A DNA stretch of 64,000 nucleotides from Methylomonas rapida. Its GTDB lineage: Bacteria; Pseudomonadota; Gammaproteobacteria; Methylococcales; Methylomonadaceae. A program made the translations under genes and the position numbers. Below, piece after piece: positions 1 to 64,000 of this stretch. The stretch's first letter is position 1. Each line of letters starts with the position of its first letter. The notes beneath the pieces are model-generated. The model saw only the letters and a program-made list of their open reading frames with translations, was not told the origin of the DNA and did not search any database. Location of the stretch: positions 4,382,001 through 4,446,000 of the forward strand of contig NZ_CP113517.1 of assembly GCF_024360925.2 (NCBI RefSeq). Direction: 5' to 3'.

Positions 1-1
1 G

Positions 2-976
2 GGCGCCGCGCGCGTCAATGAACGTTTGCTGCCGGCCATCGTCGAAGCATCCAATGCAGAGCTAGTGGCGATAGCCAGCCGTCGGCCCGGCGCGGCTGCG
101 GAAACCTTGAGGAAATACGCCCCCTGCTATCCCGGTATTCACGCCTATGACGATCTGGAGACCGTGTTGACCAATCCCGACGTGCAAGCCGTCTATTTAC
201 CGATGGCCAATCACGAGCATGCGGAATGGGCACTGCGAGCCATCGCGCACCGCAAACACGTGCTGGTCGAAAAACCGATGGCCTTGACGGTGACCGACAT
301 AGACGCGATCGAGACCGCCGCCCGTCGTTATAAAGTCAAGGTGATGGAAGGTTTCATGTACCGCTTCCATCCTCAACACGTCCGAGTGATGGAGATTTTG
401 CGCTCCGGCATGATAGGCGAAGTGCGCTCGGTGCGCGCCAGCTATTCGTTCATGATGCGTCCGGCCAGGATGTATCGATTGGCCGAGCATGTCGAACGCG
501 GCGGCGGCGCGATGTGGGACATCGGTTGCTATGCCATCCATTCTTTGCGGATGTTTTTCGAGCAGCCGCCCTTGGCCGTGACCGCGATGGCCAAATATGT
601 CGAGAGCGGTGCCGATATTTCCACCAGCGGCATCCTGGATTATGGCGACGGCCGCTTTGCGCACTTTGATTTCAGTTTTGAACGCGCGCGTCGTTGCGAA
701 TACGAAATCGTCGGCACGCAAGGGGGCTTGAAATGCCATGTGGTCTGGCAATTGCCGGGCGATGTGCCGGTGATTTCCTGGTGGACCGAGGATGGCCGCC
801 AGGTCGAGGAGCGTATGCCGGCTTCGAATCACTTCAAACTGGAAATCGAGCATTTCAGCGATTGCGTGTTGAACGATAGGGAACCGGCCTTGTCGCTGGA
901 CGACGCCCGCGATAATTGCCGCGTCATCGTTGCGGCGCTGGAGTCGGCGGCCAATGGGCAAGTGGCGAAAATTTAG
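2..976 (+). CDS. Gfo/Idh/MocA-family oxidoreductase (5' end outside window)
   Basis: Probable NAD(P)-dependent sugar or cyclitol dehydrogenase. The frame is open from base 2 and begins with GAARVNERLLPAIVEA, which is the end of the N-terminal Rossmann dinucleotide-binding loop, so the true start lies upstream of the window. The family motif EKPMALT follows at about residue 90. The C-terminal half has the usual alpha/beta substrate fold with GGGAMWDIGCYAIH, typical of the catalytic region. The substrate cannot be read from the sequence. The gene ends 33 nt before the ydbH-like gene on the same strand, but the functions look unrelated. Confidence 0.85.
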   Translation, partial: GAARVNERLLPAIVEASNAELVAIASRRPGAAAETLRKYAPCYPGIHAYDDLETVLTNPDVQAVYLPMANHEHAEWALRAIAHRKHVLVEKPMALTVTDIDAIETAARRYKVKVMEGFMYRFHPQHVRVMEILRSGMIGEVRSVRASYSFMMRPARMYRLAEHVERGGGAMWDIGCYAIHSLRMFFEQPPLAVTAMAKYVESGADISTSGILDYGDGRFAHFDFSFERARRCEYEIVGTQGGLKCHVVWQLPGDVPVISWWTEDGRQVEERMPASNHFKLEIEHFSDCVLNDREPALSLDDARDNCRVIVAALESAANGQVAKI

Positions 977-1009
977 CGCCGCACCCGATAGGTGCCCAGA
1001 TAAATCGAC

Positions 1010-2827
1010 ATGCGTTTAGTCGAACAAACCACGCCGGAGCACAACCGCAAACCCAGCAGTTCCCGTTCAAGGTTGCTGTTTTTCGCTCTTGTATGCTTGC
1101 TTTCACTGCTGGTTGTTGCTTGGTGGTGGCGCGGCTTGCTGATGCAGTGGGCGTTGCAACAGTTCTTGCAACGCCCGCCGTTTGCCGATGCGGTCGTTTC
1201 TGGTATGGGTTTCAGTCTCGATCAGGCCCACGTCAATAGCCTGCAATTGGGCTTGCAAACTGCGGCAGGCCCATTATCGATGCGATTGCAAGACGTTCGT
1301 GCCAGCTACGATTTAAGAGCATCCAACATCGACACCATTGCGGTAGCTAAGGCTGAGTTGCGGTTTACCTACCAGCCGACTCCCGACGCAAGCGAACAAT
1401 CTGCGACGGCATCCAATAGACTGGTGGTGCCGCTACAACATCTGACAATCGACAACCTGGATTTGAGCGTCGATACACCGCAGGGAACTATCGTTTTCAA
1501 TGGCGCTTGTGAACTGAATATTTCCTCAGCGCAAGCCATTCAGGTTGTATTTCAAGACACTAGTTATTCTTTGAGGCTGGATGTTGCGCCCGATTGGCAC
1601 AAGGCCAACGTAATAGTCGCGCAACATGCCGGCGGCACTGTTTTGCAGCTGGATTATCATTGGCGGGATGTACAAAAGCATGCAGCTAAGCTAGAGGCGG
1701 ATGCCAGTGCGCTGCTGAAATGGCTGAGCAGTAGCGGACTGATTCCGGCAACGCTAAAAAAAGACATGGCCTCGTCGGAACTGATGCGGGCAGCTCCGGG
1801 TATGGCGGCAGTCAAGTTGGCCCTGAGTGCGGAATCGCCGGATGATTTGGCGAATCTGACTGGTCGTTTGTTGCTGACGCGGGACGAGGATTATCTCGCC
1901 ACTGCCGATCTAGCGCTGAAAACCGCTACCATGCGATTGAAAGCCGATGCACACCTGGACTTGACCACGGTTGAGATTGTCGAATTGTTCAAACCCTGGC
2001 TGCCGGAAGTCGTCAATGCCTGGCGTTTCGCCACCGGTCATGCGATGACAACGCTGCATCTGGAATGGCGACCGCAACATGCTTTGACAGGATCCGCCTA
2101 TCTGCGGGCTTATCACTTGGGCATAGGCTTCGGGGCGATACAGGTCGAAGACGGTTTTTTGCAATTGGACGTCAAGGACTGGGCCAAATTCTCCGTGTTC
2201 ATGTCGGCCGACGTGCCGAAACTCTTACTGGGCAAAGAAACCACGGTGCGCGACCTGACGCTGAAGGCGCACCTTCAAAATCCTCTTTTGACGATAGAGC
2301 GGGTCAATCTGCCGGTTTTCGGTGGCGTGTTGGAAGTGCTGCCGGCTACCGTAAATATCGAGCGCTGGCCGGTTCAATTGACACTAGGCGTCAAGGACAT
2401 CGATTTGGCGCAACTGCTAGATAGCTTGAATTATCCGGCTTTATCCGGCACGGGCACTCTGAATGGTAAGCTCCCGTTAAGCCTGACACCGGACACTTTT
2501 GAAATCAACGGCGGCTTATTGAAGGCTACGGTTCCTGGGGTATTGCGTTATCAAGGACCGACGGCGGATGACGAAAACATTGCCTTCAAGGCCTTGCGCA
2601 ATATGCTGTACCATAGCCTGCAGGCTAGCATGGATTATCGGCCCAACGGCGAATATCACATCGGCTTGAGAATAGAGGGCAAAAACCCGCAGTTGTTATC
2701 CGGCCACCCGGTCGCCTTTAATCTAAATTTAAGCGGCCAGTTACCGGAGTTACTGCAAAAAGGCATTTTGACAGGGGATTTCAATCAGCCTGTGCTGGAA
2801 CAACTGAATGGAACTGGCCATCCTTGA
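1010..2827 (+). CDS. ydbH: YdbH-family AsmA-like envelope phospholipid transport protein
   Basis: Predicted to form a hydrophobic groove bridging the inner and outer membranes; in E. coli, YdbH is partly redundant with TamB and YhdP in phospholipid transport. The 605-residue protein has one N-terminal membrane anchor (about residues 23-43) followed by a long beta-rich periplasmic region with repeated amphipathic strands. It is shorter than E. coli YdbH (about 880 aa). The identification leans strongly on context: it is followed by a small YnbE-type lipoprotein gene and a YdbL-type gene, the same trio as in enterics. The ATG at 1010 gives a normal cytoplasmic leader before the membrane anchor. 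Confidence 0.8.
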   Translation: MRLVEQTTPEHNRKPSSSRSRLLFFALVCLLSLLVVAWWWRGLLMQWALQQFLQRPPFADAVVSGMGFSLDQAHVNSLQLGLQTAAGPLSMRLQDVRASYDLRASNIDTIAVAKAELRFTYQPTPDASEQSATASNRLVVPLQHLTIDNLDLSVDTPQGTIVFNGACELNISSAQAIQVVFQDTSYSLRLDVAPDWHKANVIVAQHAGGTVLQLDYHWRDVQKHAAKLEADASALLKWLSSSGLIPATLKKDMASSELMRAAPGMAAVKLALSAESPDDLANLTGRLLLTRDEDYLATADLALKTATMRLKADAHLDLTTVEIVELFKPWLPEVVNAWRFATGHAMTTLHLEWRPQHALTGSAYLRAYHLGIGFGAIQVEDGFLQLDVKDWAKFSVFMSADVPKLLLGKETTVRDLTLKAHLQNPLLTIERVNLPVFGGVLEVLPATVNIERWPVQLTLGVKDIDLAQLLDSLNYPALSGTGTLNGKLPLSLTPDTFEINGGLLKATVPGVLRYQGPTADDENIAFKALRNMLYHSLQASMDYRPNGEYHIGLRIEGKNPQLLSGHPVAFNLNLSGQLPELLQKGILTGDFNQPVLEQLNGTGHP

Positions 2828-2878
2828 ATCATCAGTAAAATCATCAATTCAAACCGCCACGGCGGAACGGAGCAAGCA

Positions 2879-3076
2879 ATGAATTGGAGTGCAATAACGA
2901 TTGCGGGTTTATTTTCCGCGGCTTTCTATCTGTCGGGATGTTCGCCATCCGTCAAGCTGGAAGCGCCGGAAAAACCCATCGAGATCAATATGAACGTCAA
3001 AATCGACCATGAAATTCGTCTGAAAGTGGAAAAAGACGTCGACGAATTGATTACCAGCAACAAAAATCTGTTTTGA
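2879..3076 (+). CDS. ynbE: YnbE-family outer-membrane lipoprotein
   Basis: A 65-residue lipoprotein with a signal peptide ending in the lipobox LSGC (Cys about residue 21). The mature part contains EKPIEINMNVKIDHEIRLKV, typical of YnbE. In E. coli, YnbE docks onto the C-terminus of YdbH by beta-strand augmentation and links it to the outer membrane. An ATG at 2879 follows a GGAGCAAGCA ribosome site. It lies between ydbH and ydbL in an apparent operon. Confidence 0.85.
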   Translation: MNWSAITIAGLFSAAFYLSGCSPSVKLEAPEKPIEINMNVKIDHEIRLKVEKDVDELITSNKNLF

Positions 3077-3087
3077 AGGAGCGAGCG

Positions 3088-3429
3088 ATGAGAAACCCAA
3101 ACCCGCTATCGATGTTAATCGCCGTATTGCTTGGCTTTTGGCTGACTGCGATGCCCGTTTCAGCGGCCGATCTGGCACAGGTGAAAGCAGCAGGCCTGGT
3201 TGGTGAGCAAATGAACGGGCTACTAGGCCTGGTCGACCCGAATGCGTCGGCCGATGTGAAGGCGCTGGTGAACAGCATCAACGCCCAGCGCCAGGCCGAA
3301 TACCAACGCATCGCCGCCAAAAATGGCGTACCGGCCGATGAAGTGGCAAGATTGACCGCGCAAAAGGTCATTGGCCAGGCGGCGGCGGGGCATTATGTGC
3401 AAACGCCGTCCGGCTGGCAAAGACGCTAA
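3088..3429 (+). CDS. ydbL: YdbL-family periplasmic protein (DUF1318)
   Basis: A 113-residue secreted protein with a cleavable signal peptide (AVS-AAD). The mature part carries the DUF1318 pattern: QVKAAGLVGEQMNGLLGLV, then VNAQR-like INAQRQAEYQRIA, and a C-terminal GHYVQTPSGWQR. In E. coli, YdbL is proposed to chaperone the YdbH-YnbE interaction. I chose the ATG at 3088 because AAGGAG sits at 3077-3082; the upstream TTG at 3073 would overlap the ynbE stop and has no ribosome site. Confidence 0.85.
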   Translation: MRNPNPLSMLIAVLLGFWLTAMPVSAADLAQVKAAGLVGEQMNGLLGLVDPNASADVKALVNSINAQRQAEYQRIAAKNGVPADEVARLTAQKVIGQAAAGHYVQTPSGWQRR

Positions 3430-3443
3430 ACTTATAGCTTGGT

Positions 3444-3468
3444 CGGGTTAGGGCTGACACCTAACCCG
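3444..3468. terminator. Hairpin between convergent ydbL and SCO-MauG genes
   Basis: A perfect 9-bp inverted repeat, CGGGTTAGG (3444-3452) and CCTAACCCG (3460-3468), with a 7-nt loop, sits in the 48-nt gap between two convergent genes. The T-tracts on either side are weak, so it may terminate poorly or act as an mRNA 3' stabiliser. Confidence 0.55.
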
Positions 3469-3477
3469 CTCTGCTGT

Positions 3478-5355
3478 CTATTTCGCATCCCCGACCGGCG
3501 CGGCAAACCCATCCGATACCAGGGTGTGTACATTGCTGCCGGTCAGCGCTTGTAAAAAGGCCACCAGATCGGCGATTTCCCCGTCCGTCAACGCCAAAGA
3601 CTTGATGAGCGGCGACAGGTTTTCATTGGCAATACCGCCCTGATTATAAAAGCGCACCACGTCTTCCAAGGTCGCCAGCGAGCCGTTATGCATATAGGGC
3701 GCACTCAAGGCCACGTTGCGCAGTGTTGGCGTTTTGTACGCCCAACGATCCGCCGGGTTTTGGCTGACCTCGTAATAGCCCAAGTCGTTGGGTTTTTCAC
3801 TGTTCAAGCCTTTCAGATTCTCGCTGTCGACATCGACAAACACCCCCGGCGCAACTTGGACTTTTTGCCTGCCCGGCGTTTTTTGCATCGCTTCGGCGTA
3901 GCCTATGCCGGTGTTGTGGCGTTTTTGGTCGGTGAACAAGGCGGATTTCTCGCCGATGGTGTGGCACGTGTTGCAGGCGGCCTTGCCGGTAAATATCGCA
4001 AAACCGCGTTGAGCTGGCTCGCTCAAGGCATTTTTTTGTTTGCCGAAATACCAGCGATCGAACGGGGAGTCGGCCGAATTCAAGCTGCGTTGGTAGCTGG
4101 CCAGAGCTTGACCGATGGTTTCCATGGTCGGGCCTTTGTTGAAGGCTTTTTCAAACAGGCCGCGATAATCCGGGCTGGCCTTGAGTTTATCGATCACATA
4201 GCCGATGGATGGGTTGGCCATTTCGTTATGCGCCAATAGCGGGGCCCAGGCTTGCTGTTCCAGACTGTTTTCGCGGCCATCGTGAAACAGCAATTGCGCA
4301 TAGCCTACATTGTACAAAGACGGCGCATTGCGGCGTACGCTACGGCCTTCGATGCCCACCGCCGTCGCCATTTCGTTGTTGGCAAAGCCCTGTTCGGGAA
4401 TGTGGCAGATCGCGCAGGAAAAGGTGTTATTCAGCGACAGGCGGCGGTCGTAAAACAGTTTGCGGCCAAGCTCGATTTTGGCCGTCGTCAGCGGGTTGTC
4501 CTTGGGCTCGGGTAATTTGGGCAAGCCCAAGGGCGGTTTTTGCGCAAAAGTTATCAGTTTGGCGGGGCTGCCCTTGCGTTGCTCCAGGGCCAGTGACCGC
4601 GTTTCATAATCGGCTCGTTGATAGTTTTGCTTGTCGTCGCCGGCGCGATATGGCACGGATTCTGGCGGCGCGTTGTCCGCGACGGGGGCCGCGTTGCCCA
4701 CTATTAGTGTTTTGACGTCGTTGATGACCGTATCGGCATGCAGAAAATCCACGCTATAAATATTGCGTATGTTTTTGTCCTTGTCGATCAGATACACGCG
4801 CAACAAATGCGAAAAGGTACCGGTGAACTGGCCTTTGTCATCGTATATTTTCTGCACGTTTTGCTGGTAGCCATCCAGTATCGGCTGCAAGGCGGCTTCG
4901 TCGCGGGTAGTCAAAAACTGCCAGTCGAACTCGCCGGCTTTAAAACCCTCGCCATAGTGACGCATCATTTCAGGTGTGTCGTGAGTCGGATTGAAGCTCA
5001 GCGTCAGCAGGCGCAATTTGTCCGCCAATTCTGGCTGTTTCTGCAATTGCCGGCTGATTTTGTGCAGCACCTGAGTCGCCAGGGGGCAACCGTTGACATC
5101 GCTGCAAGCGGCGTAGATGAAGCTCAGCAATACCAGCTTGTCGCCCATCAGGTCATGCAGTCGTTTGGGCTGGTTTGCCGTGGTCAGAACCTCGCCATTG
5201 GCGGCGGGGCCTATGACCGGCAGGGTATAACTGCCTGGCGTGGCGGGCTGGTAGGGCAAGGCGGAATAACCAGGCGCCAATGGCTTGGCGTCCTGGGCCT
5301 GGATGGCCGTGGAAGCCAGAATCGAGAGAAGCACAAGCAGATAACGATATTTCAT
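3478..5355 (-). CDS. SCO1/SenC - di-heme cytochrome c peroxidase (MauG-like) fusion
   Basis: A 625-residue periplasmic fusion. Residues 1-20 are a signal peptide. Residues ~45-220 are a SCO/thioredoxin-like domain with Cys84 and Cys90 in a C-x5-CP arrangement and a downstream His183 (FSHLLRVYLI), the usual SCO copper ligands. Residues ~285-610 are a di-heme peroxidase of the CcpA/MauG type, with heme sites CAICH (314-318) and CNTCH (461-465) and the expected GxxRRNAPSLYN region. SCO proteins deliver or sense copper; di-heme peroxidases reduce H2O2 or oxidise protein substrates. The two are normally separate genes. It is convergent with ydbL and stands alone on the minus strand. Confidence 0.88.
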   Translation of the reverse strand: MKYRYLLVLLSILASTAIQAQDAKPLAPGYSALPYQPATPGSYTLPVIGPAANGEVLTTANQPKRLHDLMGDKLVLLSFIYAACSDVNGCPLATQVLHKISRQLQKQPELADKLRLLTLSFNPTHDTPEMMRHYGEGFKAGEFDWQFLTTRDEAALQPILDGYQQNVQKIYDDKGQFTGTFSHLLRVYLIDKDKNIRNIYSVDFLHADTVINDVKTLIVGNAAPVADNAPPESVPYRAGDDKQNYQRADYETRSLALEQRKGSPAKLITFAQKPPLGLPKLPEPKDNPLTTAKIELGRKLFYDRRLSLNNTFSCAICHIPEQGFANNEMATAVGIEGRSVRRNAPSLYNVGYAQLLFHDGRENSLEQQAWAPLLAHNEMANPSIGYVIDKLKASPDYRGLFEKAFNKGPTMETIGQALASYQRSLNSADSPFDRWYFGKQKNALSEPAQRGFAIFTGKAACNTCHTIGEKSALFTDQKRHNTGIGYAEAMQKTPGRQKVQVAPGVFVDVDSENLKGLNSEKPNDLGYYEVSQNPADRWAYKTPTLRNVALSAPYMHNGSLATLEDVVRFYNQGGIANENLSPLIKSLALTDGEIADLVAFLQALTGSNVHTLVSDGFAAPVGDAK

Positions 5356-5464
5356 GATTGCTGTTTACCCTCTCTATTGAATTGATACAGCTTACAATCG
5401 AGCCGAAAGTACAGATAGGTGAGTTTTCGGCATCGATCGTCGTTTATTCCAGGATTCTGCGGGA

Positions 5465-6049
5465 TCAGTTGTTAGGCAGTGTCAGTGAGTGTTGTTCTTT
5501 TTGCTCTTTCGGTACCGGTATGCGCGTCATGGCCGTGGCATCCGGCCCCATCTTAATCGAGTAGTCGGTCGATGAGATGATGTTTTGCGTTGCGATGTCA
5601 ACGATACGCAGCGACACATACACGTTTTTACGTCCGGCGGCGTACGTGCCGACCAACAAGGCGTTTGCATGAACGTTGTTCAAGGCTTCCTTGGTGGTAT
5701 CGGGTAACTGCAGAATTCCTGCTTCGTTTTTAGTGAAAATCTCGGTCGGCAGTTCCATGCCCATTACCCGGTAACCATTCTGATGCATGGAAGAGGCGAT
5801 TTGATCGGAAACGATGCGGCCAAAAGGCAGGTTTTGTCCCAAATCGTTGACATTGACCAGTGAATTGATGACGACCAGGCTTCCCCGTGGCAGCGGTTGT
5901 CTCAGGTCGCTCAATAGCTGGTCGACGCCGTCATAACTGACATCGATCCAGTCATCGTCATAAACATAACGATATTCATTGTATATACCGCAGCCGCTCA
6001 GCAGGCTTAGAGCCAGTATTGGATACACCAGCAAGGACTTTTGTTTCAT
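5465..6049 (-). CDS. FlgO-domain-like lipoprotein
   Basis: A 194-residue lipoprotein with signal peptide and lipobox LLSGC (Cys20). The mature domain (GVDQLLSDLRQPLPRGSLVV ... FGRIVSDQIASSMHQNGYRV ... ANALLVGTYAAGRKNVYVSLRIVDI) resembles FlgO, a Vibrio outer-membrane lipoprotein needed for flagellar stability, and related penicillin-binding-protein activator lipoproteins. No flagellar genes are nearby, so a general outer-membrane role is equally possible. A GAGAGG ribosome site lies just upstream of the ATG. Confidence 0.72.
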   Translation of the reverse strand: MKQKSLLVYPILALSLLSGCGIYNEYRYVYDDDWIDVSYDGVDQLLSDLRQPLPRGSLVVINSLVNVNDLGQNLPFGRIVSDQIASSMHQNGYRVMGMELPTEIFTKNEAGILQLPDTTKEALNNVHANALLVGTYAAGRKNVYVSLRIVDIATQNIISSTDYSIKMGPDATAMTRIPVPKEQKEQHSLTLPNN

Positions 6050-6162
6050 GAAACCTCTCCTAATTAGAATGTGAGTATTTTATAGCCGAAGATACCGAAT
6101 GGTTGTAGTGTAGCAAAGCCGATCCCGGCCACCTCACCTTAAATGCCGTTGCCTGCCTGGAA

Positions 6163-6348
6163 ATGATGAATCGCAACTCCGCCAAACCCAAAAATCCATT
6201 ATTCAAACCACAAGACCGTTATTACGTAAACGAACAGGGCTGGTGGTTTTACACGGTCGATAAAATCAGTGGACCCTATAAAACCAAGGCGGACTGTGTC
6301 GATGCTTGCCGGCTTTACATTCAGCGCCGCGATGGGCTCTTACCCTAG
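6163..6348 (+). CDS. Small basic protein resembling DUF6316
   Basis: A 61-residue cytoplasmic protein with the pattern DRYYVNEQGWWFYT ... GPYKTKADCVDACRLYI. This is a short aromatic beta-hairpin followed by a helix, seen in small conserved gammaproteobacterial proteins of unknown function; the DUF6316 link is from memory. No strong ribosome site is visible. Its last 9 nt overlap the 3' end of the convergent YcxB-like gene. Confidence 0.6.
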   Translation: MMNRNSAKPKNPLFKPQDRYYVNEQGWWFYTVDKISGPYKTKADCVDACRLYIQRRDGLLP

Positions 6349-6861
6349 ACGGTCTATCATCTGTTCCGCCTGCTTGGCGAAGGCTTTCAAGTCGCCGCTT
6401 TTGATGGTTTCCCGCGGAATCACGATCGCGGCGTCGAAATCGATGTAAATATAGATGTAATCCTTGTGTCTTTCGACCCGCAGCATGTCGCCCCACGGCG
6501 TTTTGTGCTTGCCGCCGGGTGATTTTTCCAGCAAATATTCGGGCTCGATTTTCAGATGGTGAATGCCGAACATCGCCTTCTTTTCTGCTTCGGTGTATTT
6601 GTTGAAAAACTGCCGGCGCATATCGATTTTCATGATGAAAGGCGATGCGATCCCCCAGCCTATCGCCAGCAGGGTGATGTAGGCGGTCGTCATCATTTCT
6701 TGGTAATAAACATAATAAAACAGGCCAAACACCAGCATCACGCCCGGCACCAGCATGCGGTTCTGGCGGATTTTCTTTTGCATTTCCGGGTTGTTTTTCA
6801 GGCGCAGTTCGTTGAAGTGAACCAGGTCTTGCTCGCGGAATTCGTATTCGATTTCAAACAT
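6340..6861 (-). CDS. YcxB-like membrane protein
   Basis: A 173-residue protein with two predicted membrane helices (about residues 38-75), then a PH-like C-terminal domain (IEPEYLLEKSPGGKHKTPWG ... YIYIYIDFDAAIVIPRETI), matching the YcxB-like C-terminal family layout. Function unknown. It lies 25 nt downstream of the NADH dehydrogenase gene on the same strand and is probably co-transcribed with it. Confidence 0.7.
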   Translation of the reverse strand: MFEIEYEFREQDLVHFNELRLKNNPEMQKKIRQNRMLVPGVMLVFGLFYYVYYQEMMTTAYITLLAIGWGIASPFIMKIDMRRQFFNKYTEAEKKAMFGIHHLKIEPEYLLEKSPGGKHKTPWGDMLRVERHKDYIYIYIDFDAAIVIPRETIKSGDLKAFAKQAEQMIDRLG

Positions 6862-6886
6862 TCAGATTACTCGCTGGAGATTAAGG

Positions 6887-8188
6887 TTAGTGCATTTTGA
6901 TTTTGGCGTGCGTGCTGCGGCGGAACAAGTTGGACAGCGTCAGCATCGCGGTGCGGAAATAGCCGTGAATGGCGACTTGGTGCATTTTGTACAAGGACAG
7001 ATACACGACGTAGGCGATGAAACCGCCGACGCTGACGGTCCCCATCAGACTGCCCATCAACGAACCGACGGTGCTGAATTTGCCCAGCGATACCAAGGAA
7101 CCGTAGTCGCGATAGACAAAGGGCACCGCCGGCTTGCCTTTCAGGCGGTTGATGATGGTCTTGGCCACGGTCGAAGCCTGTTGGTGAGCCGCCTGGGCCC
7201 GGGGTGGCACGTTGCCGCCGTGGCCGACCCACGCGCAGGCAGCGCAGTCGCCAACCGCAAAGATGTCGTCGTCGCTGGTTTTCAAGGTCTGATCGACCAC
7301 GAGCTGGTTGATGTGGTTGGTTTCCAGTCCGTCGAGATTTTTCATCCAGTCCGGTGCCTTGATGCCTGCGGCCCAGACTTTCAGGTCCGCCTCGAATACC
7401 TCGCCGTCGTGGGTATGCACAGCAGTCTCGGTAACTTCGGTCACCCGGCGGCCCAGTTTCAGGTTGATGCCGAGTTTGACCAATTGCTGCTGGGTGGCCT
7501 GTGATAGGCGTGGCGGCAAGGCTGGCAACAACTGGGTGGCGGCTTCGATGATGGTGATGTCGACCTTGATCGAGCCTTCCAGCCCGTAGGTAGCCAACAG
7601 TTTGGTAACTTCGTGCAATTCGGCCGATAATTCCACGCCTGTCGCGCCCGCGCCGATAATGACTATCGAGAGTGGCTTGTCGCGCTGATGGCTCTGGCTG
7701 GCATAGGATTGGATGTAATAGGTATCCACCAGTTGCTTCTGAAAGCGAAATGCTTCCTTGGTGGTGTCGATGAAGCGGCAGTATTGATCGACGCCCTTGA
7801 TGCCGAAGGTGTTGCTGACGCTGCCTACCGCCATCACCAATGTGTCGTATTTAAAGGTTCGGCGCGGAATCAATTCAACGCCTTGCTTATTGGTAATCGG
7901 GCTGACGATGATTTCCTTCGCCGCGCGATTCAGGCCTTCCATGCGCCCAAACAAAAAACGGAAATGATTGCGATGCGCTTGCGCCAGATACTCGATTTCT
8001 TCGGCTTCGGCCAGGGTGCCCGAGGCCACTTCGTGCAGCAGTGGTTTCCAAATATGCGTCGATGCCGCATCCAGCAGCGTGACTTCCGCCAATCCGCGCT
8101 GGCCGAGTTTTTGCCCTAGTTCGGTCGCCAGTTCCAGTCCGGCTGCGCCACCGCCGACAATCAGTATTTTGTGTTTATCGTCAGCCAT
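6887..8188 (-). CDS. ndh: Type II NADH dehydrogenase / NAD(P)/FAD-dependent oxidoreductase
   Basis: A single-subunit, non-proton-pumping NADH:quinone oxidoreductase. The 433-residue protein starts with the FAD-binding GGGAAGLELATELG loop, has a second NAD-binding motif IIGAGATGVELSAELHE, and FAD contacts AVGDCAAC. The C-terminal region is hydrophobic and amphipathic, consistent with membrane attachment. I chose the ATG at 8188 because GGGGAAG precedes it and translation starts directly at the Rossmann strand; an open frame to 8326 would add 46 uncharacteristic residues. Confidence 0.87.
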   Translation of the reverse strand: MADDKHKILIVGGGAAGLELATELGQKLGQRGLAEVTLLDAASTHIWKPLLHEVASGTLAEAEEIEYLAQAHRNHFRFLFGRMEGLNRAAKEIIVSPITNKQGVELIPRRTFKYDTLVMAVGSVSNTFGIKGVDQYCRFIDTTKEAFRFQKQLVDTYYIQSYASQSHQRDKPLSIVIIGAGATGVELSAELHEVTKLLATYGLEGSIKVDITIIEAATQLLPALPPRLSQATQQQLVKLGINLKLGRRVTEVTETAVHTHDGEVFEADLKVWAAGIKAPDWMKNLDGLETNHINQLVVDQTLKTSDDDIFAVGDCAACAWVGHGGNVPPRAQAAHQQASTVAKTIINRLKGKPAVPFVYRDYGSLVSLGKFSTVGSLMGSLMGTVSVGGFIAYVVYLSLYKMHQVAIHGYFRTAMLTLSNLFRRSTHAKIKMH

Positions 8189-8464
8189 ACTTTGTCTTCC
8201 CCTCACTATAGATGCCGTTTGCCGGCCGATATGAAACGCATCCCTTCTTCTTATTGAAATTCCATTGGCCGGCATTATAACCAATAGCGTTATTCGGCGA
8301 AGATTTTGACGAATGACCGCCATCATGCACTTGAGGGGATACAGCTTTAAGGCATGAATTTTCGGTTAAGCCTGACGCTTTCGTTCGGTAAAGTGTAAAC
8401 CCGCTTAAGCTTATCGGTATTTGAGGCTACACTTGCCGACAAAACTTTAACCGGAGCAGCAAAA

Positions 8465-11400
8465 ATGAATGTCGTTCGCCGCCTGTTGATGCCACTGATG
8501 TTACTCGCTACCGTCTTTCCCGCAATGGCGATGGATTTGCAAGCCATTCCAGAATCGCTGAAGCCATGGATTCCCTGGGTGCTAGCTGACCAGCCCCAAT
8601 ACCAATGCCCATTCTTTTACCGCGATTTTCAACAAAAGCATTGCAGCTGGGCCGGGCCAATGCAGCTGGAGCTGGATCGCAGTCAGGGCAGCTTCAGCGG
8701 CGCATGGACACTTTATCAGCCGGACTGGATCGTGCTGCCGGGGGATCAGGAGCACTGGCCGCAGCAAGTCAGCATCGAGCAAAAACCTGCGATCGTGGTC
8801 GAGCAGCAGGGCAAGCCCGCCATCTGGATGCCGGCAGGACGTTATCGGGTCAGCGGGCGTTTCTTCTGGGACAAGCTACCGGAAAGCCTGGCGATTGCCG
8901 GCGACATGGGTTTGGTTAGGCTCAGCATCGACGGCAAGAACGTTGCTTATCCTCGCATCGAGCAAGGCGCCTTGTGGCTTTCCTCGGCACAAGGCACGAT
9001 TAGTGCAGAACAGCAAAATAGCCTGGATTTGCAGGTGTTCAGGCAAGTCATAGACGACAACCCCTTACAGATGATCACCCGACTCGAACTGAACGTGTCC
9101 GGTGCCGCTCGGGAAGTGACATTGCCTCATGCCTTGTTGCCGGCATTCATTCCGATCAGGCTCGACAGTCCTCTACCAGCCAGAATCGAGCCCGATGGCC
9201 ATTTATTGGTGCAAGTGCGTGCGGGGCGCTGGATGATCGATATTCATGCGCGCCACCCCCAGACCTTGTCACGGCTGGATTTGGCTGTTCAAGATCCCGA
9301 CTGGCCGCAGAGCGAGCTATGGGCTTTTCAGGCCATGCCGGCGCTACGGCTGGTCGAAATCGAAACGCTGGCCGCCGTCGATGCCAGCCAGACCAACATG
9401 CCGGCGGAATGGCGGCATTTGCCTGCCTATCAGGTCAAGCAAGGCCAAAGCATGCAATTCAAGCTGATTCGGCGAGGGGATCCCGAGCCCGAGCCCAATC
9501 AGCTGAACCTGGTGCGCAAATTGTGGCTGGATTTCGAGGGCGGCGGCTACAGCGTCAGCGACCATATCAATGGAAAAATGACGCGTGACTGGCGGTTGAA
9601 TGCGTTACCCGAGCTGCGCCTGGGGCAAGTGTTGTTGAACGGGCAAAATCAATTGATCACCCAGTTGAGTGATCAACAGCAGGGCGTGGAAGTCCGCCGC
9701 GGCGCGATTCAGTTGCAGGCCGATAGCCGTATCCAAGCCGGCATCGGCGAACTCAACGCGGTGGGTTGGCGGCAAGCGTTTCACCAGGTCCGGGCGGAAT
9801 TGAATATACCTCCCGGCTGGCGTCTATTGGCCGTCAGCGGCGTCGATAACGAACCGGACAGCTGGTTGACCCGATGGACTTTGCTCGATTTGTTCTTGGT
9901 CCTGATTGTGGCACTGGCGACCGCGCGGCTATGGTCTTGGCACTGGGGCTTGCTGGCCTTGTTCAGCCTGATGCTGTTTTGGCACGAAGCCGACGCGCCT
10001 CGCTGGATATGGCTCAATACGCTGGCGGCATTGGCTCTGTTACGGGTGTTGCCGGACAACCGGTTTGCGTATTGGGTCAAGTGGTATCGCAATCTGTGCT
10101 GGCTGGGGCTGGGGCTGATCGTGGTGCCGTTCATGATCGCGCAAATTCGCATCGGCATTTATCCACAACTGGAAAAGCCCTGGCAGCCCATCATGCCGGC
10201 ACCCTATGTCGATAGCAGCCTGGACGATGAAAGAGCCATACCCATGCAGACGATGGAAATGGCGCAATCGAAGGTGGCGCCGATGGCAGTGCCGAGAAGG
10301 GACAAGGCTTACGGTTTGGCGGCGGGCGGCTTTGCCAGCTCGGCGCTCAATGTCGACCGTATCGATCCGGAAGCCAACCTGCAAACAGGGCCGGGGCTGC
10401 CGCAATGGCAATGGCAAACCGTGTATTTGAGCTGGAACGGTGCCGTGGACGACCAGCAACGCCTAAGCTTGTGGTACTTGTCGCCACGCTGGACGCTATT
10501 GCTGCATATCGTTCAAGCCTTGCTCGCGGCCGTGATGACTCTGCGCATGCTGGGAGTATTGGGCGATACATGGCGGCTGGCGTTACCGATGGCGAGTGCC
10601 TGGCTGCTGCTGCCACTATTGATATTACCCGGAGGGGATTGTTTGGCCGATATTCCGGATCAGGCCATGCTGGATCAACTGAAAGCCCGCCTGCTGGAAA
10701 CGCCCAAATGTTTGCCTGTGTGCGCGCAAATGCCGGATATGGCGGTCGACATCAAGCCCGACTCGATGCAGATCACGGCACGGATTCATGCGCAGCAGGA
10801 TGTGGCCGTACCGTTGCCGGCGCAACTCGAACAGTGGTTTCCGGAGCAAATCCAGGTCGATGGGCATGAGGCCGAAACATTGATCAGACAAAACGACGGC
10901 TCCTTGTGGCTGGGAGTCAGGCAAGGGGTGCATACGGTCGTGATGCAGGGGCGGCTTGTGCCGCAGCAGAAGTTTACCTTGCCGTTGCAGCTGACCCCGC
11001 AACGCGCCGAGGTCAACAGCGATGGCTGGCGCGTCGATGGCGTGTATGAAAATGGCAAAGTAGGGCCGCAATTGGAATTCAGCCGCCTGCAGATTGAGCG
11101 GAATGCGTCCGCGCAAACTCTGCAACAAGCAGCCTTGCCGGCGTTTATTCGGGTTGAACGAACCCTGCATTTGGGACTGGACTGGCGCATTACCACCCGC
11201 GTCGTACAGTTGGCGGGGACTAATACCCCGGTGGTGCTGGAGTGGCCCCTGTTGCCGGGAGAGGCGGTGATCAATGCCGATGTGCGGGTCAAAAACGGCA
11301 AAGTCTTGATCAATATGGCGCCCGGACAGGGTAGTCTGGAGTGGCAATCGTTGCTGGAAAAGCGCGAGCAACTGGAATTGCAGGCGGCCGATACCACGCA

Positions 11401-12499
11401 ATGGCATGAGCTTTGGCGCGCGGACGTCAGTCCGATTTGGCATTTGGATGCCGCTGGTATTGCCGTCGTGCATCATCAGGATCAGCAAGGCGCATGGCTG
11501 CCTGAATGGCGACCCTGGCCGGGCGAGACTCTACGCTTTCTCATCAGTCGTCCGCAACCGGTGCCGGGTCCCACCCTGACCATCGACAAAAGCGAATTGA
11601 AGCTGCAGCCGGGCAAACGCAGTCAGTTTGCCGATTTGAGCTTGAGCATCCGCAGCTCCAAAGGCGGGCAGCACACCGTGACCCTACCGGCGCAAGCCGT
11701 GTTGCAAAGCGTCAGCATGGACGGTGTCGACCAACCGATTCGGCAAAAAGGCGGGACGGTGACCTTGCCGATTCGCCCAGGAGCGCAACAAGTGGCGCTG
11801 AATTGGCAGACGGCACAAGAGCTATCCGCGATCATGACCACGCCTCTTGTTAATCTGGGCGTCGACAGTGTCAATAGTCATATCCAGGTGACTTCCGGGG
11901 CGGATCGCTGGGTTTTGTTTACCTTCGGGCCCAAATTTGGTCCCGCCGCATTGATCTGGGGCTTGTTGATCGTGTTGTCGTTGCTGTCCTTGGGTTTGGG
12001 GCGTATCCGGCTGACGCCTTTGAACGCGAGGCAGTGGTTGTTGTTGCTGATAGGCTTGAGCCAGCTGCATGTGGCCGCAGCCATGGTGGTGGTCGCCTGG
12101 TTGTTTGCCTTGGGCGCACGCGCCAAACTCCGCATCGAGGGGCCATTGCGTTTCAATTTGCTGCAGACTGGGTTGGGGCTGATGACGCTAATTTCTCTGC
12201 TGTTGCTGTTCGCCGCCGTGCAGCAGGGGTTGTTGGGGACGCCGGACATGCAGATTACCGGCAATCAGTCATCGGCAAACAATTTGCAGTGGTATCAGGA
12301 TCATTCGGGTCCCGAATTGCCCACCGCGGTCATGGTATCGGTGCCGATGATGGTGTACCGGGTATCGATGCTGTGCTGGTCGCTCTGGATGGCGATTGCG
12401 TTGCTGGATTGGTTGCGCTGGGGCTGGGATTGTTTCGCCAGCGGCGGCCTGTGGAAAGCCAAATCGGTTGTGGCGAAGTCCGGCAAGGTAAAGGAATGA
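8465..12499 (+). CDS. Large unrecognised inner-membrane protein with periplasmic beta-rich domains
   Basis: A 1344-residue protein I do not recognise. It has a signal peptide (residues 1-22), a periplasmic beta-rich region with Cys pairs (QCPFFYRDFQQKHC), a first membrane cluster at about residues 470-565, an extracytoplasmic Met/Pro-rich linker, a second cluster at about 675-725, a large second beta-rich region (to ~1150), and a C-terminal cluster of four to five helices to ~1330. No catalytic motif stands out. A GGAGCAGC ribosome site precedes the ATG. It stands alone between divergent ndh and convergent mcp. Possible roles are envelope assembly or sensing; I cannot choose between them. Confidence 0.8.
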   Translation: MNVVRRLLMPLMLLATVFPAMAMDLQAIPESLKPWIPWVLADQPQYQCPFFYRDFQQKHCSWAGPMQLELDRSQGSFSGAWTLYQPDWIVLPGDQEHWPQQVSIEQKPAIVVEQQGKPAIWMPAGRYRVSGRFFWDKLPESLAIAGDMGLVRLSIDGKNVAYPRIEQGALWLSSAQGTISAEQQNSLDLQVFRQVIDDNPLQMITRLELNVSGAAREVTLPHALLPAFIPIRLDSPLPARIEPDGHLLVQVRAGRWMIDIHARHPQTLSRLDLAVQDPDWPQSELWAFQAMPALRLVEIETLAAVDASQTNMPAEWRHLPAYQVKQGQSMQFKLIRRGDPEPEPNQLNLVRKLWLDFEGGGYSVSDHINGKMTRDWRLNALPELRLGQVLLNGQNQLITQLSDQQQGVEVRRGAIQLQADSRIQAGIGELNAVGWRQAFHQVRAELNIPPGWRLLAVSGVDNEPDSWLTRWTLLDLFLVLIVALATARLWSWHWGLLALFSLMLFWHEADAPRWIWLNTLAALALLRVLPDNRFAYWVKWYRNLCWLGLGLIVVPFMIAQIRIGIYPQLEKPWQPIMPAPYVDSSLDDERAIPMQTMEMAQSKVAPMAVPRRDKAYGLAAGGFASSALNVDRIDPEANLQTGPGLPQWQWQTVYLSWNGAVDDQQRLSLWYLSPRWTLLLHIVQALLAAVMTLRMLGVLGDTWRLALPMASAWLLLPLLILPGGDCLADIPDQAMLDQLKARLLETPKCLPVCAQMPDMAVDIKPDSMQITARIHAQQDVAVPLPAQLEQWFPEQIQVDGHEAETLIRQNDGSLWLGVRQGVHTVVMQGRLVPQQKFTLPLQLTPQRAEVNSDGWRVDGVYENGKVGPQLEFSRLQIERNASAQTLQQAALPAFIRVERTLHLGLDWRITTRVVQLAGTNTPVVLEWPLLPGEAVINADVRVKNGKVLINMAPGQGSLEWQSLLEKREQLELQAADTTQWHELWRADVSPIWHLDAAGIAVVHHQDQQGAWLPEWRPWPGETLRFLISRPQPVPGPTLTIDKSELKLQPGKRSQFADLSLSIRSSKGGQHTVTLPAQAVLQSVSMDGVDQPIRQKGGTVTLPIRPGAQQVALNWQTAQELSAIMTTPLVNLGVDSVNSHIQVTSGADRWVLFTFGPKFGPAALIWGLLIVLSLLSLGLGRIRLTPLNARQWLLLLIGLSQLHVAAAMVVVAWLFALGARAKLRIEGPLRFNLLQTGLGLMTLISLLLLFAAVQQGLLGTPDMQITGNQSSANNLQWYQDHSGPELPTAVMVSVPMMVYRVSMLCWSLWMAIALLDWLRWGWDCFASGGLWKAKSVVAKSGKVKE

Positions 12500-12504
12500 A
12501 GCCA

Positions 12505-12532
12505 GCCCGGATAGCGAGCGCGCTATCCGGGC
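12505..12532. terminator. Hairpin between convergent genes
   Basis: A perfect 12-bp inverted repeat (GCCCGGATAGCG, 4-nt loop AGCG, CGCTATCCGGGC) lies in the 39-nt gap between the 1344-residue gene and the convergent chemoreceptor gene. No U-tract follows on either strand, so it may be a Rho-assisted or processing hairpin. Confidence 0.55.
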
Positions 12533-12538
12533 CGTAAT

Positions 12539-14011
12539 TCAGATGCCTTGGTTCTTCTCCTCGACCATGTCGTCGATATGCTGCATGACCAAGTTGCTGG
12601 CTTCTTCCGACAACTGCATCTGCTTGATGATTTCTTCCAGCTTTCTTGGGTCCTCCGCCCAGTTACCGCGGGAAATTTGGTAGGCCATTTGCGTGGTTCT
12701 GTGTACTTCCTGATGCGGAAAATCCAGATTGCTATAAGCCTTGGTGATGCGGAATTTCTCGTAACCTATGCCTTCATAATACCATTTGCCCAGGCGGCAA
12801 TTGTGGTTGTCGACCATGATGGCCTGGTGCTGCGGGCAATCTTCCGCGGTTTCTATGGCTATATAGCCGTTCTGTTTGTAGATGATGTGGTCCAGTTTGG
12901 TCAGCAAGGCGAAAGACTTGTCCTTCGCGTAGGAGATGTAACCGACCGATGCCTTGGCCGAGTCCGACAGTCCGGAAAACTGATGGCGGAAGGAGTTGAC
13001 TTGCTCCATGACTTCCTGGGACAAATTGGCCGAGGTTTCAGCCTCGACATGCATTTGCTCGACCCGCTTGTTGAAAGCCTTGAGCGTTTTTGAGACCTCC
13101 AGCGCGGCATCCTTGGTGTGCTCGGAAAGGTTTTTCACTTCGTCGGCGACCACCGCGAATCCCCGCCCGTGTTCGCCGGCCCGGGCCGCCTCGATCGATG
13201 CGTTCAAAGCCAGCAAATTGGTCTGGTCGGCAATGCCTGTAATCATCGATAACGATTCGGTGATTTTTTTGCTGTCGTTGATCAATGCCGTGATCACTTC
13301 CGAAACCGAATGCACGTTATCGTTGATGTTGTTCAGCGATATGCTGATTTGTTCGACGGTCTCCAGGCTGGCATCGGCATTCTGCCCGGTCTGCATGGTG
13401 ATGTTTTCGACCTTTTCCAATTGCTGGGTGATGTTGATCAAGTCGTTTTGGCTGGTTTTCAGGTTGCCCGACAGATTGGCAGTGTTGAGCGCGTGCAGGC
13501 CGGCGGACAGGCGTCTTTTGATCATCAGCTTTTCGTTCTCGTTCATGTGCTGCAGCGCAATGTTCATGTTTTTGCCGGACTGTTTCAGCAGACCCGGCAA
13601 GCCATCGACCAGCGCATAACGATCCAGGTTGCCGCCCGCGGCCTGGCTGAAACAGGCATTGATTTCCTTGAAATAGGACTCCATGATGTCCAGCATTTCA
13701 TTCAACTCCCAAGCCACCTTGCCTAACTCGCCCAGGCCTTGGGTCCCGGTGATCCGGTGGTATAGCTCGCCGCGATTGGTGCAGATCAGAACTTGCTCGA
13801 TGCGTTCGACAACGTCGAGATTGCGCTGGGCGGTTTTCCAAACCTCGTAAGCAATTAAAGGCGATGGCAGTGCCAGTATCAAGGCAATCCAGGAAAAGCC
13901 ATGTGCGATCAGGCTATAAGCCAGTTGCGCCAGCGAGAATAGAACGATTCCCGTTACCGCGTAGTTGACCTTGGTTCTCAAGAACGGGATATTTGCGCTC
14001 ACTCTATTCAT
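12539..14011 (-). CDS. Methyl-accepting chemotaxis protein with C-terminal CZB domain
   Basis: A 490-residue chemoreceptor. Two N-terminal membrane helices (about residues 18-56) are joined by a very short loop, so there is no large periplasmic ligand domain. A HAMP-like linker precedes a signalling hairpin with the conserved tip [20 protein letters not shown]. The C-terminus has a chemoreceptor zinc-binding (CZB) domain with [12 protein letters not shown] and a later PHQEVHR. CZB domains bind zinc through His3Cys and sense zinc or oxidants. It starts 6 nt after the PAS protein gene, so the two almost certainly work together. Confidence 0.92.
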
Positions 14012-14017
14012 GTTTAG

Positions 14018-14557
14018 TTATGCTCCGTTGGGCTTGTATAGTTTTAACACCAGATTGTTATAGTTTTTTGCCCCGGATTGGTTGACAGCATCCTGGAGAT
14101 ATTCCAGGGATTTGTTCGGAGCCTCCTTGGTGGAACTGCGTTTTTCTATTGCCAGCATTTCCTGATAGATCGGAATGATGACCTCGAGCGCTGACCGCGG
14201 CGGGTTGCGGCGCACCGAATAGTAGCCCTGTAGCTGGCCATCCTTGTCGTAATCCGGCGTGATGTTGGCAAATACCCAGTAATAACCGCCGTCGGCGCAA
14301 AGATTTTTGGCGAAACCAAAAAACTCCTCTCCCGCTTTCAAGGTGTTCCACATCAGCCGAAAGACGCCGCGCGGCATTTCGGGATGTCGAATGATGTTGT
14401 GCTGGATTCCCAATAATTCATGCTCGGGGTAACCTGCTATTTCCATGAATATCCGGTTGGCGTAGGTAATACGCCCGGTAGGATCGGTTTTGGAAACGAT
14501 AAAGTCTTCCTCGGCCAGCTTTTTTTCCGTGTTGTTTGGGGTGATCGCAGGTTTCAT
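14018..14557 (-). CDS. Aer-like PAS-domain sensor protein
   Basis: A 179-residue soluble protein with one PAS domain very like the N-terminal domain of the aerotaxis receptor Aer: ITYANRIFMEIAGY, NIIRHPEMPRGVFRLMWNTL and KNLCADGGYYWVFANITP. These are the regions that hold FAD in Aer, so it is probably a redox sensor. It lacks membrane and signalling domains, which are supplied by the downstream chemoreceptor. I chose the ATG at 14557 (AAGG nine bases upstream) over the GTG three codons earlier, which overlaps that ribosome site. Confidence 0.87.
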   Translation of the reverse strand: MKPAITPNNTEKKLAEEDFIVSKTDPTGRITYANRIFMEIAGYPEHELLGIQHNIIRHPEMPRGVFRLMWNTLKAGEEFFGFAKNLCADGGYYWVFANITPDYDKDGQLQGYYSVRRNPPRSALEVIIPIYQEMLAIEKRSSTKEAPNKSLEYLQDAVNQSGAKNYNNLVLKLYKPNGA

Positions 14558-14844
14558 TGTCCGCACCTTGTTAAGAATTCTGACGAATTCTAGGCCTTTT
14601 TTGTAAAAACGCTAAATCGAAACAAGCCTGAAGCCAGTATCCGAGGGTTTACGGCACTTTATTCCAAAACTTGAATGAGGTAGAGGTGTCAGTCGGTACC
14701 TGGTTGGCACTGCGACGGGGTTGAGTTTTGTTTGGAAGGGGTTGATGAATGGCAGAAAGCAGACGGTATTTTACGTGTCAGATAGTTGAGGCGGTCGGCT
14801 TGTCGCTCGACCACCCCGAGCATGTGTTACTGTTCGGTCATGGC

Positions 14845-15237
14845 TTAGTTCAAGACATTATGACCACGTTGTCTCAAGCAGCTACGATAGGCATTTTTGT
14901 AGCGATCGTCGGATTGAAAACCTTGATATCCGGCACCGCTGGCGCCGCCGGCAACCGCTCCGATGGCTGCCCCAGTGCCGGGATTACCGGTAATTGCGCC
15001 AATAGCGGCGCCGCCAGCTGCGCCCACCAGACCGCCGACTGCGGCGCCGGCTGCGGTGTCTTTAACGCCGCTGGTGGCGCTTGATGCGAGAGCTCGGCAT
15101 TCTTCCATGTCTTGATTGAGGCGGTAAGCATTGGGGTCGTTGTAGGTGTCGACAGTGGGGGTCCAGCCGCGTTGCTCGGCGCAGGCCGATAACAAAAGGC
15201 TACAAGTGAAAATGGTGCTGAAAGTGATTCTATTCAT
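14845..15237 (-). CDS. Glycine-zipper lipoprotein
   Basis: A 130-residue lipoprotein with lipobox LLSAC (Cys19). The middle is a glycine-zipper segment (AAGAAVGGLVGAAGGAAIGA followed by further GxxxG repeats) that would insert into a membrane as a helical hairpin. The C-terminus (SDDRYKNAYRSCLRQRGH) is typical of small outer-membrane lipoproteins of the 17-kDa antigen/YMGG class. It is divergent from rpmH. GGTACCTGGTT occurs just upstream and again about 550 bp away, on the far side of the gene. Confidence 0.82.
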   Translation of the reverse strand: MNRITFSTIFTCSLLLSACAEQRGWTPTVDTYNDPNAYRLNQDMEECRALASSATSGVKDTAAGAAVGGLVGAAGGAAIGAITGNPGTGAAIGAVAGGASGAGYQGFQSDDRYKNAYRSCLRQRGHNVLN

Positions 15238-15326
15238 GAGGGTACCTGGTTTTGAGTAGAAAATATGGTTATATTTTTATCATTGAATTGAACCACTTTC
15301 TACCAATTTGCCTGCGCAAAGTCAAA

Positions 15327-15356
15327 TTGACATCGAGCAAGCTCTTCACGTATTAT
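15327..15356 (+). promoter_or_regulatory. Probable sigma70 promoter of rpmH operon
   Basis: A perfect -35 TTGACA (15327-15332), an 18-bp spacer and TATTAT (15351-15356) lie 43 bp upstream of the rpmH start. The position and quality fit the strong ribosomal-protein promoter expected here. Confidence 0.65.
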
Positions 15357-15398
15357 CCGCAGCCTTTTTATCCGTTTTATTTAATTAGGCAAAATCCC

Positions 15399-15533
15399 AT
15401 GAAAAGAACCTATCAACCCAGCAAAATCAAACGCGTCAGAACACATGGCTTCCGCGCCAGAATGGCTACCGTTGGCGGTCGTAAAGTCATCAATGCGCGC
15501 AGAGCCAAAGGCCGCGCCTCGTTGACCGTTTAA
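15399..15533 (+). CDS. rpmH: 50S ribosomal protein L34
   Basis: A 44-residue protein starting [19 protein letters not shown], the highly conserved L34 sequence, with C-terminal AKGRASLTV. It is part of the large ribosomal subunit. The longer open frame from 15252 is not used; the ATG at 15399 is the family start. Its TAA stop is immediately followed by the rnpA start. Confidence 0.98.
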
Positions 15534-15902
15534 TTGTCGGCCGAAGATTTCAGCTTCCCCGATCTGTATCGGCTCAGGACGCCAGCCGATTATAAAAAGG
15601 TCTTTAGCGATCCCGTAAAATCCACAGACCGGTATTTTACGGTATTAGCGATCTGCAATCCCTTGCCGCACCCGCGGCTGGGATTGGCGATCGCCAAAAA
15701 AGCCATCAGAAAAGCAGTCGCACGGAATCGCATAAAAAGAGCTGTACGGGAAAGTTTTCGCTTACAACGTCAACAGATTGTCAACATTGATATTGTCGTA
15801 TTGGCACGCGGCGACGCCGCCAATGCGGATGTGCATATTTTGAGGAAGTCATTGGAAAGGCATTGGCTTAAATTGGTAGATCGATGCGATTCCTGCTCAT
15901 AA
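15534..15902 (+). CDS. rnpA: Ribonuclease P protein component
   Basis: The protein subunit of RNase P, which helps the RNA subunit bind pre-tRNA. The 122-residue protein contains [20 protein letters not shown] and KRAVRESFR, the RNR signature of the family. It begins with a TTG directly abutting the rpmH stop, so translation is probably coupled. There is no better ATG that keeps the N-terminal [10 protein letters not shown] segment. Confidence 0.95.
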
Positions 15903-16108
15903 CCCTGATCAAGGTTTACAAATACTTCATAAGTCCTTTGCTGGGACCCAGGTGTCGTTTTTATCCCAGCTGTTCAAGTTATGGCATAGAGGCAATCCAG
16001 CTTCATGGTGCTATCAAAGGCTCCTACCTCACGCTTCGACGATTACTGAAATGCCACCCTTTTCACGAGGGCGGCGTCGATCCTGTTCCAGAAAAATTGA
16101 GTAAATAA
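15884..16108 (+). CDS. yidD: Membrane protein insertion efficiency factor YidD
   Basis: A 74-residue protein with an amphipathic N-terminal helix and the family core [20 protein letters not shown] and [14 protein letters not shown]. YidD assists YidC-dependent insertion of inner-membrane proteins. It overlaps the end of rnpA by 19 nt and ends 2 nt before yidC, the standard order. Confidence 0.97.
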
Positions 16109-16110
16109 CA

Positions 16111-17811
16111 ATGGATAACATTAGATTCATACTTGTCATGGCGCTGCTGATGATTTCCTATATGCTGTGGGAGTCGTGGCAGATCGATTACGGCCCGAAA
16201 CCGCAGGCAATCGTTTCCGACAAGCCCCTGGTGGCTGGCGGTGAAGTGGCGAGCGCCACTGCTGCCGCAAACACGGCCACGGGCGAGTCGCAAGCAGCAA
16301 GCAAGGCGGAACCGAGCCAAAAGATCATCAAAGTCAAAACCGACGTTTTTTCACTGGAAATCGACACCGAGGGTGGCACCTTGCGCAACCTCGATTTGCT
16401 GCAATACCCTCGTGAAAAAGAAAACACTTACGTCAAGAAAGCCTATGGTTTGATTGGCATGCAAGCACCCGAAAAAGACCTGTCGCCGGTCCGTTTGTTC
16501 GACAGCAATCCGGAACATTTGTTTTTGGCGCAAAGTGGCTTGGTGGCCAGCGGCAATGCCGCGGGGGCGCCAGACCATCACGCCAGCTATAGCGCGGAAA
16601 ACACCAGCTTCGAGTTACAGGAAGGCCAGGACGAATTGAAGGTCCCGCTGAGCTGGATCAACGATCAAGGCTTGCGCATCACCAAAACCTTTACCTTCAA
16701 ACGTGGCAGCTATGCGGTCAACGTGGAGCACAAGGTCAACAATCGTAGCGACAAAGCCTGGACGGGTCGTCAATACAATCAGTTGATGCGCGTCGAACAC
16801 AGCGATAAAAGCAACAACAATTTCATCAGGACCTTTTCCGGCGGCGTGATCTACACCGACAAGGACAAGTTCCAAAAAATCAAATATGAAGACATGGCCG
16901 ACGGTAATCTGGACGTCACCGTTCAAGGCGGCTGGACTGGATTCATCCAGCACTATTTCGCCAGCGCCTGGATTCCGCCGGCGGATCAGGAAAACCATTT
17001 CTACACCAAGGCCTTGAACGACGCCCGTTATGTGATCGGATCGTATTCGCAGGATCTCAGCGTTCAGCCTAACAGCGAAGGCGTGTTCAATGCGCAAATG
17101 TTCGTCGGTCCCAAAATACAGCCTGTCATGGAAGCCATGGCGCCCGGACTGGAATTGACCGTCGATTACAGCTGGCTGACCATCATCGCCAAACCGATTT
17201 ACTGGTTGCTGAACAAGATTTACGGCTTCGTCGGCAACTGGGGACTGGCGATTCTGGGCGTGACCTTCTTCATCAAGGCCTTGTTCTTCAAGCTGTCCAA
17301 AGCCAGCTTCCAGTCCATGGCCAAAATGCGCAAGATTCAGCCCAAACTGAAAGAGCTGCAAGAACGTTACGCCGACGACAGGCAAAAGTTCAACACCGAA
17401 ATGATGGCTATGTACAAGCGCGAGAAGGTCAACCCGCTCGGAGGCTGCTTGCCGATCATGGTGCAGATCCCCGTGTTCATTTCCTTGTACTGGGTGCTGA
17501 TCGAAACCGTCGAATTGCGTCAGGCCGATTTCGCCTTGTGGATACAGGATCTGTCGGCGCAAGACCCGTTCTACCTATTGCCGATTCTGTACGGCATCAC
17601 GATGAAGATTCAGCAAAGCCTGAATCCGGCGCCTATCGATCCGCTGCAAGCACAGGTCATGAAAATGTTCCCTATCGTTTTCACGGTGTTCTTCCTGTTC
17701 TTCCCATCCGGCTTGGTTCTGTACTGGATCTGCAACAACAGCTTGTCGATCATTCAGCAATGGTATATCACCAAACACGTGCTGGCAGAAGGCGATCGAC
17801 ATCATCACTAA
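16111..17811 (+). CDS. yidC: Membrane protein insertase YidC
   Basis: A 566-residue Oxa1/YidC insertase of the Gram-negative type. It has an N-terminal membrane anchor, a large periplasmic beta-sandwich domain (about residues 70-340), and the conserved five-helix core from ~350, with KLSKASFQSMAKMRKIQPKL, NPLGGCLPIMVQIPVFISLY and a C-terminal basic/His tail. It inserts respiratory and other inner-membrane proteins alone or with SecYEG. Confidence 0.97.
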   Translation: MDNIRFILVMALLMISYMLWESWQIDYGPKPQAIVSDKPLVAGGEVASATAAANTATGESQAASKAEPSQKIIKVKTDVFSLEIDTEGGTLRNLDLLQYPREKENTYVKKAYGLIGMQAPEKDLSPVRLFDSNPEHLFLAQSGLVASGNAAGAPDHHASYSAENTSFELQEGQDELKVPLSWINDQGLRITKTFTFKRGSYAVNVEHKVNNRSDKAWTGRQYNQLMRVEHSDKSNNNFIRTFSGGVIYTDKDKFQKIKYEDMADGNLDVTVQGGWTGFIQHYFASAWIPPADQENHFYTKALNDARYVIGSYSQDLSVQPNSEGVFNAQMFVGPKIQPVMEAMAPGLELTVDYSWLTIIAKPIYWLLNKIYGFVGNWGLAILGVTFFIKALFFKLSKASFQSMAKMRKIQPKLKELQERYADDRQKFNTEMMAMYKREKVNPLGGCLPIMVQIPVFISLYWVLIETVELRQADFALWIQDLSAQDPFYLLPILYGITMKIQQSLNPAPIDPLQAQVMKMFPIVFTVFFLFFPSGLVLYWICNNSLSIIQQWYITKHVLAEGDRHHH

Positions 17812-17814
17812 GGC

Positions 17815-19152
17815 ATGAATACCGGCGACACCATAGCCGCCATCGCCACACCGCCGGGTAACGGCGGTGTCGGCATCATCCGCATTTCCGGCCCGGCTGT
17901 GTCCGATATAGCACGCCAAATTACCCGGAAATCGCTCAAACCCCGCTACGCGCAATTCTGTTGTTTTCATGATGCCGATGACAGCGTCATAGACTCTGGC
18001 TTGGCCCTGTATTTTCCAGGCCCTGCTTCGTTTACCGGCGAAGACACGCTGGAGTTGCAAGGCCATGGCGGCAGCGTCGTGCTGGATATGCTGTTGCGGC
18101 GGGTGTTAAGTCTTGGCGCAAGGCTGGCCAATGCCGGCGAATTCAGCCAACGCGCGTTCTTGAACAACAAAATCGATCTGGCGCAAGCCGAGGCCATCGC
18201 CGACTTGATCACCAGCGGCACCGAGCAAGCGGCACGCTCGGCCCAGCAATCGATGCAAGGGGTATTCTCCGCGCAAGTCAACGAACTGATAGACGAGTTG
18301 ATCGAGCTGAGGGTGTACATAGAAGCCGCGATAGATTTCGTCGATGAAGAGATCGATTTTCTGACCGACGGCATGGTAGCCGGCAAGATCGAGCAATTAC
18401 ACGGCAGAATCCGCGAAATTCACGCCACGGCCCAGCAAGGCCGCCTGCTGCACGACGGCATGACCGTGGTGCTGGCCGGCAAGCCGAACGCCGGCAAATC
18501 CAGTCTATTGAATGCGTTGGCGGGGCACGAGGCGGCCATCGTCACCGAAATCGCCGGCACTACCCGCGACGTGCTGCGTGAACGCATCCAGATCGACGGC
18601 ATGCCGCTGCATGTCATCGACACCGCCGGCCTGCGCGACAGCGACAACATCGTCGAACAGGAAGGCATACGCCGGGCCAGGCGCGAGATCGAAAACGCCG
18701 ATAAAGTCTTGCTGTTACTCGACCTGACCGATGGCGATCAGGCAACGTTGCGGGAGCAGCTGCCTGACGACATCGATGTGACCAGGGTGTTCAACAAAAT
18801 CGACTTGTGCGGGCAAACGCCGCGCATCGAGACGCGCGAGCATGGCGCCGACATTTACTTGTCCGCCAAAACCGGCGCCGGCCTGGATTTGCTGAAACAA
18901 CATCTAAAAAGCAGCGTCGGTTTTGGCGAAAGTACCGATAACGTCTTCATCGCCCGCCGCCGCCATCTGCAAGCCTTGGGCCAGGCGGAAAAATCGCTGG
19001 AAAACGCCTGTTTGCAATTGAGCAATCAATCTCCTGAACTGGTCGCGGAAGAACTCAGACAAGCACAAACCTGCCTCTCCGAAATCACTGGCGAATTCAC
19101 CTCGGATGATTTGCTGGGTGAGATCTTCGGCAGTTTTTGCATCGGAAAATAA
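17815..19152 (+). CDS. mnmE: tRNA uridine-5-carboxymethylaminomethyl(34) synthesis GTPase MnmE
   Basis: A 445-residue tRNA-modification GTPase. It has an N-terminal formyl-THF-binding domain, a G domain with P-loop [15 protein letters not shown]3 [21 protein letters not shown]4 NKID, and the invariant C-terminal FCIGK. It works with MnmG to modify U34 of certain tRNAs. It starts 3 nt after yidC. mnmG, which often follows, is absent here; instead an accessory block begins. Confidence 0.97.
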
Positions 19153-19547
19153 CCATTGAACCCTAGCGCAACGAGCACGACAATCAAGCCAATGGTTGCC
19201 GATATAGGAGTAATCTATTGGCCGCGACCTAAAATGGCAAGTCGGCTGTAGTGCGCAATATCCCTTAAAGGCGGCAGCCGGCCAATACCTGACAGTCGGG
19301 GTCACTATCCAATTTCAATGATTAAGGCATCCAGTGCCCCTGTCGGCTGTCCGGTATTCAGCGAGCAAATTGACATTATCACTGCCTCAATTCGGCAATT
19401 TGAGACATTCAAGATGCTAAAAATGTTAGTTGTAAATGGCAAGTTTTAACTTGATTAAGTATGCTGGCATCGCGGAAATATGCTAGTCTCTCGGCTATTG
19501 TGGCCGCTCATGGTCTAGGCTAGATAAGTTTGATGGGAGTACGTTTG
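19153..19547. other. Intergenic region downstream of mnmE
   Basis: About 395 bp without a supported gene. Short GC-rich fragments (around 19200-19350) look like degraded intergenic repeats; the last ~150 bp are AT-rich and probably hold the promoter of the accessory operon, but no consensus -35/-10 pair is convincing. I saw no attachment site or tRNA. Confidence 0.5.
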
Positions 19548-19901
19548 ATGAATGGCAGAGATTTTGATGATGAACAAGTAAGTCCAATACTTGAAGCGTT
19601 AAGAAACTGGGCAGGTACTCATCCCGCACCAGATCAACCATTTTTTATCATTATGGACGATGACGATGACGATGACGATGACGACGATCAGGATAATAAT
19701 TATCACGAAAGATACGATCATCGTAGCAGGAACATTACACCAAATCAGTTTTTGAATGCAGTGGAGGATCAAACTAAGTTTGGTTCCCGGTTCTTGAGGT
19801 TTATCTTCGCTCAGGCAAAGATTTACGACAGGCGTGCAGAGGATTTTATCTGGTCTGCGGTTGAAGCTAATAAGAGACCAAATATCGAACAGGAGAGTTA
19901 G
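19548..19901 (+). CDS. Acidic poly-aspartate protein, first gene of trypco2/caspase-like cluster
   Basis: A 117-residue protein I do not recognise. An N-terminal helix (VSPILEALRNWAGT) leads to a strand (PFFIIMD) and a run of 11 aspartates encoded by a GAC/GAT tandem tract, then an Asn/Tyr/His-rich linker, then a helical C-terminus (TPNQFLNAVEDQTKFGSRFL). I chose the ATG at 19548 because GGGAG sits eight bases upstream. The stop is 2 nt before the start of the peptidase gene, so the genes are probably translationally coupled. Poly-Asp could bind Ca2+ or serve as a cleavage or regulatory segment; that is inference. Confidence 0.72.
   Translation: MNGRDFDDEQVSPILEALRNWAGTHPAPDQPFFIIMDDDDDDDDDDDQDNNYHERYDHRSRNITPNQFLNAVEDQTKFGSRFLRFIFAQAKIYDRRAEDFIWSAVEANKRPNIEQES
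19656..19688 (+). repeat. In-frame GAC/GAT microsatellite coding for Asp11
   Basis: Eleven consecutive Asp codons, mostly alternating GAC GAT, form an imperfect hexanucleotide repeat inside the acidic protein gene. Slippage by whole repeat units would change the length of the Asp run without a frameshift. Confidence 0.8.
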
Positions 19902-19957
19902 TGATGCCCAGCTCTATACTTATTATAGCCACTTGCTATGATGTGGGTACATATTAC

Positions 19958-21148
19958 CAGGGCAATCGCGCTTTGTAGCACTTGCACGGGCAAGGGGTTT
20001 AGTATAGCGATTTTGCCTAATATCCCAGATGCTCCCAGATCCAACCCCCTATTTTGCTGACCTCACAGACCCGCGGCGAGAGGGCAAAAACAAACTCCAC
20101 AAACTCACGGATATCGTGATGATCGTCTTATGCGCAGTATTGAGCGGCATCGAGGATTGGGTCGGCATGGAAGAGTTTGCCGAAGAAAAAGAAGATTGGC
20201 TGCGGACCTTTTTGGAATTACCGAATGGAATTCCCTCGCACGATACCCTGAGTAATGTCTTGGGCCGCCTGAATCCCCAAGCGTTTGCCGAGACCTTTCA
20301 ACGTTGGGTGCAGGCGGCATTGCCAAGCCTTTCAGGACAGCAAGTCTGTTTGGACGGCAAGACCTTGCGCGGCAGCCGCGAAGGGGATAAGGCCGTGCAT
20401 TTGATGAGCGCCTTTGCGGCTGAAGCGCGTTGGGTGTTGGCGCAACAGGCGGTGGATGAGAAGACTAACGAAATCAAGGCGATCCCCGATTTATTGTCGA
20501 TGTTGGACATCAAAGGAGCTCTGATCTCGATCGATGCCATGGGTTGTCAAAAAGCCATTGCGAAAACCATCGTTACGGCGCAAGCGGATTACGTGTTGGC
20601 ACTGAAGGATAATCATCCGAACCTTTGCGAGGATGTCAGGTTGTGGCTGGATACTGAAAATGCCAACGACCGCTTACCGGTCTACGAAACCATCGACAAA
20701 GATCACGGTCGCCTGGAAATACGCCGTTACAGCTTGAGTAGCGAGATTGCTTGGTTGACGCAAAAACCTGACTGGGCCGGGCTACAAGCCATTGGTCGGG
20801 TTGAATCGATTCGCACCCTCGGTGACAAGACCTCGGTTGAGTGTCGCTACTATTTGTGTTCGTTTACGGATTTGCAGCGCTTTGCCGAAGGGGTACGGCA
20901 GCATTGGGCGATAGAAAATTCCCAGCACTGGGTGCTGGATGTGCAGTTTGGCGAAGATGCGAATCGCGCCAGAACAGATCATTCCGCCGAAAACTTGGCG
21001 TTGATGCGACGGATGGCACTCAATTTACTACGAAATAACGGACCTACTAAAGACAGCTTGAAGCGCCGCAAGTTGCGAGCATGTTTGAACGATAACTATC
21101 GCTTTAAATTACTCTTCGGAACATCTGCAACATAGCGCGATTGCCCTG
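19958..21148 (+). mobile_element. ISAs1-family insertion sequence, 1191 bp
   Basis: Complete IS with terminal inverted repeats: left end CAGGGCAATCGCGCT (19958-19972), right end the exact complement (21134-21148), with similarity continuing imperfectly inward. It is flanked by a 10-bp direct target duplication TACATATTAC (19948-19957 and 21149-21158), as expected for ISAs1-family transposition. It contains one transposase gene. The exact duplication suggests a recent insertion. Confidence 0.95.
20029..21135 (+). CDS. ISAs1-family transposase
   Basis: A 368-residue DDE transposase. The N-terminus has the family pattern DLTDPRREGKNKLHKLTDIV; the core has VCLDGKTLRGSREG (first Asp), LISIDAMGCQKAIA (second Asp), ALKDNHPNL, and the late HWAIENSQHWVLDVQFGEDA region carrying the catalytic Glu. 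The frame is intact, so the element may still be active. The stop codon overlaps the right inverted repeat. Confidence 0.96.
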   Translation: MLPDPTPYFADLTDPRREGKNKLHKLTDIVMIVLCAVLSGIEDWVGMEEFAEEKEDWLRTFLELPNGIPSHDTLSNVLGRLNPQAFAETFQRWVQAALPSLSGQQVCLDGKTLRGSREGDKAVHLMSAFAAEARWVLAQQAVDEKTNEIKAIPDLLSMLDIKGALISIDAMGCQKAIAKTIVTAQADYVLALKDNHPNLCEDVRLWLDTENANDRLPVYETIDKDHGRLEIRRYSLSSEIAWLTQKPDWAGLQAIGRVESIRTLGDKTSVECRYYLCSFTDLQRFAEGVRQHWAIENSQHWVLDVQFGEDANRARTDHSAENLALMRRMALNLLRNNGPTKDSLKRRKLRACLNDNYRFKLLFGTSAT

Positions 21149-21751
21149 TACATATTACACGCATTCATGGGCCAAAACTCTTCAAGAGGACTCGATGCGA
21201 AAAGGACACAATTGCATATTGCTGGATGCCGAATCTTTGTGCCATTCTGGATCGACTCTAAGAGAGGCAATCGAGCGAGTTGACTACGTAATATTTTATG
21301 GGCACGGCCTCCGGGATCAATGGACTGCGATGCCTTCGAGTTCTAGTGCGGGTGGTGTAGCAGAACGTCCATTGATCGACACTAATAATGTGAGCGTCCT
21401 TGATGGACGACAGGTTTATGCGGGGTGCTGTCATTCCCTGACCCAATTAGGTCAAAGTTTCGTAACGATATGTTCTGGCGAGTATGTCGGATATTCACAA
21501 CGATTTCAGTTTGAGACTACGAACCATCGAGATTTTAGCGCTGTCGTTAACACGTCTGTCATGGCCTATGTTGCAGGGGACTCCGCCAGCAAGGTTGCAA
21601 CAGCCTTAGCCAATGACTGGGATAGACTGCGTGACGATTTCGTTGCTGGTAGACTACGGACGCGACCAAATGCAATCATGGCTGCTCAATGTGCTGACGA
21701 TAATAGCCAACGTGTAGGAAGTTTACCTTAAGTTATATTAGGAGTAAGAGC

Positions 21752-22252
21752 ATGATCGACAAGATGGAAGAAACAGCAACTAGCATAGCACTGACGGATG
21801 TGGTGGATTCATTTCGAACGGCACTTGGGATTGTGAAGGCTCGAACGCGTGGAGATTTGAAAATCACTCTTACGAAAGTCGATTTGTGTCTAAAAGTCGA
21901 AAGTAAAACCGAAGCCAAAGCGGGAGGTAAATTCGTCTACTTTGTGCCAATTGAGGTTGGAGGAAGCCATGAGTCAACAAAGACACATCAACTCATACTG
22001 TCGCTTATCCCAAGCCCCGCAGCTGCTGATCTTGGAAAAGCGGAGGCCGAGGAATTGGCCGATGCAATTGTAGACCTTGCTGCTGCGGCTGTTGATATTA
22101 AGCAGCGTGTTGCAAAGGATTTCCAGCTTGACACCTTCAGCATTTCAGTCGATGTTGGTGTGTCCCGAGGGGGGAAGCTACAGGTCATCGTGGGAGGGGG
22201 GAAATCAACAGGAACATATCATAAAATCGACCTTTCATTTAGAACTCGGTGA
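21752..22252 (+). CDS. Trypco2-like domain protein
   Basis: A 166-residue protein resembling the trypsin-co-occurring domain 2 (trypco2) family. It has an N-terminal helix (SIALTDVVDSFRTALGIVKA), strands (DLKITLTKVDLCLKVES), a segment with lysine/glycine, and a strand preceded by a His (THQLILSLIPSP). It then has an Ala-rich helix and a second, basic beta-rich half. Trypco domains were described computationally next to trypsin-like and caspase-like peptidases in predicted conflict systems (Aravind group). TAGGAG precedes the ATG at 21752. The gene starts 20 nt after the interrupted peptidase gene. Confidence 0.68.
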   Translation: MIDKMEETATSIALTDVVDSFRTALGIVKARTRGDLKITLTKVDLCLKVESKTEAKAGGKFVYFVPIEVGGSHESTKTHQLILSLIPSPAAADLGKAEAEELADAIVDLAAAAVDIKQRVAKDFQLDTFSISVDVGVSRGGKLQVIVGGGKSTGTYHKIDLSFRTR

Positions 22253-22593
22253 GGAAATCGAGGTCATGGCGGTGGGGCGATACCACCACATCAACATCGG
22301 ATAACCAGTAATTGATCATCTGGATTGTAAGCGCCTGACCTCGCTACTTAGCCCATATATTGCGGTCGTTGGGTGATGCCAACAATGGCTGCTTTATAGA
22401 CCTCCAGTTCGCCGATTCTGGATTAGTATGACTGGCCGGTTCGGAGAATCGCGACTGGCAGCAACGGGTCGGTCTTTGTCAGTCAAGTCGCTACTGATAC
22501 CTATGACGAAAAATAACCAGTCCAGAAAAAGTTGGTTTGTCGGGGATAATTGTAGGTTGCAACAGTCAGGTCTTGGTGTCACCGGTTTTGGCG
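22253..22593. other. Intergenic region after trypco2 gene
   Basis: About 340 bp between the trypco2-like gene and the convergent META-domain gene. I see no gene, no clear terminator hairpin and no second IS end. Composition is mixed, with short fragments that could be decayed coding sequence. Confidence 0.5.
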
Positions 22594-23085
22594 TTATTTG
22601 AGATAAACCGCCTCAAACAGCAATATCGATTGATTTTGCTCGTCGTATAAAGTCAGTCTCTCGCCTTGTATTGAATATCGCCGGACTTTATTCAGTGCAT
22701 CAAGAAAAGTGCTTTCTAGCTCCATAGTCTCGGCGCACGCCATCCTGGTCGTTGCCAAATTTCTGAATTCCAAACGATCATTGTTCCGTTTGTATCCCCC
22801 CGAAAACCGATTACAGCCGGAAAAGCCATGGACATGGTTTTCCCCGCCGCCTGTAATCAGGCTGATCTCTTTCCCCCCGGCGTCCAGTGCTGCGGGCTTG
22901 CCATTCATTTCCAGGAGTTTCCAATACGTGTTGACCAGACTCGCATCGGGTTTACTGGCTTCTGCTTGCATGGGAGGTGTCGCCACATGGGCGGCATCGT
23001 TATTAGCTGCGCAACCAAACAGGGAAAACACGGGTAGGCAGGCAAAGACCAGAGCTTGTTTGTACCTCGGGCGATATGGCGTCAT
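22594..23085 (-). CDS. META-domain (HslJ-like) lipoprotein
   Basis: A 163-residue lipoprotein with lipobox SLFGC (Cys25) and one META domain: NTYWKLLEMNGKPA, HGFSGCNRFSGGYKRNNDRL, and TRMACAETMELESTFLDALN. HslJ in E. coli is an outer-membrane or periplasmic META protein tied to heat shock and novobiocin resistance. It starts 22 nt after the XRE regulator gene stop on the same strand, so the two are probably one operon. Confidence 0.87.
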   Translation of the reverse strand: MTPYRPRYKQALVFACLPVFSLFGCAANNDAAHVATPPMQAEASKPDASLVNTYWKLLEMNGKPAALDAGGKEISLITGGGENHVHGFSGCNRFSGGYKRNNDRLEFRNLATTRMACAETMELESTFLDALNKVRRYSIQGERLTLYDEQNQSILLFEAVYLK

Positions 23086-23107
23086 CTAAATTCTCCGGTT
23101 AAAAAAG

Positions 23108-23353
23108 CTATGGCCGTTTGTCCTCTTCAGGGAGCAAGTCGGTTACGCTGCAATTCAAGGCTTTGGCCAGCTTTCGCAAGGCTTCGACCGAAATGTTATG
23201 CGCCGTCCCATTCTCCAATTTGCTGATCATGGATTGGGTCACGCCGGAACGCTCCTCAAGCTCTTGTTGAGTAAAGCCAAGTTCTAGGCGTCTTTCCTTC
23301 AAGATATTGCCGACATGCATCAGATTCATGGGCATAATGAAAACCGTCGGCAT
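23108..23353 (-). CDS. XRE-family helix-turn-helix regulator
   Basis: An 81-residue DNA-binding protein that is almost only a Cro/C1-type HTH: LGFTQQELEERSGVTQSMIS then KLENGTAHNISVEALRKLAK. The tail DLLPEEDKRP is typical of small XRE repressors. The start is unsure: ATG 23353, 23335, 23329 and 23320 are in frame and none has a clear ribosome site. Because a TATAAT box covers 23352-23357 on this strand, 23329 (MNLMHVGNILKERR) is the likelier start. It probably represses itself through the palindrome just upstream. Confidence 0.88.
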   Translation of the reverse strand: MPTVFIMPMNLMHVGNILKERRLELGFTQQELEERSGVTQSMISKLENGTAHNISVEALRKLAKALNCSVTDLLPEEDKRP

Positions 23354-23355
23354 TA

Positions 23356-23371
23356 TATGAATTTATTCATA
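23356..23371. promoter_or_regulatory. Candidate XRE operator overlapping a -10 box
   Basis: A perfect inverted repeat TATGAAT-TT-ATTCATA lies directly upstream of the XRE gene and overlaps a TATAAT on the minus strand (23352-23357). The position is ideal for autorepression of the XRE-META operon. Confidence 0.55.
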
Positions 23372-23503
23372 ACCAAGGGAATAGCCGCCGAAGCGACTCT
23401 GTTACAGGTTTACTTGATTACCAAGAGGAAATACGGGGGGATGCCGCAGCCCTAAAGATCCCGTCATAATGGTAGTTTTACGACACAACTCAAGCCAACA
23501 GAG

Positions 23504-23686
23504 ATGAAAGAAACGATTGTCTCGTTAGTCGCGTTTACAGAAGAGTTATCGGAATTGATTACCTGCTTGGTGAAACAAATTCCCTATGACCATCGACGTC
23601 AGGCGATGGAAGATGTTGTGCAAACCTTGCGGGAAGGGAAATCGCGAAAAGCCGAGGACCGGCTCGCCACGAACAGCTTGACCTAA
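23504..23686 (+). CDS. Small hypothetical helical protein
   Basis: A 60-residue predicted protein that I do not recognise. It is mostly helical, with a leucine/valine-rich N-terminal half (VSLVAFTEELSELITCLVKQ) and a charged C-terminal half. Only a weak purine-rich site precedes the ATG. It lies alone between divergent XRE and the DnaA-box region. Confidence 0.45.
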   Translation: MKETIVSLVAFTEELSELITCLVKQIPYDHRRQAMEDVVQTLREGKSRKAEDRLATNSLT

Positions 23687-23689
23687 TGG

Positions 23690-24118
23690 CATTGACTCCT
23701 TAAAACCGCGACCGCTCAAAAATAGCGATCAAACCCACGCATTTTTGGTATTGATTTTCCCGCCGGCTTACAGCTTATGCACAATGCGCTCAACCGTGAC
23801 CATCAGTGCAAAAACGCCGCAGACACCGAAGAAAATACATGTCACAAAAACAATTATATGATTGTTTTATATAGCATGATTTTTAATAAAGGCACTCTAA
23901 ATCCTGATCGGCGCAGTGGAATCGACAAAGATGCTCAACAACTTTAACCAGCTTACCCACAGAGTTATCCACAGAATTTGCGATTGATCCCGTTTTTATC
24001 CGTTTGCAATATATGCCACCAAGGTAAAGCGCGTTATCTCGTCAAGGTTTGCTAGAATGCCGGCAAGCTTGCACTTTATGCCACTGCCCACCATCCACCG
24101 CTTAAAAAAGGAGGCTTC
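23690..24118. other. Non-coding region with DnaA boxes and an AT-rich stretch
   Basis: About 430 bp with no gene. On the + strand it holds TTATGCACA (23775-23783), TTACCCACA (23953-23961, one mismatch) and a perfect TTATCCACA (23965-23973). Between them 23845-23890 is only about 15% G+C. This resembles a replication-origin or DnaA-regulated element and is discussed in the findings. Confidence 0.5.
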
Positions 24119-24298
24119 ATGTCGACCGTGGAAAGCATCGTTCTTGGCGCCCTGGCCATTTTATTGCTCTTCTGGATGCAGCCCGGCATAAAGGCCGCGA
24201 TGACGCGAAGCAAACAAGCTACCGCCGACTGGCCGAGCTTGATCGTGCCTATCGGCATGGTTGTAATATTCGTGCTTTTTCTAATAGCAATGGTTTGA
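24119..24298 (+). CDS. Small two-helix membrane protein
   Basis: A 59-residue protein. Two hydrophobic segments (VLGALAILLLFWM and LIVPIGMVVIFVLFLIAMV) flank a short basic loop (KAAMTRSKQATADW). A strong AAAAAAGGAGG ribosome site lies four to five bases upstream of the ATG, and the stop is one base before darP, so it is very likely translated. Family unknown. Confidence 0.72.
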   Translation: MSTVESIVLGALAILLLFWMQPGIKAAMTRSKQATADWPSLIVPIGMVVIFVLFLIAMV

Positions 24299-24299
24299 A

Positions 24300-24893
24300 A
24301 TGATCGAAGAAGAATATTTTCCAGAAGACGAGGACGAGGAAGCCGAGTATTACGCGATACGTCCGAATAAAACGCAGATAAAAAAAGAAATTGCGGCAAT
24401 TTTCGCAATGGCCGAGGAAATTTCCGAGCTGGCCCCCGCGCAAATCGCGGAATTCGAATTGCCCGAGAAGATTGTATCCGCGTTGTTGGATGCGGGCAAA
24501 ATGGGAAAAAACGCCGCACGCAAGCGTTTATTGAAATTCATCACCGCCCAACTGAGAGCGCTGGACACCGAGGCCGTGCAAGAAAAACTGGCCAGAATGA
24601 AAAATAAAAGCGCTCACGCCGTCAGGGAGCATCACCAGGCCGAGCGTTGGCGTGATCGATTGCTCTCGGATACCGGCAATCAGCAGTTAACGCTATTGAT
24701 CGGCGAATATCCCGATGCGGACAGCCAGCACTTGCGCCAACTGCAGCGAAATGCCCAGAAAGAAACCAAGGAGGGCAAACCGCCCAAGTCGGCCCGCCTG
24801 TTATACAAATATCTAAAAGACGTGATTACAGCTCAAGCAGGCCATGAGGCCACTTATGCAGACGAGGAAATGGATAGCGACGAAGAGCAATAA
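24300..24893 (+). CDS. darP: Ribosome-associated protein DarP (YjgA, DUF615)
   Basis: A 197-residue acidic-then-basic protein. The core KTQIKKEIAAIFAMAEEISE ... GKMGKNAARKRLLKFITAQL ... NAQKETKEGKPPKSARLLYK matches the YjgA family, which helps late 50S assembly in E. coli. Both ends are very acidic here. It immediately follows the small membrane protein gene. Confidence 0.93.
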   Translation: MIEEEYFPEDEDEEAEYYAIRPNKTQIKKEIAAIFAMAEEISELAPAQIAEFELPEKIVSALLDAGKMGKNAARKRLLKFITAQLRALDTEAVQEKLARMKNKSAHAVREHHQAERWRDRLLSDTGNQQLTLLIGEYPDADSQHLRQLQRNAQKETKEGKPPKSARLLYKYLKDVITAQAGHEATYADEEMDSDEEQ

Positions 24894-24912
24894 TCAGGCC
24901 TCATCCAGATCA

Positions 24913-24947
24913 GGCATTTGCCCCGAATTTGCCCAAAAGCAAATGCC
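24913..24947. terminator. Hairpin between convergent darP and mtgA
   Basis: A perfect 9-bp inverted repeat GGCATTTGC / GCAAATGCC with a 17-nt loop lies 20 nt after darP. No strong T-tract follows, so termination is only probable. Confidence 0.4.
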
Positions 24948-24966
24948 GGGGCGGATGGCAATCCGT

Positions 24967-25704
24967 TTAAAAAGCCAAATTATGCATTTGCCGCAAAATC
25001 CAGCTTTGGCGGCGCAGTAAATACGCCGAAGGACGGTCGGCTTTCAAAATCTTCGGATTCGGTAAGGTAGCCGCGAGCAACGCAGCCTGGCTGGCGGAAA
25101 GTCGCTGGGCGGAAATGCCGAAATAATGCCGGCTGGCGGCTTCGATGCCGTATAAATGGTCACCGAATTCGGCAATATTCAGATACATCTCCAAAATTCT
25201 CGCCTTGCTCCACAGCGTTTCAATCAAGAACGTAAACCAAACTTCCAAAGCCTTACGGCCAAAATTTCTCGCCGGACTCAAAAACAAGTTTTTCGCCACC
25301 TGTTGACTTATCGTGCTGGCGCCGCGCATTTTGCCGCCATGCGAATTGTGCTTGTACGCCTTGTAAATCGCATCGAAATCAAAACCGTGATGCTGATAGA
25401 AACGCTGATCCTCGGCCGCGATCACGGCCATAAAGGCATGTTTGGAAATATGGTTTCGGTTCATCCAACGCTGATCTATCTCCATATAACCATTGCCCGC
25501 AACCAAATCGTCAATATGCTGATGCAGCATGAAGGCAGATGTCGGCGCCGGTAAAAAACGCAACACGCCGACCAGCATCACGGAACCGGCGACCAATGCC
25601 AACGCGGCATAAGCCAGAAATTGCTTGATACGTTTTGAAAACGAAAGCGAATTTCCAAAATTTGCCGGTGATTGCCGATAGCGGGAAGGACGAGAGCGAC
25701 TCAA
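24967..25704 (-). CDS. mtgA: Monofunctional biosynthetic peptidoglycan transglycosylase
   Basis: A GT51 glycosyltransferase that polymerises lipid II. The 245-residue protein has one N-terminal membrane helix (about 27-50), the catalytic motif EDQRFYQHHGFDFDAI, then RGASTISQQVAKNLFLSP and RILEMYLNIAEFG. The only start that keeps the full leader is a TTG at 25704 without a clear ribosome site, so the exact N-terminus is unsure. Confidence 0.94.
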   Translation of the reverse strand: MSRSRPSRYRQSPANFGNSLSFSKRIKQFLAYAALALVAGSVMLVGVLRFLPAPTSAFMLHQHIDDLVAGNGYMEIDQRWMNRNHISKHAFMAVIAAEDQRFYQHHGFDFDAIYKAYKHNSHGGKMRGASTISQQVAKNLFLSPARNFGRKALEVWFTFLIETLWSKARILEMYLNIAEFGDHLYGIEAASRHYFGISAQRLSASQAALLAATLPNPKILKADRPSAYLLRRQSWILRQMHNLAF

Positions 25705-26188
25705 TGCAGTAAAGGAGTTGAAAATATGGACCCATTATCCCTGATTCAACAGTTCATGGGTAAATTGCAGTCCTGTTCTACCTAACACGTCAAATCACGC
25801 TACTCATGAGGCAAATAACACAGATTATTTACCAGGGACCTGGCATTTTGTCCTGTAAATCCAGATGAATCAGCCATTAAACAAGTTGGCACGAGTTTCG
25901 CTTATAGTATTGCAGGTGTCAGGGATTTTAAGTTCTCTCCCCCGTGAACATGGAAAATATAGATGCCAAGGAATAACCCGGATATTCGCATAGGGAATTT
26001 GTGTTTATCCGGGCAAGGACGACCCACTCGAGCGGCCATGCCGGCTTGCTCATGCGCATGCCGCGTAATCAGAACATCTTCCAGTCTATTTGCTTCCAAG
26101 CCATTCTCGACGATTCCGCTTTTCTTTCGCCAAGCTTGCGCTGTATGATCCCGGCAACGAATGCCCTCCACGAATCAACGGTCGCAAA
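25705..26188. other. Intergenic region between divergent mtgA and mepA
   Basis: About 480 bp with no convincing gene. It includes a 19-codon ORF (25726-25785) preceded by AAAGGAG, and open but characterless frames on both strands from about 25900. The frame that extends mepA upstream to 26090 has no signal peptide character and is not used. Confidence 0.5.
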
Positions 26189-27049
26189 ATGTCTTCATCG
26201 CGCAACATCGTCACTCCCGCCTTCTTCGTCTTATCGCTCTTCGCCTGCGCCAACGGATTTGCCGGCGAAACCGCGAAAGTTTGGGCGGCATTTACCACGC
26301 CGACAAACAGCCAGGTCGCTCAAAGCATAGGCAACTATACCAATGGCTGCATCGGCGGCGCCATGGCCCTGCCTCTGTTCGGCAAGGGTTATCAGGTCAT
26401 GCGCGTTTCGCGCAACCGCTATTTTGGTCACCCGTCGCTCGTTCAATTCATCGAGCGGCTCGGCCAAACAAGCGCCGACCAGCAGCTTGGCACACTATTG
26501 ATCGGCGACCTGGGACAACCGCGCGGCGGCCCAACCCCAAGCGGACACCGCAGCCACCAGACCGGACTGGATGTCGATATCTGGTTCATGCTGTCAAAAC
26601 ATGCCGATAATCAGATGCTGACGGAAAACGAACGTGAGACCTGGGCTGCAGCGTCGATGCTGGATGCGCATTCCGGCGGCGTGGATTATCGGCAATGGAC
26701 TCTTGCGCACGCAAAAATCCTCCAGATTGCCGCAAGCCAGCCGGAAGTGGAGCGTATTTTTGTCAATCCCCACATCAAACGGGAATTATGCAGAAACGAT
26801 GTGGGCCATTCCCGCCTATGGCTGAGAAAAATTCGCCCTTGGTGGAAACATGACGATCATTTTCATGTGCGCCTGAAGTGCCCCGATGACAATCCCTATT
26901 GCGCCGCTCAAGAGCCGTTACCGGGTGGAGATGGTTGCGATGCCAGCCTGGATTGGTGGTTTACACCGGATGCCGCCGCGCCCAAGCCCGCCAAGCCGGC
27001 GCCTCCGCCAAAGCTGCCTGCCTTGTGCGAACAAGTCATGCAGCAGTGA
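26189..27049 (+). CDS. mepA: Penicillin-insensitive murein endopeptidase
   Basis: A periplasmic LAS-family zinc peptidase that cuts D-Ala-mDAP cross-links in peptidoglycan. The 286-residue protein has a signal peptide (to about residue 26), then GHRSHQTGLDVDIWFM (zinc His and Asp), RNDVGHSRLWLRKIRP and HDDHFHVRLKCP (zinc His). Conserved Cys residues for disulphides are present. The ATG at 26189 starts directly before the signal peptide. It is convergent, with a 20-nt gap, with the TPR protein gene. Confidence 0.95.
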   Translation: MSSSRNIVTPAFFVLSLFACANGFAGETAKVWAAFTTPTNSQVAQSIGNYTNGCIGGAMALPLFGKGYQVMRVSRNRYFGHPSLVQFIERLGQTSADQQLGTLLIGDLGQPRGGPTPSGHRSHQTGLDVDIWFMLSKHADNQMLTENERETWAAASMLDAHSGGVDYRQWTLAHAKILQIAASQPEVERIFVNPHIKRELCRNDVGHSRLWLRKIRPWWKHDDHFHVRLKCPDDNPYCAAQEPLPGGDGCDASLDWWFTPDAAAPKPAKPAPPPKLPALCEQVMQQ

Positions 27050-27069
27050 CGAGATTAGCCGCGCATGGG

Positions 27070-27765
27070 TCAGTCTGGACTGGCCGATGCCGTGGTAAAC
27101 AATGCCTGAAATTTATTCTTACCGGCGTTGGACTTGCGCTGTTGCGTATTGGCCAACGCCAATTTGGCCTCATTTTGCAACTGGGTATCGGCAAAGACCT
27201 GCTGTTTCCGCACCGGCGCCTGCAAGGCTTTTTGAAAAAAGGCTTCGGCCTCGGCCTCGCGACCCTGCCGCAGCAAAAAGTCCGCATAAAAATAATTCGC
27301 GTCAATGCCGTTGGGATTGATTTTCAAGCTGGTCTTTAAAAGCCGCTCCGCCACTTCGTCATCCCCAAACGACACCGGCCAACCCGGCACCATGTAATAA
27401 AGCGTGCCCAGCGTCACGTAAGCGGCCCCATCCAGGGCTTTTGGATTGATTTTAATCGCGTCTTCCAGCAATTTTTTCGCTTTTTCCAGTGTAGAAAGCG
27501 CGGTCAGCGAGGATTCAAATGCCGCATTGGTGGCCATGATCGTGGCTTGCCAAATTTTGGGTTCCGCCGCATTGGGATGGCGCGCAACCAAATCCGCCGC
27601 CTGCCTCAATAAGGCAGGGTAGGTTTGCTTTTGTCGCGACTCGTCCGGTTGATAATAAGCCTCGGCCCACGCGCTTTCGATGCTGGAAATGGACGTATCC
27701 AGCTCGGAAGCCCTCAGTGGCGACATGAAAAGTAACAAAAAAACAACAACAGTGGCTCTATTCAT
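27070..27765 (-). CDS. TPR-repeat secreted protein
   Basis: A 231-residue protein with a signal peptide (VVVFLLLFMSPLRA) and TPR-like helices: AEPKIWQATIMATNAAF, AKKLLEDAIKINPKALDGAA, RLLKTSLKINPNGIDANYFY and ADFLLRQGREAEAEAFFQKAL. It resembles small periplasmic TPR proteins related to the TRAP-associated TatT group. An alternative ATG at 27789 would add 8 residues; neither has a clear ribosome site. Confidence 0.75.
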   Translation of the reverse strand: MNRATVVVFLLLFMSPLRASELDTSISSIESAWAEAYYQPDESRQKQTYPALLRQAADLVARHPNAAEPKIWQATIMATNAAFESSLTALSTLEKAKKLLEDAIKINPKALDGAAYVTLGTLYYMVPGWPVSFGDDEVAERLLKTSLKINPNGIDANYFYADFLLRQGREAEAEAFFQKALQAPVRKQQVFADTQLQNEAKLALANTQQRKSNAGKNKFQALFTTASASPD

Positions 27766-27819
27766 ACAGAAAATATAGTCCATTGTCATTCGGTTTTCAA
27801 GATGTGCGTTAAATTATTG

Positions 27820-28293
27820 TTATTTATTCCAATCTTTGTAGGGGCTTTTAGTCAAATTATTGTTGTAGTAGCGCAAATCGTGTGTAACTTCTTCGCCAAT
27901 CCAGTCCGGTTTTGCAAAGGATTCACCAATTTGCGACAACTCGACCTCAGCCACGATCAAACCGGCGTTGTCTCCCATGAACTCGTCGATCTCCCAGACA
28001 TGACCCGCGTGATGAACGAAGTGACGCATTTTTTCAACCAACGGTTTATGACACAACTCATCCAGAATCGCATGGGCGTCGCTCAGCGGGATTTCGTACT
28101 CGAATTCCTGCCTATGCGTGCCGATGGTAGCGCTTTTGATGTTCAGCCAGGCGTGACTATCCGAAATGCGCACCCGAATAGAACTCAACGGACTACTGCT
28201 GAGATACCCCTGTTTGTAATGCACGGAATGCTCGATTTCGTCGCGCCAGTTGTCGTTTGCCAGCAAAAACTTATGTTCAACTTCCAAAGCCAT
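27820..28293 (-). CDS. CYTH-domain protein (inorganic triphosphatase / class IV cyclase-like)
   Basis: A 157-residue single-domain CYTH (triphosphate tunnel metalloenzyme) protein. The N-terminal signature ExExK is present as EVEHK, with later RVRISDSHAWLNIKSA, EFEYEIP and EVELSQIGESF supplying the tunnel acids and bases. Similar stand-alone bacterial CYTH proteins hydrolyse tripolyphosphate (as characterised in Nitrosomonas europaea); a few make cAMP. Triphosphatase is more likely here. It is divergent from sodB. Confidence 0.88.
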   Translation of the reverse strand: MALEVEHKFLLANDNWRDEIEHSVHYKQGYLSSSPLSSIRVRISDSHAWLNIKSATIGTHRQEFEYEIPLSDAHAILDELCHKPLVEKMRHFVHHAGHVWEIDEFMGDNAGLIVAEVELSQIGESFAKPDWIGEEVTHDLRYYNNNLTKSPYKDWNK

Positions 28294-28335
28294 TGGATTT
28301 TCTCCAGAAAATAGTGATTTGCAATAATTCTTTAT

Positions 28336-28341
28336 TATAAT
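28336..28341 (+). promoter_or_regulatory. Candidate -10 box upstream of sodB
   Basis: A perfect TATAAT, within TTTATTATAATGC, lies 70 bp upstream of the sodB start in the sodB/CYTH gap. No good -35 lies at 17 bp, so the call rests on the -10 alone. Confidence 0.4.
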
Positions 28342-28411
28342 GCTTGGTTATTAGGGCAATGGCGAGAGCCTGCGCGCTAAAGTTGCTGTTCATTCACTCT
28401 GGAGAAATAAG

Positions 28412-28993
28412 ATGACTTTCGAATTACCTGCATTACCGTACGCAAAAGACGCACTGGCACCGCATATTTCCGCCGAAACCATCGAGTACCACTACGGCAA
28501 ACACCATCAAACCTATGTCACCAACCTGAACAATCTGGTTCCCGGCACCGAATTTGAAGGCCTGTCCCTGGAAGACATCGTCAAAAAATCCTCCGGCGGT
28601 ATTTTCAACAATGCGGCGCAAGTCTGGAACCACACCTTCTACTGGAACTGCCTGTCTCCAAACGGCGGCGGCGCGCCAACCGGCGGCCTGGCCAACGCCA
28701 TCGACAGAACGTTCGGTTCCTTCGACAAATTCAAGGAAGAATTCACCAAATGCGCGGTCACCACTTTCGGCTCAGGCTGGGCCTGGCTGGTAAAAAATCC
28801 CAATGGCACACTGGAACTGGTCAGCACCAGCAACGCCGGCTGCCCACTGACCGCAGGTCAAACCCCGATTTTGACTTGTGACGTTTGGGAACACGCGTAT
28901 TACATCGATTTCCGCAATCTGCGCCCTAAATATCTGGAAGCTTTCTGGGCCTTGGTCAACTGGGATTTCGCCAGCGCCAATTACGAGGCTTAA
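28412..28993 (+). CDS. sodB: Iron superoxide dismutase
   Basis: A 193-residue Fe-type SOD that dismutates superoxide in the cytoplasm. Metal-binding and signature regions are visible: [35 protein letters not shown] and [13 protein letters not shown]. The GGIFNNAAQ pattern favours iron over manganese. AGGAG-like GGAGAAATAAG precedes the ATG. A strong terminator follows. Confidence 0.97.
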
Positions 28994-29010
28994 TTAGCTA
29001 AGCCCCAGCA

Positions 29011-29048
29011 AAAAAGGCCGGCATGATAAAAATCATGCCGGCCTTTTT
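29011..29048. terminator. Strong bidirectional terminator after sodB
   Basis: A perfect 12-bp GC-rich stem GGCCGGCATGAT / ATCATGCCGGCC with an AAAA loop is flanked by A5 upstream and T5 downstream. It would end sodB on + and lspA on -. Confidence 0.9.
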
Positions 29049-29093
29049 GATGCTTGCCGCAAACACATGTGCAAGCCAGCTTTCAGCTAGAAT

Positions 29094-29573
29094 TTACTGC
29101 AACACGTCAGCTTCCTTGCGACCCACACCAAAACTTTCCAACACCATCAAGCCCACACCGATACAAATCGCCGAATCGGCGATATTGAATGCGGGCCAAT
29201 GCCAGTCTTTATAGTAGACATCGAGGAAATCGATCACATAACCATAGGCCACCCGGTCGATCAGATTGCCGATGGCACCGCCCAATACCAGCGACAACGC
29301 AACCGCCAACAAGGTTTCGTGCTTCTGCAATCGGGCCAGCCAAACACCGATGATGCCACTCATGACCAACGCCAGACCGGCAAACAACCAACGCTGCCAA
29401 CCGCCGGCCTTGGCCAGAAAGCTAAACGCGGCGCCGGTATTGTGGGCATAGGTCAGATTGAAATACGGCAGCAGCGGAATCGAGTCATAAAGCTGCATCG
29501 TGGCATCGATTGCCAGCTTGCTGGCCTGATCCAGAATCAGCACCAGCAAGGATAACCACAACCACTTAAGCAT
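29094..29573 (-). CDS. lspA: Lipoprotein signal peptidase
   Basis: A 159-residue four-helix inner-membrane aspartyl protease that removes lipoprotein signal peptides. Catalytic regions [18 protein letters not shown] and [12 protein letters not shown] carry the two Asp residues. The start ATG at 29573 overlaps the last 8 nt of ileS, the usual coupled arrangement. The upstream extension in the same frame is ileS shadow. Confidence 0.96.
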
Positions 29574-32397
29574 AATGCCGGGTCTCGCCGCTGCCGGCCA
29601 CGTTTTCCACGCAGCGCCCGCACAATTCCGGATGCTCGGCATGCTCGCCGACGTCGTAACGTTGATGCCAGCAACGCACGCATTTTTTGTGCTCGGATAC
29701 CAGCACCTTCAATTTGACGCCTTCCAGTTCGGTGGCAACCGCATCGTCCGGGCAGAATTGCATGTCGGCCACGCCGGCATTGGAGGTAATGAAGACGAAA
29801 TGCAGTTCGCTGGCTAGTTTGTTGAGCTCGGCCGCATAACTTTCGCCGCAATACAACTCGACTTCGGCATTCAGGGAGGCGCCAATCGCGCCCTGGCTGC
29901 GCAATTGCTCCAACTCCTTGCTGACGACCGTGCGCACGGCCATGACTTTTTCCCAGGTTTTTCCGTTGATGGCGGCATCGGCATCCAATGGAAACAAGCC
30001 CTCGTACCAGGTTTCCAAAAATACCGATTCGCTGCGCTGCCCCGGAATGGCTTGCCAGATTTCATCGGCGGTATAACTGATGATGGGCGCCAGCCAGCGC
30101 ACCATGGATTCGATGACGTGATGCATCGCGGTTTGCGCCGACCGCCGCGCCAGACAATCTTCCTTGGCGGTGTATTGCCTGTCCTTGATGATGTCCAGGT
30201 AAAAGCCGCCCAAATCGATGCTGCAGAAATTCAGTACTTTTTGGTAAATGACCTGGAATTGATAATCGCTGTATGCGGCCTTGATCTCTTCCTGCAATTG
30301 CCAGGCCTTGTCGACCACCCAGCGATCCAGAGCCAGTAAATCGGCTTTATCGACCGCATGTCGTGCCGGCTCGAACCCATGCAAATTTGATAGCAGGAAA
30401 CGCGCGGTATTACGTACACGACGATAAGCGTCGGAAGTGCGTTTCAAGATTTCGTCGGATACCGACATTTCGTAGCGATAATCGCTGCCAGCCACCCACA
30501 AACGTAACACGTCCGCACCCAGTGATTTCATCACCGTTTGCGGCAACACCACGTTGCCTTTGGATTTGGACATTTTTTTGCCCTCGGCATCGACGGTGAA
30601 GCCGTGTGTCAACACTTCCTTGTAAGGCGCAACGTCGTTCATCGCCACTGACGCCAGAAGCGAAGATTGGAACCAGCCGCGATGCTGATCCGAGCCTTCC
30701 AGATACAAATCTGCCGGGAAGCGCAGTTGTTCGCGGCGCTCGAGTACCGCGCCATGCGTTACCCCGGAATCGAACCAGACATCCAAGGTATCACTGACTT
30801 TTTCGTAATGCTCCGCGTCGGCACCAATCAGTTCGGCCGCATCCAGTTCGAACCAGGCGTCGATGCCCTGCTGCTCGATGCGTTTGGCCACCTGCTCGAT
30901 CAACTCGGGCGTTCTGGGATGCAATTCACCGGTTTCCTTATGCACAAAGAATGCAATCGGTACACCCCAGGTGCGTTGACGGGAGATACACCAATCGGGA
31001 CGGTTGACTATCATGGCTTCGATACGCGCCTGCCCCCAATCCGGCACCCAGTCGACGCGCTTGACCTCGTTCAACGCGGTATCGCGCAAGCCGTTTTTCT
31101 CCATCGCAATGAACCATTGCGGGGTGGCACGGAAGATGATCGGGGTTTTATGCCGCCAGCAATGCGGATAACTGTGCAACAAGGCATGATGATGAACCAG
31201 CTTGCCGCGCTCGCGCAGCACTTCCAGCACCTTGTCATTGGCACTGAACACATGCAGGCCGGCGAACAATTCGGTATTCGGCAGAAACACGCCGTTGCTG
31301 CCGACCGGATTATCCACCGGCAGGTTGTATTTCATGCCGACCACATAATCTTCCTGGCCATGGCCGGGAGCGGTATGCACCGCGCCGGTACCGGCATCGG
31401 TGGTGACGTGTTCCCCCAGGATGACAGGCACTTGCCGGTCGTAGAAAGGATGTTGCAGCATTTGGCCTTCCAGCGCGCTGCCCTTGCAATAGCCCAAAAC
31501 ATGATGCTCTCCGATGCCGTAACGCACCACGGCATCCTTCAACAAGGCTTCGGCCAACACCAGGCGTTCGGCCTGGCCGTCGATTTCGCATTGCACCACG
31601 GCGTATTCCAGCTCGGGATTCAACGCCACGGCCTGATTGGCCGGCAAGGTCCACGGCGTAGTGGTCCAGATGACCACCGAGAGCGGGCCTTGCCCCTCGT
31701 GCTCCGGCGCATGGTGGCAGCGAGCCATGAAGGCATGCTCATCGACGACTTGAAAGCGCACATCGATGGCCGGCGAATGCTTGTCTTCGTATTCGACTTC
31801 CGCCTCGGCCAACGCGGAACCGCAATCGGTACACCAATGCACCGGCTTCGCACCCTTGCTGAGATGGCCTTTGGCGGCGATTTTGCCCAGCGATCGGACG
31901 ATGTCGGCCTCGAAGGCAAAATCCATCGTCAAATACGGATTATCCCAATCGCCCAGCACGCCCAGACGGATGAATTCCTCTTTTTGAATGTTGACTTGTT
32001 TTTTGGCGTAGGCGCGGCATTCTTTACGAAATTCCGCCGGACTGACTTTGACCCCGGCCTTGCCGACATTTTTTTCCACCATCAATTCGATCGGCAAACC
32101 ATGGCAATCCCAGCCCGGCACATAGGGCGCATCGAAACCGGCCAAGGTTTTGGATTTGATGATGATGTCCTTCAATACCTTGTTGACAGCGTGACCGATA
32201 TGAATCGCGCCGTTGGCATAAGGGGGCCCATCGTGCAGCACAAATTTTGGCCGTCCGGCGCAATGTTCGCGGATTTTTTGATACAGCCGGTTTTCGTTCC
32301 ACTTTTTCAGCATCTCGGGTTCGCGCTGAGCCAGATTGGCTTTCATCGCAAACTCGGTTTTGGGAAGGTTGAGGGTAGTTTTATAATCCGTGGTCAT
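29566..32397 (-). CDS. ileS: Isoleucyl-tRNA synthetase
   Basis: A 943-residue class I aminoacyl-tRNA synthetase. HIGH-type motif [17 protein letters not shown] near residue 60, the editing domain in the middle ([19 protein letters not shown]), KKMSKSKGN near residue 605, an anticodon-binding helical region, and a C-terminal zinc finger (CVRCWHQR ... CGRC). It is upstream of and overlapping lspA. Confidence 0.98.
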
Positions 32398-32644
32398 GAT
32401 GGTATCGTGAGCGCTGCATGCAATCGTAAGTGAGAGTAGGTCGACTAAAGCCGAGCAACCAATCCGTAAGAGTTGCTTCGCATAGCCGTACGATTCTAAA
32501 TTCCGAGACTAAAAGCCGGATTCTATCACCAACTGCTTCAGCCTATAAACCTAAAGCTTTGGCCGGCTTGTGGCGCAAAAACCCATTTACAATCAATCCA
32601 GATTGGACAACTGTATTTCATCGCATTCAAGTTACGGAATTATC

Positions 32645-33232
32645 ATGAAAAGCCCAATTCTTCTGATCTGTCTAAGCTTTCCCGTGGCTAGCTGGGCCGG
32701 TGTTTATAAATGCACGGATGCCACGGGCAACACTCATTACCAATCGTCCCCCTGCACAGACGAAAGCAAAGCCGTGCAAATCAATACCAAGACAGGCAGT
32801 AGAGTCGATTTAACCGAAATAGAAAGCCGAAAAACCTTGGAAAACGAACAAAAAAAGCAGTTTGAGGCACAGAAACAGGCGGAAGAACACGTCCGACTCG
32901 ATGCCATAGCCCAGCGCAAGCACGCGGCCATACAGGAACACGAACTGACTCAGGCCATGATCAAGCAAAACCCCAACCAATTTTCCGCCTATGCGATTCC
33001 GCCCTACGACCCTGATAAATTGCCGAACTCGGTAAAACCGTTCGAGGAGCGATTGCCTGAAATAGAGAGATTCCGCCGCCTCGCGGCGCAAAAGGCGTTG
33101 GCAAGCGGAAAATGCCAACGTGTGGAAGCCGATGAATTGAACGCCAAAAGCACCCAGGAACAACTGATATTCCTGATCAATTGCAGCTCTGGCGCCAGCT
33201 ATTATTTTAACGAATCCGAATTGACAGAATGA
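32645..33232 (+). CDS. DUF4124-domain secreted protein
   Basis: A 195-residue protein with a signal peptide (ILLICLSFPVASWA) followed by the DUF4124 motif GVYKCTDATGNTHYQSSPC. A charged coiled coil (about 55-100) precedes a C-terminal domain with Cys residues (KCQRV, INCSS). DUF4124 occurs in many periplasmic proteins of unknown function. The ATG at 32645 is the only one that precedes the signal peptide directly. It overlaps the SDR gene start by 4 nt (ATGA). Confidence 0.85.
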   Translation: MKSPILLICLSFPVASWAGVYKCTDATGNTHYQSSPCTDESKAVQINTKTGSRVDLTEIESRKTLENEQKKQFEAQKQAEEHVRLDAIAQRKHAAIQEHELTQAMIKQNPNQFSAYAIPPYDPDKLPNSVKPFEERLPEIERFRRLAAQKALASGKCQRVEADELNAKSTQEQLIFLINCSSGASYYFNESELTE

Positions 33233-34065
33233 ATACAAATCCTCAAACCGTTTTCATCACCGGCTGCTCGTCCGGCATCGGCTATGTCACCGCCCAATTA
33301 TTGAAAGATCGAGGCCATCGTGTCATTTGCTCGGCCCGCAAGCAAACCGACGTCGAGCGCTTGATCGCCGAAGGCTTCGAGTGTTTACAGCTGGACTTGG
33401 CCGACTCCGCCAGCATCCAGCACGCCGTAAAACAGCTGAGCGAAATGACCGATGGCAAAATCGATGCCTTGTTCAATAACGGCGCCTTTGGTCAGCCCGG
33501 CGCGGTGGAAGATTTGAGTCGCGAAGCACTTAGAAACCAATTCGAAACCAATTTCTTCGGCACGCATGAATTGACCAATCTACTGATTCCGCTGATGCGC
33601 CGGCAAGGCCATGGCCGCATACTCTATAACAGTTCGGTGCTGGGATTCGTCGCGATGAAGTTCCGCGGCGCCTATAACGCCAGCAAGTTTGCGCTGGAAG
33701 GCCTGGCGGACACCTTGCGCCTGGAATTGCGCGGCTCCGGTCTCCACATCGTCTTGATAGAACCCGGCCCCATCGAAAGCCGTTTTCGCGCCAACGCATT
33801 CGCAATGTATCAAAAGTACATCGATCCCAACCGCAGTTGCCATAAGGCGACTTATCAGGCCATGGAAACACGATTGCAAAAACCGGGGCCGGCCGCGCCC
33901 TTCACGTTGCCGGCAACGGCGGTGGCTGAAAAAGTGATACATGCGCTCGAATCGAAACGTCCTAAGGCGCGCTATCGGGTTACCGTTCCGACATATTTGT
34001 TTGCCGGGCTGAAACGCCTGTTGCCAACGACCTGGCTGGACAGGATTTTGGCCAGCGTGGCTTGA
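33229..34065 (+). CDS. Short-chain dehydrogenase/reductase
   Basis: A 278-residue classical SDR. Cofactor loop ITGCSSGIGYVTAQLL, NNG at the end of strand 4 (LFNNGAFGQPG), catalytic Ser in LYNSSVLGF and YNASKFALEG (Tyr and Lys). The substrate cannot be inferred. Translation is coupled to the DUF4124 gene through ATGA. Confidence 0.93.
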   Translation: MNTNPQTVFITGCSSGIGYVTAQLLKDRGHRVICSARKQTDVERLIAEGFECLQLDLADSASIQHAVKQLSEMTDGKIDALFNNGAFGQPGAVEDLSREALRNQFETNFFGTHELTNLLIPLMRRQGHGRILYNSSVLGFVAMKFRGAYNASKFALEGLADTLRLELRGSGLHIVLIEPGPIESRFRANAFAMYQKYIDPNRSCHKATYQAMETRLQKPGPAAPFTLPATAVAEKVIHALESKRPKARYRVTVPTYLFAGLKRLLPTTWLDRILASVA

Positions 34066-34222
34066 ATCTCAATCTTGAATGTTCGGCATAAAAACAGCCG
34101 AATTGAACCACAAACATGCTATGAAACCATGGGAAACATGTTATTATGACCAGTGACATGTGGCACGCTTAAGTATTAAGGGTCATGTGTTCCTTATAAA
34201 AACAACTGCGAGGTTTCCATAC

Positions 34223-34609
34223 ATGAAAATTTTAAAAAGTGCTGTTATCGCTTGCTCACTGACCGTTGCCATGGGCGCATTCTCAACCGCAGCGGTTGCA
34301 GAATCCGATCCAGGTAGAATTACCTATGCCCCTGTCGACGCCATCAATGGGATTTCTGAGCGCGTAGCTGCTGCGGAAGCCGCTATCAATAACGGCGCTT
34401 CAGGCGAAGAAGTTGCGACTTTGATCAAAAAAGCCACCGATTTCAGCAAAGAATTGAATGCCAACGACAAAGTCGACAGAGCAAATTCAAAAGCCAAAGC
34501 TCATTTGAAAGAAGGCATCAAATCAGCTAAAGCGGGCAACATGGAAGAGACCAAAGCCCACATCAATGCAGCCAAAGAAATCCTTGCGACCCTGAAAGGC
34601 TTGCTGTAA
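34223..34609 (+). CDS. Small secreted helical protein of unknown function
   Basis: A 128-residue protein with a clear signal peptide (MGAFSTAAVA-ESD). The mature part is low-complexity alpha-helical, rich in Ala, Lys and Glu (SERVAAAEAAINNGASGEEV, then KAKAHLKEGIKSAKAGN and HINAAKEILATLKGLL). It resembles small periplasmic four-helix proteins; no catalytic residues are visible. It stands alone with its own strong terminator, which suggests an abundant mono-cistronic transcript. The ATG at 34223 is the family-like start. Confidence 0.82.
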   Translation: MKILKSAVIACSLTVAMGAFSTAAVAESDPGRITYAPVDAINGISERVAAAEAAINNGASGEEVATLIKKATDFSKELNANDKVDRANSKAKAHLKEGIKSAKAGNMEETKAHINAAKEILATLKGLL

Positions 34610-34627
34610 ATCTCTGGCCAAAAACAG

Positions 34628-34657
34628 AAAAGGGAGCTTACAGCTCCCTTTTTTTTT
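34628..34657 (+). terminator. Rho-independent terminator
   Basis: Stem AAAAGGGAGCT / AGCTCCCTTTT with a TAC loop is followed by an uninterrupted T-run to 34657. It is placed 20 nt after the small secreted protein gene. Confidence 0.92.
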
Positions 34658-34685
34658 ACCCCAGGCCCACCAAAAAAACACGATA

Positions 34686-35513
34686 TCACAGACAAAAATC
34701 CGTGTTTTCCAGTTGTTTTTCCAGCCAAACCAACAATTCCCTGCTGCTCCTCGGTTTTTCCTGCCCCCAGGCCATTGCCTCCTCGCCCCGCAACAACCGC
34801 CAACGCAACAACAAAGCCCGTAGCCGCAGCGAAGCAGTCAGGGAAAAATGAAACCGCTTCAGCAGCTGTTCGTACAAAGCCAAATCCAATACCGGAATAC
34901 GCTGCCGCAGACAGTTTAATTGTTCCAATATCGCTTCAATGGCATCGATACGCGCCGCCATCCAAGTCTCCACCCTCGTTTCATCGATGGCCGCAATCGA
35001 GGTCTCGGCGTTATCGGAAACTATTTTGACGACGTGAATCAATTCGCTCGAAGCACATTTGACCGCAAGCTCATAAAAACCGCTGGCTTCCATGTCGTAC
35101 AAGGCGTCTTCGACATAGTCCACCTGCGGTTTTGCGTGCGTAGTCAGAGGCGCGGTTTGACAGGGAGGAATGAATGGAAATTGCGGAAAAAAGCCGCGCC
35201 CTGTTTCGGCGTCGACAACCTTATCGGCCAGACAAATCGTTCCCGCCGGATAACGCGGGTGACCGGCGATGCCCACGTTGAGCAATATCGGCAATTCCGC
35301 ATAATCAGGGAATGAAGCCAGCGTATAGCCGACCGCGCCAGCCATGGCCTGCTTGCCAACGCCGCTAATCGTCAAAACCCTGTCCTTGCCGAAATAGATG
35401 GCGAACGGCTGCCCCTTGCCCGACAATTTTTTTAATTGCCAAGCCCGAATCAACGGCCGGGCTTCGCAAGCCAGCGCACAAAAAACAAAAACGGTAGGCG
35501 TAATCTCAGACAC
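34686..35513 (-). CDS. Nucleoside phosphorylase / nucleosidase family protein
   Basis: A 275-residue protein of the PNP/UDP phosphorylase superfamily. VGIAGHPRYPAGTICLADKV and the signature YDMEASGFYELA are clear; the N-terminus FVFCALACEARPLI is the first strand. The last ~100 residues are helical and Arg/Leu-rich, not typical of MTA/SAH nucleosidase. It starts with GTG and lies 84 nt downstream of the UPF0182 gene on the same strand. The substrate is unknown. Confidence 0.82.
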   Translation of the reverse strand: MSEITPTVFVFCALACEARPLIRAWQLKKLSGKGQPFAIYFGKDRVLTISGVGKQAMAGAVGYTLASFPDYAELPILLNVGIAGHPRYPAGTICLADKVVDAETGRGFFPQFPFIPPCQTAPLTTHAKPQVDYVEDALYDMEASGFYELAVKCASSELIHVVKIVSDNAETSIAAIDETRVETWMAARIDAIEAILEQLNCLRQRIPVLDLALYEQLLKRFHFSLTASLRLRALLLRWRLLRGEEAMAWGQEKPRSSRELLVWLEKQLENTDFCL

Positions 35514-35597
35514 TGGCGAATACCATATTGCTTCGACGCGCTTTCATGCCCAATTCGAACTCGCCGCTCCTACCCGTAGTTGAAATTCATGCATGGC

Positions 35598-38237
35598 TTA
35601 TTTGTCGGTAGTAGTCCCGCTAATACCCGAGCTCGGGCCCTTAGCATCCTTGATGAACAACGCCTTTAAACGCGTGAAGGCTGCGCTCAAGGTTTTATCC
35701 ATTACCACTTGGTTGCCGATGGATACGATCACCCGCGCCAACTCGGGCATTTTGGTTTTGGTTGCCAACATGTAAATCGGCTGTACATACAAAATGGAAT
35801 TTCCCATCGGCAATATCACCATGCGGCCCTTTTTGACTTCCGATCCCTGCTGATTCCACAAGGTAATTTGCGCCGCGATATCCGGGTTTTGATCGATCAA
35901 TGCACTCACTTGCGAAGGCCCATTGACTTGCACGGCCTTGGGGAATTTGAAAATGGTGATACCCGGCTTGTAACTGCGCGGATCGCAATGCGAATGATCC
36001 ATAGTGCCAGCGATGCCCACCATGCTCAAATTGTTGCTGTTGACCGGCGTCATCGGATTGATCATCACGAATTCTTCCGTACTATTGCAACGTTCAAAGT
36101 TCATCGTAATGAAATAGGGTAGCACCGGCTCGCCGCTCACCATCGCGTATTGCCAGGTTTCCGCCTGCTCATAAAACGCCTCGGGCGTGTTTTGATGATA
36201 TTTGGCGAAGATTTTCATTTGCATGTAATACAGATCGCGCGGATAGCGCAGATGCGGCCTCAAGCCCTCCGGCATGTCGTTCAATGGCTTGAAAACGCCC
36301 GGATAAGCCCGGCTATAAGCCGCTATGATCGGGTCGGGATCGCAAATGTAATAATCGACCTTGCCGGTATAGGCATCGACCACAATTTTGACCGAATTAC
36401 GGATGTAATTGAAGTTTTGCACGCCATCCAGGAAATCATCGGCGGCGGGCTTGGCCACCGGATACATGTTCGACAGGGTATAGGCGTCTTGTATCCAGTA
36501 AAAACGGTCGTTATCCACCACCAGATAAGGGTCTTTGTCCAGATGCAGAAAGGGTGTCAGCGTCGCTATACGGTCGACGATGTTGCGCCTTATCAACACC
36601 TTGCTGTCGGTGGAAATGTTCGGCGAGAAAAATATCTTCTCGTCCTTGAAATAAAACGCAAACAGCAGCTTGCGGAAGTAGGACGGAATCGGCACCCCGG
36701 AATTGCCCAAATAGCCACGCGCCATTTCCGCGTCCGTGCCGCTGATATTTTGTGTCACCAGTTTGTTCGGCACAATCGCATACTTATACTCCTCCATACC
36801 GTAATAAATATCCGGATACTTGACCGAAAAGCCGACGCTGGAGCTCAAGTTCAAATCGCGCAAATACCAGACGATGGGAATATCGGCGTCTTGCGCGGCC
36901 GGCGACACGACGGCGCCAAAGCCGTGGGTGTAGCGCAAATGGGTGTTTTCCCAGTTTTGCGCTTCCTTGCTCAAATTACCGACATTGGTTTCGCGTGCCG
37001 CCAGGTTCACTTGCTGATAATGGCCGCGAATGAAGTAACGGTCTTCGTCGACGGTCGGAAAAGTGTAATAGGGCCGGATAGTCTGCAACTGGCGGTAACT
37101 GTCGATCAGATATTCCCTGTCCCAAACCGGGATATTTTCGAAGTTTTTCTGTGTCGCCCATTGTTCGATGTCCTGCGTCGCGTCGACATTGATAGGCAGC
37201 TCGATGGTGTTGATGTTATTCAGGTCGTAAGCCGCCATGGTCGCATCGATGTTGTACTGCATGAACTGACCTTCGGTGCGCGTCGGATTGGGTTTGACGA
37301 TGAATTTTTCGATAATCCCGGGCAAAAAGGTCGAATTCTTCAGGCCCGTTAGCGCCATGAAGCCCAACACCGCAATGACGATGGGCGTTTTGCTGCGGTG
37401 TTGCTCGGAAAACACATAAAAAATGACCAGGGCGGCGATGCTCAAAAACGCCACCACCGACAGCCATATCAACGGCAATTTATAGCGTAAATCGACAAAG
37501 CCAGGGCCGAAAAACACGGGTTCCCGACCGCTTGCATACAACAGCGAGAAGCGGTCCAGCATGAATCCCCAGGTCACGAAAAACACGATGAACGCAAACA
37601 GCACGGTCAAGTGAATTTTCGCGCCGAACGGAAATTCCCGCCCCTGATTGGGGATGAATTTATGCTCCAGCCAATACAAGAGGCCTGTTGCACCGAAGCC
37701 AAGCACGGCGGTCGTCAACAGCTCCTTTTGAATCAGCATGTAAATGGGGTAGGAAAACAGATAAAAGCTGATGTCCCGTTCGTAGACAGGGTCCTTGATG
37801 CCCGAGGAGCTGCCAAAGAAGAACAGCAAGGCATCTTCCCATTGCATGTAAAAAGGTATCGCAACTGCCACGCCCAGCAAAAACGATACCGGAGTATAGA
37901 CTTTGGCCGACCCGTAAAAAAACACATCGGCAAAACGCTGAAAGCGCCGCCTTTTGGTATCGTCAAGCCAGACCTCGTCCGGAGGATTCAAGCCGAGATA
38001 GCGCGAGGCAATCCAGAAATGAAACTGGAAGATAGCGAAGAAGAATATCGTCACCGCGCCGGAGAAAATAAACCGATACAGCAGCCGCAACCAGAAATAG
38101 GCTTCAAGCTCGAGGGATCTAAACCACCACAAATCCACGAAAAAATCGAGAAACACGAAGTAAAACGCAACATACACGACAATCGCGCCGATGATCGTAG
38201 TGCCTACCAACGCAGGTAACAGTTTCCGGTTACGCAT
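35598..38237 (-). CDS. UPF0182-family membrane protein
   Basis: An 879-residue membrane protein. About seven hydrophobic helices occupy the first ~300 residues, followed by a long soluble extracytoplasmic region with FVVKPNPTRTEGQFMQYNID-type and YTHGFGAVVSPA patterns characteristic of UPF0182. These proteins occur in actinobacteria, cyanobacteria and some proteobacteria; their function is unknown. AGAGGAAATT precedes the ATG at 38237. Confidence 0.9.
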   Translation of the reverse strand: MRNRKLLPALVGTTIIGAIVVYVAFYFVFLDFFVDLWWFRSLELEAYFWLRLLYRFIFSGAVTIFFFAIFQFHFWIASRYLGLNPPDEVWLDDTKRRRFQRFADVFFYGSAKVYTPVSFLLGVAVAIPFYMQWEDALLFFFGSSSGIKDPVYERDISFYLFSYPIYMLIQKELLTTAVLGFGATGLLYWLEHKFIPNQGREFPFGAKIHLTVLFAFIVFFVTWGFMLDRFSLLYASGREPVFFGPGFVDLRYKLPLIWLSVVAFLSIAALVIFYVFSEQHRSKTPIVIAVLGFMALTGLKNSTFLPGIIEKFIVKPNPTRTEGQFMQYNIDATMAAYDLNNINTIELPINVDATQDIEQWATQKNFENIPVWDREYLIDSYRQLQTIRPYYTFPTVDEDRYFIRGHYQQVNLAARETNVGNLSKEAQNWENTHLRYTHGFGAVVSPAAQDADIPIVWYLRDLNLSSSVGFSVKYPDIYYGMEEYKYAIVPNKLVTQNISGTDAEMARGYLGNSGVPIPSYFRKLLFAFYFKDEKIFFSPNISTDSKVLIRRNIVDRIATLTPFLHLDKDPYLVVDNDRFYWIQDAYTLSNMYPVAKPAADDFLDGVQNFNYIRNSVKIVVDAYTGKVDYYICDPDPIIAAYSRAYPGVFKPLNDMPEGLRPHLRYPRDLYYMQMKIFAKYHQNTPEAFYEQAETWQYAMVSGEPVLPYFITMNFERCNSTEEFVMINPMTPVNSNNLSMVGIAGTMDHSHCDPRSYKPGITIFKFPKAVQVNGPSQVSALIDQNPDIAAQITLWNQQGSEVKKGRMVILPMGNSILYVQPIYMLATKTKMPELARVIVSIGNQVVMDKTLSAAFTRLKALFIKDAKGPSSGISGTTTDK

Positions 38238-38396
38238 AATTTCCTCTTAAACTTTTAAGTTTGAGCCGATTGGGTGATGGTCTCGCCATGGCTTTACCTG
38301 TCGGCTTTACCACCACCATTCTATCACCCAAACTCGCAATGTGACTGCCCGGCGTTCGCGGCAGGATTGCGCCCGCCAGACTTAATTTAACAGCAA

Positions 38397-38433
38397 CGGT
38401 CATGAAGCCTTTGCTTCGCCCGGCCCATGAAAG
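38397..38433 (+). repeat. Dispersed ~38-bp repeat, copy 1 (degenerate)
   Basis: Shares TCATGAAG, then TTCGCCCGGC and ATGAAAG with the later copies at 38718, 38835 and 39007, with several substitutions between. Confidence 0.55.
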
Positions 38434-38717
38434 CAGCCTCTCTGGGTGCGACGCCTTCGCCGCGACAAGGGCGCAGCTTCCACAATGACTTTCACTGTTA
38501 CGAAAAAGGATGACGGAGGGAGGCCGGGCCGTTTTTCGACGCATGCAGAGCATGGCCGAGAAGCATCGAAAGGCCTATTGCTCTTTCCGACGAAACGCAA
38601 GCATTAGGCGGGGCTGTACGAGGGGGCTCTGTCGAAGGATAAATGGGAGAAGTCCGAGAGGATAAGTTAAGCCGTTCATCATGGTTCGACGGTCTCACCA
38701 CGAAAGGCTTAACCTGA

Positions 38718-38755
38718 CGTTCATGACGGCTCGACATCACTCCGGCAAATGAAAG
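38718..38755 (+). repeat. Dispersed ~38-bp repeat, copy 2
   Basis: CGTTCATGACGGCTCGACAT then CACTCCGGCAAATGAAAG. It matches copies 3 and 4 at most positions. Confidence 0.75.
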
Positions 38756-38761
38756 TTTTCT

Positions 38762-38815
38762 GGAGCGACGCATAGTCGCGAATTGAAGCCATTTATCGCG
38801 ACTATGCGTCGCTCC
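38762..38815. repeat. Perfect 20-bp palindrome
   Basis: GGAGCGACGCATAGTCGCGA (38762-38781) and its exact complement (38796-38815) are separated by 14 nt. This would fold into a very stable hairpin on either strand. Confidence 0.9.
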
Positions 38816-38834
38816 CACGATGACTTTCGAGTAA

Positions 38835-38872
38835 CGCTCATGAAGGCTGGGCATCACCCCGGCAAATGAAAA
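38835..38872 (+). repeat. Dispersed ~38-bp repeat, copy 3
   Basis: CGCTCATGAAGGCTGGGCAT then CACCCCGGCAAATGAAAA. It is preceded by TTTCGAGTAA, similar to the flank of copy 4. Confidence 0.75.
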
Positions 38873-38887
38873 TAGCCTTCAGGGTAA

Positions 38888-38975
38888 GGTTGCTTGCCGG
38901 ACAGGCCGCCTTGAATACATCCATGTAGGCTCGTCGGCGGCATCCTTGCCGCCGACGCCTGTCCAACAAGCAACC
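38888..38975. repeat. Nested palindrome
   Basis: The outer arms GGTTGCTTGCCGGACAGGC (38888-38906) and 38957-38975 pair at 17 of 19 positions. An inner perfect 9-bp hairpin GTCGGCGGC / GCCGCCGAC sits at 38933-38956. The unit looks like a REP-type or non-autonomous element. Confidence 0.8.
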
Positions 38976-39006
38976 GCACCCTCACATTTTGCTACTTTCA
39001 GAGTAA

Positions 39007-39044
39007 CGTTCATGAAGGCTAGGCATCGCCCCGGCAAATGAAAG
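39007..39044 (+). repeat. Dispersed ~38-bp repeat, copy 4
   Basis: CGTTCATGAAGGCTAGGCAT then CGCCCCGGCAAATGAAAG. It is preceded by CTTTCAGAGTAA, the same flank type as copy 3. Confidence 0.75.
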
Positions 39045-39119
39045 TCAACTTTGTTATGTCGTTAGTCTGTTTTTGGGGTTGCCGCGTGACTTTCAGAGTA
39101 TGGCATTGCTGGAAAATCT

Positions 39120-40205
39120 TCAAGGTTCGATGCCAGCCGATTCGCTTTTCGGCTGCAGGGCTTCCCGCTCCGTGCGCACCAACCAATCCAGCATCAAGGC
39201 ATAACTGGTTGCCAGCAAGGTCGGCCCGATAAAGACGCCGATGAAACCGAAGGCCAGCAAGCCGCCAAAAATACCGAACATAATCAGCACAAAGGGTAAT
39301 TCGACTTCCCGGCTGATCAATATCGGCCGCAGCCAATTGTCTATGGTGCCGACAAACAGCAAAAACCATAGCGCAATAAAGATCGCCCTGCCGGTTTCGC
39401 CTTCGATCAATAACCAGGCGGAAATCGGAAACCAGACTATCGTGCCGGCGGCGGGAATGATCATCAAAAAAAATGCGATAAATCCCAAAACAAAGGCATA
39501 GGGTACGCCTGCCAGCATCAGGCCCACTATCGATGCCAGCGCTTGCGCGAATGCGGTCCCCAAAATGCCATAGACGACGGCCCGCAAGCTGGAGCGGATG
39601 ATATCCGGGATACGCGCCGTTTGCTCGCCGGCCAGCCGTTTGATCGCCGCGACGACATGCACAGAGGCTTGCTCGCCATCCCGGTACAAAAAAAACAGCA
39701 CTAGGATGCTCAAGCCCATGTGCATCAATTCTCCGGCGAGATTGAGTCCTTGCTCCAATATCCAGCGACTGGTGCCAAAGGCGTATTTACGGGCTAAAGC
39801 CAGCAGCCGGCTCGAATCTTCGCCGAAGCCTTGCCAACTGGCCGCGATATTGTCGCCAATGACGGGCAGCTCTTTAAGCCACGCCGGCAGTTCCGGCCAG
39901 GCATATGCGTTGTCGTTCAACCACTGCAACAAGCGATTGATCTCGTCCGGAACGGTTATCGCCGCCGCGACAAACGGCATCAATAACAATATGCCTATCG
40001 GCAGCACGATCGCGGCGGCGGCCCAATGGGGAGACAGTTTCCATTCGCGCAAACGCAAATACAATGGCCAGGTTACGACGCACAGAATGGCGGCCCACAG
40101 AATGTCAAATAAAAAAGGCTTCAACACCTGATAGCAGGCAAACAGCAGCAATATCAACGCCGCCGCGCTGGCCATTCTTTCAAAACGGGAGACAAGGATA
40201 CTCAT
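39120..40205 (-). CDS. AI-2E family transporter
   Basis: A 361-residue inner-membrane protein with about eight helices, matching the AI-2E/PerM family: helices at the N-terminus, a soluble middle region (VPDEINRLLQWLNDNAYAWP), and the C-terminal core YGILGTAFAQALASIVGLML, PAAGTIVWFPISAW and GTIDNWLRPILISREVELP. Family members have been linked to autoinducer-2 export or Na+/H+ antiport; the substrate is unknown. The ATG at 40205 is preferred over the upstream frame to 40268. Confidence 0.92.
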   Translation of the reverse strand: MSILVSRFERMASAAALILLLFACYQVLKPFLFDILWAAILCVVTWPLYLRLREWKLSPHWAAAAIVLPIGILLLMPFVAAAITVPDEINRLLQWLNDNAYAWPELPAWLKELPVIGDNIAASWQGFGEDSSRLLALARKYAFGTSRWILEQGLNLAGELMHMGLSILVLFFLYRDGEQASVHVVAAIKRLAGEQTARIPDIIRSSLRAVVYGILGTAFAQALASIVGLMLAGVPYAFVLGFIAFFLMIIPAAGTIVWFPISAWLLIEGETGRAIFIALWFLLFVGTIDNWLRPILISREVELPFVLIMFGIFGGLLAFGFIGVFIGPTLLATSYALMLDWLVRTEREALQPKSESAGIEP

Positions 40206-40390
40206 GCTGGCGATTCCATCAACATTTTGTCGACGCACCTTAGCACGGACGCCCCAAAGCAGCGACAAAAGATTTGTTACCGTTTTTTGATCCCATCACC
40301 GTGGCCAAGCCGCACAGATTAAAGCCCCTATCCGCCCAATCGTATAAAATAGGCCGAAATCAGCTTGCATTCCCCGCAAATCAAGGCCAA

Positions 40391-42403
40391 ATGTCTTCAA
40401 AACTCAATCCGCAACAACAAGCCGCCGTCAAAATCATCGATCGTCCGTTGCTGGTGTTGGCCGGCGCCGGCAGCGGCAAAACGCGCGTGATCACCGAGAA
40501 AATAGCCTATCTGGTGCAACAAGGCATTCCGGCCCGCCATATCGCCGCGGTCACCTTTACCAACAAAGCGGCCCGCGAGATGAAGAGCCGGGTCGGTAAA
40601 CTGCTGGACGACAAGCAAAGCCGCGGCCTTAGAGTATCGACGTTTCATTCCTTGGGCTTGGACATTTTACGGGCCGAACACAAAGCCCTGGGCTACAAAG
40701 CTTCCATCACGCTGTTCGACGAACAGGACCGGCTGACGCTGCTGCGCAATCTGATCAGCCACGGCCTCAAGGACTGCGACATCGACCAGGTCGAGCAATA
40801 CAATGGGCAGATCGGTCAATGGAAAAATGCCTTCGTCACCCCGGAGCAGGCGGTAAGCCGCGCCGATGCCGCCAGTTATCCGGCAGCCTTGCTGTACGAT
40901 GCCTTTAATCGCAGCCTGAAGGCCTATAATGCGGTCGATTTCGACGATCTGATTCTGCTGCCGGTACTGTTGTTTCAACAACACCCGGAAGTGCTGGAAA
41001 AATGGCAAAACAAAATCCGCTACCTGCTGGTGGATGAGTATCAGGACACCAATATCACCCAGTACCAGTTGGTGCGCTTGCTGGCCGGCAATTTGGGCCG
41101 TTTTACCGTGGTCGGTGACGACGATCAGTCGATTTACGCCTGGCGCGGCGCACAACCGGAAAACCTCAGCCAATTGCAAAAGGATTACAGCCGTTTGCAA
41201 GTCATCAAGCTGGAGCAAAATTACCGCTCATCCGGGCGAATTTTGAAGGTCGCCAACCAGTTGATCGCCAATAATCCGCATACCTTCGAGAAAAAACTCT
41301 GGAGCGAACTCGGTTACGGCGACCCGCTGCGCGTGCTCAGCCACAGGAACGATGCCATCGAAGCCAAGCAGATCGTCGCCGAGATCGTGCATCATCGCTT
41401 CAAGCATGGCGGCAAATACGGCGACTATGCGATTTTGTATCGCGGCAATCACCAATCGCGGTTGTTCGAGCGGGAATTGCGCGAAAGCAACGTGCCGTAT
41501 TTCATCAGCGGCAGCACTTCGTTTTTCGCCTATGCCGAAATCAAGGACGTGCTGGCCTATTTGCGCCTGCTGGTCAATCCCGGCGACGATGCCGCCTTTT
41601 TGCGCGTCATCAATACGCCGCGCCGGGAAATCGGCCCGACGACCTTGGAAAAACTCGGGGCTTATGCCAACGAGCGCCATATCAGTTTGTTCGATGCCTG
41701 CTCGGAATTCGGCCTGCAGCAGCGCATCTCGGAAAAATCCGCGCACCGGCTGCGAAATTTCTGCGACTGGATCAACGAAACCGCGCAAAAAATCGAACGC
41801 GAGGATACCTTTAAAGTGATCCACCAGATGCTGGAGCAAATCCATTATCAACAATGGCTGCAAGAGAACAGCAAGACGCCGGCGGCGGCCGAACGGCGGA
41901 TGGGTAACGTCTACGAACTGATCGAATGGTTGCAACGCATCGCCGGTAGCGAGCAGGACGGCGTGACGGAAAAGTCGCTGACGGATGTAATCGCCAAGGT
42001 CATGTTGCTGGACATTCTCGACCGCAATCAGGAGCAGGAAGCCGGCGACCAGGTCAGCCTGATGACCCTGCACGCCGCCAAGGGCCTGGAGTTTCCGCAT
42101 GTGTTTCTGATCGGCATGGAAGAAAATCTATTACCGCATCAAAACAGCATAGAAACCGACAATATCGAGGAAGAACGCCGACTGGCCTACGTCGGCATTA
42201 CTCGCGCCCAGCGCACCTTGACCTTTAGTTACTGCACCCACCGCAAGCGTTACGGCGAAATGGCGGAATGCGAACCCAGCCGTTTTTTGGCCGAGCTACC
42301 GGAAGAGGACTTGGAATGGGCCAACAAGAAACAGTTGGCGCCGGAGGAAATCAAGCAACGCGGCAAGGCCAACTTGTCCGCGCTGAAATCGATGCTGGCT
42401 TGA
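40391..42403 (+). CDS. rep: ATP-dependent DNA helicase Rep
   Basis: A 670-residue superfamily 1A 3'-5' helicase, matching E. coli Rep in length. It starts SSKLNPQQQAAVKIIDRPLL (Q motif), then Walker A LAGAGSGKTRVITEKI, VTFTNKAAREMKSRV, motif II LVDEYQDTN, GDDDQSIYAWRGA (motif III) and LMTLHAAKGLEF (motif V). Rep clears proteins ahead of the replication fork. The ATG at 40391 gives the family N-terminus; the open frame upstream to 40274 does not. Confidence 0.96.
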   Translation: MSSKLNPQQQAAVKIIDRPLLVLAGAGSGKTRVITEKIAYLVQQGIPARHIAAVTFTNKAAREMKSRVGKLLDDKQSRGLRVSTFHSLGLDILRAEHKALGYKASITLFDEQDRLTLLRNLISHGLKDCDIDQVEQYNGQIGQWKNAFVTPEQAVSRADAASYPAALLYDAFNRSLKAYNAVDFDDLILLPVLLFQQHPEVLEKWQNKIRYLLVDEYQDTNITQYQLVRLLAGNLGRFTVVGDDDQSIYAWRGAQPENLSQLQKDYSRLQVIKLEQNYRSSGRILKVANQLIANNPHTFEKKLWSELGYGDPLRVLSHRNDAIEAKQIVAEIVHHRFKHGGKYGDYAILYRGNHQSRLFERELRESNVPYFISGSTSFFAYAEIKDVLAYLRLLVNPGDDAAFLRVINTPRREIGPTTLEKLGAYANERHISLFDACSEFGLQQRISEKSAHRLRNFCDWINETAQKIEREDTFKVIHQMLEQIHYQQWLQENSKTPAAAERRMGNVYELIEWLQRIAGSEQDGVTEKSLTDVIAKVMLLDILDRNQEQEAGDQVSLMTLHAAKGLEFPHVFLIGMEENLLPHQNSIETDNIEEERRLAYVGITRAQRTLTFSYCTHRKRYGEMAECEPSRFLAELPEEDLEWANKKQLAPEEIKQRGKANLSALKSMLA

Positions 42404-42420
42404 AGCCCAAGCCAGCATCG
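42390..42420. terminator. Bidirectional hairpin between rep and degQ
   Basis: A perfect 12-bp inverted repeat CGATGCTGGCTT / AAGCCAGCATCG with a 7-nt loop. The left arm covers the last codons of rep and the first base of its stop. It lies between two convergent genes. Confidence 0.6.
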
Positions 42421-42428
42421 CCAACGGA

Positions 42429-43778
42429 TTATTGCAGCACGACAAAAAACGCTTCGCCGCCGCGTTGCAGATTGATCAGCAGCGGACCGCGCGGATTGAC
42501 CACCTCTTTCAATTCATCCAAGGTTCTAACCCGGTAACGGTTCGCGGTGACGATGATGTCGCCGGGACGCAAACCGACTTTCCAGGGATAGGAATTCGGT
42601 TCGACCTTTTCTAGCAAAATCCCTTCCACTTGATCCTTGGTGGTCGCGCTGAGCGAGGCGCCTTTCAGCAGCGGATGCAGCTTGTCGCCGGCCAGTTGTG
42701 GGCGCTTCGGCTTGCCGATGGTGGCTTGCAAGGTTTTGCGCTCTTCGCCGCGCATGACTTCGACTTCGGCGGTATCGCCGATCTGCAACAAGCCGATCGC
42801 GGTACGGATTTGAGCGCTGCCGTTTTTGATTTCCTGGCCATTGATCGCCACGATGATGTCGCCCGGTTCCAGACCGGCTTTTTCCGCCGGCGAGCCGGCC
42901 TCGACCCGACTAATGACAGCGCCATGCTGGCTTTGCAGCGAAAAGGCTTTCATCAATTCCGGCGTCAGATCCTGCGTCGTGACACCCAACATCCCGCGCC
43001 GCACTTCGCCGTGCTGCACCAGGGATTCCTTGATGGTCATCGCCATGTTCGCAGGAATCGCAAAGCCGATACCGACGTTGCCACCGCTGGGCGCCAGAAT
43101 CGCCGTGTTCATGCCGATGAATTCGCCGCGCAGATTGACCAGCGCGCCGCCGGAGTTGCCGGGGTTGATCGAGGCATCGGTCTGAATGAAGTCTTCGTAA
43201 CCTTCGATGCCGAGACCGGAACGGCCCAAGGCGCTAATGATGCCTGACGTCACCGTCTGCCCCAAACCGAACGGGTTACCAATCGCCACGACGAAATCGC
43301 CCACCTTCAGGCGGCTGGAATCGGCTATCGGCAGCGCCGTCAGATTGTCGGCCGGAATCTGGATCACGGCGACATCAGCCTCGGGATCGGCGCCTATCAA
43401 TTTGGCGGACAACTGGCGGCCATCGCTCAAGGTCACGGTGATTTTGTCGGCTTTGTCGATCACGTGATTGTTGGTCAGCACATAGCCTTCATCCTTGTCG
43501 ATGATGACGCCGGAGCCCAGGCTGTTGCGCTGTTGCTGGCGCGGTTGATTCGGTATACCAAAGAAATAGCGAAACACTGGATCATTCAGCATCGGATTGT
43601 CCTGCATCCTGACATTGACCGAAGTCGAGATATTGACCACAGCCGGCATGCTGCGCTCCAGCATCGGCGCCAATGTGGGCATGGGCGTGCCGTCGACTTC
43701 CGAAGGCCAGGCGGCGTCCGCCGTGACACTGGACAGGCTGAGGGAGAAAATCAAAAGCAATTTGGCTATTTTGTTCAT
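42429..43778 (-). CDS. degQ: DegQ/HtrA-family periplasmic serine endoprotease
   Basis: A 449-residue periplasmic quality-control protease. It has a signal peptide (SLSLSSVTADA), then the trypsin-like domain with His in VLTNNHVID, Asp in ADVAVIQIP and Ser in NPGNSGGAL. Two PDZ domains follow (GVTTQDLTPELMKAFSLQ from about 265; VEGILLEKVEPNSYPWKVGL from about 380). GGAAGAA precedes the ATG at 43778; the open frame to 43889 is upstream non-coding sequence. Confidence 0.95.
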   Translation of the reverse strand: MNKIAKLLLIFSLSLSSVTADAAWPSEVDGTPMPTLAPMLERSMPAVVNISTSVNVRMQDNPMLNDPVFRYFFGIPNQPRQQQRNSLGSGVIIDKDEGYVLTNNHVIDKADKITVTLSDGRQLSAKLIGADPEADVAVIQIPADNLTALPIADSSRLKVGDFVVAIGNPFGLGQTVTSGIISALGRSGLGIEGYEDFIQTDASINPGNSGGALVNLRGEFIGMNTAILAPSGGNVGIGFAIPANMAMTIKESLVQHGEVRRGMLGVTTQDLTPELMKAFSLQSQHGAVISRVEAGSPAEKAGLEPGDIIVAINGQEIKNGSAQIRTAIGLLQIGDTAEVEVMRGEERKTLQATIGKPKRPQLAGDKLHPLLKGASLSATTKDQVEGILLEKVEPNSYPWKVGLRPGDIIVTANRYRVRTLDELKEVVNPRGPLLINLQRGGEAFFVVLQ

Positions 43779-43862
43779 AGTCGATTCTTCCAGCAGTTGA
43801 GTCGCCGGATGGACAAGCCGGCGTGAAAAATGTTTCCATAAAATATTAGCGCATAATCGACT

Positions 43863-45254
43863 ATGATACGCGCTGTTCCTCGCCGTCACTCAATCCGTAT
43901 CGTCCCGCAAAAACTCATGGCCGTCGACATTCAGTCAGAAGAAGCGCGCATCATCCGGCAATTGATTCCCTTGTCGACGTTGCCATCCCATCAATTTGCC
44001 AAGCTATGCGAACAACTGACCATCGAGGTGGCCGAAACAGGCGATTTTTTGTTTCACCGCGGCGCCATCGATAGCGATCTGTATTTCCTGCTGGATGGCG
44101 CCATCGATCTGCAAACCGAAACGTTCACGGTCGAGACCATCCGGGCTGGCAGCGAGTCGGCCCGCTTTGCGATAGCGCATCAAATTCCACGAAAAATCGA
44201 CGCGGTTGCGGCGAGCAGAATTCAGTTTTTACGCCTGAATGCTGCTATGATGAAAGCGGACCATGAAATACCTTACCATGAGAACGAAAGCACTATGATG
44301 GTCGAAGAATTGGAGGACGATGATGATTGGATGACGACCTTGCTGCGGTCGCCGATTTTCAGAGCCCTGCCGCCAGCCAATCTGCAACGCATATTGATCA
44401 GCCTGGAAGAGGTTCAATATCAGACCGGTGAAACCATTATCCATCAAGGCGATCCGGGCGATTATTACTACATCATCAAAAAAGGCCAGGCCTTGATCAG
44501 TCGCAAGCCATCGCCCACGGCCAAGGAAATCAAACTGGCACAATTAGGTGACCTGGATACCTTCGGCGAGGATTCATTGATTTCCGGCGAGCCGCGCAAT
44601 GTTTCGGTCAGCGCCCTGACACCGATAACCCTGCTTCGCCTGAACAAGGATCAGTTCATCAATCTGATCAAAAAACCGACGCTGAAATATATAAGCCTTG
44701 ACGAAGTACAGCCTCAGATCGACAACGGCGCCGTCCTGATCGATGTCAGAGGGCCCGACGAATACAAGAACCATCATCTGCCGCGCAGCATCAATGTGCC
44801 GTTTTTTTCGCTGCGCATGCACCTGAAATCGCTCAACAGGCATCACCCCGTCATCGTCGTGTGCAAGGATGGCAGAACCAGCGAGTCGGCGGCTTTTGTC
44901 CTGCATCGCTTCAAATTCAACGCCCTGGTTCTGCAAGGCGGCATGGCCAATATCAAGCCGGCGTCCTCCGGGGCCAGCGAGAATATCGCCTCATTCAGCA
45001 TTGACGACGGCACCGAAACCAGCAATTTATTATTTGCCGCAAGCGAAAAGAAAACCCAACTCGAGGAGGCTGAAGCCGTTACTGACCAGGAAGAGTCGAC
45101 GGTCGACATGAATCAACTGGTACAACAGCTCAAGGTTAAATGCAGCGAACTAGAAACCGAAAAAATGACCCTGGAATTGAAATGCATGTCATTGAGCAGG
45201 CAGCTGGACACGCTGAAGGCGGAACTGGCCATGTTAAAGAAAAACGCCGACTAG
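43863..45254 (+). CDS. Double cNMP-binding / rhodanese-domain protein
   Basis: A 463-residue cytoplasmic protein. A degenerate first cyclic-nucleotide-binding-like domain (about 38-130) and a better one (about 165-270: GETIIHQGDPGDYYYIIKKG, FGEDSLISGEPRNVSVSAL) are followed by a rhodanese domain (about 280-375) with the active Cys in VCKDGRTSES, then a C-terminal coiled coil (about 415-460). It may couple a bound nucleotide to sulfur transfer or simple scaffolding. The start is 43863 or 43917; neither has a clear ribosome site. It is divergent from degQ. Confidence 0.85.
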   Translation: MIRAVPRRHSIRIVPQKLMAVDIQSEEARIIRQLIPLSTLPSHQFAKLCEQLTIEVAETGDFLFHRGAIDSDLYFLLDGAIDLQTETFTVETIRAGSESARFAIAHQIPRKIDAVAASRIQFLRLNAAMMKADHEIPYHENESTMMVEELEDDDDWMTTLLRSPIFRALPPANLQRILISLEEVQYQTGETIIHQGDPGDYYYIIKKGQALISRKPSPTAKEIKLAQLGDLDTFGEDSLISGEPRNVSVSALTPITLLRLNKDQFINLIKKPTLKYISLDEVQPQIDNGAVLIDVRGPDEYKNHHLPRSINVPFFSLRMHLKSLNRHHPVIVVCKDGRTSESAAFVLHRFKFNALVLQGGMANIKPASSGASENIASFSIDDGTETSNLLFAASEKKTQLEEAEAVTDQEESTVDMNQLVQQLKVKCSELETEKMTLELKCMSLSRQLDTLKAELAMLKKNAD

Positions 45255-45580
45255 CCTGGACCGGCGGCCAGACGCTTCCTTTGAGTATCTGGCTACAAAT
45301 CACTTCCCCTTTGGTAAAAGGGATCGAGTCCTTGATAGAAAAAGCTAAAGCTTTTCCCCCCAGTCGCAACTCGTGCGCGCAATAGCTTTAACTATTGCCG
45401 GCTGGTGCTGGCGTTTTTACTTTCAAGAGTTTCCGGGCGTGGGAGATGATGCAACCACCCGATTTAACCCCCTCAGCCTAACCTTCTCCCGGTGGGAGAA
45501 GGAATCAGTTTAGCTTTTACGGCAACCTCCGCGAAAGAAGGAGCTTTTACGCCACCCTCATGCGGAAGCGGGAATGCCGC
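45255..45580. other. Intergenic region between cNMP/rhodanese gene and rpmG
   Basis: About 325 bp with no gene. Two hairpins are visible: GCAATAG/CTATTGC (45379-45398) and the stronger CCTTCTCCC/GGGAGAAGG (45482-45502). The second sits in a segment that looks like a common dispersed extragenic repeat. Confidence 0.55.
45482..45502. terminator. Hairpin in convergent intergenic region
   Basis: A perfect 9-bp stem CCTTCTCCC / GGGAGAAGG with a 3-nt loop between two converging transcription units. It has no strong U-tract, so it may be a terminator or a repeat. Confidence 0.45.
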
Positions 45581-45736
45581 TTATTTGATTTTGGCTTCTT
45601 TGTAAATCACATGCTTGCGAACCACGGGATCAAATTTTTTGATCTCCATTTTTTCGGGCATGGTTTTTTTGTTTTTGGTGGTGGTATAAAAATGACCAGT
45701 GCCTTCGCTAGAAACCAGTTTGATTTTGTCACGCAT
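45581..45736 (-). CDS. rpmG: 50S ribosomal protein L33
   Basis: A 51-residue ribosomal protein, [20 protein letters not shown], then [20 protein letters not shown] and a basic tail. It is the zinc-free L33 type, without CxxC pairs. GGAGATTAAAAC precedes the ATG at 45736. It is 12 nt after rpmB. Confidence 0.97.
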
Positions 45737-45748
45737 GTTTTAATCTCC

Positions 45749-45985
45749 TTAAACTTTTTCGCCGCGGCTACGGATGTCGGCCAACACCGCATCGATGCCG
45801 TTCTTGTCGATGATACGCATACCTTTCGAAGATACTCTCAAACGGACCCAACGGTTTTCGCTTTCCACCCAAAATCTGTGATGATGCAGATTCGGGGTAA
45901 AACGTCTTTTGGTTCTGTTCATGGCGTGTGAAACGTTGTGCCCGGTGATGGGGCGCTTACCTGTTACTTGGCATACTCTGGACAT
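45749..45985 (-). CDS. rpmB: 50S ribosomal protein L28
   Basis: A 78-residue ribosomal protein starting [20 protein letters not shown], with [20 protein letters not shown] following. GAGGTAGTC precedes the ATG at 45985. It is the first gene of the rpmB-rpmG operon. Confidence 0.98.
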
Positions 45986-46026
45986 GACTACCTCAATGCG
46001 AGCTATTAGATTCAAAATAGCCGAGC

Positions 46027-46055
46027 TTTATACCAAAAAAACTTTTATCGGTAAA
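46027..46055 (-). promoter_or_regulatory. Probable sigma70 promoter of rpmB-rpmG
   Basis: On the minus strand, TTTACC (46050-46055), a 17-bp spacer and TATAAA (46027-46032) lie about 42 bp upstream of rpmB. Spacing and position fit a sigma70 promoter. Confidence 0.6.
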
Positions 46056-46125
46056 CCACCGCCTAAAAAATAAATTTGATAGAATTTTGCCATCTCAACC
46101 CAATGCACGAAAAAACAGGACATCA

Positions 46126-47088
46126 ATGACGCTCAAATTCGGCATGGTCATGGACCCCATCGGTCAGATCAATATCAAAAAAGACACCAGTTTCGCCATG
46201 CTGCTGGAAGCACAATCGCGCGGCTGGGAACTGCATTACATGGAGCTGGGCGATCTGTTTTTACAAAACGGCCAGACATACGCCCGCACCCGGACACTGC
46301 ACGTCGAACGTAACCCACAGCAATGGCACCGTTTCGTCGGCGAACAGGAAATTCACCTGGCCGACCTCGACGTGATTCTGATGCGCAAGGACCCGCCCTT
46401 CAATCAGGAATACATTTACGCCACCTACATGCTGGAGCAGGCCGAGCGCCAGGGTGTTTACGTGGTCAACAAGCCGCAGTCGCTGCGCGACGCCAACGAA
46501 AAAATGTATACGGCCTGGTTTCCGCAGTGTTGCACCGATACCCTGGTGGCGCGTGACCCGCAAAAAATCCGCGCCTTCTTGCGCCAGCATCAGGAAATCA
46601 TTTTGAAGCCACTGGACGGCATGGGCGGCGCGTCGATTTTCCATGTGCGGGAAGACGACCCCAACCTCAGCGTGATCCTGGAAACCATGACCGAGCACGC
46701 TTCGCGCTACATCATGGCGCAAAAATATCTCCCTCAAGTCAAGGATGGCGACAAGCGCATCCTGATGGTCAACGGCGAACCGGTGCCGTATTGCCTGGCC
46801 AGAATCCCGGCCAGCGGCGAAACCCGCGGCAACCTGGCCGCCGGTGGCCGTGGCGAAGGGCGCGAATTGAGCGCGCGCGATCGCTGGATAGCCGAACAAG
46901 TAGGACCAACCCTGCGGGAAAAAGGCCTGGTATTCGTCGGCCTGGATGTGATCGGTGACTACCTGACCGAGGTCAACGTCACCAGTCCTACCTGCGTGCA
47001 GGAACTCGACCAGCAGTTTGGCATCAATATCAGCGCGCAATTGATGGATCACATCCAAGCCCGGCTACAATCCAAGTTACAAAATTGA
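46126..47088 (+). CDS. gshB: Glutathione synthetase
   Basis: An ATP-grasp ligase joining gamma-glutamylcysteine and glycine. The 320-residue protein contains KFGMVMDPIGQINIKKDTSF, LMRKDPPFNQEYIYATYML, ILKPLDGMGGASIF and LVFVGLDVIGDYLTEVNVTS, all conserved in GshB. The ATG at 46126 follows AGGACATC. The next gene, tonB, starts 2 nt after its stop. Confidence 0.97.
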   Translation: MTLKFGMVMDPIGQINIKKDTSFAMLLEAQSRGWELHYMELGDLFLQNGQTYARTRTLHVERNPQQWHRFVGEQEIHLADLDVILMRKDPPFNQEYIYATYMLEQAERQGVYVVNKPQSLRDANEKMYTAWFPQCCTDTLVARDPQKIRAFLRQHQEIILKPLDGMGGASIFHVREDDPNLSVILETMTEHASRYIMAQKYLPQVKDGDKRILMVNGEPVPYCLARIPASGETRGNLAAGGRGEGRELSARDRWIAEQVGPTLREKGLVFVGLDVIGDYLTEVNVTSPTCVQELDQQFGINISAQLMDHIQARLQSKLQN

Positions 47089-47090
47089 TC

Positions 47091-47984
47091 ATGCAAAATG
47101 TCGACCTGACGGCCTCGCCACTCTCCAACGACGACGCACTACTGCTAGCGGTGTTCGTCGCGACCGTGGTGCATGTCGGCATTTTGCTGGGCATCAATTT
47201 CAAGGCGCCAGAACCGAAGAAAATCAATAAATCCATCGAAATCACGCTATCGCATGCCCCATTGAAAAAAGCACCTAAGGAAGCGAAATTTTTGGCACCG
47301 GACCATCAGCTCGGCGCGGGCAACGAAAACCAAAAACCGCAACCCGTGGCGCAAGCCCTGCCGTCACCGGAAATCCAGGCAGCCAAGGCCAGCAAGGTCG
47401 AGCCGCAAAAACCACCGCAACCCGAAACCAAAAAGGCGACCCCGCAAAAAGTGCTGACACAGGCGAAGGCACCGGTCAAAATTGCCTCGCCGGTCGAAAC
47501 GGTGGACGAACCGGTGGAAGAGGCCGTCGAAGAGAAACCGAAACTCTCCGCGGAAGCCTTGCAACAACAAATCGCCCAACTCGGCGAGCAAATTCGCAAT
47601 AGCCGTGCCAGTACGGAAGACAGCAAGATCAAGTTCGTCAAATCCGTCAGTACGCACAAATATCTGGCGGCACAATATGTCAAGGATTGGGAGGACAAGG
47701 TTGAGCGCACCGGCAATCTGAATTATCCCTCGTCAGCTCGCGGCAACCAAGGGAAGTCGCAAATGCTGACGATGGATGTCGGCATCAACGCCGACGGCAG
47801 CATTTACAGCATCCGAGTCGCTCAATCCTCCGGGAATCCCGCGCTGGACGAAGCCGCCAAGCGTATCGTCAAGATGAGTGCGCCTTTCGCCCCGCTGCCC
47901 TCGGAACTTCTGCAGGAGGTGAACGTTTTAGTCATCACCCGCGTCTGGAAATTTTCCGACGAAACCGGCATGACCGCCCGCTAG
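47091..47984 (+). CDS. tonB: Energy transducer TonB
   Basis: A 297-residue TonB-family protein. One N-terminal membrane helix (LLLAVFVATVVHVGILLGI), a long Pro/Lys/Ala-rich periplasmic spacer (about 60-170), then the C-terminal beta-alpha-beta domain (LNYPSSARGNQGKSQML, GSIYSIRVAQSSGNPALDEA). It transmits proton-motive force to outer-membrane receptors. ATG at 47091 is 2 nt after gshB, the usual gshB-tonB-yqgE order of pseudomonads and relatives. Confidence 0.93.
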   Translation: MQNVDLTASPLSNDDALLLAVFVATVVHVGILLGINFKAPEPKKINKSIEITLSHAPLKKAPKEAKFLAPDHQLGAGNENQKPQPVAQALPSPEIQAAKASKVEPQKPPQPETKKATPQKVLTQAKAPVKIASPVETVDEPVEEAVEEKPKLSAEALQQQIAQLGEQIRNSRASTEDSKIKFVKSVSTHKYLAAQYVKDWEDKVERTGNLNYPSSARGNQGKSQMLTMDVGINADGSIYSIRVAQSSGNPALDEAAKRIVKMSAPFAPLPSELLQEVNVLVITRVWKFSDETGMTAR

Positions 47985-48001
47985 CCTAATTTTGCCTTGT
48001 T

Positions 48002-48568
48002 ATGACAGACATCACTTATCTCAATAATCAGTTCTTGATCGCGATGCCGGGCCTGCTCGACCCGCATTTCTTTCACACCGTCACCTATCTATGCCAGCAC
48101 AATCAGGAAGGTGCACTGGGCATCGTCATCAATCGCCCGACCGGCATGAAATTGAAGGACATTTTCGAGCAAATGGGCATCAGCAGCGAATTGGAGTGGG
48201 TCTTGAACACGCCGATTTTCGCCGGCGGCCCGGTACAACAGGAACGCGGCTTCGTCATCCATAGCCCATGCGAACGACACTGGGATTCCAGCATCGCCAC
48301 GGCCGACAACATCATGCTGACCAGCTCACGCGACATCTTGGAGGCCATCGCCAAAGGCGAAGGGCCAAAACATTTCCTGATAGCGCTGGGCTACGCCGGT
48401 TGGGGTAGCGGGCAACTGGAAAAGGAAATCTCCGAAAACGCCTGGCTGAACACCCCGTGTGGAGAAAACATTTTGTACGACACTCCGATCAATCAGCGCT
48501 GGAATGCCGCCGCCAGCCAATTGGGCATAGACATCAATCGCTTGACGACGCCGGCCGGCCATGGTTAA
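48002..48568 (+). CDS. yqgE: YqgE/AlgH (UPF0301) family protein
   Basis: A 188-residue protein with the family N-terminus YLNNQFLIAMPGLLDPHFFH then VTYLCQHNQEGALGIVINRP and the mid motif FAGGPVQQERGFVIHS. First named as an alginate regulator in Pseudomonas, its molecular function is not settled. It overlaps ruvX by 8 nt. Confidence 0.95.
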   Translation: MTDITYLNNQFLIAMPGLLDPHFFHTVTYLCQHNQEGALGIVINRPTGMKLKDIFEQMGISSELEWVLNTPIFAGGPVQQERGFVIHSPCERHWDSSIATADNIMLTSSRDILEAIAKGEGPKHFLIALGYAGWGSGQLEKEISENAWLNTPCGENILYDTPINQRWNAAASQLGIDINRLTTPAGHG

Positions 48569-49007
48569 GGGCGATCCTCTCGCAGCCAGATTCCGCAGCG
48601 ATGCCTATTTGGGTTTTGACTTTGGCAACAAGAAAATCGGGGTGGCCGTCGGCCACGCCGATACCGGCATCGCCAGCCCTTTGCAAACCATCCGTTCGCC
48701 CAATCAAGTACCCGACTGGCAAACCATAGGCAAGCTGATCGCGGAATGGCAGCCGATTGGTCTGGTCGTCGGCATTTCCCGGCAGCAGGATGGTTCCGAC
48801 AACCTCATCACGCCGCGAATGCAGAAATTTTGTCGACAACTGCAGGGCCGCTTCAACCTGCCCGTGCATCAAGTCGACGAAACGCTGACCACCTTTGCCG
48901 CCAAGCAGATGTTATTTGATGACCTCAAAGTCAGTGCTGGTAAACTATGGGCGGTACAAGACCAGCTCGCCGCGCAATTGATATTGCAGAGTTGGTTTGA
49001 TACATAA
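48561..49007 (+). CDS. ruvX: RuvX/YqgF-family nuclease (pre-16S rRNA processing)
   Basis: A 148-residue RNase H-fold protein with YLGFDFGNKKIGVAVGH (first Asp), VDETLTTFAAKQ (Glu) and AVQDQLAAQLILQSW (last Asp). YqgF/RuvX is essential in many bacteria and matures 16S rRNA; a Holliday-junction role was also proposed. Confidence 0.95.
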   Translation: MVKGDPLAARFRSDAYLGFDFGNKKIGVAVGHADTGIASPLQTIRSPNQVPDWQTIGKLIAEWQPIGLVVGISRQQDGSDNLITPRMQKFCRQLQGRFNLPVHQVDETLTTFAAKQMLFDDLKVSAGKLWAVQDQLAAQLILQSWFDT

Positions 49008-49129
49008 ACCAGATGAAAGGCGAAAGCAGCAAGATGAAAGCGCACCTCCCGACTCCAGCTCACTTTCCAGCTTGCAGCGTGTATGTTTCCTCCTTCGCCT
49101 TTCGCCTTTAACCTGGCTCTTAAAAACCC

Positions 49130-49648
49130 ATGCTTACCTCGACGCTCAACATTACCGAACTTCTCGACAATCTCGAAACCGATATCCGGCAACAAATCGC
49201 CTTGCGCCGGCTCAACACCCCCTTGTTGATCGGCATACACAGCGGCGGCGCCTGGATAGCCCGGCATATGCATCAACGCTTGGGCTTGACGGAGCCGCTC
49301 GGTTTGCTGGACATCACGTTTTACCGCGACGATTTTTCCCAGATCGGCATGCATCCCAACGTCAAAGCCAGCCAGTTGCCGCCTCATCTGGAAGGCCGCG
49401 ACATCATTCTGCTCGACGATGTGTTTTATACCGGCCGCACGATACGCGCCGCGCTGAACGAGATTTTTGATTATGGCCGCCCAAACCAAGTCTTGCTGGC
49501 CGTCTTGATAGAGCGCAACGGCCGGCAAATCCCGCTGCAACCCGACTGCCGCGGCGCGCGCATAGAATTGCCGGAAGGTCAGCGCATCAAACTGACCGGT
49601 CCCGAACCCTTGGCCATCGAAGTTCAAACCTTAGCCTGCGCCGCCTGA
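49130..49648 (+). CDS. pyrR: PyrR-type uracil phosphoribosyltransferase / pyr regulator
   Basis: A 172-residue type I phosphoribosyltransferase with PRPP loop [20 protein letters not shown]. In Gram-positives PyrR also binds pyr mRNA; in pseudomonads and relatives PyrR precedes pyrB, as here. Whether this copy regulates by RNA binding is unknown. The 122-nt gap after ruvX contains an inverted repeat (49016-49026 / 49099-49109). Confidence 0.93.
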
Positions 49649-49650
49649 TC

Positions 49651-50616
49651 ATGAGCCGACATCTACAACTGACCGAAAATGGCAAGCTCAAGCATTTTTT
49701 GAGCATAGAAGGCCTGGATAAGGCCTTGTTGACCGAGATACTGGATACCGCGGAATCCTTTGCCGGCATCTCCGAGCATCAGGTCAAAAAGGTGCCGCTG
49801 CTGCGCGGCAAGACCATCGTCAACCTGTTTTTCGAAAACAGCACCCGCACCCGCACCACCTTCGAATTGGCGGCAACCCGGCTTTCCGCGGACGTATTGA
49901 ACATCAACATCGCCACCTCGGCCACCTCCAAGGGCGAAAGCCTGCTGGACACCATCCGCAATCTGGAAGCCATGCATGTGGACATGTTCGTGGTCCGGCA
50001 TGCCTTGAGCGGAGCGGCGCATTTCATCGCCCAGCATACCGCGCCTCACATCAGCGTGATCAACGCCGGCGACGGCCAGCATGCGCATCCGACCCAGGCT
50101 ATGCTGGACATGTTCACGATACGCCAGCATAAAAAGCATTTCGAGGGCTTGAAAGTGGCGATCGTCGGCGACATTCTGCATTCGCGGGTGGCCCGCTCGC
50201 AGATCCTGGCCTTGAACACACTGGGCGTTTCCGAAGTCAGGGTCATTGCGCCCAAGACCCTATTGCCGGCGCATGTCAGGAGCATGGGTGTCATTCCGCT
50301 GCACGACATGGACGCAGGCCTGAAGGACGTCGATGTCATCATCATGTTGAGATTGCAAAAAGAACGTATGAATTCAGCATTTTTACCCAGCGAAAGCGAG
50401 TTTTTCCGCTGCTACGGCCTGACCGAAGCCAAACTCGCTCTCGCCAAACCCGACGCGATCGTAATGCATCCCGGGCCTATCAACCGTGGCGTCGAAATCG
50501 CTTCCAGCGTCGCGGACGGCAGCCAATCCGTGATTCTGCAACAAGTCAGCAATGGCATCGCCGTGCGCATGGCCGTCATGACCATGACGATGGGCAGTCG
50601 AGGAGGCATGCAGTGA
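49651..50616 (+). CDS. pyrB: Aspartate carbamoyltransferase catalytic subunit
   Basis: Catalyses the first committed step of pyrimidine synthesis. The 321-residue protein has [16 protein letters not shown] (carbamoyl phosphate site), the [12 protein letters not shown] motif and [20 protein letters not shown]. The stop overlaps the GTG start of pyrC'. ATCase in pseudomonads forms a dodecamer with inactive PyrC'; that arrangement is expected here. Confidence 0.97.
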
Positions 50617-51899
50617 CCAGATTCTTGATCGAAAACGGCCATATTATCGACCCCGCCAATGCCATCGATGAGTTTGGCGCGGTTTGCATCGCCGATGGCA
50701 AAATCGTGCAGGTCGGTGCGCCGGCCGCGAATTTCACGCCGGATGAAATCATCGATGCCAAGGGCAAGATCGTTTGTCCCGGCTTCATCGATTTGAGCGC
50801 ACGCCTGCGCGAACCGGGTCATACGCAAAAAGGCAGCATCAAAAGCGAAACCCAAGCCGCGCTCAGCGCGGGCGTCACGTCTATCTGCCTGCCGCCGGAT
50901 ACCAAACCCTGCATAGACACTCCCGCGGTAGTCGAATATATCAAGGACAAGGCCGAAGCCGCCGGCTTCCCCAAAATCCATGGCATCGGCGCATTGACGC
51001 AACGTCTGGATGGCACGGAGCTCAGTTCTATGTTCGCGTTGAAACAAGCCGGATGCATTGCCGTCAGCAACGCCCGCGCCCCGCTGGCCAATTTGCTGAT
51101 TTTGCGCCGCGCCATGGAATATGCCAGCAGTCACGACTTGCTGTTGATGGTTCACGCCAACGATGCCGCATTGAGCGGCAAAGGCTGCGCGCATGAAGGT
51201 GCCATGGCCAGCCGTTACGGCCTTCCCGGCATTCCGGCGGCGGCCGAGTCCATCGCTCTGGCCGAATGCCTGGAGTTGGCGCAACTAACGGGCTGCCGGC
51301 TGCATGTCAGCCAGATCAGCTGCAAACAATCGGTGATCAAGCTGCAGCAGGCAAAAAAATACGGGCTGAACGTCACGGCGGACGTCGCCATTCATCAATT
51401 GCATCTGACCGAAAACGAGGTGGTTCCATTCGATAGCCATTATCACGTGATGCCGCCATTCCGTAGCGAGGAGGATTGCCATTATCTGCGTGACGGCCTG
51501 GCCAACGGCACGATAGACGCGATTTGCTCGGATCACCAGCCGCACGATCTGGACGCCAAACTCGGCGCTTTTCCGGAAACCGAACCCGGCATCGCTTCGC
51601 TGGAAACCTTGCTGCCGCTGACCCTGGACTATGCCGAACAACATAGAGTCGACCTATCCAAAGCCATTGCCAACCTGACGCAAAAACCGGCGCAAATTCT
51701 GGGCTTGAGTGCAGGCGCGTTGACGGTGGGGTTCGACGCCGATATTTGCATTTTCGACCCCAAACTGACTTGGGAGGTCAATGCCCAAACCTGGCACAGT
51801 CTCGGCCACAACACCCCGTTTTGGCGGCAAACCCTGATCGGCAGAGTGACCCACACCCTGCAAGGCGGTCGCTTGCTGTACAAACTGCGCAACCGATGA
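50613..51899 (+). CDS. pyrC': Dihydroorotase homologue, probably inactive (PyrC')
   Basis: A 428-residue dihydroorotase-family protein. The first metal motif of active enzymes, D-x-H-x-H, reads D60-L-S-A-R-L-R here, so both metal-binding His are replaced (Ser62, Arg64). Other parts remain recognisable ([24 protein letters not shown]). This matches PyrC' (PyrX) of pseudomonads, which supports ATCase assembly without catalysis, so a separate active pyrC must exist elsewhere. It starts with GTG after a GGAGG and overlaps pyrB by 4 nt. Confidence 0.92.
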
Positions 51900-51945
51900 C
51901 CGGTTTCGTTGCTTTCCCTTTTCGCTTAAGCACCTAGTAATCCGC

Positions 51946-52653
51946 ATGTCCTGTATCAAAAACCGCTCCACAACCTCGGCCACTTCCAGCATCATCGATG
52001 ACCTGAAAGGCGACCAATCCTGGCGAATTTTTCGCATCATCAGCGAATTTACCGAAGGCTTTGACGAACTATCCGGCCTCTGCGACGCGATTTCTATTTT
52101 CGGCTCGGCCCGTCTGGTGCCGGACAGCTTCTATTATCAAAAAACCGTGGAACTGGCCGAACTGCTCAGCAAGGAAGGCTTCGCCATCATCAGCGGCGGC
52201 GGCCCAGGCGTCATGGAAGCAGCCAACAAGGGCGCCATCGCGCAAAACCAGCCATCCATCGGTTTGAACATCGAACTGCCGATGGAACAAAAACCCAACC
52301 CCTATCAAAACTTGTCGTTGAATTTTCGCTATTTCTTCGTGCGCAAGGTGATGTTCGTGCGCTACTCGATGGGCTATGTCTGTATGCCGGGCGGTTTTGG
52401 CACGCTGGACGAATTTTTCGAAGCGCTGACCTTGATGCAAACCCACAAGATCTACCCCTTGCCGCTGGTATTGTTCGGCAGTGATTTCTGGAGCGGCTTG
52501 ATGGATTGGCTGGAAAACAAGCTGATCGATTACAGCGTGATTTCGCCGGAAGATCTGCGCCTGATCACCGTCACCGATGATCCGCAACAAGTCGTCGACA
52601 TCATGGCCGCCCACCGGGATTGGAAAAATCTGCAGCGTCATCCGACGCCGTAA
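51946..52653 (+). CDS. LOG-family (TIGR00730) Rossmann-fold protein
   Basis: A 235-residue protein of the LOG (lysine decarboxylase-like) family with AISIFGSARL, IISGGGPGVMEAANKGA and the signature MPGGFGTLDEFFEAL. Such proteins cleave nucleoside 5'-monophosphates to release the base (cytokinin-activating in plants and some bacteria). The bacterial substrate here is unknown. Confidence 0.92.
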   Translation: MSCIKNRSTTSATSSIIDDLKGDQSWRIFRIISEFTEGFDELSGLCDAISIFGSARLVPDSFYYQKTVELAELLSKEGFAIISGGGPGVMEAANKGAIAQNQPSIGLNIELPMEQKPNPYQNLSLNFRYFFVRKVMFVRYSMGYVCMPGGFGTLDEFFEALTLMQTHKIYPLPLVLFGSDFWSGLMDWLENKLIDYSVISPEDLRLITVTDDPQQVVDIMAAHRDWKNLQRHPTP

Positions 52654-52686
52654 TGTTCTGCATAGAAACGGAGACTGTTATAACTC

Positions 52687-53673
52687 ATGACTGCTAACGA
52701 TTTGACGCCCGCGCAAACCGCGCTGCACCAACTCAAAGCCCATATCAACACTCAGATCATCGGCCAGGATATTTTGGTCGAACGCATGTTGATCGCCTTG
52801 CTGGCGGACGGTCATTTGCTGGTGGAAGGCGCGCCGGGATTGGCAAAAACCCGAGCCATCAACGTGTTGAGTCAAGCCATGGAAGCGGATTTTCACCGGG
52901 TACAATTTACGCCGGATTTATTGCCGGCCGATTTGACCGGCACCGAGATTTATCGGCCGCAACAAGGCTCGTTCGAATTTCAGAAAGGCCCGTTGTTTCA
53001 TAACCTGATTCTGGCGGACGAGATCAATCGCGCGCCGGCCAAGGTGCAGGCAGCCTTGCTGGAAGCCATGGCCGAGCGGCAAATCACGGTCGGCAAGGCC
53101 ACTTACTCTTTGCCCGATTTGTTCATGGTCATGGCCACGCAAAACCCGATCGAGCAGGAGGGCACCTATCCCTTGCCCGAGGCGCAACTGGACCGGTTTT
53201 TACTGCACGTCAAAATCGATTACCCCAATGCCGCGCACGAACAAAGCATTCTGCATCTGGCGCGCGCCGAAGCCAGGGGCAAGTTGCGGCCCGCAGGCAG
53301 CGAAGTGCGGAAAATCGACCAACAAACGCTGTTTGCCGCCCGCAACGAAGTGCTGGATATTTATATGGCCGAGGCTTTGGAGCACTATCTGCTACAGATC
53401 ATCCTGGCGACCCGCACGCCGTCCGCCTACGGCCAGGACCTGGCCAACTGGATAGAATACGGCGCCAGCCCGCGCGCCAGCATCGCGCTGGATCGCTGTG
53501 CAAGAGCCAAGGCCTGGCTGGATCAACGCGACTTCGTCGATCCGGGCGACATTCAAGACATGGCCTACGACGTGTTGAGGCATCGCCTGATCTTGTCCTA
53601 TACGGCCGAAGCCGAAGGCATCAGCACCGACGATGTGATCCGGCAACTGTTGGCGCGCATTGCCGTGCCGTAA
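52687..53673 (+). CDS. MoxR-family AAA+ ATPase
   Basis: A 328-residue AAA+ chaperone. Walker A EGAPGLAKTRAINVL, Walker B LILADEINRAPAKVQ, sensor MATQNPIEQEGTYPLPEAQL, and a C-terminal lid. MoxR ATPases act with VWA proteins to activate metalloenzymes or protect the envelope. It is the first gene of a MoxR-DUF58-DUF4381-VWA-VWA operon, interrupted here by a split creA and a signalling gene. Confidence 0.95.
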   Translation: MTANDLTPAQTALHQLKAHINTQIIGQDILVERMLIALLADGHLLVEGAPGLAKTRAINVLSQAMEADFHRVQFTPDLLPADLTGTEIYRPQQGSFEFQKGPLFHNLILADEINRAPAKVQAALLEAMAERQITVGKATYSLPDLFMVMATQNPIEQEGTYPLPEAQLDRFLLHVKIDYPNAAHEQSILHLARAEARGKLRPAGSEVRKIDQQTLFAARNEVLDIYMAEALEHYLLQIILATRTPSAYGQDLANWIEYGASPRASIALDRCARAKAWLDQRDFVDPGDIQDMAYDVLRHRLILSYTAEAEGISTDDVIRQLLARIAVP

Positions 53674-53717
53674 ACCCGGCAGGCGGACTATTCATCTTTT
53701 CAATACGGAGAAGCGGC

Positions 53718-54194
53718 ATGAAAAACGTTTTTTTATTGGCATTGCTGATTGCTATCGCCGGCATGGCTCACGCCGAAACCGTAGGCTGCGTCACCACCGC
53801 GTGGAAATTGATAGGCGCCAACCATAAAGTCTGTGTCGAAGCCTTTGCCGATCCGAAAATTCCCGGCGTGACCTGTCATGTCAGTCAGGCCAAGACTGGC
53901 GGCGTTTCCGGCGCGCTGGGCGTGGCCCAGGATCCCTCCCAGTTTTCGCTGGCCTGCCGCCAGACCGGCCCGATCACACTGCCCAAAGAATTGCCCGAGG
54001 ATGAGGAAGTGTTTTCCGAAGGCACCTCATTGTTGTTCAAGGAAACCCGCGTGATGCGCTTATGAGACAAAGTGCACAACACCTTGGTGTACTTGGCCAT
54101 CAGCCGCAAGCTGATCGAAGGCGCACCGATGAACAGCATCTCCACGGTCCCCGTGATGCCTTGGGGAGAGAGCAAGGCGACCGATCAGCGATGA
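53718..54194 (+). pseudogene. creA: creA-like gene split by an in-frame TGA
   Basis: CreA-family periplasmic protein. The signal peptide and WKLIGANHKVCVEAFADPKI, VTCHVSQAKTGGVSGALGV and LACRQTGPITLP match CreA. The frame stops at TGA 54063-54065 after RVMRL but continues in the same frame as [20 protein letters not shown] then [17 protein letters not shown], which is the CreA C-terminus. Read through, it is 159 codons with the true stop at 54192-54194, overlapping the next gene (ATGA). Point nonsense mutation, sequencing error or recoding are all possible. Confidence 0.82.
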
Positions 54195-55096
54195 ACGCCG
54201 TCGTCACTGCCGATGACGAGCGTATCGCCGTCAGCTTGAAAAGCCTGGTCGATCTGGCCAAACCGGCCGCCATGCTGCGTTTACGTCCGCAACACATCCG
54301 CGCATCGCAAAACGGCAACTACCTGTCCCGCTTCAAGGGCCGCGGCATGGCCTTTGCCGAAACCCGTCTGTATCAAGCCGGCGATGATGTGCGGCGCATG
54401 GATTGGCGGGTTACCGCCCGCACCGGCAAGCCGCATAGCAAAATTTTTCAAGAAGAACGGGAACGCCCTCTATTCATCTCGGTGGATTATCGCGCCAGCA
54501 TGAACTTTGCCACCCGCGGCGTATTCAAGTCGGTACAAGCCGCCAAGCTGGCGGCGTTGCTGGCCTGGGCCGCGCTGCAGCAGGGCGACCGCATCGGCGG
54601 GCAAATTTTCACCGATCAAGGCTGCATGGAATTGAAACCGCGCACCGGCAAAGCGGCGCTGCTGCGTTTTTTTAACGCACTGGTAGCGCCCAAACTTGGC
54701 GATAACCGCGACAAGGGCTTGGAGCAGGCATTGTCGCGCTTGCAACATCATGCGCACCCTGGCAGCCGGATTTATATCATCAGCGATTTTAGAGGCCTGG
54801 ATGCCAGTGCCGAGCAGCATCTCGCCCAGCTGGCAAGGCATTGCGAAGTGGTGTTGATACAGGTCTACGACCCACTGGAAAGTCAATTGCCCAGCACGGG
54901 CCGCTACCGTTTCACCGACCGCTTGCGCGAGGTAATCTTCGACAGCGCCAACAAGCAACAGCTGGAACACTACCATCGGCGTTTTCAGCAACGGCAGGCT
55001 CATTTGCAGCGACTCAGTAACAAGCTAAAGTTACAGTGGCTGCCATGCAGTACGCAACAATCACCCTTGACGGTACTTGCGCGCGGTCAGCAATGA
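54191..55096 (+). CDS. DUF58-domain protein
   Basis: A 301-residue protein with the DUF58 core: [40 protein letters not shown], and a VWA-like segment [16 protein letters not shown] with a degenerate metal site. DUF58 proteins are the usual partners of MoxR ATPases. The start ATG at 54191 overlaps the original creA stop (ATGA), which also supports the longer creA frame. Confidence 0.93.
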
Positions 55097-55133
55097 CTTG
55101 AGTCGCTTTAATCCTTAGCCCACGCAGCCAGCC

Positions 55134-58100
55134 ATGTCTTCGCTCATTTTCCGTCTCATTGCCGTTAGCTGCCTGATCTTTTTAGGCGGCTGGCTGGGCT
55201 TGAAAATGGCGGTTCCCCCCGGTTACGCCAGCCCCATATGGCCGCCAGCCGGTCTTTCGCTGTCCGCCTTGTTGTTGGGCGGCAAACGTTTGTGGCCGGC
55301 GATCTGGCTGGGATCCTTCGCCAATAACGTATTGGTCGGCATCAGTATCGGCGGAAAACTATCCCTCTCCATTATCATTTCATCCGGCCTGATTGGATTG
55401 GGCAGCACCGCACAGGCTTTTGTCGCCGTCTGGCTCAGTCGAAGATTCGTTCATCCAGCCATTCCGCCACTGGACAACCCCAGACAGGTCCTGACATTTT
55501 TCCTGCTGACGGGTCCCTTGTCCTGCTGGATCGCCCCCTGTATCGGCACGACGAGTTTGTTCCTGCTGGGACTGATGCCGCCTGCCGAATGGCTGAAGTC
55601 GTGGGGAAACTGGTGGTTCGGCGACACGCTAGGCGCGCTATTGGTCACGCCTTTGGTCTTTTGCCTGTTCGCCAGGCCTAGCCGGCTCTGGCATCCACGG
55701 CGGTTGCGCGTGGCGCTACCGCTGCTGCTCGCTTTATTGGCACTGACAACGACTTTCGAGTTTGTATTCCGCGCCGAACGAGCCAGATTGCAGCTGGTGT
55801 TCGACAACCAGGCTTCGGCCATCGAGCGCTTGTTGATGGAAGCCGCCGGCAATGTGGCGGATAGCACGCAAACCCTCAGCGACTTGTATCAAGCCTCGGA
55901 CAGCATCGATCGCCAGGAATTTTCGTTGTTTGCACGCGGCTTGCTCGACAGGCACCCGGAAATTCAAGCCTTGGAGTGGATGCCCAGGGTAACCGCAAAA
56001 GACTTGCAGGTTTTCGAACGCAAAATCCGGGATGAGGGCTATCCCGATTTTGCCGTCCGGGAACGCGCCGTGAACGGCGTGTTACGCGCGGTAGCGCAAC
56101 GCGACGAATATTTTCCGATTCTGTACATCGAGCCGATGACCGGCAATGAACTGGCCTTAGGTTTGGATTCCATCGCCAATCCAAGCAGCCGGCTTTCGAA
56201 AGAATACGCTTACCGCAGCCGAAAACCCAGCGCCTCGGAAGGCATACGACTGGTTCAACGTGACGACCACGACATGGCGGTACTGGTTTCGCAAGCCGTA
56301 TTGATCAAATCGGACGACGAAACGGCACACGATTTGGCGGGATTCGTATCGGCCGTATTGCTGCCCGCGCGCATGATGCAAAACGCCTTGCAAGGTTTCG
56401 ACAACCGGCTGTTTGGCATAACGCTGCGCGATTTGGGCATGGCAGTAGAACAAGGCATATTATTTTCGCAACCGCTAGAAATGCCGACGGCTCATGATTA
56501 CGGCATCCGGAGCTGGCGGCACGATCTTGCGTTTTGCGATCGCACCTGGCAACTCCATATCGTCGCCGGCAAGCGCTTTTTACTCGAATATGGCTCGATT
56601 CTGCCTTGGATGACGCTGGTCGGCGGTCTTAGCTTCGCCAGCTTGCTGTCCATCCTGCTGTTGACGATTACCGGCCGCACCGCCCAGGCCGAAGCCCTGG
56701 TGAATGTCCGCAATGCCGAACTCGAGGCCGCCAACGCCGAACTCGAAAGCATTGCCAGCGATTTAAAGGCCTCTGAATTGAAACTGCGCACCTTGATTCA
56801 GTCTCAGCCGGAATGCGTAAAACTGGTGGCGCACGACGGCACGCTGCTGGAGATGAATGCCGCGGGCCTGGCCATGCTGGACGCTGACTCCGTCGAACAA
56901 GTCAAAGACGTGTCCCTGGCTCGACTCGTCTTGCCGCAGTATCGCCAAGCCTTCAAGGACAGCATTCGCCGGGTCTTTGCCGGCCAATCGGTCTCGCTGG
57001 AATTTGAAATTCAGAGCCTGAAGGGCGTGCATCGCTGGCTCGACACGCAAGCCGTGCCGCTGCGCAACAGCGACGGCGAGATCGTCGCCCTGTTGGGCCT
57101 GACACGCGACATCAGCGCACGCAAGCACATGGAAAGCGCCTTGCGCGAAAACGAGCAAAAACTCAGCAACATCCTGAACAACGTTAGCGCCTGTGTCTAT
57201 CTGAAAGACAAACAGGGACGTTATTTGTACGCAAACCGCGCCGTCCATGAGCTATGGCATGCCAACGAAGCCGAAATCCTGGGCTTTGGCGATGAAAGCT
57301 TCTTCGATGCGGAATCGGTCGCCAGGATTCGCGAACACGATAATCGTGTCCTGATAAACGGCGAAACCCTGAAAATCGAAGAAACCAACCTGTTGCAGAA
57401 AACCGGCAAGCCGGCAACCTACTGGTCGACCAAATTACCGCTGTATAACGAACAGGGCGAAATTTATGCGTTGGTCGGCATCTCCACCGACATCAGCGAC
57501 CGTAAAAAGGTCGAGGACGATCTCAAACTGGCCGCGCGGGTATTCGGCGAAGCGCACGAAGGCATCCTGATTACCGATGCGGACGCCAACATCATCGACG
57601 TCAATCCGACCTTCTGCGAGATAACGGGCTACGCCCGCGAAGACGTGCTCGGCAAAAATCCTCGCATCCTGCAGTCGGGCAGGCACAGCGTGGATTTTTA
57701 CCGCGACATGTGGCATACCCTGATCAGTCAGCGGCATTGGCGCGGCGAAGTCTGGAACCGGAAAAAGAATGGCGAACTGTATGCCGAATTGTTGACGATG
57801 TCGGCGCTGTGCAATGAACAAGGCCAAGTGATCAATTACATCGGCCTGTTCTCCGACATCACGCCGTTCAAGCAACAGCAACACATGCTGGAACTGTTGG
57901 CGCATTACGATCCCTTGACCCAGCTGCCCAACCGCACGCTGTTCGCCGACAGGCTGCTGCAAGCCATCGCCCACAGCAAGCGGGACAAATGCCTGTTAGC
58001 CATTTGTTTCCTGGATTTGGACGGTTTCAAACCGGTCAACGACCAGCTTGGACACGATGCGGGCGACAAGGTCTTGGTCGAAGTTTCCAAGCGCCTGCGC

Positions 58101-59567
58101 GCCACCTTACGCGAGGAGGACACCGTGTCTCGCCATGGCGGCGACGAGTTTGCGCTCCTGATGGGCGATTTGCATTCGATCGACGAATGCACGCAAACCT
58201 TGAGCCGTATCCATCAAGCCGTCATCGAACCCTATGCCATCGACGAACACAGTGTCAGCATCGGCGTCAGTAGCGGCATCACGATTTATCCGCTCGACGA
58301 TGCCGATCCGGACACGCTGCTGCGCCATGCCGATCACGCCATGTATCAGGCCAAGCTGTCCGGCAAAAACCGTTATCACTTATTCGATGCCAGCCAGGAT
58401 CAGTTGGTGATAGAACATCACCGCCAATTGAACGACATCGCCCAAGCCTTTGCCGACCATCAGTTTTGCCTGTATTACCAACCCAAGGTCAATCTGAAAA
58501 CTGGCCAGGTAGCCGGTGTGGAAGCCTTGATTCGCTGGCGGCATCCACAGCGGGGCATGCTGCCGCCAGCCGAGTTTTTACCGGCCATCGCTTCCCACGA
58601 ACTGGAGATCGAGATCGGCAACTGGGTCATCGAACAAGCTTGGCAACAACTGGCCGACTGGCACAGGCAAGGCATCCCTCTGGAAGTCAGCGTCAATATC
58701 TCCGCCTATCATTTGCTATGGTCGGCATTCACCGAGCATCTGGAAGCCACCTTGGCGCGGAATCCCGGGATCAGGTCGCATTACCTGCAACTGGAAATTC
58801 TGGAAAGTACCGCGCTGGACGATCTGTCGGCCGTCAATCGCATCGTCAGCGCCTGCCGGGACGGCCTGGGCGTTACCACGGCGCTGGATGATTTCGGTAC
58901 CGGTTACTCGTCGCTGGCGCATTTGCGCCATTTGCCCGTCAACGCGGTCAAGATCGACAAAGGTTTCGTCCGCGACATGCTGGACGACCCGGACGATTAC
59001 GCCATCGTCGAAAGCGTCATCGGCCTGAGCCAGGCCTTCCGCCACGAAGTCATCGCCGAAGGCGTCGAAACGCCTGAGCAAGGCGTGATGCTGTTATTGA
59101 TGGATTGTCATTTGGCTCAGGGTTACGCTATCGCAAAACCCATGCCCGCCGCGGAGATAGCCGAGTGGACGGCCCATTATCAGCCTTACCCTGACTGGCA
59201 ATCCTATGCCAGCCAAAAACTGTCGGCACAACAAATCCACATTTCGATTCGCCGGATCGATCTGAAGCAGTGGCTGCAGCGCGTCCATCTATGCCTGAAC
59301 AGTCAACAAAACGGCATGGCGTACTGGCCCATCATGCTACCCGGCAAAAGCCATTTCGGCCGCTGGCTGAAACAAGCCCAACAGCAAGATCTGTATAATG
59401 AGCAGTGGTTACAGAAACTTGGCGGCCTGCATGGTGAACTATTGCAAAAAGGCAATATACTGATGAGTCAATTTTGGGCTGGCGAAGCGCAAGCCGCCCG
59501 GGCCGGCTTTGTCGAATTGGAAAGGATTTGGCAAAGCCTGGATGATTGCCTGGCAAACTACGCTTGA
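55134..59567 (+). CDS. MASE1-CHASE-PAS-GGDEF-EAL signalling protein
   Basis: A 1477-residue membrane c-di-GMP enzyme. MASE1 membrane domain (about 1-200), CHASE sensor (about 245-385), a membrane helix, then three PAS domains (about 555-920), GGDEF (SRHGGDEFALLMGD), EAL (VEALIRWRHPQRGM, then DDFGTGYSSLAHLR), and a C-terminal helical domain reminiscent of CZB (HFGRWLKQ ... LGGLHGELL). GGDEF and EAL motifs both look intact, so it could make or degrade c-di-GMP. It lies inside the MoxR/VWA operon. Confidence 0.95.
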   Translation: MSSLIFRLIAVSCLIFLGGWLGLKMAVPPGYASPIWPPAGLSLSALLLGGKRLWPAIWLGSFANNVLVGISIGGKLSLSIIISSGLIGLGSTAQAFVAVWLSRRFVHPAIPPLDNPRQVLTFFLLTGPLSCWIAPCIGTTSLFLLGLMPPAEWLKSWGNWWFGDTLGALLVTPLVFCLFARPSRLWHPRRLRVALPLLLALLALTTTFEFVFRAERARLQLVFDNQASAIERLLMEAAGNVADSTQTLSDLYQASDSIDRQEFSLFARGLLDRHPEIQALEWMPRVTAKDLQVFERKIRDEGYPDFAVRERAVNGVLRAVAQRDEYFPILYIEPMTGNELALGLDSIANPSSRLSKEYAYRSRKPSASEGIRLVQRDDHDMAVLVSQAVLIKSDDETAHDLAGFVSAVLLPARMMQNALQGFDNRLFGITLRDLGMAVEQGILFSQPLEMPTAHDYGIRSWRHDLAFCDRTWQLHIVAGKRFLLEYGSILPWMTLVGGLSFASLLSILLLTITGRTAQAEALVNVRNAELEAANAELESIASDLKASELKLRTLIQSQPECVKLVAHDGTLLEMNAAGLAMLDADSVEQVKDVSLARLVLPQYRQAFKDSIRRVFAGQSVSLEFEIQSLKGVHRWLDTQAVPLRNSDGEIVALLGLTRDISARKHMESALRENEQKLSNILNNVSACVYLKDKQGRYLYANRAVHELWHANEAEILGFGDESFFDAESVARIREHDNRVLINGETLKIEETNLLQKTGKPATYWSTKLPLYNEQGEIYALVGISTDISDRKKVEDDLKLAARVFGEAHEGILITDADANIIDVNPTFCEITGYAREDVLGKNPRILQSGRHSVDFYRDMWHTLISQRHWRGEVWNRKKNGELYAELLTMSALCNEQGQVINYIGLFSDITPFKQQQHMLELLAHYDPLTQLPNRTLFADRLLQAIAHSKRDKCLLAICFLDLDGFKPVNDQLGHDAGDKVLVEVSKRLRATLREEDTVSRHGGDEFALLMGDLHSIDECTQTLSRIHQAVIEPYAIDEHSVSIGVSSGITIYPLDDADPDTLLRHADHAMYQAKLSGKNRYHLFDASQDQLVIEHHRQLNDIAQAFADHQFCLYYQPKVNLKTGQVAGVEALIRWRHPQRGMLPPAEFLPAIASHELEIEIGNWVIEQAWQQLADWHRQGIPLEVSVNISAYHLLWSAFTEHLEATLARNPGIRSHYLQLEILESTALDDLSAVNRIVSACRDGLGVTTALDDFGTGYSSLAHLRHLPVNAVKIDKGFVRDMLDDPDDYAIVESVIGLSQAFRHEVIAEGVETPEQGVMLLLMDCHLAQGYAIAKPMPAAEIAEWTAHYQPYPDWQSYASQKLSAQQIHISIRRIDLKQWLQRVHLCLNSQQNGMAYWPIMLPGKSHFGRWLKQAQQQDLYNEQWLQKLGGLHGELLQKGNILMSQFWAGEAQAARAGFVELERIWQSLDDCLANYA

Positions 59568-59575
59568 TCGAAAGC

Positions 59576-60040
59576 ATGGAACCCTTACCCTTAAGAGACA
59601 TACATCTCCCAGAATCCATCGACTGGTGGCCGCCGGCACCCGGCTGGTGGCTTTTACCCATCGTACTGGTCCTGCTGATCGCGGGACTGCGTTACCTTTA
59701 CAAACGCTTGACGCAAAAAACCGCGTTGAAAAGCGCGCAAGCACTGCTGAAAAGCCTACGCTCAAACCACGCCGACCAATTACAAACACTGACCGAACTG
59801 TCCGCCTTGTTGCGGCGCACGGCCATCAGCATCGACCAAAGCGGCGACGTAGCGGGTTTGCATGGTCAGGCCTGGCTGGAATATCTGGATCGCGCAATGC
59901 CGGACCGCCCGTTCAGCCAAGGCACGGGGCGCTGCCTGGCGGATGCGCATTATCGCCCCGGCATTGGCGAAGAGCTGGATCTGACCGCGTTGTTTGCGCT
60001 GTGCGAACGCTGGCTGAAGCAGCAGGACAAAAAAGCATGA
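59576..60040 (+). CDS. DUF4381-domain membrane protein
   Basis: A 154-residue protein with one membrane helix (WWLLPIVLVLLIAGLRYLY) and the DUF4381 layout (LRDIHLPESIDWWPPAPGWW, LSALLRRTAI, LAALCERWLKQ-like end). Such proteins sit between DUF58 and VWA genes in MoxR operons. The ATG at 59576 starts 8 nt after the signalling gene; the stop overlaps the next start. Confidence 0.88.
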   Translation: MEPLPLRDIHLPESIDWWPPAPGWWLLPIVLVLLIAGLRYLYKRLTQKTALKSAQALLKSLRSNHADQLQTLTELSALLRRTAISIDQSGDVAGLHGQAWLEYLDRAMPDRPFSQGTGRCLADAHYRPGIGEELDLTALFALCERWLKQQDKKA

Positions 60041-61023
60041 TCGTCTTTGAATGGCCCTGGCTGGCCTTTTTAATGCCCCTGCCGTTGCTGTTGCGCTGGC
60101 TGTTGCCCGCCAAACCACAAGTCGAGCAGGCCGCGCTGATCGTGCCGTTTTTGGATGATTTGCCCGGCAACGCCCCGATGCAGGCCAGCACGGGCAAGCG
60201 TTGGCCGCTGCGAATCGCGGCGCTGGCCTGGATTTTTTTGCTGATCGCCTGCACCCGGCCGCAATGGCTGGGCGAACCGCTGGAGTTGGCGGTCAGCGGC
60301 CGCGACTTGATGCTGGCCGTGGATGTATCCGGCAGCATGGAAGAAAAGGATTTCGTCATCGACGACAAGCGTTACGACAGGTTGACCGCCACCAAATTCG
60401 TGGTCAGCGATTTCGTTTTGCGCCGGGTCGGCGACCGTATCGGCCTGATTTTGTTCGGCACCCGTGCCTATCTGCACGTACCCTTGACCTTCGACCGCAG
60501 GACCGTGCAAACCCTGCTCAACGAGGCCTTTATCGGCATTACCGAGGACGAGCCGCAAACCTCGATCGGCGATGCGATTGGACTGGCCGTCAAACGCTTG
60601 CAAGCCGAAAAATCGGACAGCAAGGTGTTGATTTTATTGACAGACGGCGCCAATACCGCCGGCGAATTGACACCGTTGAAAGCCGCCGAGATCGCCGCCG
60701 AACAACATTTGAAAATCTACACCATCGGCATCGGCGCCGATGAAATGCTGGTGCGCAGCCTGTTCGGCACCCGCCGCGTCAACCCTTCCGTCGATCTGGA
60801 CGAAAAAACCCTGCAAGCCATTGCCGATACGACCGGCGGCCGTTATTTCCGCGCCCGCAACACCGAGGAGCTGAATCAGATTTACGCCATTCTCGATGAA
60901 TTGGAACCCGTGGAGAAGGACAAGCAGTTTTTCCGCCCCAAAGCCGAGCTCTATCCCTGGCCGCTGGCCATGGCTTTGATTTTGGCGGCCATGCTGGTAG
61001 GCTACCGATTGAGGTGGTTTTGA
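60037..61023 (+). CDS. VWA-domain membrane protein (BatA-like)
   Basis: A 328-residue protein with two N-terminal membrane segments, a periplasmic/cytoplasmic VWA domain with intact MIDAS (DVSGSMEEKD, then the TSIGDAIG Thr/Ser and LLTDGANTAG), and a C-terminal helix. It resembles BatA-type proteins acting with MoxR. The ATG at 60037 overlaps the DUF4381 stop by ATGA. Confidence 0.93.
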   Translation: MIVFEWPWLAFLMPLPLLLRWLLPAKPQVEQAALIVPFLDDLPGNAPMQASTGKRWPLRIAALAWIFLLIACTRPQWLGEPLELAVSGRDLMLAVDVSGSMEEKDFVIDDKRYDRLTATKFVVSDFVLRRVGDRIGLILFGTRAYLHVPLTFDRRTVQTLLNEAFIGITEDEPQTSIGDAIGLAVKRLQAEKSDSKVLILLTDGANTAGELTPLKAAEIAAEQHLKIYTIGIGADEMLVRSLFGTRRVNPSVDLDEKTLQAIADTTGGRYFRARNTEELNQIYAILDELEPVEKDKQFFRPKAELYPWPLAMALILAAMLVGYRLRWF

Positions 61024-62840
61024 TGCTGGCCGATTTTCACTTTCTAAGACCCTGGTGGCTGCTGGCCCTGCTGCCGGCCGCTATCCTGCTGTATTTACTC
61101 CGCAAAAATAAATTTCAGCGCGGCGATTGGACCCGCGTCTGCGACGCGGAATTGTTACCGTATATTTTACTGGAACAACCGCCGCAAACCCGCCCCGGCG
61201 GCGGGTTGCTCGCGGTGCTGGCTACCTTGTCATGCATTCTGGCATTGGCGGGCCCGACCTGGGAACGCCTGCCCGGCCCCGCATTTCGCAACGATTCCGC
61301 CCTGGTCGTCGCACTGGATTTGTCGGAATCGATGAATGCCACCGACATCAAGCCCAGCCGCATCAGCCGCGCCCGCTACAAGATCGCCGACATTCTGAAG
61401 CAGCGCAAGGACGGCCAGACCGCCTTGCTGGTGTATAGCGGCGACGCCTTTACCGTGACGCCGCTGACCACCGATACCGCCACCATCAACAGCCAGCTGG
61501 AAGCCCTGACCACCGACATCATGCCCAGCTCCGGCAGCAACACCCGGATTGCGCTGGAAAAGGCCGTGGATTTATTGCGGCAAGCCGGCCTGGCGCAGGG
61601 CCATATTTTGCTGGTGACCGACGGCGCCGATGCGAATAGCGTAACGCAGGCCGAGCGCATGCTGGGTGATTACAAATTATCCGTGCTGGGCACGGGCACG
61701 CCGGAAGGCGCGCCGATTCCCCAACCGGGCGGCGGTTTCCTGAAAGACGCTGCCGGCAACATCGTCGTGGCCAAACTCGACCTCGATCAACTGAGCCAGT
61801 TGGCAGCGGCTGGCCACGGGCTCTTTCAAACCGTGACCGCGGACGATGACGACATCGAACGCCTGGGTGCTTTGTTCAATGACGCCGTAAACCGCGAAAA
61901 CAGCGCGCAAACTGATTTGTTGCTGCAACAATGGGATGAAAAAGGCCCCTGGCTGCTGTTGCTGGTACTGCCATGGGCCGCGCTACGCTTTCGCAAAGGC
62001 CTGTTGCAGTTTGCCTTGTTGTGCCTATTGTCATGGGCCATGCCGCAAGACGCCTTGGCGCTGGATTGGCAAAGCCTGTGGCAAACAGCCGATCAACGCG
62101 CGCAGCAGGCTTTTGCTGAACAACATTACGACCAGGCCGCCGAACAATTCAACAATCCCGAATGGCGCGCCGCCGCTCAATACAAGGCCGGCCAGTACCA
62201 ACAAGCCGCCGAAACCCTGAAAGACACCCAGACCGCCGACGGCCATTACAACCGTGGCAACGCCCTGGCCAAAGCCGGACAGCTGCAAGAAGCCCTGCAA
62301 GCCTATCAACAAGCGCTGAAACTCGATCCCCAGCATGCCGATGCAAAGTTCAACAAAGAACTGGTGGATAAACAGTTACAGCAGCAAAAGCAACCACAAA
62401 AACAGGATCAGTCATCTCAAGACCAGCAACAAAAATCGCAGAATCAACAACCTGATTCAACAGATAGTCAGCAATCGCAGGATCGGCAGTCGAGTTCAGG
62501 CGATCAACCGCAAGACCAAGGACCGGAGAAAGCACAGGAAAACGCCCAATCCGACGCCAAACAAACAAACCCTCAGCCAAACGAGGACAAACGGCAGCAA
62601 CCGGAACAACAAAGCGATAAACCCGACGATGCCCGCCGTTCGTCGAATAACCCTAAACCCGAACAAAGCCGGCAAAAAGAGCCGCCAACGCCCAATAATG
62701 CCGAGCAGGAAGAGGCCCAGCGCGCCAACGATAACGCATTGAAGCGCATTCCGGACGAACCGACCGGCTTGCTGAAGCGCAAATTCAAATATCAATACGG
62801 CCAACGCAGCCCGCCCCCCCACGACGGCCCAGCTTGGTAA
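61023..62840 (+). CDS. VWA-TPR protein with Gln-rich tail (BatB/BatC fusion-like)
   Basis: A 605-residue protein. N-terminal membrane helices, a VWA domain (DLSESMNATD, LLVTDGADANS), a further helix at about 310-340, two or three TPR motifs (AAQYKAGQYQQAAETLKD, GNALAKAGQLQEALQAYQQ, LKLDPQHADAKFNKEL), and a long Gln/Pro/Ser/Asp-rich disordered tail. It combines BatB (VWA) and BatC (TPR). It starts at ATG 61023 within TGATG of the previous stop. Confidence 0.92.
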   Translation: MLADFHFLRPWWLLALLPAAILLYLLRKNKFQRGDWTRVCDAELLPYILLEQPPQTRPGGGLLAVLATLSCILALAGPTWERLPGPAFRNDSALVVALDLSESMNATDIKPSRISRARYKIADILKQRKDGQTALLVYSGDAFTVTPLTTDTATINSQLEALTTDIMPSSGSNTRIALEKAVDLLRQAGLAQGHILLVTDGADANSVTQAERMLGDYKLSVLGTGTPEGAPIPQPGGGFLKDAAGNIVVAKLDLDQLSQLAAAGHGLFQTVTADDDDIERLGALFNDAVNRENSAQTDLLLQQWDEKGPWLLLLVLPWAALRFRKGLLQFALLCLLSWAMPQDALALDWQSLWQTADQRAQQAFAEQHYDQAAEQFNNPEWRAAAQYKAGQYQQAAETLKDTQTADGHYNRGNALAKAGQLQEALQAYQQALKLDPQHADAKFNKELVDKQLQQQKQPQKQDQSSQDQQQKSQNQQPDSTDSQQSQDRQSSSGDQPQDQGPEKAQENAQSDAKQTNPQPNEDKRQQPEQQSDKPDDARRSSNNPKPEQSRQKEPPTPNNAEQEEAQRANDNALKRIPDEPTGLLKRKFKYQYGQRSPPPHDGPAW

Positions 62841-63259
62841 ACAACTGGCCGCTTCTCTGTAAGGCAATCATCCCGTTGCTTTGAGGCTGTTTTAATCCGT
62901 CCACCTCAATCCATCAACGCGACCTACCCATAAAGTCTGCGATGGATTGGTTATTGGACTTCGCCTCGCCCGTTTACGCAGGGCGACGGTTATTTCAACC
63001 CTCCAGGCTATTGGGATGATCCCGAAAAAATCATTTTGTCCACGAAACACACGAAACCTGTCCTGAGCAGGGATGAAGGAATCACGAAAAGTTTCAAACC
63101 GTTATCACCTCAAAGAGCAGTACCGAACAGGTGAATTGATAATATTCATAACGCAATGATTTCTTTCGTGCTTTTCGTGGACTTGCTGCCGTCATTAGAA
63201 TGCAGCCAGCCCATTCAACTCGCGAGAGTTCCCCAACCCCATGTCGTTGAGATTCAACC
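62841..63259. other. Intergenic region with an inverted-repeat element
   Basis: About 420 bp with no gene between the VWA-TPR gene and the RND adaptor gene. It carries near-perfect 19-bp inverted repeats at 63038-63056 and 63164-63182 enclosing about 107 bp, listed separately. Confidence 0.6.
63038..63182. repeat. Short element with 19-bp terminal inverted repeats
   Basis: GTCCACGAAACACACGAAA at the left and TTTCGTGCTTTTCGTGGAC at the right are complements except at two positions. The 145-bp unit contains no gene and looks like a common extragenic repeat or a non-autonomous element. Confidence 0.6.
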
Positions 63260-64000
63260 ATGAAAATTAGCCGAATTGTATTTTTTGCCTTGTGTTTGAC
63301 CGCACTGGCATGTTCACCGGAAAAACCCGTCGAAAACAAACCCGAAACCTATCAGGTCATCAATCCTCTGGTAAAGGACACCAGCTACACCAGCGAGTAT
63401 GTCGCCGAAATCCAGTCGGTCCGCTATGTCGAGGTCAGGAGCAAAATCAAGGGCTTCATCGAAAAAAACTATGTTGACGAAGGCCAGGCCGTCCAAAAAG
63501 GCCAGTTGTTGTTTTCCTTGAGCTTTTCCGAATTCGAAAAGGAATTGCAAAAAGCCGAGGCCGATTACAAAGCGTCACTGGCCGATCTGAAAGCCGCCGA
63601 AGTCGAGTTGAATAACGTGAAACACCTGGTGGAGAAAAACATCGTTTCCAAACCGGAACTGGATGTATTGCAGGCCAAGGCCAATGCCTTGAAAGCCAAG
63701 GTTGAGGAAGCAGTCGCGCACAAGGAACAGGTGGCCTTGCATCTGTCTTTCGCGCAGATCAAGGCGCCCTACGACGGCATCATCAACCGTATTCCGCACA
63801 AAATGGGCAGTCTGATCGAGGAAGGCGACATGCTGACCTCCATTTCGGACAATCGCGAGATATTCGCCTATTTCCATTTATCTGAAATCGATTACCTGAA
63901 TTACATCGGCAACGAGGAAAAGGAAACAAAAACCGTTGTGCTGAAACTGGCCAACAACGACCTTTATCCGCATAAAGGCAAAATAGAAACCATCGAAAGC
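63260..64000 (+). CDS. RND-type efflux periplasmic adaptor (3' end outside window)
   Basis: Membrane-fusion protein of the HlyD/AcrA family. A lipobox-type signal (LTALAC) suggests lipid anchoring. Then a biotinyl-lipoyl half (VEVRSKIKGFIEKNYVDEGQ, AVQKGQLLFSLSFSEFEKEL), a coiled-coil hairpin (YKASLADLKAAEVELNNVKH, VSKPELDVLQAKANALKAKV), the second lipoyl half (FAQIKAPYDGIINRIPHKMG) and the beta-barrel beginning. No stop before the window edge. Export substrate unknown; the pump gene would lie downstream. Confidence 0.93.
   Translation, partial: MKISRIVFFALCLTALACSPEKPVENKPETYQVINPLVKDTSYTSEYVAEIQSVRYVEVRSKIKGFIEKNYVDEGQAVQKGQLLFSLSFSEFEKELQKAEADYKASLADLKAAEVELNNVKHLVEKNIVSKPELDVLQAKANALKAKVEEAVAHKEQVALHLSFAQIKAPYDGIINRIPHKMGSLIEEGDMLTSISDNREIFAYFHLSEIDYLNYIGNEEKETKTVVLKLANNDLYPHKGKIETIES

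What the first reader, a model, noticed from the sequence alone, without database searches (positions are those of the whole stretch)
19548..22252. Candidate protease-based conflict system: poly-Asp protein, caspase-like peptidase, trypco2-like protein
Seen: three closely spaced same-strand genes. The first encodes a protein with 11 consecutive Asp, the second (after removing an IS) a clan-CD peptidase fold with His67 in FYGHG and Cys108/109 in YAGCC, the third a trypco2-like protein. Known: trypco domains were described computationally beside trypsin- and caspase-like peptidases in predicted conflict or programmed-death systems. Inference: the peptidase is the effector, the trypco2 protein its partner, and the poly-Asp protein a regulator, Ca2+ binder or substrate. 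The poly-Asp gene paired with these two is, as far as I know, not described.
Basis: partly seen in the sequence, partly recalled or inferred. Interest (0 to 1): 0.88.

Follow-up and report, generated by a model that had tools for sequence, protein, structure and literature searches.

The report
New caspase-fold peptidase with small partner
A bacterium carries a jumping-gene-disrupted copy of a rare, apparently undescribed enzyme family predicted to have the fold of caspases, next to a small partner gene that also sits beside the enzyme in a distant relative; it looks like a protein-cutting conflict or self-destruct module, but nothing has been tested.

The parts
19548..19901 (+).
   Evidence: ORF; homologous to residues 8-87 of P0097, E 1e-14; low-confidence model, four helices and a two-strand hairpin (pLDDT 69.9); nothing over cut-off in Pfam, no match in PADLOC, NCBIfam or PHROGs
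19656..19688 (+). eleven Asp codons; GACGAT microsatellite, 4.8 perfect copies at 19656-19684
   Evidence: lies between predicted strands 32-35 and 60-63 of X; absent from P0097
19904..19957 (+). first 18 codons of the peptidase gene, cut off by the insertion element
   Evidence: sequence; resembles the start of homologue P0001
19958..21148 (+). ISAs1-family insertion element, transposase at 20029-21135
   Evidence: 10 of 14 matches in the genome, this one included, are identical over all 1191 bp
19948..19957 (+). left copy of the 10-bp target-site duplication
21149..21158 (+). right copy of the 10-bp target-site duplication
21150..21731 (+). remaining 3' part of the clan-CD peptidase gene; carries His67 and Cys108/Cys109 (numbering of P0001)
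   Evidence: 96 homologues; fold of homologue P0001
21752..22252 (+). Trypco2 protein (166 aa) with an extra C-terminal region of about 75 residues
   Evidence: PF19631 E 3e-12, 47.1 bits, cut-off 24.2; extra region absent from 9 of 9 other Trypco2 proteins aligned (9 of the 11 found)

Best explanation
The locus is the remnant of a compact, probably horizontally acquired protease module. SHOWN by sequence or model: a small, mainly helical protein X is encoded two bases upstream of a peptidase of about 208 residues whose homologue has a predicted clan-CD fold; X also lies directly in front of the peptidase at a second, divergent locus; a Trypco2-containing protein follows 20 bases downstream; an insertion element has disrupted the peptidase gene here. 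INFERRED: the peptidase (dyad His67/Cys109) is the effector. X binds it and holds it inactive or places it. The Trypco2 protein is the adaptor that couples the pair to a trigger or a substrate. On activation, probably by an invading phage or element, the peptidase cleaves host proteins or switches on another protein and stops the cell. The Asp run is replication slippage in a surface loop of X, not the working part.
Against: No activity, toxicity or phage protection is known for any member. No PADLOC model matches the three window proteins, and 83 family members give only two single weak hits, E 0.0023 and 0.003. The trio is not in a cluster of defence genes: the four genes next downstream that were scanned are META, HTH_3, DarP and transglycosylase, and upstream are mnmE and yidC. 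The third gene has been seen with the other two only here. No PDB sequence match better than E 0.31. C108, not C109, is the invariant Cys. The five N/S members are one clade, hence one event. X's model has low confidence and no fold match, and X is known from two loci only.
Confidence: 0.5

Rival explanations
1. X and the peptidase form a two-gene toxin-antitoxin-like pair (protease toxin, X its inhibitor), and the Trypco2 gene is an unrelated neighbour that arrived in the same variable spot.
For: X-peptidase adjacency is the only linkage seen at two loci. 11 of 11 other Trypco2 hits in the order have a large ORF downstream, and 8 of 10 of those scanned match Trypsin_2 at E <= 0.001, 4 of them over its cut-off, so Trypco2 beside this peptidase is unusual.
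Against: The Trypco2 gene follows the peptidase by only 20 bases on the same strand, with its own AGGAG site, which suggests one operon.
Confidence: 0.25
2. The family is a housekeeping or signalling processing peptidase with a dedicated substrate or chaperone (X), not a conflict effector.
For: The closest folds include specific processing enzymes such as separase, legumain and MALT1; no defence model matches; the neighbours here are housekeeping genes.
Against: Found in no other genome of the four searches; Trypco2 neighbour; a branch that lost both presumed catalytic residues.
Confidence: 0.17
3. The protein has a clan-CD-like or flavodoxin-like fold but is not a peptidase (a binding or pseudo-enzyme scaffold).
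For: Foldseek's list also holds flavodoxin fusions and quinone reductases among its first rows; five members lack both presumed dyad residues.
Against: 78 of 83 keep His and both Cys right behind two core strands; re-alignment puts clan-CD peptidases in 48 of the 50 rows shown.
Confidence: 0.08

Closest known systems
Trypco2-trypsin pairs of VMAP/MoxR-vWA and related conflict systems (eLife 2020, PMC7159879; passages read)
   Same: A small Trypco2 protein encoded next to a peptidase gene
   Different: Here the peptidase is clan CD by model, Trypco2 lies downstream of it rather than upstream and carries an extra C-terminal region, and none of the neighbours scanned is a MoxR, vWA or VMAP protein
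CHAT-type clan-CD effectors: SAVED-CHAT and Craspase (TPR-CHAT)
   Different: About 208 residues, single domain, no SAVED or TPR part, no sequence match; different partner
Gingipains, peptidase family C25
   Different: The one C25 score seen (P0061, 11.2 bits) is below the cut-off of 23; single domain of about 208 residues
Bacterial orthocaspases and pseudo-orthocaspases (PMC6426788; passages read)
   Same: Caspase-fold proteins with a His-Cys dyad and presumably inactive sister forms
   Different: Peptidase_C14 is not among the 20 Pfam families matched by any of 83 members at E <= 1; pseudo-forms here read Asn/Ser, whereas Tyr/Ser prevails there
Nuclease-protease pairs of bacterial immunity (PMC12799240; start of abstract seen in search listings)
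   Same: A protease gene paired with a second gene in conflict loci
   Different: That protease is trypsin-like and the partner a nuclease proenzyme; X matched no nuclease family

Membership tests
Clan CD cysteine peptidases | Caspase/hemoglobinase fold | tested here: met
Clan CD cysteine peptidases | Catalytic His and Cys at the ends of core strands | tested here: met
   H67 behind strand 61-65; C108/C109 behind strand 103-107; H67 and C109 in 78 of 83, 90 of 96
Clan CD cysteine peptidases | Cysteine-dependent proteolysis | not testable with these tools
   needs purified protein
Caspases/orthocaspases (C14) | Pfam Peptidase_C14 match | tested here: not met
   not among the 20 families matched by any of 83 members at E <= 1
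Gingipains (C25) | Pfam Peptidase_C25 over cut-off | tested here: inconclusive
   6 of 83 members, best E 0.012; the one score seen, P0061 with 11.2 bits against 23, is below cut-off
Trypco2 | PF19631 over gathering score | tested here: met
   47.1 bits against 24.2; N-terminal half alone 40 bits
Trypco2 | Encoded beside a trypsin-like peptidase | tested here: not met
   neighbours are the clan-CD gene and a META-domain gene; elsewhere in the order 8 of 10 scanned neighbours match Trypsin_2, 4 over cut-off
VMAP/MoxR-vWA ternary system | MoxR and vWA genes beside the peptidase and Trypco genes | tested here: not met
   mnmE and yidC upstream, META, HTH_3, DarP and transglycosylase downstream; the window's own AAA_3 (MoxR-like) and VWA genes lie 30 kb away. 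VMAP itself was not searched for
Known antiphage systems (PADLOC 2023) | Match to a PADLOC model | tested here: not met
   0 of 3 window proteins; 83 family members give two single weak hits

The most novel reading that the evidence does not exclude
An undescribed family of single-domain clan-CD peptidases, thinly spread over distant bacteria (this genome, a Bryobacteraceae and a Baltobacteraceae assembly among those named), defines its own class of compact conflict module: a new regulatory domain X, beside or fused in front of the enzyme, controls the protease; a Trypco adaptor has been recruited from trypsin-based systems; and an inactive sister clade acts as decoy or regulator.
Probability: 0.3. 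Interest if true: 0.72.

Novelty: new variant of a known kind. Interest (0 to 1): 0.52.

Why it matters
Caspase-fold proteases carry out cell death in animals and act in several bacterial antiphage systems (recalled). A family of about 208 residues that the curated libraries searched here do not name, with a candidate dyad, a natural branch that lost it and a small linked partner, would be a minimal system in which to ask how such a protease is held silent and released. It also shows a Trypco2 domain next to a peptidase other than the trypsin-like ones it was named for.

Tried and rejected
Poly-Asp as Ca2+ binder or defining feature: rejected as main function, because the run is a GACGAT repeat absent from the one homologue of X; an acidic loop could still have an effect, untested.

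Cys108 as nucleophile: thought likely from its 83-of-83 invariance, set aside because H67 and C109 are lost together in five members. From recall, not from a call: metacaspases carry a CHS-type motif that would align with C109-x-S111. The five form one clade, so this is one inherited event. The 83-member alignment A2 leaves out 13 of the 96 homologues; checked afterwards, 12 of the 13 have H/C/C and one fragment lacks the His position.

Neighbourhoods of relatives: genome-contig scans with A2 and A4, viral-contig scans with A1, A2, A3 and the Trypco2 protein, and plasmid and phage searches found no relative, so I could not read DNA around any other family member. The contig scans look for short patterns, so absence is not proven. 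Scans of metagenome contigs were capped at 0 and not tried. X in 349 genomes of the phylum: own genome only. The insertion element is not in the plasmid collection at near identity. The X protein search gave only the window protein itself; the P0097 link was seen by reading the N-terminus of a peptidase hit. P0097 differs from P0043 by local frame slips and a different tail, so a real fusion is not shown, only position directly in front in one reading frame.

Second domain in the Trypco2 protein: the C-terminal region gives Trypco1 E 0.035 and Pepco 0.094 in the whole protein, Pepco 0.033 and no Trypco1 when cut out, and a search of the whole genome with Trypco1 finds nothing: not supported. 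X fold: two Foldseek matches only, E above 8. BFVD search of the peptidase: two matches at E <= 0.001, the best an uncharacterised Myoviridae protein (2.8e-05), with clostripain- and metacaspase-like viral proteins lower down. tRNAs and Rfam families in the window: none. Promoter and terminator scan: about as many as in shuffles. Other weak Pfam hits of the family (PknH_C in 6 of 83, best E 0.0012; Peptidase_C50 in one, E 0.33) were not followed; one search does not show scores against cut-offs except for its first member, which has none.

Papers: 'trypco' occurs in 2 papers of the library, 'pepco' with 'peptidase' in one unrelated paper; searches on clan CD and anti-phage terms and on caspase-like, CHAT and trypsin-like terms gave nothing naming this family in the 20 titles and abstract starts listed by each. 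No wider claim about print is made.

Full report
WHAT IS THERE. The window holds three same-strand genes behind mnmE. X (19548-19901) ends two bases before the peptidase start codon at 19904. That gene is cut after 18 codons by a 1191-bp ISAs1-family element (19958-21148; transposase NF033564 E 8.3e-118) flanked by a perfect 10-bp duplication. Ten of 14 matches to the element in this genome, this one included, are identical over its full length, so the insertion is probably recent. The 3' part of the peptidase gene runs to 21731, and a Trypco2 gene follows at 21752-22252. Further downstream come META, HTH_3, DarP and transglycosylase genes. The window has no tRNA and no Rfam match at gathering score.

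THE DYAD. In the 83 aligned members F64, G66, G68, C108 and S111 never vary. H67 and C109 are present in 78; the other 5 have Asn and Ser at those two places and form one clade with support 0.954. Over all 96 the count is 90 H/C/C, 5 N/C/S and one fragment without the His position. Joint loss of exactly these two residues points to H67 and C109 as the catalytic pair and to a pseudo-enzyme branch, comparable with the pseudo-orthocaspases in passages of PMC6426788. It is one event on the tree, and C108 is the invariant Cys, so this is an indication and not proof.

X. A protein search with X returned only itself. But the peptidase hit P0097 begins with about 90 extra residues whose residues 8-87 match X 5-107, E 1e-14, with a 23-residue gap that covers the Asp run and the 12 residues after it. 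The peptidase part of P0097 is 95% identical to the stand-alone P0043, with local frame slips, so P0097 may be a true fusion or two adjacent genes read as one; either way X lies directly in front of the peptidase at a second, divergent locus. The Asp run is a perfect GACGAT repeat and lies between the two strands of a predicted hairpin (mean pLDDT 69.9, alignment of 2). It is best read as slippage in a loop. X has no PDB fold match of note.

TRYPCO2. PF19631 matches at 47.1 bits (cut-off 24.2). Of 201 genomes of the order searched, 10 have Trypco2, with 12 matches in all. The 11 matches outside this genome each have a large ORF (339 aa or more, most open at the end of the stretch) downstream on the same strand (in L007 the Trypco2 frame itself was not in my ORF list). 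Of 10 of these ORFs scanned (L011 left out for the limit of 10), 8 match Trypsin_2 at E <= 0.001, 4 of them over its cut-off, and 2 match nothing at that limit. The window's protein scores lowest of the 12 (39.3 bits) and has about 75 extra C-terminal residues missing from 9 of 9 others aligned. Passages of PMC7159879 name Trypco1/2 for trypsin neighbours and tie caspase-like domains of the VMAP proteins to an alpha/beta-hydrolase; passages of PMC10907252 show Trypco2 at loci that also hold caspase-like CHAT or TIR domains. So the present neighbourhood is unusual but not without parallel.

DISTRIBUTION. The peptidase was found only in this genome among 237 genomes of the family, 301 of the order (smaller profile A1), 369 of the class and 398 of the phylum; the sets overlap, and order, class and phylum are samples. 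DNA after mnmE in 10 of 10 congeners fetched shows no blastn match to window 19153-36000 apart from an overrun of up to 19 bases; one stretch (L021) reaches only about 340 bases past the gene and three others 3 to 4 kb. Acquisition by transfer into a variable spot is the simplest reading (inference).

HOW IT MAY WORK. Most likely a protease-effector conflict module: X controls or places the enzyme, the Trypco2 protein adapts it to a trigger, and activated peptidase stops the cell. Only the anatomy, the predicted fold, the dyad pattern and the X-peptidase linkage are shown; function is inferred from Trypco2, fold neighbours and patchiness. In this genome the module should be dead, because the first strand of the enzyme is separated from the rest.

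VERDICT. Observation confirmed; interpretation partly supported. The poly-Asp angle falls, the clan-CD fold and the X partner stand, and the trio as a conserved unit remains unproven.

Noticed in passing
P0055, P0060, P0067, P0068, P0082 (proteins): A clade of the peptidase family in which both presumed catalytic residues are replaced (His67 to Asn, Cys109 to Ser): likely pseudo-enzymes.
   Followed up: yes
window 19958-21148: ISAs1-family element with 10 identical full-length copies in this genome: a recent burst of transposition.
   Followed up: partly
G000:C1:852327-852998 (L001): A separate Peptidase_C14 caspase-domain match (E 2.6e-25) in a 791-residue open frame elsewhere in the same genome.
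   Followed up: no
window 21752-22252, residues about 88-166: C-terminal region of the Trypco2 protein with very weak resemblance to Pepco and Trypco1; possibly a second domain, not supported so far.
   Followed up: partly
L005:1817-3226: The trypsin-like neighbour of a Trypco2 gene in a relative also carries an iSTAND domain (PF19995, E 2e-15).
   Followed up: no
window 52687-53673, 59509-61023 and 61014-62840: An AAA_3 (MoxR-like) ATPase and two VWA-domain proteins, one with TPR repeats; probably a common Bat-type cluster (recalled), 30 kb from the trio.
   Followed up: partly
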